Source of the DNA: a virus | Reading direction: 5' to 3' (one strand) | Virus record (IMG/VR): IMGVR_UViG_3300034105_001572 | Location: 1 to 31,136 of that record | Length of the DNA: 31,136 bases | Shown: positions 1-31,136 of the stretch, piece after piece | How positions within the stretch are numbered: the stretch's first letter is position 1 | How the letters are laid out: every line of letters starts with the position of its first letter | Position numbers and translations under genes: made by a program | Notes under the pieces: model-generated | What the model was told of the DNA's origin: nothing | Database searches by the model: none | The model's input: only the letters and a program-made list of their open reading frames with translations

Positions 1-3000
1 TAAATCTCACCTGTGTTCTTGAGACGCAATGGTATGTAAATAAATTCAACGGCCTTGGTTGGCTCAATGGCAACATCTACATATAATTCATTACGATCAA
101 TTCTACTCGGTGTGTTGTTGGTTTCATCGCATACTACTGCAAAGTCATAGATAGCTCTTAGACCCACTAGTTCCAGCAACAAACTTTCTACAGCTTGTTT
201 GATCTCGTCACGAGTGATAGAATCGTTTGGCTCAAAGATATATGGACGAGCAAGTTTTGTCAACTGGCTGCGTAGATATACAACTAGACGTGCTACATTG
301 ATGCGATCCAGTGATGATGCATTTCTTGCACGAGTCTTTTGACCATAAGCTACCAATCCTGTACCTACAAAGAACGGAATTGGATTAACTTTTAGATCAT
401 ACAGTGTATCTCTCTGACCGTTGTTTAGAGCAACTGTTTGGAATTCACCTGTCAATGAATCAATGTATCCCACTGCTGTGGCATTGGTAATACCACCACG
501 GCGTGTGCCTGCTGGAGCAAACCAAGGAAAGCTCACTTGATCGCTTAGGGCAATAGTTCTCAGCATCATGTGACTGGCCGGAACCACAGCATTAGCACCT
601 GTAAGGTCAGTGGTAAATCCATTTGGATAGTAAACCGCTGCATATTCGTCATAGGTAACAATACCATTATCTCCGTTGTCTAGTGCTAGATTAGCATTGG
701 TACCCCAGGTTGTTAGGCTTGTTGCATCGCTCTTGAGACGCAATGGTGTATCACCAACCACAAAAGCTGTGACCTTGCGATCCAGATTCAAGTTGATTAG
801 ATTGCTGAGTGCTTCTGGATATCCAGGGCAAGCAATTAGGTTGAAGTTTCTGCGTTCTTCGTCACGTGCTTCTTCGCTGGTGTCGATAGCACTCTTCAAT
901 GCAGCAACCACAGCTGATCTCTGTGCCTTACGACCAAATGATCCTGAACCATCTTCATTGTTGGGACTAGCAGTGGTCCAACGATCTGGCCAGTATAATT
1001 CCATACTCGGTGATCCAGTTTGTCTTTCGTTATCTGCTGTGGTGTCAATATAGCCATTGTTGTATTTCTTGACGTTTCCACCGCTTCTACGTAGATTCCA
1101 CAGCAACATGCCTTTGGGGTATAGATCTGGATCCGGTGCATCTGGGTCCAAGAAATCGTCAGTTAACAAATCTTTGATTGATCCAGAAGGTGCAGCAGTG
1201 GGTGACCCACCACTAGTACCTGCACGAGCATCTGCAAATAAAATACCTTCTTCCGAGGTTTGGTCAGTCTTGTCAACCAGCACCCATTTTAGTGCAATTT
1301 GATTGCCTGCATCAGTGTTGAATTTGTATATGCTTGGGAAGTTTTCTAGATCAGCTGTGCTAATCCAGATGTCACCGTTGACCAAAGCACCACCGTCAGC
1401 TTGTAATATTGGCATACTTGCGGATACAATGGGACCTTCGTCATCAGTATTATTAGCATAGTACGGACTTGTTGCTGATTTGTAGCCCACCCAGGTTGTA
1501 CCATTGTGAATCATTAGATCCACTTCACCAAATGCAGGATTGTACCATAGTTGTCCATCTGCTGGCTCTTCTAATGGAGCATCTGGAGTAGCAGCAAACA
1601 CATCATTGACCAATGGGATCCACAAGGAAGCCAAATAACCTTCTTGTGCTCCTGTGGCCAAGCCACCTGACAATGCGTAGAAATTGCTGGTTCCAGCACC
1701 CGTTGCTAGATTGTAGACTGGGAACAGCGTACCAATAGCACCACCGGTAACATCAGTTAGTCTGATATCGCCACCTGTCTTATGTGTGATTACCAATTCG
1801 TTGCTGGTAGTAACACTGGCCACTACGTTATTTGTGATAGCAGCACTTGTTGAATCAGTGTAACTAGCAGCATTAATCAATCCTGCAATTGTAAACGCAT
1901 CGTCTGCTGTGCCTGCTGCTGTGAATGTAAATGAAGCTGCTGAACTTAGTGCGTTATCGCCAACGATCGACTGTTTGATTGTGAAAGTTTTTACACCACT
2001 AATTGTTCCTGTGGTAATAATTTTAGATTTAATTGCAGTTTCACCGCTGGCTGCTCTTTTAAATATTCTAAAAGTGGTAGTAGCCAGTGTTTGATCCGGA
2101 GCATCAAAACCGTTCACTGCTCCAGTGGTAGCAGAGTATGATCCTGCGTGTTCTCTAGCATTTGTTTGAACAAATAATGCACCTTTGGGAAGATTTGCGC
2201 CGCCGCCGGATTTATCTAGAAAGTACAAGGCAGAGTGCGGAGTTGCGTACAAAGGTGCTTCATTGGCTACCCAAGCATCAGTACTTTGATTGTAGCGTTT
2301 TACTCTCCAACGAGCTCCATTGTTTGGCTCAGTAGTTTTGAGCCATACTGAACCTGTAGGACGAGCATTTACAGTAGAACCAAAATCTGATCTTTTAAAC
2401 AACGGTACACTGGTGTGTGGTTGTTGGGCCAATGCCGGACACATATATGTGCCAGCTGCAATGTTTAATAGGCCAGCACCAGTGCCTAGAGCAGTTCCAC
2501 TGATCACAATACCACCAGTTCCACCATCGATTGCTGTAGAATCACCGCCTGTGGCAGTGGAAGTACCGTCACTGTATAGATACAGTCTGTTGTTGCTGGC
2601 GACGGCTGTGATACCGCTGCCATTCATTAGAGTATTGATGCTTGACACACAGGAAGTAAGACTGACACCTGGTGTAATAGTGACCCCATTGATGATCAAT
2701 GTGCCTGATAATGCACCTACCGCTGCTGAACTAAATGCTGTGGGGTGACTGGCTGCCCAGTCAGGACTACCAACCAGTACCCACGTACCGGCTGTGATAC
2801 CAGCAGTGGCATTGCCTGCACTCTTGTAGTATATTCTTACTAGCTCGTCTTCAGCTAAAAATGTTCCGTCGCCTGCGGCTGTTTGAAACACTACAGCGTA
2901 GTCACCAATGGTGCCTACTGATGTTTTAGGAGCATTGCTACTGATATTATCTAGATCAGCATCTGTGAGTACCAAAGGAGTTTTAGCAGTAAATTTTTGA

Positions 3001-3473
3001 CCGCTGTCGGCTAATGCCAAACCGTTCCATTCGTTAATACCCCAAGTAGTGGTTTGTGTGTCTACCCACCATTTGCCATCAGCTGGATCCGCTCCCGGTG
3101 CATCTGTTTTACCTTCTAGTTCATTTAGGTTAATATCTGCACGTAGTATAAATGCAGAATTTGAAACACCCAACAAGCTGTAAGCAGCTAGAAGACCGTA
3201 TTCGTTTCTTTCTCCGCCGTGTATAGGACTGGCCGATACTGTCTTTTCAAAGAACGGTGAACCAAATGTATCAACGAGTTCTCGTTGACTTGTAACTCTA
3301 AATACCTTACCTGCATTGGCTGCAGTGGTGCCTGAAGCTGTGCCTGTGCCAGCTCCGTTTATTTTGTTTTCAGCAGTGGCTACAACAATTAACGGAACCG
3401 TGCCTGGTTCAGCTGGAGTGTAAAAACTCTCGTCAATTACTTGTACTTCTACGCCTGGTGATGTTAGTGCCAT
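1..3473 (-). CDS. gp18: Tail sheath protein, T4 gp18-like (3' end cut by window edge)
   Basis: The frame is open on the minus strand from an ATG at 3473 to base 1 with no stop, giving at least 1157 residues. The start is supported by an AGGAG Shine-Dalgarno just upstream (complement of 3482-3487) and a CTAAATA late-promoter-like element. The N-terminus reads MALTSPGVEVQVIDESF, typical of contractile-tail sheath proteins of the T4/cyanophage group. The last visible part (ARLVVYLRSQL, then a KLARPYIFEPND-type stretch) resembles the conserved sheath C-terminal domain that packs around the tube, so little is probably missing. The family forms the contractile outer tail tube that drives injection. 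T4 gp18 is about 660 residues, so this one is nearly twice as long. The extra length is a Ser/Thr/Gly/Ala-rich middle section with short 'ADGxxWY...NGTTWV' modules near 3040-3095 and 1470-1570. The family call is firm; the function of the insert is unknown. Confidence 0.85.
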   Translation of the reverse strand, partial: MALTSPGVEVQVIDESFYTPAEPGTVPLIVVATAENKINGAGTGTASGTTAANAGKVFRVTSQRELVDTFGSPFFEKTVSASPIHGGERNEYGLLAAYSLLGVSNSAFILRADINLNELEGKTDAPGADPADGKWWVDTQTTTWGINEWNGLALADSGQKFTAKTPLVLTDADLDNISSNAPKTSVGTIGDYAVVFQTAAGDGTFLAEDELVRIYYKSAGNATAGITAGTWVLVGSPDWAASHPTAFSSAAVGALSGTLIINGVTITPGVSLTSCVSSINTLMNGSGITAVASNNRLYLYSDGTSTATGGDSTAIDGGTGGIVISGTALGTGAGLLNIAAGTYMCPALAQQPHTSVPLFKRSDFGSTVNARPTGSVWLKTTEPNNGARWRVKRYNQSTDAWVANEAPLYATPHSALYFLDKSGGGANLPKGALFVQTNAREHAGSYSATTGAVNGFDAPDQTLATTTFRIFKRAASGETAIKSKIITTGTISGVKTFTIKQSIVGDNALSSAASFTFTAAGTADDAFTIAGLINAASYTDSTSAAITNNVVASVTTSNELVITHKTGGDIRLTDVTGGAIGTLFPVYNLATGAGTSNFYALSGGLATGAQEGYLASLWIPLVNDVFAATPDAPLEEPADGQLWYNPAFGEVDLMIHNGTTWVGYKSATSPYYANNTDDEGPIVSASMPILQADGGALVNGDIWISTADLENFPSIYKFNTDAGNQIALKWVLVDKTDQTSEEGILFADARAGTSGGSPTAAPSGSIKDLLTDDFLDPDAPDPDLYPKGMLLWNLRRSGGNVKKYNNGYIDTTADNERQTGSPSMELYWPDRWTTASPNNEDGSGSFGRKAQRSAVVAALKSAIDTSEEARDEERRNFNLIACPGYPEALSNLINLNLDRKVTAFVVGDTPLRLKSDATSLTTWGTNANLALDNGDNGIVTYDEYAAVYYPNGFTTDLTGANAVVPASHMMLRTIALSDQVSFPWFAPAGTRRGGITNATAVGYIDSLTGEFQTVALNNGQRDTLYDLKVNPIPFFVGTGLVAYGQKTRARNASSLDRINVARLVVYLRSQLTKLARPYIFEPNDSITRDEIKQAVESLLLELVGLRAIYDFAVVCDETNNTPSRIDRNELYVDVAIEPTKAVEFIYIPLRLKNTGEI

Positions 3474-3481
3474 TCGACTGT

Positions 3482-3487
3482 CTCCTA
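3482..3487 (-). promoter_or_regulatory. Shine-Dalgarno of the tail sheath gene
   Basis: Read on the minus strand the upstream sequence is CCTAGGAGACAGTCGAATG. AGGAGA lies about 8 nt before the ATG at 3473 and fixes this start. It is one of the strongest ribosome binding sites in the window and fits a highly expressed structural protein. Confidence 0.7.
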
Positions 3488-3507
3488 GGGTTAAATCAAT
3501 GTACTAT

Positions 3508-3514
3508 TATTTAG
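3508..3514 (-). promoter_or_regulatory. Candidate late promoter (CTAAATA) for the sheath gene
   Basis: The minus strand reads CTAAATAATAG about 35 nt upstream of the sheath ATG. The core matches the T4 late-promoter consensus TATAAATA in its TAAATA part. An identical CTAAATA precedes the small virion gene that starts at 28481. The identification rests on motif and position only. Confidence 0.45.
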
Positions 3515-3567
3515 CGGCATCATTAAAAAACCCCAGGATATACAAGATTGAAAAGGGGCTGAAAAGG

Positions 3568-3575
3568 TGTAAATA
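3568..3575 (+). promoter_or_regulatory. Candidate late promoter (TGTAAATA) for the HNH-like gene
   Basis: TGTAAATA ends exactly 5 nt before the ATG at 3581. By the geometry of T4 late promoters the transcript would start at or next to the A of the ATG. The nearest purine-rich stretch (AAAAGG) is too far upstream to be a normal Shine-Dalgarno, so a leaderless mRNA is possible. Confidence 0.35.
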
Positions 3576-3580
3576 TACTT

Positions 3581-3916
3581 ATGAGACCCCTTTGTAAGTG
3601 TGGACAACGACCCCGTGCTGTGAACTATAAAAAGAACGACAAGATATATTATCGAAGCCTCTGCGAAATCTGCATGGCTAATGGTCTAAGTTTTGGTATA
3701 CCCAGATGGTATCGATCTGGGTATCGAATTAAAAATCAATGCGACAAGTGCGGATTTCGTTCAGCACACAAAGAAGTTTTTAGAGTATTTCACATGGACG
3801 GCAATCTAGACAACTGTCGCTACAACAATTTAAAAACTGTGTGTTCGAACTGTGCTCAAATACTAGGCAAAGAAGGAATCACTTGGCGACAGGGCGATCT
3901 TGTCGCTGACTACTAG
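3581..3916 (+). CDS. Small zinc-binding HNH-like protein
   Basis: This is a 111-residue basic protein with two zinc-ribbon-like cysteine sets: C5/C7 with C28/C31, and C54/C57 with C88/C91. Between the second pair lies VFHMDGNLDNCRYNNLKTVC, which has the His-x-Asp-Gly-Asn and Asn-Asn-Leu pattern of the HNH nuclease fold (H71, N82/N83). The usual final His after the last CxxC is replaced (CSNCAQ), so catalysis is uncertain. Similar short proteins are common in T4-like marine phages, usually annotated as HNH-like or hypothetical. It is the only plus-strand gene between the sheath and the neck genes, and its 3' end overlaps the convergent kinase gene by 54 nt. It could be a homing-type nuclease, a DNA-binding zinc protein or a degenerate relative. 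Confidence 0.6.
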   Translation: MRPLCKCGQRPRAVNYKKNDKIYYRSLCEICMANGLSFGIPRWYRSGYRIKNQCDKCGFRSAHKEVFRVFHMDGNLDNCRYNNLKTVCSNCAQILGKEGITWRQGDLVADY

Positions 3917-4519
3917 ACTAGCTGACTGCCTATAAAGGTCATCAATAGAACTATTGTTGTCAATGACCACATCAAAATCACTGCCTAACCAAGCCCACTC
4001 GCTAGCGTGTATCTTGCGCATTTTCATTGCGTTCAATCCCACGTTGTTGCCTTGATTTGCGCTGACTGCATCTGCATACCAGTCGGGCAGTGTGCCTCTT
4101 TGTACCCAAACAATGCTGCCACCTGCACGTTTTAGTGATTCAATTTCATTGGGGAATCTGCAATCTGAAATAACAATATTATCTCGACTGTTGCGCAGTT
4201 TGTTTTCTAGGCTGGCAATCCATATATCATCGTGAAATGCCTTACGACAAACTTCAGTACCCCAGTATTGTAGAACCCATCTTGGAGTCAATGTAGGCAT
4301 ATCTAGTCTAGCGGCCCACCAAGGATCTACTTGTTCACGCCATTCACGTGCTTCTTTAGTTCGACCTTCCAGCATGGTTCTGTCCCAGCCAAATACTGAT
4401 GCCACTGCGTCTTTAAGGGTTGATGCAAAACTTTCTCTACGAAACTCGTGAAAATTCACTAGATAGTCTGCAACTGTGTCTTTACCTGAGCCAATAAAAC
4501 CGCAAATTCCAATAATCAT
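3863..4519 (-). CDS. gp1: Deoxynucleoside monophosphate kinase, T4 gp1-like
   Basis: The product is 218 residues and starts with a P-loop, GFIGSGKDT (residues 7-15). After it come an Arg-rich lid-like section (GRTKEAREWREQ), RWVLQYWGTEVCR and an ISDCRFPNE motif, all typical of T4 gp1-type dNMP kinases. These phosphorylate dGMP, dTMP and hydroxymethyl-dCMP to feed phage DNA synthesis in the cytoplasm. I chose the ATG at 4519 over an in-frame TTG at 4531: GGAG lies 6 nt before this ATG, and the TTG start would place that ribosome site inside the gene. The start lies in a long inverted repeat that could hide the ribosome site. The last 54 nt overlap the convergent HNH-like gene. A nucleotide metabolism gene inside a structural block is unexpected. 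Confidence 0.8.
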   Translation of the reverse strand: MIIGICGFIGSGKDTVADYLVNFHEFRRESFASTLKDAVASVFGWDRTMLEGRTKEAREWREQVDPWWAARLDMPTLTPRWVLQYWGTEVCRKAFHDDIWIASLENKLRNSRDNIVISDCRFPNEIESLKRAGGSIVWVQRGTLPDWYADAVSANQGNNVGLNAMKMRKIHASEWAWLGSDFDVVIDNNSSIDDLYRQSASLVVSDKIALSPSDSFFA

Positions 4520-4557
4520 AATATTCTCCAACTGTATAAAGTATACAGGAGAATATT
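4520..4557 (-). promoter_or_regulatory. Inverted repeat covering the dNMP kinase ribosome site
   Basis: Arms 4520-4529 (AATATTCTCC) and 4548-4557 (GGAGAATATT) are perfect 10-bp complements. Inside them TGTATA (4533-4538) and TATACA (4542-4547) extend the stem after a 3-nt bulge, with a 3-nt loop. In the kinase transcript the 3' arm contains the GGAG ribosome site immediately before the ATG, so the folded RNA would sequester it. No T-run follows, so it does not look like an intrinsic terminator. The inverted repeat is seen directly; the regulatory role is inferred. Confidence 0.6.
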
Positions 4558-4564
4558 GCTGCGG

Positions 4565-5323
4565 TCAACCTATAATAAAAGTATATCCTTGGCCGCCTGG
4601 TACTAATTTCATCAAATCATCTGTGAGTTTTTCAATTTCAGTAGTGGCTTCTGCTTTCATTGCCGCACCGTTTAGACTGCTTCCGCCTTGCGGGCCAGCA
4701 ATTTGAGCAAATTTTTCACGAGCTTGACCTAACATCATCTTGCAGTTGGCTAAACTATAGTCTTTGATCCATTGTCCTGCATAGGTATCGTCAATAATAG
4801 CAAAATCTGGTTTAGTATTGTAAACCCATAACATTACTTCTTCATCACCCCTAGGACGCTGTTGAATCATTATCTTGCGACTTTGTGGTTGCCAGGTAAA
4901 ATTGATAAACGATCCAAACATCTTGCCTACTAATTCTTGATAACCACTGAATAATTCGTAGGTTAATAGTCCGCCCATATTTGTCGAACTCAACAAATAG
5001 GTATTGGTATAGGCCATGTTAAACGGCTCAAATACTGTGCCGCCAGTACCGTTACCACTTCTTGATCCAACTGATCTACGAAATATTTGTCGCACCTGTT
5101 GTACTTCTTTAGGCAAAATATATTCTTGCTGATTTTCTCTCAGCGTTAAAAATGCATAACTTTCTTCAACGGCATTATCTGAACGCTGTCGAAATACGCC
5201 TAATGCTCTGTTTAGTGCAGTTTCGTAATGTATAGGATCTAGCTCTACGTCAATCATGCCGTCGCCTAGCATGGCTTTGCAGTAACTAAAAACTTCTTGC
5301 TTGGATTGGTCTATTTGGCTCAT
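4565..5323 (-). CDS. gp13: Neck protein, T4 gp13-like
   Basis: The product is 252 residues, starting MSQIDQSKQEVFSYC. The frame is open 47 codons further upstream, but that extension overlaps the divergent neck gene and reads like non-coding sequence, so the ATG at 5323 was chosen. The body contains DGMIDVELDP, RQRSDNAVEESYAFLTL, a YILPKEVQQVRQIFRR strand and LLTYELFSGYQELVGKMFG. It ends in a Gly/Ala-rich tail with FAQIAGPQGGSSLNGAAMKAE. This pattern is familiar from neck proteins of cyanophage-type T4-like viruses, and the neighbouring gp14- and gp15-like genes support it. gp13 and gp14 form the neck that closes the filled head and joins it to the tail. Only the gp13 assignment, as against another neck protein, is uncertain. 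Confidence 0.65.
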   Translation of the reverse strand: MSQIDQSKQEVFSYCKAMLGDGMIDVELDPIHYETALNRALGVFRQRSDNAVEESYAFLTLRENQQEYILPKEVQQVRQIFRRSVGSRSGNGTGGTVFEPFNMAYTNTYLLSSTNMGGLLTYELFSGYQELVGKMFGSFINFTWQPQSRKIMIQQRPRGDEEVMLWVYNTKPDFAIIDDTYAGQWIKDYSLANCKMMLGQAREKFAQIAGPQGGSSLNGAAMKAEATTEIEKLTDDLMKLVPGGQGYTFIIG

Positions 5324-5328
5324 ACAAC

Positions 5329-5349
5329 TATTTATCGTAGCGGTAAATA
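5329..5349. promoter_or_regulatory. Overlapping divergent late-promoter-like elements between neck genes
   Basis: The gap between the divergent neck genes is under 35 nt. The minus strand carries GATAAATA (5336 to 5329), ending 5 nt before the ATG at 5323. The plus strand carries GGTAAATA (5342-5349), ending 1 nt before the ATG at 5351 and 7 nt before the one at 5357. Neither gene has a recognisable Shine-Dalgarno. If both elements work, the two transcripts would be leaderless or nearly so and the RNA polymerase footprints would overlap. This rests on motif only. Confidence 0.35.
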
Positions 5350-5350
5350 T

Positions 5351-6748
5351 ATGACTATGCCAAGACTGAGCCTTTACCGTCCTGAAAAGGGCAATGATTA
5401 TAAATTTATAGATAAAAATATCTGGGAAATGTTCCAGGTTGGTGGTACTGATGTGTTTATACATCGATATCTAGGTCCCGGATCTACTGGGAATACTGCC
5501 TCTCCTACACAACCCGTATATAACACCAGTGATCCTACACAGATCCAAGACCTGCTGTTTTTAGAAAACAGAGATCGCAAGTATGATCCCGATATCTATA
5601 TCATGCGAGGAGTGTACAGTCTTCAAGATCTAGATTTTAATCTAAGCCAGTTTGGATTATTTTTACAAAACGATACTGTTTTTATTACGTTTCATATCAA
5701 CGACACTATAGAAAAATTAGGCCGTAAGTTGATCAGTGGAGATGTTATAGAACTGCCGCATTTAAAAGATGATCATGCTCTTAATGACTTTCAATTTGCT
5801 CTTAAAAGATTCTATGTAATTGAAGAAGTAAATCGGGCTGCAGAAGGATTCTCAGTTACTTGGTATCCGCATCTATATCGTGCCAAATGTAAACCCCTAG
5901 TTGACAGTCAAGAATTCAAAGAAATACTGGATCAGGTTGCTAACAAAGATGCAATGGTTGGTACATACAACTCTGCTGTAATCTATTATCCAGGTGATGT
6001 TGTCACTGGGTTGGATGGAAAAAATTATACAGTGCTACAAGAAGTAACTGGAGTTGCACCTCCTAACGCTACCTATTATGAACTAGCCGACAGCTTACGA
6101 AACATAATGAGCACCTACGAAAAAGAAATGCAGATCACCCAGGCAGTGCTTGATCAGGCCGAAGCAGATGCTCCAAGGAGCGGTTCAGATACTACCCAGT
6201 TTTATACGCTAACCGTGGACGAGGATAAATTACCGGTACTGGTCAGCGCAGATAACGGCCTGTTAGATGCTAGCTTAGAAACTCAGGCCACTGATGAAGC
6301 AGGCAATCTTTTGTTTAACATCGATGGTACTCCGGTGTATGTAGGATCTACTGCTGCCACCGCTTTACTATCATCAGAAATATCTGGTTATAACGGATAT
6401 CTTGTTGGTGATGGTGTTCCTCCAAACAGTGCTCCATTTACGGCTGGCATAGCCTTTCCTCTAGCTCCTGCAAATGGTCAATTCTGTCTACGTAAAGATT
6501 ATTTCCCTTATAGGTTGTTTAGATATAACGGATCAAGATGGGTCAAAGTTGAAGACAAGGTAAGAATGACTATGAGTAACTTGGGACCAAGTGATGTTGG
6601 TGTAGGTGATCAATTTGAAGGCAAGGATGTTCGTCAGACACAAAAAGCTGGATTTATTAACAATACAAATACAGACACAATAAATGGACACACTGTGAAA
6701 GAAAGACAGAGTCTCAGCAAGGCTCTAAGACCAGAGGCAGATGAATAA
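5351..6748 (+). CDS. gp14: Neck protein, T4 gp14-like
   Basis: The product is 465 residues. The first 190 match the cyanophage-type gp14 pattern: MPRLSLYRPEKGNDYKF, then VGGTDVFIHRYLGPG, DLLFLENRDRKYDPDIY and LSQFGLFLQNDTVF, then ALKRFYVIEE, EGFSVTWYPHLYRAKCKP and LVDSQEFKEILDQ. The remainder is an extension with a carbohydrate-binding-like 'YYPGDVVTGLDGKNYTVL' stretch and a 'RLFRYNGSRWVKVEDKVR' module; T4 gp14 is only about 256 residues. The start is ATG 5351 or 5357. The second would match homologues beginning M-x-R-L-S-L and is equally acceptable. The stop overlaps the next start (TAATG), so the neck and tail-completion genes are coupled. Its role would be attachment of the tail to the portal vertex of the head. 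Confidence 0.72.
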   Translation: MTMPRLSLYRPEKGNDYKFIDKNIWEMFQVGGTDVFIHRYLGPGSTGNTASPTQPVYNTSDPTQIQDLLFLENRDRKYDPDIYIMRGVYSLQDLDFNLSQFGLFLQNDTVFITFHINDTIEKLGRKLISGDVIELPHLKDDHALNDFQFALKRFYVIEEVNRAAEGFSVTWYPHLYRAKCKPLVDSQEFKEILDQVANKDAMVGTYNSAVIYYPGDVVTGLDGKNYTVLQEVTGVAPPNATYYELADSLRNIMSTYEKEMQITQAVLDQAEADAPRSGSDTTQFYTLTVDEDKLPVLVSADNGLLDASLETQATDEAGNLLFNIDGTPVYVGSTAATALLSSEISGYNGYLVGDGVPPNSAPFTAGIAFPLAPANGQFCLRKDYFPYRLFRYNGSRWVKVEDKVRMTMSNLGPSDVGVGDQFEGKDVRQTQKAGFINNTNTDTINGHTVKERQSLSKALRPEADE

Positions 6749-8226
6749 TGGATTATTTTTACGATGCGCAAGTAAGACGATATGTCACACAGTTTATGAG
6801 AATCTTTATAGGATTCAAATACAAAACTGGAGGCGATGTTCCTGAGGAGCGACACGTGCCTGTGTTGTACGGTGATATGACCAGACAGGTTGCCAGCATG
6901 ATTAAAGACAACAGTGAAAACAAACTGTCAACGGTGCCTAGAATAGCCTGTTATATCAGTGGTCTTGAGTTGGATAATTCTAGACTCAGTGACTATAGTT
7001 TTGTTAGTAAACTATCTGTGAGAGAACGGCAGTATACTACTAATCCAGCAGGCGAAAGAGAATACGGTGGTGTACAGGGCGGTGGGTACACAGTAGAAAG
7101 ACTCATGCCTACTCCATTCAAACTGTCTATGAAAGCAGAAATCTGGACCAGTAACACAGATCAAAAACTTCAGTTGCTGGAACAGATTTTGGTATTGTTT
7201 AATCCCAGCCTTGAAATTCAAACTACAGACAACTATGTTGACTGGACCAGTATTAGTGTAGTAGATCTTAGTAGCATTAATTTTAGTTCTAGAACTATTC
7301 CTCAAGGAACAGAAAGTGACATTGATATATGTACCCTAGACTTTCAAACTCCTATCTGGATCAGTCCGCCTGCTAAGGTTAAGAAAATGGGTATTATTAA
7401 AAACATCATCATGAATGTATTTGGGGAATCAGGACAATTGTTAGGTCTAGAAGATCTCATATTCAATGGTGACAGTGCGTCCACTCAGATACGAAACACC
7501 GTGGATCGATTTGGTGTATTATTAATATTAAACAAGGCTACAGGATTGTATGATCTCACTGTGTTAAATGTATATGAAGCAGTGATAGCCCTAGGTCTAG
7601 ATGAAACTCCTTACAAAGGCAATCAACAAAGACTAGATTGGTATAAAATACTAGAGCTTCACGGTGGGTATACAGGCACCAGTAGAATACATTTTACACA
7701 GCCCAGCGGCTATGAAGTCACAGGCACATTTACCGTAAATGAAGTTGATCCTACATATCTAGTGATAGATCTTGACATGGACACAGTCCCTACTAATACA
7801 ATATTACCTGTGACTGCTATCGTTGATCCCTACAAGTTTAGCCCTATTGAAAAATTTGGAAGTATTGCCGCAATTCCTGTAGGCACAAGATATCTAGTGT
7901 TAGACGATGTCAATAACAGTGCGAATGTAGGACAGCACGTGGAAAATTCTGGCTGGAACAACTTTGATTCTGGATCAACTGCCTACGACGGCCCAGATGC
8001 ATGGAAAGATCTCATAGGTAATGACACTGTGATTAAGGCCAATTCTATAATTCAATGGACCGGTACTGTATGGCAAGAAACGTTTGACCCTAGCATAGTG
8101 ACAACTATTCAGTATTTCACCAACTTGACCACAGGTGTGCAATACAAGTGGGACGGCACACAATGGTTACGATCATTTGAGGGCGAATATGCTGCCGGAT
8201 ATTGGAGATTTGATCTAGACGCTTGA
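6748..8226 (+). CDS. gp15: Tail completion and sheath stabiliser protein, T4 gp15-like
   Basis: The product is 492 residues and begins MDYFYDAQVRRYVTQFMRIF, as in gp15-type proteins of T4-like marine phages. The conserved core includes RHVPVLYGDMTRQVASMI, IACYISGLELDNSR, VERLMPTPFKLSMKAEIWTS, QILVLFNPSLEIQTTDNYVD and PIWISPPAKVKKMGIIKNII. This ring protein caps the tail tube and sheath and joins tail to neck. T4 gp15 is about 272 residues. The extra C-terminal half carries a DQTPY/GYTGTSRI-like region and ends with a 'GVQYKWDGTQWLRSFEGEY' module, a short aromatic 'GTxW' unit also seen in the sheath and fibre genes here. It is translationally coupled to the gp14-like gene by the TAATG overlap. 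Confidence 0.78.
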   Translation: MDYFYDAQVRRYVTQFMRIFIGFKYKTGGDVPEERHVPVLYGDMTRQVASMIKDNSENKLSTVPRIACYISGLELDNSRLSDYSFVSKLSVRERQYTTNPAGEREYGGVQGGGYTVERLMPTPFKLSMKAEIWTSNTDQKLQLLEQILVLFNPSLEIQTTDNYVDWTSISVVDLSSINFSSRTIPQGTESDIDICTLDFQTPIWISPPAKVKKMGIIKNIIMNVFGESGQLLGLEDLIFNGDSASTQIRNTVDRFGVLLILNKATGLYDLTVLNVYEAVIALGLDETPYKGNQQRLDWYKILELHGGYTGTSRIHFTQPSGYEVTGTFTVNEVDPTYLVIDLDMDTVPTNTILPVTAIVDPYKFSPIEKFGSIAAIPVGTRYLVLDDVNNSANVGQHVENSGWNNFDSGSTAYDGPDAWKDLIGNDTVIKANSIIQWTGTVWQETFDPSIVTTIQYFTNLTTGVQYKWDGTQWLRSFEGEYAAGYWRFDLDA

Positions 8227-8237
8227 TAAGTATCTAG

Positions 8238-8636
8238 ATGCAACAACGTGCCGGTCTACTGTTTCTAAGTAAAAACACCAAAAGAATTCTTCTTATTTTA
8301 GAAGATGCTAAATGGACTGTGCCTACATTTGTGAGAAACAGCAGTCTATTAGAAGATGCTGAGCCGTTGTTAAATAATTTTTCAGTGGGTAAAATTTTAC
8401 CCATAGAATTGTATCTCAGTGAGGATCGTGGATTTGAATACGGCACATATATCTGTCTAGTTGATGATGAATTTCTCACAACATCATCTGCTACTATATG
8501 TTGGGCTGCATTGAATCATTTGCCTAAACAATTGCACACAGGTTTAAAAAACACACTGAGTAATACCATAATTCGTACAAAAATTGAAACTATATTGGAG
8601 TTAGAAAATGTCAAGCATACTGCAAAAATCTACTAG
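8238..8636 (+). CDS. Degenerate Nudix-like protein
   Basis: The product is 132 residues and lies 11 nt after gp15 on the same strand. The N-terminal strand AGLLFLSKNTKRILLILED, the motif PIELYLSEDRGFEYGTYICLVDDEF and the C-terminal half CWAALNHLPKQLHTGLKNTLSN follow the layout of small phage Nudix hydrolases (W-x-P, then 'P-x-E-x-[YF]-S-x-D-x-x-F-x-Y-x-T', then 'LPKPLHxGL'). The Nudix box GX5EX7REUXEEXGU, which should follow the VPTF stretch, is not recognisable: residues 31-50 lack the REUXEE glutamates. It may therefore bind nucleotides without cleaving them, or be a phage-specific subfamily. Its end overlaps the next gene by 29 nt. Confidence 0.5.
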   Translation: MQQRAGLLFLSKNTKRILLILEDAKWTVPTFVRNSSLLEDAEPLLNNFSVGKILPIELYLSEDRGFEYGTYICLVDDEFLTTSSATICWAALNHLPKQLHTGLKNTLSNTIIRTKIETILELENVKHTAKIY

Positions 8637-8886
8637 ATTTATCAAAGACTGTGAAAGATATGAATCAGTGATAGCCACCATGCCAGAGGGCAATGTAAAA
8701 AATGAAACTGTGCAATTGTTGCAAAAGTTATCTTATAGCATTAAAAAACTTGATAACATGCATCTAGAAATGATATACTCTAGACAGTTGCCAACTATGG
8801 GCAATGAGATGAAACAAGAAATATCAGATTTACGAAAAAAATTAGAAACTAGAATTAGAGACTGGTCGCAGACTCAGAAAAATTAA
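8608..8886 (+). CDS. Small helical protein of unknown function
   Basis: The product is 92 residues, rich in Lys, Glu, Leu and Met, with no membrane segment or cysteine motif beyond one Cys. The composition predicts mainly alpha helix. A heptad-like LRKKLETRIRDW end suggests a short coiled coil. The start follows a GGAG site (TTGGAGTTAGAAAATG), so the 29-nt overlap with the Nudix-like gene looks genuine. It ends 4 nt inside the convergent tail gene and no terminator separates them. I do not recognise the family. Position suggests a small tail or neck accessory protein, but that is weak. Confidence 0.55.
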   Translation: MSSILQKSTRFIKDCERYESVIATMPEGNVKNETVQLLQKLSYSIKKLDNMHLEMIYSRQLPTMGNEMKQEISDLRKKLETRIRDWSQTQKN

Positions 8887-9704
8887 ATACTAATAAAGTT
8901 TTTAACTACAATAGTACCTACCATAGCAGCATGAACGCTACACTGATATCTGTAGTTGCCGGAAATATCACTTGGAATTTTCCAATACAGTGTACCAGAT
9001 GTTTGTCCTTGAGCAGCTGATTCTATAGTCACCGTGCCTCCTGTAGTAACGTGAATCAATCCAGTGTTATAATTTGTGCCTGTATTATTCTGTATCAAGA
9101 AAGGATGACCAATTACATTGAGATTAAACGCTATGGTAGTACCATTTATTGCATATATTGTAGGGTCGTCGCCTCCGTATTGATCAAATCTGTACGCACT
9201 GGCGCCGTTATTGGTTACATTTAGTCTTGTAATTGCTGGTAGATAAAATTGGTCAATGGTAAGGTCTGCACGATCACTCAGCCCAGTGAACGCTGTAGCG
9301 CCTGCCGATGCAGTACTAGTGATTGTCACAGTATCTGTAGCAGCATTAGTTGTAAGTGTTATACCTGTACCAGCCACTAGTGTTAGCGTATCTGAGGATG
9401 AATCCGCTACCACTGAACTTTGACCAGCTATCGCTATAGTTGCAAAGCTATCAGATGCTGCACCACCTCCAGCAACTGTAGCCCATGTGTTGTCGCCTCT
9501 TAGATATGTAGTAGCATCTCTTGTGCCTGCTGTGCCTAACCTTAAGACCGGAACAGTGCCGCTGTTTAAATTTGTAGCATTTAAGGCGGTAAGATCTGGG
9601 CTGCCGCTAATGACATTCCAAGCAGTGCCGTTATAACGCCACGATTTTTGATCAACGGTGTAGACTTCATCGAGTGTTGGACTGTTAGGAAAATTTATAG
9701 GCAT
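8883..9704 (-). CDS. Tail/fibre protein with C-terminal cupredoxin-like domain
   Basis: The product is 273 residues. Residues 1-35 hold a small 'SWRYNGTAWNVI' structural module. Residues 36-160 are a Thr/Ser/Ala-rich fibre-like region (LVAGTGITLTTNAATDT, beta-helical type). Residues 170-273 form a domain with the four classic type 1 copper ligands: H200 (IGHPF), C255, H258 and M261 in YRYQCSVHAAMVGTIVV. Plastocyanin/azurin-type cupredoxins use just this His...Cys-x2-His-xn-Met arrangement. Such domains recur in structural proteins of marine T4-like phages. Here the domain may bind copper or serve only as a stable beta-sandwich adhesin. A GATAAATA element and AAGAG ribosome site precede the start. 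The virion location is inferred from the fibre-like repeats and the neighbours. Confidence 0.7.
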   Translation of the reverse strand: MPINFPNSPTLDEVYTVDQKSWRYNGTAWNVISGSPDLTALNATNLNSGTVPVLRLGTAGTRDATTYLRGDNTWATVAGGGAASDSFATIAIAGQSSVVADSSSDTLTLVAGTGITLTTNAATDTVTITSTASAGATAFTGLSDRADLTIDQFYLPAITRLNVTNNGASAYRFDQYGGDDPTIYAINGTTIAFNLNVIGHPFLIQNNTGTNYNTGLIHVTTGGTVTIESAAQGQTSGTLYWKIPSDISGNYRYQCSVHAAMVGTIVVKNFISI

Positions 9705-9722
9705 TTTTTAATCTCTTTAAAA

Positions 9723-9730
9723 TATTTATC
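9723..9730 (-). promoter_or_regulatory. Candidate late promoter (GATAAATA) for the cupredoxin-domain tail gene
   Basis: Minus-strand GATAAATA lies 18 nt before the ATG at 9704 and overlaps the stop of the protease gene. The same 8-mer occurs before the gp13-like gene. The predicted start would fall next to the AAGAG ribosome site. Motif evidence only. Confidence 0.4.
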
Positions 9731-11756
9731 AACGACCCAATCTCAGTTTTAGACCACTGGTAATATTGAGATTGGAAAGAATTTTTCTTGACCCTATCCT
9801 AAATCTAGCATCGAATGGTCCTTGATAAAGCACTCGAGCATCGCCGCCTTCGAGACTTTCATAGTCCAGCCAATTGGCTGTATTAGTAGTAGTTGATTCT
9901 GTACCAAAATAAAAATCGGCAGCGTCTTGTGTTTCTAAAGATTGCAGCCATGCTTTGACTTCTACCCAGGTCCAATCTCTATTCCACTCTAACACAGTGG
10001 CTATAAGTCCTGTGGCCACAGGGCAGGCAGCACTAGTTCCACTAAAAGCAGCATCGGTAGCATTTCCAGAATTGTAGCTTAGAGCAGCGTAAGTGTCGGG
10101 TCTTGGCCAATTTGTGCTATAGCCTCTATTAGCTGCCAACGTGCCATCTGCAGGGGCATATACGTCTATGCTGTTTCCCCTATCGCTGTAAGAAACTTTG
10201 GCTTCTTTTGAAGTTTTATAATCATCATCCAATGCACCTATATTGATCACAGGATAAATCACTGTGCCGTTGACATCGGTGTATTTGCCGCCTGCTTGAG
10301 GGAATCCTCTTCTATTTGTTGTGCCAAATACTGCAACGCCAAATTCAGTAAACGTAGAATCGGCCAGGCTTCCGCCATTAGTAGTGGTAATAAAATTGTT
10401 AAAGTCTGGATGACTGCTATTCACTTGTTTTTGATTGCTGTTGCCGGAAGCTGCAACAAAAATTACTCCAGCAGCAATCAATTCATCTTGTGCTGTAGTC
10501 AATGAATTTGTTTTCATTTCACTTTTCCAACGGCCGCTATCGCCCTGTGTGCCCATATGACTCAGCCAATTTATCCCTACTTCAGTAGTATAGGCAGTGT
10601 TACTTGTTGATCTATGAGTGTAATAATAAGTTGATCCGCCGGGATCTTTGTTGGCTCGATAGCCCCAGCTATTGCTTGTTATTGTGGGATTTCTAGTATT
10701 AAAAAGAGGGTTTACTGGCTTTACTGTATGGAATATTTTCATCAGATCGAACCCCTCTTCTATGCCTATCCCTAAGCCTCCGTATAGATCTAATACCCAT
10801 TTATTGGCATTATAAGCCCAGCCTTGTGTCCTACCAAAGGTCAGAGCAGCACAACATGTGCCGTGATCGCCTTCGTTAGATAATGCAGCATTAGTACCAT
10901 TGCAGTTTGCTCTAGTATAATTAGAAGTAACACTCACTGTTCCTGCATTCGCAAACTGTGTGCTGCGTTGGGAACTGGTTGACCACCATGATCTTGCCAC
11001 TGATTCCACAGGAACCGTGGTGCCGTCCCATCTAGTGATTAATCTTGACGCGGCATTAGCATTGAACCAATCTGGATCTATGTAATATGGAGCATCTAGA
11101 ACTAAATCTAATAAATCACAGGTGCCGTTGCCTGGAAGTAAATTACCTCCGACATAGCCACTGGGCTTTGGCACAGCTTCAAACGGACTAGAATCGGACA
11201 AACTATTACTTTGAAATTCTGGGTGCCCAATCCAAGTGCCGTCATCCGCAACTATGACATCTATGTTCTTGCCCGTGCCGTATTGTGGAATGTTGATATT
11301 GACCACTGCATTGTCTGCTAGTGCAGCATCTACCCAGGGATCTAATTTTTGTATGCATCTATAAAGCTGATATCCGGTTCTGTTGACGTCTGACGTATCA
11401 GGAGTGGGGGGCAACGTGTCAGAAACAGAAAATTCTCTGTAATTTTTCACCGAATCTGTATATCTGTTTACTAAATCTGGTCTTACTGAATGCAGTTCGT
11501 CGGGCGGTGGTTTGAATTCAGCGTAGCGTTTATAATCTATGTTAATGAATTTTATTCTTGGATCAGTTTTTAACTGCTCTGCTTCTGCGTCAGTGAGAAG
11601 ATACGTGCCTCGAGTTAAACTGTGCAGTTGATCATCTACGCATTCAATTCCTCGAAAAGGAACAGATTGACTAACATGCCCCGTCGAAATTAGTTCAGCA
11701 TTTAGCTCGTCCCATTCTGCTTCAGTATGAGTTGCTAATTGATAATACTTTTCCAT
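9729..11756 (-). CDS. Subtilisin-like serine protease (peptidase S8 family)
   Basis: The product is 675 residues with a full S8 catalytic set in the right order: D171 (IVADDGTWIGHPEF), H298 (GDHGTCCAAL), oxyanion Asn439 (VAASGNS) and Ser575 (FSGTSAACPVATG). Residues 1-80, including YLLTDAEAEQLKTDP, resemble an inhibitor/propeptide region. No signal peptide is visible. The first catalytic motif has Asp-Asp-Gly instead of Asp-Ser/Thr-Gly. The C-terminal 50 residues (DARFRIGSRKILSNLN) look like a virion attachment tail. It lies between two fibre genes on the same strand, 3 nt after the upstream one. It is therefore likely to be a virion-borne or assembly protease that matures adhesins or degrades host surface protein. 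The protease call is firm; its substrate is unknown. Confidence 0.85.
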   Translation of the reverse strand: MEKYYQLATHTEAEWDELNAELISTGHVSQSVPFRGIECVDDQLHSLTRGTYLLTDAEAEQLKTDPRIKFINIDYKRYAEFKPPPDELHSVRPDLVNRYTDSVKNYREFSVSDTLPPTPDTSDVNRTGYQLYRCIQKLDPWVDAALADNAVVNINIPQYGTGKNIDVIVADDGTWIGHPEFQSNSLSDSSPFEAVPKPSGYVGGNLLPGNGTCDLLDLVLDAPYYIDPDWFNANAASRLITRWDGTTVPVESVARSWWSTSSQRSTQFANAGTVSVTSNYTRANCNGTNAALSNEGDHGTCCAALTFGRTQGWAYNANKWVLDLYGGLGIGIEEGFDLMKIFHTVKPVNPLFNTRNPTITSNSWGYRANKDPGGSTYYYTHRSTSNTAYTTEVGINWLSHMGTQGDSGRWKSEMKTNSLTTAQDELIAAGVIFVAASGNSNQKQVNSSHPDFNNFITTTNGGSLADSTFTEFGVAVFGTTNRRGFPQAGGKYTDVNGTVIYPVINIGALDDDYKTSKEAKVSYSDRGNSIDVYAPADGTLAANRGYSTNWPRPDTYAALSYNSGNATDAAFSGTSAACPVATGLIATVLEWNRDWTWVEVKAWLQSLETQDAADFYFGTESTTTNTANWLDYESLEGGDARVLYQGPFDARFRIGSRKILSNLNITSGLKLRLGR

Positions 11757-11759
11757 AGA

Positions 11760-12806
11760 TTAATGCAGATCTACCCAAACACCTGCTGCTCGAACTTGTA
11801 GCTTATTGGTAGTTGTGTTATAGATAACATCGCCGTTGGCTGCTATCAAAAGATCTCTTTCCCCAGATGTAAAAGACGCCATTTTCAAAGGGCTTGCAGT
11901 TATTTCTACACGGGTACCAGCTGTTAATTGTATTTCACTGTCTGAAAATAGTTCAGGAATACCAGATCCCTGACTTGAAAAATTGCCAGTTAGTACAATG
12001 TCTTTTACAGTTAATTGATTATTCACTGACAAATTCAATGCAACATCAACACTGTTATCTATCACAAGATTATTTTGCACAGTGACATCAGATTCAAAAA
12101 TCACCGCGGGCGTAAATATTATAGCGGAAGAATCCGAAGAGTCTATAGTGGTAACAGCAAAGGTAATATTGCCTGTAGAACCACCACCAATGATTGTGAT
12201 GTTGCCCGAGCCATCGGAGGTTGTAGTAATGCCGCCGGCTCCAGAGAATCGAACTATACTGCCTGATGTAACTGGGTTTAATGTAGAGTCGTCTGCTTCT
12301 ACATTTAATACAAATGTTGCGGCTGATACAGCTGAATTAACAAATGCTGTAGTGGCTAATCCTGCTGTGGCAGGCAGTGCTGCTACTGTGGAATTTACAT
12401 AAGATATTGTGGCTAAATTTGTAATATCAGGATACGGAGATACTGGTTGGATCCATTGACTGCTGGATCCGTCGTTAAAGTAAACATATAGTATACCAGT
12501 ATTAGTGTCTAACCACAAATTTCCGCTAGAAGGAGATACAGGTACACTGCTACCTACTGAAACTGTGGTATTTCCACCACCACTTACTCCTGCTAAATTA
12601 GCTTTGGAAAGAAAGTCTGAGTTAGTAACGTTAGTTAAATCTGCTTTTGCTAAACTTACGCCGCCGACTGTCGATCCGTTGTAAATTCTAAGAGTGTTAG
12701 CTGTTTGATCGTAAAAAACTTCGCCCCTCGATCCTGAATTTCTATTTAAAAATCCAGAATCTCTAGGAATTATTCTTACTGCATCGAATACGGGTATTTT
12801 GGCCAT
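11760..12806 (-). CDS. Short tail-fibre-like virion protein
   Basis: The product is 348 residues, begins MAKIPVFDAVRIIPRD, and is rich in Ser, Thr, Gly, Val and Asn. It contains two short aromatic modules, 'GEVFYDQTANTLRIYNGS' and 'SSGNLWLDTNTGILYVYFND', then repetitive beta-strand segments. A C-terminal 'NGDVIYNTTTNKLQVRAAGVWVDLH' resembles the end of phage fibre and tail-tip proteins. No chaperone or peptidase domain is visible. The start is 12 nt after the HldD-like gene, with no Shine-Dalgarno; an AATAAATA element ends 5 nt before the ATG, as in two other genes here. It probably belongs to the adhesin set that flanks the tailoring island. Its exact fibre position is unknown. Confidence 0.65.
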   Translation of the reverse strand: MAKIPVFDAVRIIPRDSGFLNRNSGSRGEVFYDQTANTLRIYNGSTVGGVSLAKADLTNVTNSDFLSKANLAGVSGGGNTTVSVGSSVPVSPSSGNLWLDTNTGILYVYFNDGSSSQWIQPVSPYPDITNLATISYVNSTVAALPATAGLATTAFVNSAVSAATFVLNVEADDSTLNPVTSGSIVRFSGAGGITTTSDGSGNITIIGGGSTGNITFAVTTIDSSDSSAIIFTPAVIFESDVTVQNNLVIDNSVDVALNLSVNNQLTVKDIVLTGNFSSQGSGIPELFSDSEIQLTAGTRVEITASPLKMASFTSGERDLLIAANGDVIYNTTTNKLQVRAAGVWVDLH

Positions 12807-12811
12807 ACTAT

Positions 12812-12819
12812 TATTTATT
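12812..12819 (-). promoter_or_regulatory. Candidate late promoter (AATAAATA) 5 nt before a fibre gene
   Basis: Minus-strand AATAAATA is followed by five bases and then the ATG at 12806, the same spacing as at 3581 and 5323. It overlaps the stop codon of the HldD-like gene. The implied transcript would begin at the ATG. Motif and spacing only. Confidence 0.3.
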
Positions 12820-13688
12820 TAAATGTAACGCATGTTTGATAGATACTTTATGTATTTTTCAATGCCTGCATTAATTTGAATAAAATTTTCAACATCTACT
12901 CCTGAACTGATTAGTAAATTAGTATCAGCAAGGGTGTTAATTTGATACTGATTTTTAAGATCAGCTGGCATATCTATGAATTTTTTTGTTCCTGACCCTG
13001 TATGATCTATTATTGTATCCGCAATAGTTTCAAAATCTACCCTATTACCAGAGCCTAGATCGTAAATTCCGGGTTGATAATTGTTATACATAAAATGGTA
13101 TATGGTCTTTGCCACGTCCTCTACCCATATAAAATCTCTAAAATAATTCTTACTGTTTTCAAATATTTTTATTTCTCCAGTCTTGTTGAGTTGCTCAAAC
13201 CAGTGTAGAATTGAAGAAGCCATTCTGCCCTTGTGATATTCATTGGGTCCGTATACATTAAACAGTCGAAGAATAACTCCGTCTATTTCATTCTCGCTGA
13301 GTAGTTTGCTAAACGCATATTGATTCATCGGGCCCTGACCATTACCATAAACGGCTGCACTAGAAGTAAAAATAAAAGGTATGTTGCGCTCTTTACAAAA
13401 TGCATTCCACTTTCTTGTTGAGTTAATATTTGAGGCATAAATTGAACTCCAATTTTTTTCTAAAGTGTTCGAATTAGCACCAATATGTATTACTCCGGTG
13501 ATATTTTCATTAATAAAGTCAACATCATCTATTGATAACAGCCTTTTATATTGTTTACCGATTAAATTTTTATATTGATTTTCATAAGGCAAATCATCAA
13601 CTATAAGAATATCAGTTATTTGTTGAGAATTTAAATATTCCAACACCACGCTGCCAATAAAGCCGCCCGCACCTGTTAATACTATCAT
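12819..13688 (-). CDS. hldD: NAD-dependent sugar epimerase, HldD-like (ADP-heptose 6-epimerase type)
   Basis: The product is 289 residues, an extended short-chain dehydrogenase. It has an N-terminal GAGGFIG nucleotide motif (6-12), SS at 109-110 and the catalytic Y124-x3-K128 (YAFSK). It also has RLFNVYGPNEYHKGRMASS, where the 'H-K-G-x-M-A-S' stretch is characteristic of HldD/RfaD. HldD converts ADP-D-glycero- to ADP-L-glycero-D-manno-heptose, the LPS inner-core donor. The start at 13688 gives an ATGA overlap with the upstream kinase stop; ten more in-frame codons upstream are unlikely to be used. The neighbouring kinase and adenylyltransferase supply the earlier steps, which supports HldD over a general epimerase. 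In a phage the product probably feeds the glycosyltransferase at 21724-22707. Confidence 0.75.
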   Translation of the reverse strand: MIVLTGAGGFIGSVVLEYLNSQQITDILIVDDLPYENQYKNLIGKQYKRLLSIDDVDFINENITGVIHIGANSNTLEKNWSSIYASNINSTRKWNAFCKERNIPFIFTSSAAVYGNGQGPMNQYAFSKLLSENEIDGVILRLFNVYGPNEYHKGRMASSILHWFEQLNKTGEIKIFENSKNYFRDFIWVEDVAKTIYHFMYNNYQPGIYDLGSGNRVDFETIADTIIDHTGSGTKKFIDMPADLKNQYQINTLADTNLLISSGVDVENFIQINAGIEKYIKYLSNMRYI

Positions 13689-14443
13689 AAAATTTCTTCT
13701 AATGTTGGAGCATAGCATCCAACGTGTTGAACTGTAACAGCGGCAGCTAGGTTTGCAAAATCCATTGCTCTTGTTATATTTTTAGTGTGTAGGTAATTGT
13801 AGGCTAGTGCAGCAAGAAAAGTATCTCCTGCACCTGTAACGTCTACTACCTCTACTTTTGGTGCCTTGGAACTATACTGCTGATGTATAGCATCTGCACC
13901 ACTAGGACCACGTGTAACAATAAGTCCACTGCATTCACTTTTAATTTTGCTATACTCTAGTTCATTAATTTTAACCCATGCTCCTTGAAAACGATCTAAG
14001 TCTGTTTTCTTTGTATCTACAAATACAGGAATTTTGGTTTTAATCAATTGTTCTATTAGCTCATAGCTAACGGTTCCTTTATTGTAATCACTAATTACAA
14101 TAGCATCGTAGTTGTCTAAATTGTAGTTAATTGTTGCCGGTGTAGAGATTACATCATTGTCAATTCTTACAATCTGTTGTTTACTTCTAATATCAATTAA
14201 TCTAGTCTTTGTACTGTTTTCTCCGTATACAGAATAAACTTTGCACCCTAGGGTTACTAGATTATTACAGACATTGCCGGCCATGCCGGGTCTGCTTTCT
14301 TCGTGACTAAATTTAAATACAGGAACTGGAGCTTCGGGACTAATACGATCAACAGTACCATATTGATATATGTCTGTACAATTATCCCCTATGAGTAATA
14401 TCTTGTATTGCTTTGGTTGTTGAGTATGGTTCAACTCTGTCAT
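13685..14443 (-). CDS. hldE1: PfkB-family heptose-7-phosphate kinase, HldE N-domain-like
   Basis: The product is 252 residues. VDRISPEAPVPVF (32-44) is the hallmark of the HldE/RfaE kinase domain. RPGMAGNVCNNL (51-62) lines the sugar site and DVTGAGDTF (201-209, catalytic D207) is the PfkB signature. The reaction is D-glycero-beta-D-manno-heptose 7-phosphate plus ATP to the 1,7-bisphosphate. In Escherichia coli this domain is about 320 residues and is fused in front of the adenylyltransferase. Here it is a shortened separate gene placed after it, and the first 62 nt overlap the adenylyltransferase gene in another frame. A stop in its own frame just before the ATG excludes a longer start. The shortening lies mostly between residues 70 and 110, so activity needs testing. 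Confidence 0.75.
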   Translation of the reverse strand: MTELNHTQQPKQYKILLIGDNCTDIYQYGTVDRISPEAPVPVFKFSHEESRPGMAGNVCNNLVTLGCKVYSVYGENSTKTRLIDIRSKQQIVRIDNDVISTPATINYNLDNYDAIVISDYNKGTVSYELIEQLIKTKIPVFVDTKKTDLDRFQGAWVKINELEYSKIKSECSGLIVTRGPSGADAIHQQYSSKAPKVEVVDVTGAGDTFLAALAYNYLHTKNITRAMDFANLAAAVTVQHVGCYAPTLEEIL

Positions 14444-14786
14444 AAAATTTTATCTCTTTACAATATTCTGCACCTATTATAGGTCTATCTCGATAGTCAC
14501 TGCCTTTGACCATTACATCGGGTTTAAAATCTTTGATTAGATCTATGAGTTCTTGATCAGTGTTAAAAATTTCTACTCGATCTACAAATTTCAATGCCGA
14601 TAATAAATTTAAACGATCGTATTGTGAATTTATCGGACGACTATTATCTTTCAACTGTTTTACTCTGATATCACTATCTATAGCTACAAGAACAAACGAA
14701 TTAGGATAACATCTTGCATATTCTAAAAGTTTTATATGTCCTAAGTGAACGATATCAAACGTTCCGTTTACAAAAATCTTAGTCAT
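14382..14786 (-). CDS. hldE2: Heptose-1-phosphate adenylyltransferase, HldE C-domain-like
   Basis: The product is 134 residues of the cytidylyltransferase-like fold. It starts MTKIFVNGTFDIVHLGHIKL with the HxGH nucleotide motif (14-17). It continues with the RPINSQYDR segment, VKGSDYRDRPIIGAE (the 'KGxDY...GaE' motif) and a C-terminal YSTTKAIQDI that matches the 'STT' substrate loop. HldE domain II uses ATP to activate heptose 1-phosphate to ADP-heptose. Glycerol-3-phosphate cytidylyltransferases share the fold, but the neighbouring HldE kinase and HldD genes favour the heptose assignment. Gene order is the reverse of the bacterial fusion. The 3' end overlaps the kinase gene by 62 nt and the 5' end overlaps the HAD gene by 8 nt. 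Confidence 0.75.
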   Translation of the reverse strand: MTKIFVNGTFDIVHLGHIKLLEYARCYPNSFVLVAIDSDIRVKQLKDNSRPINSQYDRLNLLSALKFVDRVEIFNTDQELIDLIKDFKPDVMVKGSDYRDRPIIGAEYCKEIKFYDRVEPYSTTKAIQDITHRG

Positions 14787-15264
14787 TTAATAATATATTT
14801 TGAATTTCTTCAAAGTTGTTTTTGTATAGTAAACCAATACCACCAACATTATTCCATTCGTGAATATTGCTGGTACGATCATCGATTAAAATATCGCCTG
14901 GTACGCAATGTGTGTGTTTGTCTTTGCTATACGGACCAAACATAACAGGAATATCTGGGTAGTGTTCTTGTATCCATAATACTTTATCATAAAAAGCCCA
15001 CGAAACGTCATTAGCTTTAGGAACCGCAGTCAAAAACAACAGTTGATATTTGTTCTTTTTGCAATATGTTTTACAAAACTCTACAATTAGATCAGCTTCT
15101 TTTGTTTTTTTTAAATTTCTATAAAGTCTAGGATTTTCTTTTAATACATTCCAATCCTCGTCATCCCATCGATCGTGAACAATCTGTTGTTTATTTAAAA
15201 TTTCGCTAGCATAACCGTTAAAGTCTGCTACAACACCGTCCATGTCTAAGTACAAAGTTGTCAT
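14779..15264 (-). CDS. HAD-superfamily phosphatase (nucleotidase-like)
   Basis: The product is 161 residues. The HAD motif I DMDGVVADF (D7, D9), motif II T79 (LLFLTAVPK), motif III lysine near 114-116 (PYSKDKH) and motif IV DILIDDRTSNIHEW (D128/D129) are all present. The overall pattern resembles 5'(3')-deoxyribonucleotidase-type phage proteins. Placed directly upstream of the heptose adenylyltransferase, it could instead replace GmhB, the heptose bisphosphate phosphatase missing from this cluster. The motifs do not decide between nucleotide and heptose bisphosphate. The ATG overlaps the stop of the cupin gene (TAATG), so the two are co-translated. Confidence 0.65.
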   Translation of the reverse strand: MTTLYLDMDGVVADFNGYASEILNKQQIVHDRWDDEDWNVLKENPRLYRNLKKTKEADLIVEFCKTYCKKNKYQLLFLTAVPKANDVSWAFYDKVLWIQEHYPDIPVMFGPYSKDKHTHCVPGDILIDDRTSNIHEWNNVGGIGLLYKNNFEEIQNILLND

Positions 15265-15623
15265 TATTGACTGTCTCCTGGAAATATTCTAAAATTATCT
15301 TCAACTGAATCTGGTGTACTGACTTCAAAAATACTAGAATTTTCTTCTAAAGATTCTACCTGATGGGGTAACATAGGCGGGTTATGCCATATGTCGCCTT
15401 GCTTTAGTATTTGTTCGGTTACATTTGTTGTGTTAGTATCTAATATTCTTAATTTAAAACTACCAGAATTAATAAACCAAGTTTCGTCTTTTTCTTTGTG
15501 AAGGTGCATAGAAAACTTTGATCCAACTTTTTCAAATACCATTATTTTTCCGCAATATTTGTCAGTAGTTGCCCAGATTAATTCGTGGCCCCAACCTTTC
15601 TTAACAAATCCCGTTAGTCTCAT
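15264..15623 (-). CDS. Small cupin protein, sugar-phosphate isomerase-like
   Basis: The product is 119 residues, a single cupin barrel. It has KKGWGHELIW, then HLHKEKDETWF with likely metal ligands H40, H42 and E47, and H87 in PPMLPHQVES. The 'WG-E...K...H-x-H...E-W-x-x-x-x-G' order resembles the cupin domain of type II phosphomannose isomerases and related small sugar-phosphate cupins. It sits at the head of the heptose genes and shares one base with the HAD gene. It could be an isomerase or epimerase that supplies the sugar precursor (no GmhA is seen), or another small metal-dependent tailoring enzyme. The substrate is unknown. Confidence 0.6.
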   Translation of the reverse strand: MRLTGFVKKGWGHELIWATTDKYCGKIMVFEKVGSKFSMHLHKEKDETWFINSGSFKLRILDTNTTNVTEQILKQGDIWHNPPMLPHQVESLEENSSIFEVSTPDSVEDNFRIFPGDSQ

Positions 15624-15642
15624 TTTAATTGCCTGTGTTTTG

Positions 15643-16272
15643 TTAACTATTAATAGTACTCACTCTTAAATTTCCCGATATAGAAATTCTAAAATCATCC
15701 GATGAATAAAACGGATAAACAGTGTGCATCATTTTTGCAGGGAACAATATCATTCGTCTTTCATACGATTGATCAGTTGGAATGCACCATGGTGCAATCT
15801 GGCCCAGTGTGTCTGTATAATGAAAAAGAAAACTACCAGGAACTTGAAACAGTTCCGGAACGTGTGGCGTATATTTTTTTTCTTCTTCTATAGTATACGG
15901 AATTTTTACATATATTACAAAACTAAAATCGCCAGAATGATTATGTAATGGATTAAACTCATGTTTTTTTTGAAAGTTGATCCAAGCACCGTCCATCGAT
16001 AAATTGTATTTTTCAGGAAGTTTAAATGATGGATATGCTATTTGATACTTTGCTGACATTTGCATTGCTAAAGTCTCAATAAGACTATGAGTTTTTTTTA
16101 TCAAATATTCGTGTTTAATGTGCCCAATTAATTTATCATTCATGGGCTGTGCCTGACTAAAATTTTTTTGTATCTCTAAAGCTTCATCTAAGATTGGAAA
16201 AAATTCGTCATCTGATAAATCACATCCCATAAAACCTACATTAGGAAAATTACAACTATATATATTATTCAT
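15643..16272 (-). CDS. 2-oxoglutarate/Fe(II) oxygenase-like protein (phage PF13759 type)
   Basis: The product is 209 residues. MDGAWINFQKKHEFNPLHNH (93-112) with SFVIYVKIP, and later FPAKMMHTVYPF (H183) and RISISGN (R195), match the phage '2OG-Fe(II) oxygenase family' layout. In that layout a W-x-N strand leads to the iron-binding His, then a distal His and a 2-oxoglutarate-binding Arg. The first ligand site reads His-Asn-His-x-Gly-Asp rather than a plain His-x-Asp, so the exact iron ligands are unclear. Members of this family are frequent in marine T4-like phages and their substrates are mostly unknown. The gene lies 10 nt after the sulfotransferase-hydroxylase fusion. Hydroxylation of an amino acid, peptide or sugar is likely. 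Confidence 0.7.
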   Translation of the reverse strand: MNNIYSCNFPNVGFMGCDLSDDEFFPILDEALEIQKNFSQAQPMNDKLIGHIKHEYLIKKTHSLIETLAMQMSAKYQIAYPSFKLPEKYNLSMDGAWINFQKKHEFNPLHNHSGDFSFVIYVKIPYTIEEEKKYTPHVPELFQVPGSFLFHYTDTLGQIAPWCIPTDQSYERRMILFPAKMMHTVYPFYSSDDFRISISGNLRVSTINS

Positions 16273-16282
16273 AATGTATTTC

Positions 16283-17542
16283 TTAATCTATAACAGAAAT
16301 CCAGTCAACTATCAAATGTATTCTATCTTGGTTGCTGTTATTTTTAACACTATGAATCTTATTGGTATTATTGATCTCCCATATTTCACCAACTTTCATA
16401 TGCATTAGTTCATCCCCAACTCTAAACTCACATTGATCATTTGTAATAAGTGGAATATGCATTCTATGACAAGCATCTAAACTACTGCCAGAATCTATAT
16501 GTTCTGGTATAACACTATTAGCTGTTAAGTTTACCAAAATTGCCCTGGTTATATACCCAAACCCTAATTTTTCTTCAAAGATTGCAGTCAATACTTTTAT
16601 CTCATCGGTAAAACGTTCAAAACTGGGATGGTAATTTACATTTTCTGATTCGAAATCTTTACTAAAAATTAAAGGAATGGTCAGCGTTTTTGCATGAACA
16701 TCAAAAGTTTCTTGTCTAAATGTAAATTCTTTCCAGACGGTTTTATCAATATCTGCTAATTTATTTTTTAAATTTTCTACATTTAAACTAGATATAAATT
16801 TAAAATTAAAATTTTCTGATTCAATTAGTTTATATCCGCACTCAGACAACACCGGCATTTTTTTAGAAAATACAGAATTTATAATTTTTAATTGTTTGTC
16901 CGATAATTTTTTAATTTGAAACTCGTTCATATTTAAAATTTTCGAAGAGTATCCTTTGGTATTAAAAATTCTATTATTATCTATTCTAGTAATGTTTAAA
17001 TATTCTTCTATCTGTTTAACAATTTCAGTAGTATTATTTGTTAGATCTTCATATGTAAAAACTAAATCATTTAAATATTTTTCACTATGTTCGAGTTGTA
17101 TTTCTAAACATCTAATTGCATGAGTGGCTGCATCTATTAGAGAAGCGGCTGGGTTTGCACGTAAGATGCTTTCAACCATAGCGTATGGATTCCTAATCAT
17201 TATTATGAACTTGGTATCTTCAAACTCTTCAGCCAACATATCAGCTCGTAGTATATCGGGAGGACTTTTTTGTAAAAATACAGTTGCGTTGGGATTTGAA
17301 TTAGTCCAATGAAAATCCCATTGGCGTTTAATTATTTCCCACTCATAATTTTTTTTGTTTCTAAATATATCTTCTTTTTTAGTAAAAAAATGAGAAACGC
17401 CATACTGGTAAGCAAGTGGTCCAACAAAATTTTCGCAAAACTGTCCTTCGCCTGGTAAAATTGCAACATCGGGGGAGGTTGCAATTAAATCATGTAATAT
17501 AGAACTGCCGCTGTTATTGGGAACTAATAGAAATAAATGCAT
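16283..17542 (-). CDS. Sulfotransferase fused to aspartyl/asparaginyl beta-hydroxylase-like domain
   Basis: The product is 419 residues in two parts. Residues 1-235 form a sulfotransferase: the 5'-phosphosulfate loop is PNNSGSSIL (8-16) and the 3'-phosphate site is KFIIMIRNPYAMVESIL (111-127). Residues 255-419 resemble the aspartyl/asparaginyl beta-hydroxylase family: PEHIDSGSSLDACHRMHIPL with iron ligands H348 and D350, GEIWEINNTNKIHSV with H397, and R407 for 2-oxoglutarate. The sulfotransferase would use PAPS and the second domain 2-oxoglutarate and Fe(II). The fusion implies hydroxylation and sulfation of the same substrate, perhaps sulfation of the new hydroxyl. The first 29 nt overlap the preceding oxygenase gene. 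The loop Pro-Asn-Asn-Ser-Gly-Ser-Ser departs from the usual P-R-T/S-G-T/S. Confidence 0.72.
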   Translation of the reverse strand: MHLFLLVPNNSGSSILHDLIATSPDVAILPGEGQFCENFVGPLAYQYGVSHFFTKKEDIFRNKKNYEWEIIKRQWDFHWTNSNPNATVFLQKSPPDILRADMLAEEFEDTKFIIMIRNPYAMVESILRANPAASLIDAATHAIRCLEIQLEHSEKYLNDLVFTYEDLTNNTTEIVKQIEEYLNITRIDNNRIFNTKGYSSKILNMNEFQIKKLSDKQLKIINSVFSKKMPVLSECGYKLIESENFNFKFISSLNVENLKNKLADIDKTVWKEFTFRQETFDVHAKTLTIPLIFSKDFESENVNYHPSFERFTDEIKVLTAIFEEKLGFGYITRAILVNLTANSVIPEHIDSGSSLDACHRMHIPLITNDQCEFRVGDELMHMKVGEIWEINNTNKIHSVKNNSNQDRIHLIVDWISVID

Positions 17543-18092
17543 TTTTGTAATCCTCTAAATTGTCAAAATTCCAACCCATACTTAAATTAACTCTACTGTC
17601 AGTGGATAGTATTGTAGTTCCGTGAGCAGTATGCGACGGACTAAATGCCCAACCATCTCCTGGTAAAATCTTGTAAAGTAATCCATCTATAATTGGATTG
17701 CCACTAAACTCTGGTTTTTCCATAATTAAATTAATTCTTAGATGAAACGGACCGTAATCGTCCTTGTGTCGTTGTATGTAACTTGGTGCAAGATTATAAG
17801 TAATAATATTTCCAATCTTGGTATCAGGAATACCGTTGTGCTGATTAAATATTTCGTTAAATGCTGTAACAATGTCATTAATAGGTTCGAATTTGTTGTC
17901 TAATATTCGATAACGCCATCGATTATCTCCTGCCATATTTTTTGACATTTTACCTTCTTCAAATAATGTGCGAGAATATGTTGCAATTTGATTGCAAGAT
18001 TCTGCTGGCACAATATTTTTAAAAACGACTACGTTTTGAAGTATGTCTGAAAATTTCTGGATAGAATAGTTTGTAAAATTCAATGTTGTCAT
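17514..18092 (-). CDS. 2-oxoglutarate/Fe(II) oxygenase, AlkB/prolyl-hydroxylase-like
   Basis: The product is 192 residues. The iron triad is visible as H109-x-D111 (IQRHKDD) and H157 (SHTAHGTT), with R167 (DSRVNLSMGW) as the 2-oxoglutarate anchor. GDGWAFSPSHTAHGT is typical of double-stranded beta-helix dioxygenases. The start overlaps the upstream sulfotransferase by 74 nt. The next Met is at residue 49 in this frame, which would remove a strand that looks genuine (NVVVFKNIVPAESC), so the long overlap is kept. The substrate is unknown. The alternation with sulfotransferase genes suggests that a hydroxylated intermediate is sulfated. Confidence 0.7.
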   Translation of the reverse strand: MTTLNFTNYSIQKFSDILQNVVVFKNIVPAESCNQIATYSRTLFEEGKMSKNMAGDNRWRYRILDNKFEPINDIVTAFNEIFNQHNGIPDTKIGNIITYNLAPSYIQRHKDDYGPFHLRINLIMEKPEFSGNPIIDGLLYKILPGDGWAFSPSHTAHGTTILSTDSRVNLSMGWNFDNLEDYKNAFISISSQ

Positions 18093-18879
18093 CTATGATC
18101 CCTTGATTATGTTCGCCCAAGACTGAATAGTCCGGTTCTCGATATGTAATTTCTTTACCTACCGTATGATCAACATAGGCCCAATATGCCGAGTCATATT
18201 CTTTTATTTTATGATTTAAGTTAGTAAAGTCATGTTGAAAATGATCATAACCTAACGAATTATATAATGATGTTATTGTGGCCGTTGGATCTTTGGTGAG
18301 ATCCTCGTAGCGCATAACAATAAAGTCGTTAGGATTTTTTTTATAAAGATCGTAGAACTTTGAAAAATATGGTAAGCAAACGCCAAGAGCACTTAATGGA
18401 TTTTTAAGCCAAAATTCTACTCTATCTCTTTGATTTAATCGATGCGGTGTAAGGCTTTGATATTCAGGAAGTGAATATCTCAGATAAGGAAATTCGGGTA
18501 ATAATTTTTCAAAACTTAATACAACTCCGCGTAAGTCCCTAATACAAAAAATAAATTTTGAGTTCGGATATAAAGTTTTTAATTCGTCATAAAACATTAT
18601 CCACGGTCTACCTTTGCTGAATACTATAGGTTTGTCAGTTTCAGCTTCGTGCCATCCTCGGATTGCTCCTCCAGCCATTCCGTAAAAACGTTTTTTTAAA
18701 TTTTTATGATCCGTAGATGCAAAATCTGTCTGCGGTCCCATATTTTTAATTATAGATTCTAATATACTCGGAACTGGAGTAGTTCCTGTAGCATAAAAAT
18801 TTGGATTTTGGTCAAGAACTGCGGTTAATGTTGTAGATCCAGTTCTTGGAAGTCCTACAATAAAATGAATATCTTTCAT
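18019..18879 (-). CDS. Sulfotransferase
   Basis: The product is 286 residues from ATG 18879, which overlaps the upstream stop as ATGA; 13 further in-frame codons lie upstream and are less likely to be used. The 5'-phosphosulfate loop is LPRTGSTTL (10-18). The 3'-phosphate site is KFIFCIRDLRGVVLSF (108-123), and MRYEDLTKDPTATI is the conserved downstream stretch. The family transfers sulfate from PAPS to hydroxyls or amines of glycans, peptides or small molecules; PAPS must come from the host. Length and motifs fit soluble bacterial and phage sulfotransferases with no membrane anchor. Its C-terminal 24 codons overlap the next oxygenase gene. Confidence 0.8.
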   Translation of the reverse strand: MKDIHFIVGLPRTGSTTLTAVLDQNPNFYATGTTPVPSILESIIKNMGPQTDFASTDHKNLKKRFYGMAGGAIRGWHEAETDKPIVFSKGRPWIMFYDELKTLYPNSKFIFCIRDLRGVVLSFEKLLPEFPYLRYSLPEYQSLTPHRLNQRDRVEFWLKNPLSALGVCLPYFSKFYDLYKKNPNDFIVMRYEDLTKDPTATITSLYNSLGYDHFQHDFTNLNHKIKEYDSAYWAYVDHTVGKEITYREPDYSVLGEHNQGIIDDNIEFYKLFYPEIFRHTSKRSRF

Positions 18880-19490
18880 CTCAATGGTCTCCCTTTTATC
18901 CAAGTAACCAGCGCCCATCTTTCGCCTTGTGTAACTGGTAACACTTCATGAAATGCCAATGACGGAAACAATACAACTTGTCCTTGCTCTTTTGGTAGTG
19001 TAATGTCAGTTCTAAGATATAATACTAAATCTCCGCCTGAAAACTCAGATGGGTCTGACAATAATGCAGTGTATGATATTTTCCGTGTGGTAAAATTTCC
19101 ACCAAAGTCGCTGTGTTTATTGTAATGACTTTGAATACTTGAAGCTGCATCAAATTTATATTGCAATAATTCTATTGTTTCAATAAGACTAACATCAAGA
19201 TTCCAAAAATCTTTGTTAGCCGACAGTAATGTGTTACATACCTTGGTATATATCCAGGAAAATTTTTCGTTATTTGGCAAGAGCCATCGATTAACTTTTC
19301 GAAACGATTCGTCAATCGTCTGATCTTCTGAATTAATTTGTGCCGGGACAAGTTCTAAACTGTTGCTTGCTTGTTTTATTTCTTCGCATTCAGACGATGT
19401 CCACATAAATTCTCTAGCAGTTTCGGGACTGTCCCTATTGATTAGTAGATAATCTATCCATTGTTGATAAGCATTATCAATATAGAGCAT
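18876..19490 (-). CDS. 2-oxoglutarate/Fe(II) oxygenase, prolyl-4-hydroxylase (P4Hc) type
   Basis: The product is 204 residues. H126-x-D128 (YNKHSDFGG), H181 (LAFHEVLPV) and R191 (GERWALVTW) form a complete facial triad plus 2-oxoglutarate site. SGGDLVLYL and GQVVLFPS are the classic P4Hc/PiuC-like strands. This is the clearest canonical dioxygenase of the island. Relatives hydroxylate protein prolines or act on small molecules. The ATG shares one base with the carbamoyltransferase stop (TAATG), and the end shares ATGA with the sulfotransferase, so the three are translationally linked. A protein-hydroxylase role fits with the adjacent adhesin block, but this is not proven. Confidence 0.8.
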   Translation of the reverse strand: MLYIDNAYQQWIDYLLINRDSPETAREFMWTSSECEEIKQASNSLELVPAQINSEDQTIDESFRKVNRWLLPNNEKFSWIYTKVCNTLLSANKDFWNLDVSLIETIELLQYKFDAASSIQSHYNKHSDFGGNFTTRKISYTALLSDPSEFSGGDLVLYLRTDITLPKEQGQVVLFPSLAFHEVLPVTQGERWALVTWIKGRPLR

Positions 19491-21187
19491 TATTTTTTTT
19501 CCAGCAATAAAGAAACTTCAGGTAGGTACAAGTATTTTAAATCACTTTTTCTTAAAGTGCTTAATGCATCATCAATAGTTTCTACTAGTGGATCTCCGCC
19601 TAGATTAAAACTGGTATTAAACAAGATTGGTACATTGCTTAATTTATTAAATTCTTGAATTAACTTGTAGTAATGAGGATTCTGTTTTTCTGTAACAGTT
19701 TGAACTCTGCAAGTGTCATCCACGTGAGTGATAGACGGCACAACACCTAACTTTTCTTTTTTTACATCTACTGCATACATCATAAACGGACTTTCTTCCA
19801 TTCCCGCCATATCAAACCATTCGTGTACATTTTCTTTTAGTACAGTACCTGCAAATGGTCTAAACCACTCACGACGTTTAACTTGATTAACAATGTCTTT
19901 GCCGTTAGGCACAGTAGGATCAAACAAAATGCTTCGATTTCCTAATGCACGTGGGCCAGCTTCGCTACCGCCTTGGAACATACAAACAATATTTTTATTT
20001 CTTATGAGACCAGCAATGTCTGCGTACGATACTGTAGTTGCTTTAAAATCATCTAATTCTATTAATTGATCAACATCAATAGTATATTTTGGCCCGTGAT
20101 ATATATTAGTCTGCGGATGTTTTACGTCATTTTGAAATTCTTTAAAATGTACAAGTCTCGCAGCACCGATCGATGTGCCGGCATCGTGACTAATAGGCTC
20201 CACATACAAGTTAACATCTGCCGGAAGATTTTTCTTATAGAAATAATTTGCTACACAATTTAAACCATATCCTCCTGCAATAACTACATTTTTATTGCCT
20301 GATAATTCAATTCCCTTTTTAATTAAATCAAGCACTGCTTGTTGTGTATCTAATTGCAATTTATAAGCAAGATTTTTTTGATTGATTAACGTAGGATCGG
20401 CAAGAAACTCGTAATTATTTGTATTAATATCTGCCGCTGAGGGAATAGTAGGAGTAATTAAATTGCGATTGCTTGCTCCGTTTGATAAGAAAAAATCTGG
20501 AATTCTATGATCTGCTTCACCATAAGGAGCAAGACCCATTGTTTTTCCAGCTTCAATGGCTGAAAATCCACAATATTGTGTTACAGCTTCATAACATTTT
20601 ACGATTCCTGGTTGATCGGCGATCCAGCACTCGGCAGTTTCAACGTTTTCTATCTTGATATGTTGTCTTGCTGTTCCGTAATTTGTTTGATAATTTTTGT
20701 AAAGTGGAGTAAAGTCGGTGGGATAGTTACAGTTAATAATTGATTCAGCTTCCCAAAAAGTAATTGGCATTCCTGTATTATTAGTACCGTCATACCTAGA
20801 TCCTGCACCGTCAACAATAACAGCAACAGCACTGTCAAACCCACTATTGTAAAATGCGCAGGCAGCATGCAATTGATGATGAATGTGTCCCATCAAATAT
20901 ACCGGAGTTTTGTGATCGATAAGATTGTGTTTTCTTAAAAGTTCTACATAGACATTATTCGAACACCAGTCTGATTGAGGAGCACTATTATCTGTGTGCG
21001 CGATGGCAACAGCATCGATTCGATCTGTAAATTTTTTAGTTTCTTCTAATGCTCTAAACGGAGTTCCGTCATGCTTAAATCGTGTTAATCTTTCTTCTTC
21101 TATATAAAATAATTGTTCGCCGTTTTTAAGCAGGCAAACACTACTGTTATGTCCTCTAGACATTCCTAAAATATAAGTATCTTTCAT
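19490..21187 (-). CDS. Carbamoyltransferase (NodU/TobZ-like)
   Basis: The product is 565 residues, close to the usual length. The N-terminal part has ILGMSRGHNSSVCLL and YIEEERLTRFKHD, the 'GHD/N-x-S' and 'EERxxRxKH' motifs. Next come GHIHHQLHAACAFY, VDGAGSRYDG and KTMGLAPYGEA, the Kae1-like carbamoyl-adenylate domain. The C-terminal YrdC-like part has GSEAGPRALGNRSILFDP, RREWFRPFAGTVL and ILFNTSFNLGGDPLVE. The family makes O-carbamate esters on sugars or antibiotics from carbamoyl phosphate and ATP. It follows the oxygenase gene upstream by one base and shares TAATG with the next. Carbamoyltransferases are recurrent in marine T4-like phages; a heptose or fibre-linked sugar is a reasonable acceptor here. 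Confidence 0.85.
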   Translation of the reverse strand: MKDTYILGMSRGHNSSVCLLKNGEQLFYIEEERLTRFKHDGTPFRALEETKKFTDRIDAVAIAHTDNSAPQSDWCSNNVYVELLRKHNLIDHKTPVYLMGHIHHQLHAACAFYNSGFDSAVAVIVDGAGSRYDGTNNTGMPITFWEAESIINCNYPTDFTPLYKNYQTNYGTARQHIKIENVETAECWIADQPGIVKCYEAVTQYCGFSAIEAGKTMGLAPYGEADHRIPDFFLSNGASNRNLITPTIPSAADINTNNYEFLADPTLINQKNLAYKLQLDTQQAVLDLIKKGIELSGNKNVVIAGGYGLNCVANYFYKKNLPADVNLYVEPISHDAGTSIGAARLVHFKEFQNDVKHPQTNIYHGPKYTIDVDQLIELDDFKATTVSYADIAGLIRNKNIVCMFQGGSEAGPRALGNRSILFDPTVPNGKDIVNQVKRREWFRPFAGTVLKENVHEWFDMAGMEESPFMMYAVDVKKEKLGVVPSITHVDDTCRVQTVTEKQNPHYYKLIQEFNKLSNVPILFNTSFNLGGDPLVETIDDALSTLRKSDLKYLYLPEVSLLLEKK

Positions 21188-21188
21188 T

Positions 21189-21719
21189 TTATTCTATTCT
21201 TCCTAACAAATTTAATTTAAGAGCACACGTTATTCTTAGCACATTATCGTTACTCGGAGGAGCCCCAAAGTGCTGATATTTACTAGGAAAGCATACTACT
21301 TTCCCTGGTTCAAAATTTATTTTTGCAATTTCTCCATCGGGCAATCTTATTTCAGTTTGGCCAGTTGGATCATTCCATGCTTTATTAACATAATACACGA
21401 GTGTGTATTTGTTGTCAATATCATAATCTCCAGAATAAAGGTCCACGTGCCAAGAGGTTTGCTGATCTTTAGTCTGCCCGTTTAACACACAGCTCAGCAT
21501 TTCGAACTGCATTTGATATTTTTTTGAAAACTTAGCTAAAATATATTCAGCAAAAAAATTATGAGGGCCGTCTTGTTCGTAAAGAGTTGATCCCCATATT
21601 AGATTATCTTTGTTTAATGCTGATTTTCTTCCGTAAAACCAAGGAACAGATTCAGTGCAATAATCATCAAACATTTCGACAAATGTTTCATCAAATAATT
21701 CGGTGTCAACTATATACAT
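21189..21719 (-). CDS. 2-oxoglutarate/Fe(II) oxygenase-like protein
   Basis: The product is 176 residues from ATG 21719. The frame is open 28 codons further but that part (RKKQPRIYYFRLL...) overlaps the glycosyltransferase and looks like a shadow, so it was excluded. Ligands: H91-x-D93 (SWHVDLYSGD), H150 (SKYQHFGAPP) and R162 (VLRITCALKLN); TLVYYVN and GKVVCFPS are core strands. The pattern resembles small phage 2OG-Fe(II) oxygenases of the P4Hc group. No Shine-Dalgarno is seen; the gene starts 4 nt after the glycosyltransferase stop, so reinitiation is likely. Substrate unknown. Confidence 0.7.
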   Translation of the reverse strand: MYIVDTELFDETFVEMFDDYCTESVPWFYGRKSALNKDNLIWGSTLYEQDGPHNFFAEYILAKFSKKYQMQFEMLSCVLNGQTKDQQTSWHVDLYSGDYDIDNKYTLVYYVNKAWNDPTGQTEIRLPDGEIAKINFEPGKVVCFPSKYQHFGAPPSNDNVLRITCALKLNLLGRIE

Positions 21720-21723
21720 TGTA

Positions 21724-22707
21724 TTAACAGCATGACGATTGCACCGGCTTCTCAGCAATTTGAGTAGGCGGAAGTAGTATATCCTTGGCTGTTTTTTTCT
21801 CAATATCTATTTGTATTTTTTGATACATACCGTTGATTTCGTCTTCACTGAAATCCATTATGGTATCGTTAGATCTATCGGCTAGATCAATATCTGGTAC
21901 AGAATCTGTTATACGTATTGGACTGTACATTTTTTCCTGATCCTTTTCTAAGATTTGGAAATGATTTTGATATGATACATTTTCTACAAATGTACTACCC
22001 ATAATAACAGTGCCTGGTTTGTTAAAACTTTTTGCCATGTGTTGACCGCTGCTATCGCAACCTATAAAATAATTACAAGTTTCAATCAGCGCCATATATG
22101 TTCTGATATTTAAATTAGCTGGTTTAAACGACCACTTGTCTTCGGCTACTGGAAATTCACTCATTACTATTACACAATAGTATTCGCTTAATCGTTTAGT
22201 TAATTCTAAATATAATTCTTTACTGAAACTTCTGCTAGATTTGTCATATAAGAATTCATTTTCGTAAGTTACACTTCTTCCGAACGGCTGTACCATTACT
22301 ACTTTATTTTTTCCTGAGGTTAACTTTGCTTGATTTATAATATTGGCAGCGTATACTTCTTCTTCTTTATTGAGATATAGATTAGGAAAGGATAAATCTG
22401 AATGGTCTGTGGTATTATTAATGATTTCGTCAAATGCTTCGATGAGGTGAGTTTTTTGATTGAAATAACTGTTAAGTCTATAAGGTTCAGGAGTAATAAT
22501 TTCGCAGTGTTTAAGCTGATCTTCAAATAAATTTTTTGTCCAAATCGGATAAGTTTTTCTATAGAGATACGGATGACCTTGAAAGGCCTCTACTGTGCCT
22601 TCTACCACAATAATAAAATCGTCAGTAGTGGCGTAAAGTTTTTCTAATGCCGGAATAGAACATATTTGTCTTCCTAACCCTCCATTAATAAAAATCGCTT
22701 TTTTCAT
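21724..22707 (-). CDS. Glycosyltransferase, GT9/heptosyltransferase-like
   Basis: The product is 327 residues. GGLGRQICSIPALEKL (9-24) resembles the N-terminal 'G-x-G-D...P-A-L' motif of family 9 heptosyltransferases. KVVMVQPFGRS is the mid-domain donor strand. CNYFIGCDSSGQHMAKSFNKPGTVIMGST matches the C-terminal 'IGxDSGxxHxAxAxxxPxVxxxGxT' signature (quoted here only as consensus). The family transfers heptose from ADP-heptose. The island also has the ADP-heptose genes, so this is the likely user of their product. No membrane segment is seen. A good GAGGAAA ribosome site precedes the ATG, suggesting a translation entry point for the operon. Acceptor (adhesin, LPS or small molecule) unknown. 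The Cys-Cys end is unusual. Confidence 0.7.
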   Translation of the reverse strand: MKKAIFINGGLGRQICSIPALEKLYATTDDFIIVVEGTVEAFQGHPYLYRKTYPIWTKNLFEDQLKHCEIITPEPYRLNSYFNQKTHLIEAFDEIINNTTDHSDLSFPNLYLNKEEEVYAANIINQAKLTSGKNKVVMVQPFGRSVTYENEFLYDKSSRSFSKELYLELTKRLSEYYCVIVMSEFPVAEDKWSFKPANLNIRTYMALIETCNYFIGCDSSGQHMAKSFNKPGTVIMGSTFVENVSYQNHFQILEKDQEKMYSPIRITDSVPDIDLADRSNDTIMDFSEDEINGMYQKIQIDIEKKTAKDILLPPTQIAEKPVQSSCC

Positions 22708-22743
22708 TGGTTTCCTCTATTAAACTATCTTATATTTATTTTG

Positions 22744-23925
22744 TTAATTTTGCAGTATGTTAGATTGTGAATGCAAATTTCTCAATTGTGCAAACTTGTC
22801 ATACAGCCCAAGATTATGTAAATTCTGATAAAATGAACTTAGATGCCAAGTACCAAAATCTTCATTTGATGCTAGCTTTGAATTATTCAATTTTGAAAAA
22901 TCTATCATTTCTATAAATTTTTTATTGTTCATAGCCTGTTTCATATTAGTTTCACCTTTGGACTTTGCAAATTTCCAAAAATTTGTGTCAAACTGTGATC
23001 CTGCAAAATAATGCAACATAATAACATTTTCTATTTCTGTTATGTGTTTATTATAATATTGATTGGCCACTGTTTGATCTAATTTGTTGAACCACACATC
23101 GTAAGCCAATCTGTTGATGTTGTCCATAAATGAAATCGATGTTGCCTCTAATGGTTCTAGAAAGAATGACGAGTTTCCATTGTATGCAGCTCGACCATCG
23201 AAATTATTTTTTTTATAATAATTTTGAAAACTGAACGAATTAGTATGATCACTGGGAGTTAATTTATAATCTTCAAAAATGTGTTTTACATCTTCTTTAA
23301 TCTCGTCCAACGAATTAATATTGTTGTTATACAAATAACCAATTGAGCATCGATTTTGCAAGGGAATACCAAAAACCCATCCATATGGTCTTGCAAGTGT
23401 TAAGGTGTACTGGAACTTGGCATAATCCCAATAGCATTGTGTTACATAAACTGAATTTACCGGAATAGACTCCGACATCGTATAATCGTTATAACTGTTA
23501 GGTTTTCCAGCACAATCTAGTATGTATTCACTGTCAATGTCTTTATGATCGATGTGATTTTCAATTATGCGTAATCTTGGGTTTCTAGAAATTGTTTTTA
23601 GAATGTGTTCTTGTAACTTTATTGCATTAAAGTGATAACCAACACCAGGTGGGGCAAAGTTATGGGTAAATTCGTTACCTGCTCCCCAACCTGTCTTTTT
23701 TATTCCGTATTTGAAACTGCCATCAATTATAGATAAATCTTGGTGTTGAAAATTTATTATTTGATGCAGTCTAGTGGGCAGTACAAGGGTTGAACCTTCG
23801 CCCACTGCTTGGGGTTTGATATTGTTATCATAATAAAAGTCTACGTAACAATCAGTATGATAGAGAAAATGAGCTGCCGAAATGCAACCAGCTGTTCCTC
23901 GTCCAATTATAGATATTTTTTGCAC
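22744..23925 (-). CDS. Flavin-dependent halogenase-like protein (tryptophan halogenase family)
   Basis: The product is 393 residues and starts at GTG 23925 (VQKISIIGRGTAG); an ATG two bases upstream is out of frame. GRGTAGCISAA (8-18) is the FAD motif and AVGEGSTLVLP (40-50) is the second family stretch. SFKYGIKKTGW (70-80) has K72 in the position of the active-site Lys of PrnA/RebH, and FFLEPLEATSI (254-264) is the conserved flavin/chloride region. The hallmark W-x-W-x-I-P is altered to WVFGIP (183-188). Family members chlorinate or brominate tryptophan using FADH2. At 393 residues it is shorter than the usual 500-550. Halogenase-like proteins are known from marine T4-like phages. It may halogenate, or be a related flavin monooxygenase. 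No flavin reductase gene is nearby. Confidence 0.7.
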   Translation of the reverse strand: MQKISIIGRGTAGCISAAHFLYHTDCYVDFYYDNNIKPQAVGEGSTLVLPTRLHQIINFQHQDLSIIDGSFKYGIKKTGWGAGNEFTHNFAPPGVGYHFNAIKLQEHILKTISRNPRLRIIENHIDHKDIDSEYILDCAGKPNSYNDYTMSESIPVNSVYVTQCYWDYAKFQYTLTLARPYGWVFGIPLQNRCSIGYLYNNNINSLDEIKEDVKHIFEDYKLTPSDHTNSFSFQNYYKKNNFDGRAAYNGNSSFFLEPLEATSISFMDNINRLAYDVWFNKLDQTVANQYYNKHITEIENVIMLHYFAGSQFDTNFWKFAKSKGETNMKQAMNNKKFIEMIDFSKLNNSKLASNEDFGTWHLSSFYQNLHNLGLYDKFAQLRNLHSQSNILQN

Positions 23926-23958
23926 ATACTATATATCTCAATCAGTTAGTATGTGCAA
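23920..23958 (-). promoter_or_regulatory. 12-bp perfect inverted repeat spanning the halogenase start
   Basis: TTGCACATACTA (23920-23931) and TAGTATGTGCAA (23947-23958) are exact reverse complements separated by 15 nt. In the mRNA the GTG start and the first codon lie within the 3' arm. A fold would bury the start, and no clear ribosome site is present other than TGAG in the loop. The run after the hairpin is A, not U, in the transcript direction, so it is not an intrinsic terminator for this strand. Translational control or a protein-binding operator is likely. Confidence 0.6.
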
Positions 23959-23967
23959 TATATTTAA

Positions 23968-24852
23968 TTAATACCAGATCATGACCAGACCTGGTCCGCC
24001 TGTTCCACCTTTGTTGCTGGTAGGATATCCCATAGCTGATCCAGCGCCGCCGCCACCTGGGCTAGTATTATTATTACCACACAAGCTACCTGTACAAAAA
24101 GCTGCCACAACACCTGCTTGAGGTGCTTGAAATCCGCCAAATGTTGGCGGTCCTATCGCAATTGCGTATGCATACATTCTGCCACTACAAAATTTATGAC
24201 AGGCACAAACTGCATCTGAAAATGAACACTGGCCGCATAAATTTAAACTGCCGCCGAGACCATTGCCAGGTGCGCCGCTGCCTCGACCGTAATTGTCCAT
24301 ATTGCATCTTCCGCCTTGTCCCGGATACGCTCTTATTGCTATACTTCTAGCTGCATTGCACACGTGACTTCTTTCACCAGCAAATCCATAACGATAACAA
24401 CATCCTCTACAGCCGCCTCTTCCTGCTTGTATGCACAAGATGTCTCCGGGCTGCACTGAAAAACTTCCATGAGTATATCCAGCTGACCCTCCAGTTTCAG
24501 ACGTGCGTTTACAAACTGGGCCGCCACCTCCGCCGCCGCCTCCCCATACTTGAGCAAATATTCTATTTACTCCTGATGGAACAGTCCAATTACAGCTAAT
24601 TGTGCAACTATGACTGTAAGCGCCAGCACCAGGAACTTGTCCCGCTACCACAGTTAACACGCTTACTCCATTAGTAGGACTACTGCCACTTCCGGTACCT
24701 AATAAATCTGCTTGACTTTTGGTAGCAACGGCATTACCTGCTGGTGTGGCTGAGGTGCTGATAACACCGGTAGTTGACCCGCCTGTGGTAAAAACTGGTG
24801 CCCTATTTAATATAGCATTGCTTTCTGTAAAACCTGATAAAAAACGTGACAT
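23968..24852 (-). CDS. Glycine/cysteine-rich tail adhesin, copy 3
   Basis: The product is 294 residues. It starts MSRFLSGFTES, shares the core NWTVPSGVNRIFAQVWGGGG with two upstream paralogues, and ends in GTGGPGLVMIWY. Glycine runs dominate, with about 16 cysteines (for example GCRGCC and CGQCSF). The W-x-VP-x-GV-x-x-x-x-x-QVWG-x-GGG pattern is the glycine-rich domain found in phage tail adhesins. T4-like adhesins such as gp38 use polyglycine helices as a sandwich for receptor-binding loops, and a similar build is likely here. A GGGG ribosome site precedes the start and the halogenase gene follows after 42 nt. Receptor binding is inferred from composition and context. Confidence 0.7.
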   Translation of the reverse strand: MSRFLSGFTESNAILNRAPVFTTGGSTTGVISTSATPAGNAVATKSQADLLGTGSGSSPTNGVSVLTVVAGQVPGAGAYSHSCTISCNWTVPSGVNRIFAQVWGGGGGGGGPVCKRTSETGGSAGYTHGSFSVQPGDILCIQAGRGGCRGCCYRYGFAGERSHVCNAARSIAIRAYPGQGGRCNMDNYGRGSGAPGNGLGGSLNLCGQCSFSDAVCACHKFCSGRMYAYAIAIGPPTFGGFQAPQAGVVAAFCTGSLCGNNNTSPGGGGAGSAMGYPTSNKGGTGGPGLVMIWY

Positions 24853-24861
24853 TTTTTCCCC

Positions 24862-25752
24862 TTAATACCAAACTACTACTGCACCGCCACCGCCTGAGGA
24901 TCCGCAGGCACAGCCGCCGCTATAGCCACCAGTTATACCTCCAAATCCACCACCGCCAAATGGCATACCACATCCGTGACCGCCTAGTTTAGCTCCCGGG
25001 CAACACAATTGATAGCATATATACAGATATCTTGTAGGAGCTCCTAAAAAAGAACCCCCTGCAAAAATCTGTGGAGTATAACAATTTGTATTGTTACATT
25101 TAGAAACACAGGATGCACAGCAACTGTTTTGCAGTGCATCACCGCCTTGAACTATAAGATCGCCGCCTTGGCCGCAACCGCCACAGCCGTTTCGACCGCC
25201 GTATATATTACTGCTACACAGTCCGCCGCAGCCTCCACAAGCAATTAAACAATGACTGGCTCCTGATGTTGGCCCCCAGAATACTGAATGACATCCAGTT
25301 TGTCCTTGTTTACCGCTAGGGTAGCAACCTCCCTGTCCACCATGGCCTGCACAATAGCAAAATACCTGTCCAGCTGATACTGGAATCGACTTGTGTACAT
25401 AACCTCCGCCGCCACCGGGCCCACCAACTTTCCAATTACAATTCATTGCGCCGCCGCCGCCGGCACCCCAAACCTGTGCAAAAATATTTGTAACTCCGGT
25501 GGGCACTGTGAATGTGCCTGCACATTGATTACCACTGTCTCCACCAGCTACCCACGTACAGGCCAGTGAATTTCCTGGCAATGGCAATGTAAGTACTAGT
25601 GCATCAACATAACCTTTTGTAACTAGATCAGTTGATGCTGCAGGTGTTCCTGTTTGTAGAATTTCACCTGTAGCGGTTGCTCCGGTATTAGCTATTCCGT
25701 TAACTAGATCAGTGCCGGGACGCATGTTTCTACCTGATACAAATCTGCTCAT
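24862..25752 (-). CDS. Glycine/cysteine-rich tail adhesin, copy 2
   Basis: The product is 296 residues, begins MSRFVSGRNMRPG, and contains FTVPTGVTNIFAQVWGAGGGG and a C-terminal SSGGGGAVVVWY. More than 20 cysteines are concentrated after residue 100, many in CGGCGG, CC and CxC clusters. The N-terminal 60 residues (TPAASTDLVTKGYVDALV) resemble a fibre-attachment region like that of copy 3 (TPAGNAVATKSQADLL). The GC-rich glycine codons stand out from the AT-rich surroundings. It lies 9 nt before copy 3 and 4 nt after copy 1. Its variable loops probably decide host specificity; the cysteines may form disulfides once the particle is outside the cell. Confidence 0.7.
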   Translation of the reverse strand: MSRFVSGRNMRPGTDLVNGIANTGATATGEILQTGTPAASTDLVTKGYVDALVLTLPLPGNSLACTWVAGGDSGNQCAGTFTVPTGVTNIFAQVWGAGGGGAMNCNWKVGGPGGGGGYVHKSIPVSAGQVFCYCAGHGGQGGCYPSGKQGQTGCHSVFWGPTSGASHCLIACGGCGGLCSSNIYGGRNGCGGCGQGGDLIVQGGDALQNSCCASCVSKCNNTNCYTPQIFAGGSFLGAPTRYLYICYQLCCPGAKLGGHGCGMPFGGGGFGGITGGYSGGCACGSSGGGGAVVVWY

Positions 25753-25756
25753 ATAA

Positions 25757-26668
25757 TTACATCCATATTAAAATCATTCCGGCGCCGCCTCGGCCACCTC
25801 TACAACACGGTGTTGAATACAATCCTTGTCCACTACCGTGTCCTGCTCCGCCAGCGCCTCCACCTCCATGGTTCAACGCCCAGCGGCCGCCTGAATCAGA
25901 ACAAACTGCATGGCTTTTGCAATTACCAATGGCTCCCCAGCCGCTCATAAATGCATCTGCTCCTCTTTGCTGCGAACTGCGGCAGCAGTATCCACAAGCG
26001 CAATATGGGCCTGTGCCGCTTACTCTAACTCCACACCTATGTATACACGGTCCCAACATACAGGTGGTATCGTTGATGGCATAACAGCCTCCATACGATC
26101 CAGAACTTCCAATGGTGCCAAAGCAGTCTCTACAAGCAGGGCCGCCGCCGCCACCAAATGCTGTTACATTGAGACCTCCGCCTACACGACAGATGCAACT
26201 GCAATCTCCTCTGCATCCTTGACCGCCATATGTTACTCCAGTACCGCCGGCGCCTGCTCTTAGGCACCAAGTGTCTCCAGGAGTAACACTGGCAGTAAAT
26301 TGCACAAATGCACCACTACCTCCTGGAACTCCAACACCTCGACCAGCTGGGCCACAACCTCGACCGCCGCCGCCGCCGGCACCCCACATTTGAAAAGTGG
26401 CACGCTGCACTGCTGCAGGAACTGTCCAAGTACAAAATACTGGGTTTGCGCCGCCGCCATTACTCTGACATCTATCTCTGTCAAAAACAGTAACCATACA
26501 TTGAGTACGTTTTGTACCAGGATCTAGACAAGTACATGCATTCGATAATGGAACAAGTGCAGAGCTAGATGCCGGTGATACTGGAACCACTAAATTTCCA
26601 GTCATGGCAAAATTGCCACTTTCCTGTAAATTATCTATTACGCCTAGGTTACCAACAAAACGTGACAT
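25757..26668 (-). CDS. Glycine/cysteine-rich tail adhesin, copy 1
   Basis: The product is 303 residues. It starts MSRFVGNLGVID with TWTVPAAVQRATFQMWGAGG in the shared core and ends GGAGMILIWM. About 25 cysteines occur, more than one in thirteen residues. The start shares a base with the stop of the tail-chaperone-like gene (TAATG), so the chaperone and adhesins are made together. This is the first of three tandem paralogues that share the N-terminus, core and C-terminus but differ strongly in the middle, which suggests duplication followed by diversification. A fibre-tip adhesin role is inferred. Confidence 0.7.
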   Translation of the reverse strand: MSRFVGNLGVIDNLQESGNFAMTGNLVVPVSPASSSALVPLSNACTCLDPGTKRTQCMVTVFDRDRCQSNGGGANPVFCTWTVPAAVQRATFQMWGAGGGGGRGCGPAGRGVGVPGGSGAFVQFTASVTPGDTWCLRAGAGGTGVTYGGQGCRGDCSCICRVGGGLNVTAFGGGGGPACRDCFGTIGSSGSYGGCYAINDTTCMLGPCIHRCGVRVSGTGPYCACGYCCRSSQQRGADAFMSGWGAIGNCKSHAVCSDSGGRWALNHGGGGAGGAGHGSGQGLYSTPCCRGGRGGAGMILIWM

Positions 26669-27228
26669 TAGAAAATAGCCTTATTTGGACTGTGAGGTAT
26701 TACTTCTAAAGGTAAGCCATTTGCTATACGGCGGGCCTTGGTGATCGGATCAAAGTGTTGGTCTAAATTTTCTAATGCTTGTTCGGGAGTCAATCCTGCA
26801 GCTTCTTGAGTTGCAGGCCAATCTCTGAGCTCTTGTCTCCACGTTGCCCATTCAGCAGGTAGCGGAATTCCTAATTCTGTATATTTTACCACTATCCAAT
26901 CAGTGTCTTGTAATTTTGCCATTCTGGTATCTCGAACTTGTTGCCAACCTATCTTAAAAGGCTCGTTAACTGTCCATGTTTTATTGGCAAGATTGTACTG
27001 AAAGTCTCTAAAACTTAGACCTCTGTAACGTTCATGCATTCTACCATTGTTTAAAAAATCCCATGTGTTCCAGATATAGAAGCCATCTTGATCATCTAAT
27101 TGTACCCAAACGTGTCTTTCATCCATTGGTATATTTTCCTCTGGAGGTTCTTCTCTATGAGGACCAAACGGAAATGCTGTTCCGCCTTGTTCTTTTTCAC
27201 ACAATACCCAATAATTTATTTTTGCCAT
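26668..27228 (-). CDS. Tail fibre assembly chaperone-like protein
   Basis: The product is 186 residues. The C-terminal half has RMAKLQDTDWIVVKYTELG, then PLPAEWATWRQELRDWPA. This is the 'R...L..TDW...[DE]...EWa.YRQ.LRD.P' pattern of phage tail assembly chaperone proteins. The N-terminal half is polar with many aromatic residues (DGFYIWNTWDFL) and may be a fibre-binding region. Such proteins assist folding or trimerisation of fibre proteins and usually lie beside their client genes. The three adhesins start immediately downstream with TAATG coupling, which suggests that they are the clients. A GGAG ribosome site lies 8 nt before the ATG. It could also be a virion protein. Confidence 0.62.
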   Translation of the reverse strand: MAKINYWVLCEKEQGGTAFPFGPHREEPPEENIPMDERHVWVQLDDQDGFYIWNTWDFLNNGRMHERYRGLSFRDFQYNLANKTWTVNEPFKIGWQQVRDTRMAKLQDTDWIVVKYTELGIPLPAEWATWRQELRDWPATQEAAGLTPEQALENLDQHFDPITKARRIANGLPLEVIPHSPNKAIF

Positions 27229-27244
27229 TTAAAAAACTCCTATA

Positions 27245-27571
27245 TTATGGTTGTTCAACACCGCACACCGCAACAGATACTCCTGCGGTACCGGTTCTTG
27301 CAAGGATACGTTGACTTGCTCCAAGCATAATATTTCCTCTTTCTAAGATTCCATAGGCAGGAATTGTCACATCATATTCTATAGAATTTCCAGTGCCTAT
27401 TGCAGTTTCTCCAGAGCTGCCCAGTGCTAATCGTACAGATACTGCAGAAGCATTTCTGTTGGTAAGGAAAATCTTTGCAACTACAAGAATATCCGCTGTT
27501 GCTGGAGCAGTATACACTGTAGTATCACTGGTGCCGTTTAAATTAGCCGAAGCTAAAAGACCTGTAGCCAT
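27245..27571 (-). CDS. Small virion protein, MATG family copy 3
   Basis: The product is 108 residues: MATGLLASANLNGTSDTTVYTAPA, then LTNRNASAVSVRLALGSSGET and YGILERGNIMLGASQRILART. It has a beta-sandwich-like composition with no charge clusters. It closely parallels the 28161-28481 product: same start, same 'TVYTxPA', same 'LERxxIxLxAGxxLxVR' block. The start overlaps the previous stop (TAATG). Small proteins of this type occur beside fibre genes in marine phages and probably decorate the fibre or baseplate. No enzyme motif is seen. Confidence 0.6.
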   Translation of the reverse strand: MATGLLASANLNGTSDTTVYTAPATADILVVAKIFLTNRNASAVSVRLALGSSGETAIGTGNSIEYDVTIPAYGILERGNIMLGASQRILARTGTAGVSVAVCGVEQP

Positions 27572-27885
27572 TATATTGCCCTCTCATAACCAAAAATTAC
27601 GTAAGTAGTAGAAGTACTACTTGCCGAAATTAAAATTTGTTGCCCAGCACTTAGTACCACGCCTGTTTTTTCTAGTGCTTGATTTGCTGCAATCGAAGAC
27701 GTAAATTCTATGTATCCTCCTAGATTTTCAGAACCGTTTGTACTTAAATTTATACTAGTAGTAACGGTGCCAGTTGTTCTATTTGATATATTGATTGAAA
27801 CAAAAGCAGTTGTATTAGCTGGACATGTGTAATAACTTGTCAGCGTAGAAGTTAGTGCGTTTTTACTTATAATTCCACTTGCCAT
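27571..27885 (-). CDS. Small virion protein, MATG family copy 2
   Basis: The product is 104 residues. It has MASGIISKNALTSTLTSYYTCPANTT, SINISNRTTGTVTTSINLS, NQALEKTGVVLSAGQQILIS and a terminal YVIFGYERAI. It is a diverged paralogue of its two neighbours: 'SNRTxGxVxxxIxL' and 'LEKTGVVLSAGQ' align with LERTGIVMDAGK of copy 1. An AGGAAA ribosome site is present. A structural role is inferred from context. Confidence 0.58.
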   Translation of the reverse strand: MASGIISKNALTSTLTSYYTCPANTTAFVSINISNRTTGTVTTSINLSTNGSENLGGYIEFTSSIAANQALEKTGVVLSAGQQILISASSTSTTYVIFGYERAI

Positions 27886-27894
27886 AATATTTCC

Positions 27895-28149
27895 TTAATC
27901 AAATCTAATAAAAAGTGGACCTGGAGAAATATTATTATCTATATAATTTTTCGGCAAAACAGAATTTGCAGTTATTCCAGCCCTAGCCAAGTAAGCATTA
28001 GGAAGTTTTACAGTACCAGTTCCGTTTGGATCTAACACAATATCTTCGTTGGTTGTCACTGAAGTTAGAGTGTTACCTATTACACTTAGTGATCCTAGTG
28101 AACCGCCACCCCCTGAAGAGGCAATTCCTGTATGAATTTTTCGAGCCAT
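27895..28149 (-). CDS. Short fibre-like protein
   Basis: The product is 84 residues, starting MARKIHTGIASSGGGGSLGS. It contains 'NEDIVLDPNGTGTVKLPN', a segment common in phage fibre proteins (a 'NGTGxVxL' beta turn). No domain beyond this is recognised. The AAAGGAAA ribosome site suggests real expression. It lies among the MATG-family genes and may be a fibre connector or a remnant of a longer fibre. Confidence 0.5.
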   Translation of the reverse strand: MARKIHTGIASSGGGGSLGSLSVIGNTLTSVTTNEDIVLDPNGTGTVKLPNAYLARAGITANSVLPKNYIDNNISPGPLFIRFD

Positions 28150-28160
28150 TGCGTTTTCCT

Positions 28161-28481
28161 TTATGCAGTTGAAGTTTCTATGCCGTAAACCACAGCAGAT
28201 ACATCAATTGAACTGGATCTAACTACTAGTAATTTTCCAGCATCCATGACAATACCAGTTCGTTCAAGAACACCTTTGGCCAGAATTTGAACGTCAAATT
28301 CAATGAATTCCGAATTAGCTGGGGTAGCTGCAGAAGCTATTGCTACTCTCACTGTGATTGCAGAGGCACTTCTGTTACATATGCTGAGAGTTGCTACTGT
28401 GAATGTTGAAGCAGGCACCGTATACACTGTTGTGTTTGTAACTGCTGCTAGATCCGCTATTCCTAATCTTCCTGTTGCCAT
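28161..28481 (-). CDS. Small virion protein, MATG family copy 1
   Basis: The product is 106 residues: MATGRLGIADLAAVTNTTVYTVPA, LSICNRSASAITVRVAIAS, GVLERTGIVMDAGKLLVVR. It is the first copy in the direction of transcription, with a CGGAG ribosome site and a CTAAATA promoter-like element upstream. Its similarity to copy 3 (27245-27571) is clear along the whole length. It is probably a beta-sandwich decoration or fibre-associated protein. Confidence 0.6.
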   Translation of the reverse strand: MATGRLGIADLAAVTNTTVYTVPASTFTVATLSICNRSASAITVRVAIASAATPANSEFIEFDVQILAKGVLERTGIVMDAGKLLVVRSSSIDVSAVVYGIETSTA

Positions 28482-28498
28482 AATTTATTTCTCCGTTG

Positions 28499-28505
28499 TA
28501 TTTAG
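28499..28505 (-). promoter_or_regulatory. Candidate late promoter (CTAAATA) for the adhesin block
   Basis: Minus-strand CTAAATACAACGGAG sits between the giant fibre stop and the first MATG-family gene. CTAAATA is identical to the element before the sheath gene. The CGGAG ribosome site (28491-28495) follows directly and the ATG is at 28481. This is a likely entry for transcription of the downstream adhesin genes; motif only. Confidence 0.4.
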
Positions 28506-28506
28506 T

Positions 28507-31136
28507 TTATAAAAAGTAATTGAACGCCAAAGGTATTCCTGTGACTCCACCTCTGAAATCAAAGGTAGCATTCATTTTAATTGCTGATCCAGTGGTAGTA
28601 GTTATAATGTTAGAACTAATAAAAACACTACCTGCTGTAATCGAGTTCACGTTTAAGCTAGCACCACCTCCACCAATTTGACCCGCAATGTAGGCCTTAA
28701 TGGCTCGCTGCGTAGGTACTATGTTGTCAGAGTCTTCTGTAAAGAACGGGTCTGTAGAAAATTCAGTGATTGTCGCTGACCCACCGCCCAATGTCACGTT
28801 GCCCAAATTAAGTTCTTGCAGTCCTGAAATATTAAATGCATCTGCATTCAGTGTAGCAATACCAGTTGACTGCTCAATGGCAAACAGATCTCCCACTCGG
28901 AAGTTACCATCTTGATCAGTTGAGGTAAAGAATACACGACCTCCTCCGTTATCTACTGTTTCGTTGGCAGCAACGGTGGGTTGGGTGCTGAGTCCTGGAT
29001 AATTAGTTTCTGCAAAATTGCCTGTACCTATGTCTAAGAAATCGTGTCCAGTTAATCGTACCTGACTGTATCTAATTCTGGTTTCAACTGTGACTCCATC
29101 TGTTGGTGCTTCTGATATAGTCAACTGTGGACTAATTTGGAAGAATGCTGTGTAAGCGCCATCGTTGGTGCCCAAAAATGTAACCACGTTGACCAATTTG
29201 AAAGTTCTGTCAGGTAAATGACTGAACACCACGTTGGCTCCTGGTACTGGTTGAACACTAATTTTTCTCATGGCCACGAACGAACCTGGCTGGAACAGAT
29301 TAGAATAACCATCACCTATATCTACTTCTCCACTGCCAGTAACGTATCCCGAACCCCTGTTTACAAAACTCGGATTAGCCAACACTCCGCTACCTGTTCT
29401 CACTGTGACAGGAGATTCAAACGTGTTGTTGGGATCAGTAAATGTGATTGTGGGTGCTGAAGCATAACCAGATCCAGGTTCTGTAATATTAACCTGGAAT
29501 AGTTTCTCAGCAGCTACTTTAGCACGACCTCTAGCTGTAGCGCCGGTTCTAATATAAGTAGCTACATCGCCTGTGCCGCCGCCAACTCCCACAAACAAAC
29601 CGTATCTATTTCTGTTACCAAAAGTAATTGCTGAAAAGCCACTGGCCGCTGTAGAAGTAGTTCTAGTTGTCCATGTTACTCCATCTGGTGATGTAGCTGC
29701 TGCTGTAGTTGTACTTACAGCAAGGAATACTCCCTGACCGTAGGTAACAGAGGTCCAAACTGCTGTAGCGGGTAATGTGCTAGCAGTCCAAGTAATACCG
29801 TCCAAACTATATGCGGCTACAGTTCCGCTGGTATTTGAAATAGCAACAAATCTATTGTTACCATAGGCAATACTGTTCCAGTTTGAGCTAGAAGGCAATG
29901 TACCTGCTGTCCAAGTGCCTGTGACTGTAGTCGATGTGGCATAATTAGTCACGTTAGTACCACTCTTGATAGTAACAAATCTGTTTTTGCCGTAGGCGAT
30001 AGCCGTGAATCCAGTTGTGGTCAATGTGCCTGTTTGATCCCAGGTTTCACCGTCATTACTGATTCTCACTGTGGTTACATCACTACTGACTGCCACAAAC
30101 TTTTGCTTGCCAAAAGCTACATCAACCCATGTAGCAGAAGTCTGCATGCTAGTTGCTGACCAAGTGATACCGTCTTCACTGTATGCGCCTGTGGTGTTAG
30201 CACTGGTACCTGCTACTGCTACAAATTTGCTGACCTTGCCTACTGAGGAATTGTCATCAAACAGACCAGCGGCCATTGCTGACCATGCTGCTGCGCTAGG
30301 CATCAAGCTGGCTCTTGTGTCCCAAGCGATTCCGTCCTCGGAGGTTGCGCCTGCTGCGCTACCGCTTCTTAAAGCTACATATCTACCACCAATACCGTAA
30401 CCTGAGTGATCAAAATCTAAGATAGCACCTGTGGTAGAATTCACTGCGGTGATTGTGATCACTAGATCATTGGCAGTTGTGGTGCCGCCTAGGCTGGTGC
30501 CTAGTATGGTTATGGTTTGTAATCTAGCATAACCTGTTCCGGCACCCTGAATAGATGGTATATATTTCCATCCATTGCGTATCACTGTGAACGATGCACC
30601 AACTCCTGTTCCTGCATAGGTGCCTGTTAGTGTGGTATATACAGCAGCAGTTTCACCGTATTTCACAGCTCTCCAATCTCCGCTGGTTGGCAGTGTGGCT
30701 GCTGTGCTGGCATATCCAGGTGCTGTAAATGTTACTCTTGGCTCAATGACATATGTAGTAGAAGCATCTGGTGCTACAATTGCTGTGCCTGCTACTAAAT
30801 GGTCAAATCCTGCTGTGCCGTCTGATTCTTTAACTAGGCCTGCCAACTTTGTACCTGAATTATATGTGGTAATTATACCAAACTGTCCTACACCTGCACC
30901 GCCAGTGAGCACAATCTTCATGCCTATGTATGCAGTGCTGGATTCGCCGTCTGTAGCAGCTATGGTTATACTAGTTGATGTTCCACCTTGTGCGGTGCTA
31001 GCAGCAGTAATATAACCAAATCCTCCAAGATTGCCGTCTGCTTCTGGAGCATTAGTACTATCATCAACTAAGTCCAACATGCGAACTTCGAATACAGCAT
31101 CATCACGGAATTCATCTGCTTCAACTACAGCGCCTG
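28507..31136 (-). CDS. Giant tail fibre protein with Asp-box-like repeats (5' end cut by window edge)
   Basis: The frame is open from 31136 to a stop at 28507, about 875 residues. The first visible Met is at 31080, but the frame continues upstream with no ribosome site there, so the N-terminus is outside the window. About six repeats between 29630 and 30390 read 'Y-S-x-DG-x-TW...W-x-x-[IV]-[AT]-[FY]-G-x-x-x-FVA[VI]S', as in Asp-box/BNR-like beta-propellers. The C-terminal part has DQDGNFRVGDLFAIEQSTG, ATLNADAFNISGL and DSDNIVPTQRAIKAYIAGQI. This is a block very common at the ends of long tail-fibre proteins of T4-like marine phages. A fibre or baseplate adhesin role is likely. The propeller may bind glycans. 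Confidence 0.72.
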   Translation of the reverse strand, partial: GAVVEADEFRDDAVFEVRMLDLVDDSTNAPEADGNLGGFGYITAASTAQGGTSTSITIAATDGESSTAYIGMKIVLTGGAGVGQFGIITTYNSGTKLAGLVKESDGTAGFDHLVAGTAIVAPDASTTYVIEPRVTFTAPGYASTAATLPTSGDWRAVKYGETAAVYTTLTGTYAGTGVGASFTVIRNGWKYIPSIQGAGTGYARLQTITILGTSLGGTTTANDLVITITAVNSTTGAILDFDHSGYGIGGRYVALRSGSAAGATSEDGIAWDTRASLMPSAAAWSAMAAGLFDDNSSVGKVSKFVAVAGTSANTTGAYSEDGITWSATSMQTSATWVDVAFGKQKFVAVSSDVTTVRISNDGETWDQTGTLTTTGFTAIAYGKNRFVTIKSGTNVTNYATSTTVTGTWTAGTLPSSSNWNSIAYGNNRFVAISNTSGTVAAYSLDGITWTASTLPATAVWTSVTYGQGVFLAVSTTTAAATSPDGVTWTTRTTSTAASGFSAITFGNRNRYGLFVGVGGGTGDVATYIRTGATARGRAKVAAEKLFQVNITEPGSGYASAPTITFTDPNNTFESPVTVRTGSGVLANPSFVNRGSGYVTGSGEVDIGDGYSNLFQPGSFVAMRKISVQPVPGANVVFSHLPDRTFKLVNVVTFLGTNDGAYTAFFQISPQLTISEAPTDGVTVETRIRYSQVRLTGHDFLDIGTGNFAETNYPGLSTQPTVAANETVDNGGGRVFFTSTDQDGNFRVGDLFAIEQSTGIATLNADAFNISGLQELNLGNVTLGGGSATITEFSTDPFFTEDSDNIVPTQRAIKAYIAGQIGGGGASLNVNSITAGSVFISSNIITTTTGSAIKMNATFDFRGGVTGIPLAFNYFL

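Follow-up and report, generated by a model that had tools for sequence, protein, structure and literature searches.

Co-conservation of a GT9-like transferase and a carbamoyltransferase with cysteine-rich phage adhesins: a candidate adhesin-tailoring cassette

Introduction

LPS and Nod factors are familiar carriers of heptose and carbamoyl groups. TibC heptosylates bacterial adhesins (PMC4358343). Cyanophages carry heptose genes and a cupin (T4-GC 304, 305, 307 and 308) that the literature records as LPS genes found together and without assigned function (PMC3037559); for the LPS genes of P-SSM2, modification of the host envelope has been proposed (PMC2984593), and glycosyltransferases in the host-recognition regions of pelagiphages have been suggested to target the LPS of the host (PMC7029224). 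VirX1, a flavin halogenase of cyanophage Syn10, iodinates small aromatics (PMC8407142).

We analysed a virus fragment of 31 kb (31,136 nucleotides; hereafter the window) with 14 enzyme genes inside an adhesin block. The original prediction had taken these genes for one pathway and had known of no described phage system with the whole set; the latter statement is to be read beside the published co-occurrence of T4-GC 304/305/307/308 and the genome of cyanophage S-SSM7, which combines a halogenase and 2OG genes with the carbamoyltransferase and heptose genes.

Results

The island consists of 14 contiguous intact ORFs (12819-23925), and all window features given here are on the minus strand. Every junction is overlapping or at most 36 nt wide, and fibre genes stand on both sides: a fibre protein ahead of the locus (28507-31080; conserved in sister contigs) and a fibre-like protein on the opposite flank (11760-12806). 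The block also holds a tail-assembly-chaperone-like protein (26668-27228; PF16778, 7e-7). The predicted layout of one-strand genes, tight junctions and flanking fibres is thereby confirmed. The sheath is nearest to those of the jumbo myophages Atu_ph07 and Phosso, so that the phage, originally called T4-like, is so only in the broad sense.

Gene order was kept in three close contigs over the genes that each covers: one carries all 14 genes whole, another all 14 with the halogenase cut at the contig end, and the third begins within the carbamoyltransferase gene. Purifying selection was found on all genes compared (dN/dS about 0.04-0.14 for nearly all), which rules out stuffer DNA; the kept order and this selection together show that the island is not a chance assembly. 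Relative to contig L008, dS along the island was strongly uneven, from 0.01 (cupin) to 1.2 (one oxygenase), as in a recombination mosaic. A near-identity search of the island among isolated phages gave no match. Recent arrival as a foreign island, suggested by a drop in GC (33 versus 43%), was rejected: third-position GC differs only mildly (20-30 in the enzymes, 26-34 in the structural genes), so amino-acid make-up explains much of the drop.

The 14 genes, whose domains were assigned with Pfam, NCBIfam and PHROG profiles, are a core with lineage-specific accessories, not one indivisible set. Two enzymes, the GT9-like protein and the O-carbamoyltransferase, make up the core together with an ADP-heptose-type module that consists of a cupin, HldD, the two HldE halves (kinase and adenylyltransferase) and, in most cases, a HAD phosphatase. 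The halogenase, the two sulfotransferases and the five 2OG oxygenases are accessory. Among relatives, halogenase, sulfotransferase, oxygenase and SGNH-type genes are gained and lost, which rules out the whole set as one unit, whereas the core is widely co-conserved. The search for co-conservation that had been suggested therefore divided the set, with accessories varying independently and the core staying together; what survives of the one-pathway claim is a heptose-type donor module and a heptosyltransferase-fold enzyme amid adhesin genes. The core is also present in the isolated cyanophages P-SSM2, S-SSM7, S-CAM1 and S-CAM3, and hundreds of IMG/VR contigs encode relatives of the GT9-like protein.

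The GT9-like, heptosyltransferase-fold glycosyltransferase (21724-22707; phrog_8954) falls below the Pfam gathering cut-off for PF01075 (E 0.024; 14.4 versus 22 bits), but its AF2 model (pLDDT 89) has a GT-B fold nearest WaaC/WaaF (Foldseek E 1e-11, TM ~0.54), with WaaF (1psw, 1e-11) as best match followed by WaaC and TibC (4rap); the earlier family call thus finds its support in predicted structure and not in the Pfam score. Profile alignments by hhalign cover the donor-site stretch around a conserved DS...H. Outside them lies a glycine-rich N-terminal segment with the motif GGxGR, whose Arg is invariant in 53/53 GT9-like proteins and occupies what we take to be the position of the catalytic Asp of WaaC. 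This Arg and the lack of TibC's N-terminal barrel are points against a tailoring role. The TobZ/NodU-type O-carbamoyltransferase (19490-21187; PF16861, 5e-59; PF02543, 2e-22) has both domains, and its His/Asp motifs align with those of TobZ.

The heptose module is made up of a small cupin of the T4-GC307 family (15264-15623; PF07883, 7e-7; phrog_7851, 3.5e-38; 64-70% in 10 sister contigs), an NT5C-type HAD phosphatase that is probably a stand-in for GmhB (14779-15264; PF06941, 1e-10; phrog_2643), the HldE adenylyltransferase half (14382-14786; TIGR02199, 8e-32), a short HldE kinase half (13685-14443; TIGR02198, 2e-48) and an HldD-like ADP-heptose 6-epimerase (12819-13718; TIGR02197, 2e-67). 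For HldD and both HldE halves the names first given are the clear best matches, yet all three score below the NCBI equivalog cut-offs; among solved structures the epimerase best matches HldD (1eq2/2x6t, 3e-43). GmhA (SIS domain) was absent from ten related contigs, some of them fragmentary, and this too is a point against tailoring; the cupin could replace this isomerase. Heptose genes accompany the GT9/carbamoyltransferase pair even though the sister lineage has them at another place and on another strand than the window lineage does.

Among the accessories, the flavin-dependent, tryptophan-type halogenase (22744-23925; PF04820, E 1e-29; matched at 46% by an S-RIM4 cyanophage protein annotated as hypothetical) keeps the motifs GRGTAG, FKYGIK (FKxGIK) and EPLEAT, with GWxWxIP altered to GWVFGIP. 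Halogenase presence was weakly and positively associated with adhesin Trp content (3.3 versus 2.7%, p 6e-5), a relation that we set aside as confounded by lineage. One sulfotransferase stands by itself (18019-18918; PF13469, 1.5e-17; PRTGST loop) and the other is fused to an Asp/Asn-hydroxylase-type 2OG oxygenase (16283-17542; PF13469, 2e-11, and PF05118, 5e-16); in contig L101 the two halves are separate overlapping genes (8690-9385 and 9382-9945), and the gene just before them encodes a Cys-rich adhesin. Three further 2OG-Fe(II) oxygenases have Pfam matches (18876-19490, PF13640, 7e-14; 15643-16272, PF13759, 6e-11; 21189-21719, PF13640, 2e-6, HVD), the last scoring only just above the cut-off; a TTG start would extend its ORF to 21803, and the ATG at about 21719 is the likelier start. 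The probable 2OG-type oxygenase at 17514-18092 (phrog_13746, function unknown) has no Pfam match above chance and is indicated by its HxD...H pattern (HKD...H). Four of the five predicted 2OG domains are consequently supported by Pfam, one marginally, and the fifth by pattern only; the halogenase, sulfotransferase, cupin and HAD calls are borne out by Pfam, NCBIfam or PHROG.

Next to the island lie three Cys-rich, Gly-rich adhesins, the proposed substrates: adhesin 1 (23968-24852; 5.4% Cys; PF21722, 5e-7), adhesin 2 (24862-25752; 8.1% Cys) and adhesin 3 (25757-26668; 8.3% Cys). Adhesin 1 matches the Gly_rich_2 family over the cut-off, adhesin 2 just under it and adhesin 3 more weakly; the adhesin 2 model, of only fair quality (pLDDT 67), matches the cyanophage Pam3 fibre (7ypx, 7e-7). 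Odd and even Cys counts in adhesins (37/32) speak neither for nor against disulfides.

Viral adhesin loci were gathered by motif scans using CCCxWTVP, to which a Cys-blind adhesin motif was then added. Cys content across both motifs was bimodal, with 74 loci below 3%, 119 loci at or above 6% and none between. Among adhesin-motif loci with at least 6 kb downstream, GT9/carbamoyltransferase genes were present in all Cys-rich loci (46/46) and in no Cys-poor one (0/19). These counts include related phages; by cluster they become 17/17 versus 0/19 at 60% identity and 5/5 versus 0/12 at 40%, where five Cys-rich clusters are left. With CCCxWTVP only, both genes were found in 28/28 loci with at least 6 kb downstream, and GT9 in 41/42 with at least 4 kb. 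Among 31 GT9-like loci whose flanks reached at least 4 kb upstream and 9 kb downstream, all 31 had the carbamoyltransferase and all 31 had Cys-rich adhesins; within the sequence covered, 4 of the 65 GT9-like loci with 4 kb or more upstream showed no Cys-rich adhesin. Six core-less fibre regions of cyanophages and pelagiphages held no Cys-rich adhesin. Two phage backbones that lie very far apart share the combination of GT9, carbamoyltransferase and Cys-rich adhesin, which also persists where gene order has been rearranged. On a gp13 tree the pairing needs at least two changes, of which the starred branches force only one, and descent from a single origin may be the sole reason for it.

Discussion

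We favour, at a probability of about 0.62, an adhesin-tailoring cassette in which the core enzymes would attach a sugar and a carbamoyl group to adhesins of the phage itself and the accessories would elaborate the product. For acceptor, sugar identity, chemistry, linkage, order of steps and benefit we infer the following. The cupin, HldE kinase, HAD phosphatase, HldE adenylyltransferase and HldD-like epimerase would supply an ADP-heptose-type sugar donor, from which the GT9/TibC-fold transferase would, in the infected cell, place the sugar on the neighbouring Cys-rich poly-glycine receptor-binding adhesins; the carbamoyltransferase would cap this sugar. In the window lineage the oxygenases, sulfotransferases and halogenase might hydroxylate, sulfate and possibly halogenate the sugar or the side chains of the adhesin, and the decorated adhesins, once assembled on the tail, may show altered receptor binding, stability or decoy resistance.

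The original prediction had left three targets standing: the adhesins, the host envelope or a secreted product. Adhesins are favoured because the core pairs with the Cys-rich form. The main rival is that the enzymes modify the LPS or another surface glycan of the host, for example to block superinfection, with the Cys-rich adhesin recognising the matching modified or unmodified surface. This matches the proposals for P-SSM2 and the pelagiphages and the familiar occurrence of heptose and carbamoyl groups noted above, and heptose genes do stand in LPS-type clusters in S-SM2, S-T4 and Sf-CH8. That some cyanophages keep them in such clusters, away from fibres, is a point against tailoring, but the three clusters also have no GT9-like match. 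A host-surface target would not predict that pairing tracks adhesin Cys content rather than adhesins generally, and the closest folds include a protein heptosyltransferase (TibC); we hold this rival to be unlikely, if a serious contender.

Less probable still is hitchhiking, in which the block was swapped into a recombination-prone fibre region with no joint function and Cys-rich adhesins are a separate trait (e.g. disulfide- or metal-stabilised). The gain and loss of accessories and the mosaic dS values are what it would lead one to expect, but it sits poorly with a trio kept in distant backbones and rearranged orders, with near-zero exceptions among loci with enough flanking DNA, and with purifying selection on every gene compared. 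We give very little credence to a secreted halogenated, sulfated and carbamoylated small molecule made during infection: the halogenase, carbamoyltransferase and oxygenases belong to types commonly seen in natural-product clusters and VirX1 offers a precedent, but the island has no scaffold-making enzyme (NRPS, PKS, terpene or RiPP) or exporter, and its adhesin neighbourhood is constant.

A wider form of the adhesin-tailoring reading is speculative, and we would sooner bet against it than for it: many marine T4-like and jumbo phages might share a dedicated modular system that puts carbamoylated heptose on their own receptor-binding adhesins, possibly S-linked to the abundant cysteines, followed by lineage-specific sulfation, hydroxylation or halogenation, giving the tip that recognises the host a chemically variable coat. 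The change in the catalytic segment of the GT9-like protein might then reflect a thiol acceptor. If adhesin tailoring does take place, host recognition by ocean phages would depend on adhesin sequence plus phage-encoded chemistry on the adhesin, cyanophage genes long classed as 'LPS genes' or 'stuffer' would gain a concrete, testable role, and the halogenases, 2OG oxygenases and sulfotransferases that turn up here and there in phages would be parts of one exchangeable decoration module.

Comparison with known systems

The cyanophage T4-GC 302-308 locus (P-SSM2, S-SSM7, S-CAM1, S-CAM3) has the core genes too, their order almost unchanged and their place identical (between Cys-rich adhesins and more tail/neck genes), and in S-SSM7 also halogenase and 2OG genes, plus a second carbamoyltransferase. 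It differs in that its epimerase gene closes the set and is read from the other strand, whereas the window HldD shares the strand of the rest; the window lineage has an NT5C-type HAD, five 2OG and two sulfotransferase domains, and its backbone is jumbo-myophage-like, not that of a cyanophage. WaaF/WaaC (GT9) are the best fold matches and align over the donor site, but the window protein is below the Pfam GT9 cut-off, has the invariant GGxGR segment and is constantly partnered by a carbamoyltransferase and phage adhesins. TibC/AAH (bacterial autotransporter heptosyltransferases, BAHT) share the heptosyltransferase GT-B fold, ADP-heptose-type donor genes and an adhesin acceptor, here a proposed one; at ~10% identity, the phage protein opens directly with a Rossmann strand in place of the N-terminal beta-barrel, and with no invariant Cys it has no four-cysteine iron-finger set. 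VirX1 is likewise a tryptophan-halogenase family member from a phage (6qgm was matched), but the window enzyme is shorter (393 versus 531 residues), has the altered WxWxIP and sits within the proposed tailoring locus.

Poly-glycine adhesins (Pam3 fibre; S16/T2 gp38 type) resemble the window proteins in Gly_rich_2 membership, predicted fold and position adjoining tail fibres, but the core-paired forms have 6-12% cysteine against less than 3% in core-less relatives. In the open literature, with subscription journals mostly outside the search, we found no paper linking the core with Cys-rich adhesins. What is new is the pairing of a GT9-like transferase and a carbamoyltransferase with the Cys-rich (6-12% Cys) form of the poly-glycine adhesin.

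Gene content and conservation of the island

In this virus record of 31,136 bases, 14 minus-strand ORFs fill 12819-23925 with all junctions overlapping or ≤36 nt; the original prediction was right in what it observed. Family scans confirmed its enzyme list, with these limits: the GT9 assignment was sub-threshold by sequence, the sole support for ORF 17514-18092 was an HxD...H pattern, and HldE and HldD gave clear matches, yet under NCBI equivalog cut-offs. Three Gly-rich adhesins lie transcriptionally upstream of the island, and a fibre-like protein and a subtilase downstream. The subtilase-family protein (9729-11756) is within the fibre block, and a PF00082 protein is near the P-SSM2 fibres too. 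The fibre protein at 8883-9704 has a cupredoxin-like C-terminus (C..H..M pattern; PF00127 only E 0.08), as does one in a sister contig (L017, 12519-14225; PF13473, 5e-6), possibly a copper site on the phage fibre. The tail sheath (3-3473) is very long (≥1157 aa) and runs to the window end; the nearest relatives of its gene are in the jumbo myophages Atu_ph07 and Phosso.

Island gene order was the same in three near contigs for the genes each covers: one contains 14/14 whole, another ends within the halogenase, and the third begins inside the carbamoyltransferase. A fourth contig spans the adhesins and extends into the beginning of the halogenase. The island enzymes are selected for function, with dN/dS of 0.04-0.14 for nearly all; the outliers, HAD and halogenase, come from a very close contig pair. 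Adhesins evolved fastest (68-85% identity versus 86-99% for enzymes, same pair). Along the island, dS against contig L008 ranges between 0.01 for the cupin and 1.2 for the oxygenase at 18876-19490, which suggests recombinational exchange of accessory genes.

Pairing of the core with Cys-rich adhesins

A GT9-like profile scan of 2.9 million viral contigs yielded at least 477 relatives, of which 80 were kept. All 31 of these with enough flank (≥4 kb upstream, ≥9 kb downstream) had a carbamoyltransferase and Cys-rich adhesins. The reverse scan, using CCCxWTVP alone, recovered both enzymes in 28/28 loci with ≥6 kb downstream. Together with a scan that ignores cysteine (motif TVP, ten residues, WG[AG]G), this gave 193 adhesin loci, across which cysteine content was sharply bimodal. 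GT9 or carbamoyltransferase was present in 46/46 Cys-rich versus 0/19 Cys-poor loci (≥6 kb); clustering reduced this to 17/17 versus 0/19 (60% identity) and 5/5 versus 0/12 (40%). The counted contigs are non-independent samples. The Cys-rich set was partly drawn from a Cys-based motif; the enzymes were used in neither selection. Cysteine makes up 5.4, 8.1 and 8.3% of the window adhesins and mostly 8-12% of core-adjacent adhesins in other lineages. No Cys-rich adhesin was present in six fibre regions from core-less cyanophages or from pelagiphage HTVC008M, whose Gly-rich adhesin contains 33% glycine and no cysteine. HTVC008M, which lacks the core, also carries four successive 2OG/phytanoyl-type oxygenases (37443-39682); they are encoded on the opposite strand and separate the fibres from the neck genes. 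In a gp13 tree, core-bearing phages occupied two very distant backbones; the tree alone forces no more than one change.

Of the three targets originally proposed, the pairing favours the adhesins as the likely one, and the reading as a heptose-type tailoring locus holds.

Division of the set among distant relatives

That all 14 genes form one fixed pathway was not borne out, since the set is divided among distant relatives. A sister lineage (sheath ~51%) has GT9-like, SGNH-like and carbamoyltransferase genes in the fibre-strand block, with cupin, HldD and fused HldE just past it on the opposite strand. The SGNH-like protein (L011, 8180-9085; L017, 9173-9991), regularly encoded between the other two, has an FTFGCSxT start and no real Pfam match. 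Counterparts of which the original prediction was unaware occur in the isolated cyanophages P-SSM2, S-SSM7, S-CAM1, S-CAM3 and Sf-FS3, which share one order: the adhesins are followed by the GT9-like gene, the carbamoyltransferase, both HldE halves, a short HAD and the cupin; the epimerase comes next, on the opposite strand, ahead of tail/neck genes. In S-SSM7 these are joined by 2OG genes, a second carbamoyltransferase and a halogenase, and in the single-cell virus AG-345-O18 by a sulfotransferase. Halogenase and sulfotransferase occur together in the window lineage only, among the 80 GT9-anchored loci kept from at least 477 relatives.

Vibrio phage K479 (L046, 7875-8726) and ~30 relatives have a GT9-like gene of 29% identity immediately before the gene for a large tail protein, with neither a carbamoyltransferase nor a Cys-rich adhesin. 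GTDB MAG contigs labelled Rhodobacteraceae, Euryarchaeota, Neomarinimicrobiota and Flavobacteriales (L354-L360) contain the phage locus, most likely as viral contamination.

Heptose module and proposed mechanism

No SIS isomerase (GmhA) was found in ten locus-bearing contigs, one of them 246 kb. Five genes (cupin, HldE kinase, HAD, HldE adenylyltransferase, epimerase) would fit the five ADP-heptose steps if the cupin replaces GmhA. In cyanophages S-SM2, S-T4 and Sf-CH8, heptose genes lie in LPS-type clusters distant from fibres; the module therefore serves more than one output. The family labelled 'cysteine dioxygenase', T4-GC307, belongs to the small sugar-type cupins. The gene at 17312-17656 of a related contig (L041) and its relatives (T4-GC306, phrog_1238) carry the cyanophage annotation 'phosphoheptose isomerase'; judged by sequence, this is likely a database misannotation, as T4-GC306 has a DIDGT start and a below-cut-off match (1e-8) to TIGR01689, which represents HAD capsule-biosynthesis phosphatases.

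In the simplest account, the adhesin protein would be glycosylated, then carbamoylated, then sulfated, hydroxylated and possibly halogenated, depending on lineage. Sulfotransferase and Asp/Asn-hydroxylase-type genes follow a Cys-rich adhesin separately in contig L101 (4-nt overlap) and are fused in one window protein, a sign that they work together. Near their N-terminus, GT9-like proteins share an invariant GGxGR segment, at what is presumably the catalytic Asp site of canonical enzymes.

Comparison with known systems

T4-GC 304, 305, 307 and 308 are among seven LPS genes that Sullivan and colleagues found co-occurring in P-SSM2, S-SM2 and S-SSM7, leaving their function open with 'stuffer DNA' among the options (PMC3037559). 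A review restates the idea of host-surface change (PMC2984593), and a pelagiphage study made the same inference for glycosyltransferases of a host-recognition cluster (PMC7029224). We found no tie between the core and Cys-rich adhesins in the open-access literature searched.

The model predicted for the adhesin (pLDDT 67) gave a match to the fibre of cyanophage Pam3. The GT9-like model (pLDDT 89) best matches WaaF, WaaC and TibC, the last of which heptosylates autotransporter adhesins from ADP-heptose (PMC4358343). Unlike BAHT, the phage protein has neither the N-terminal barrel nor the conserved cysteine set, and so is not a member; in the donor-site stretch it can be aligned with WaaF and WaaC.
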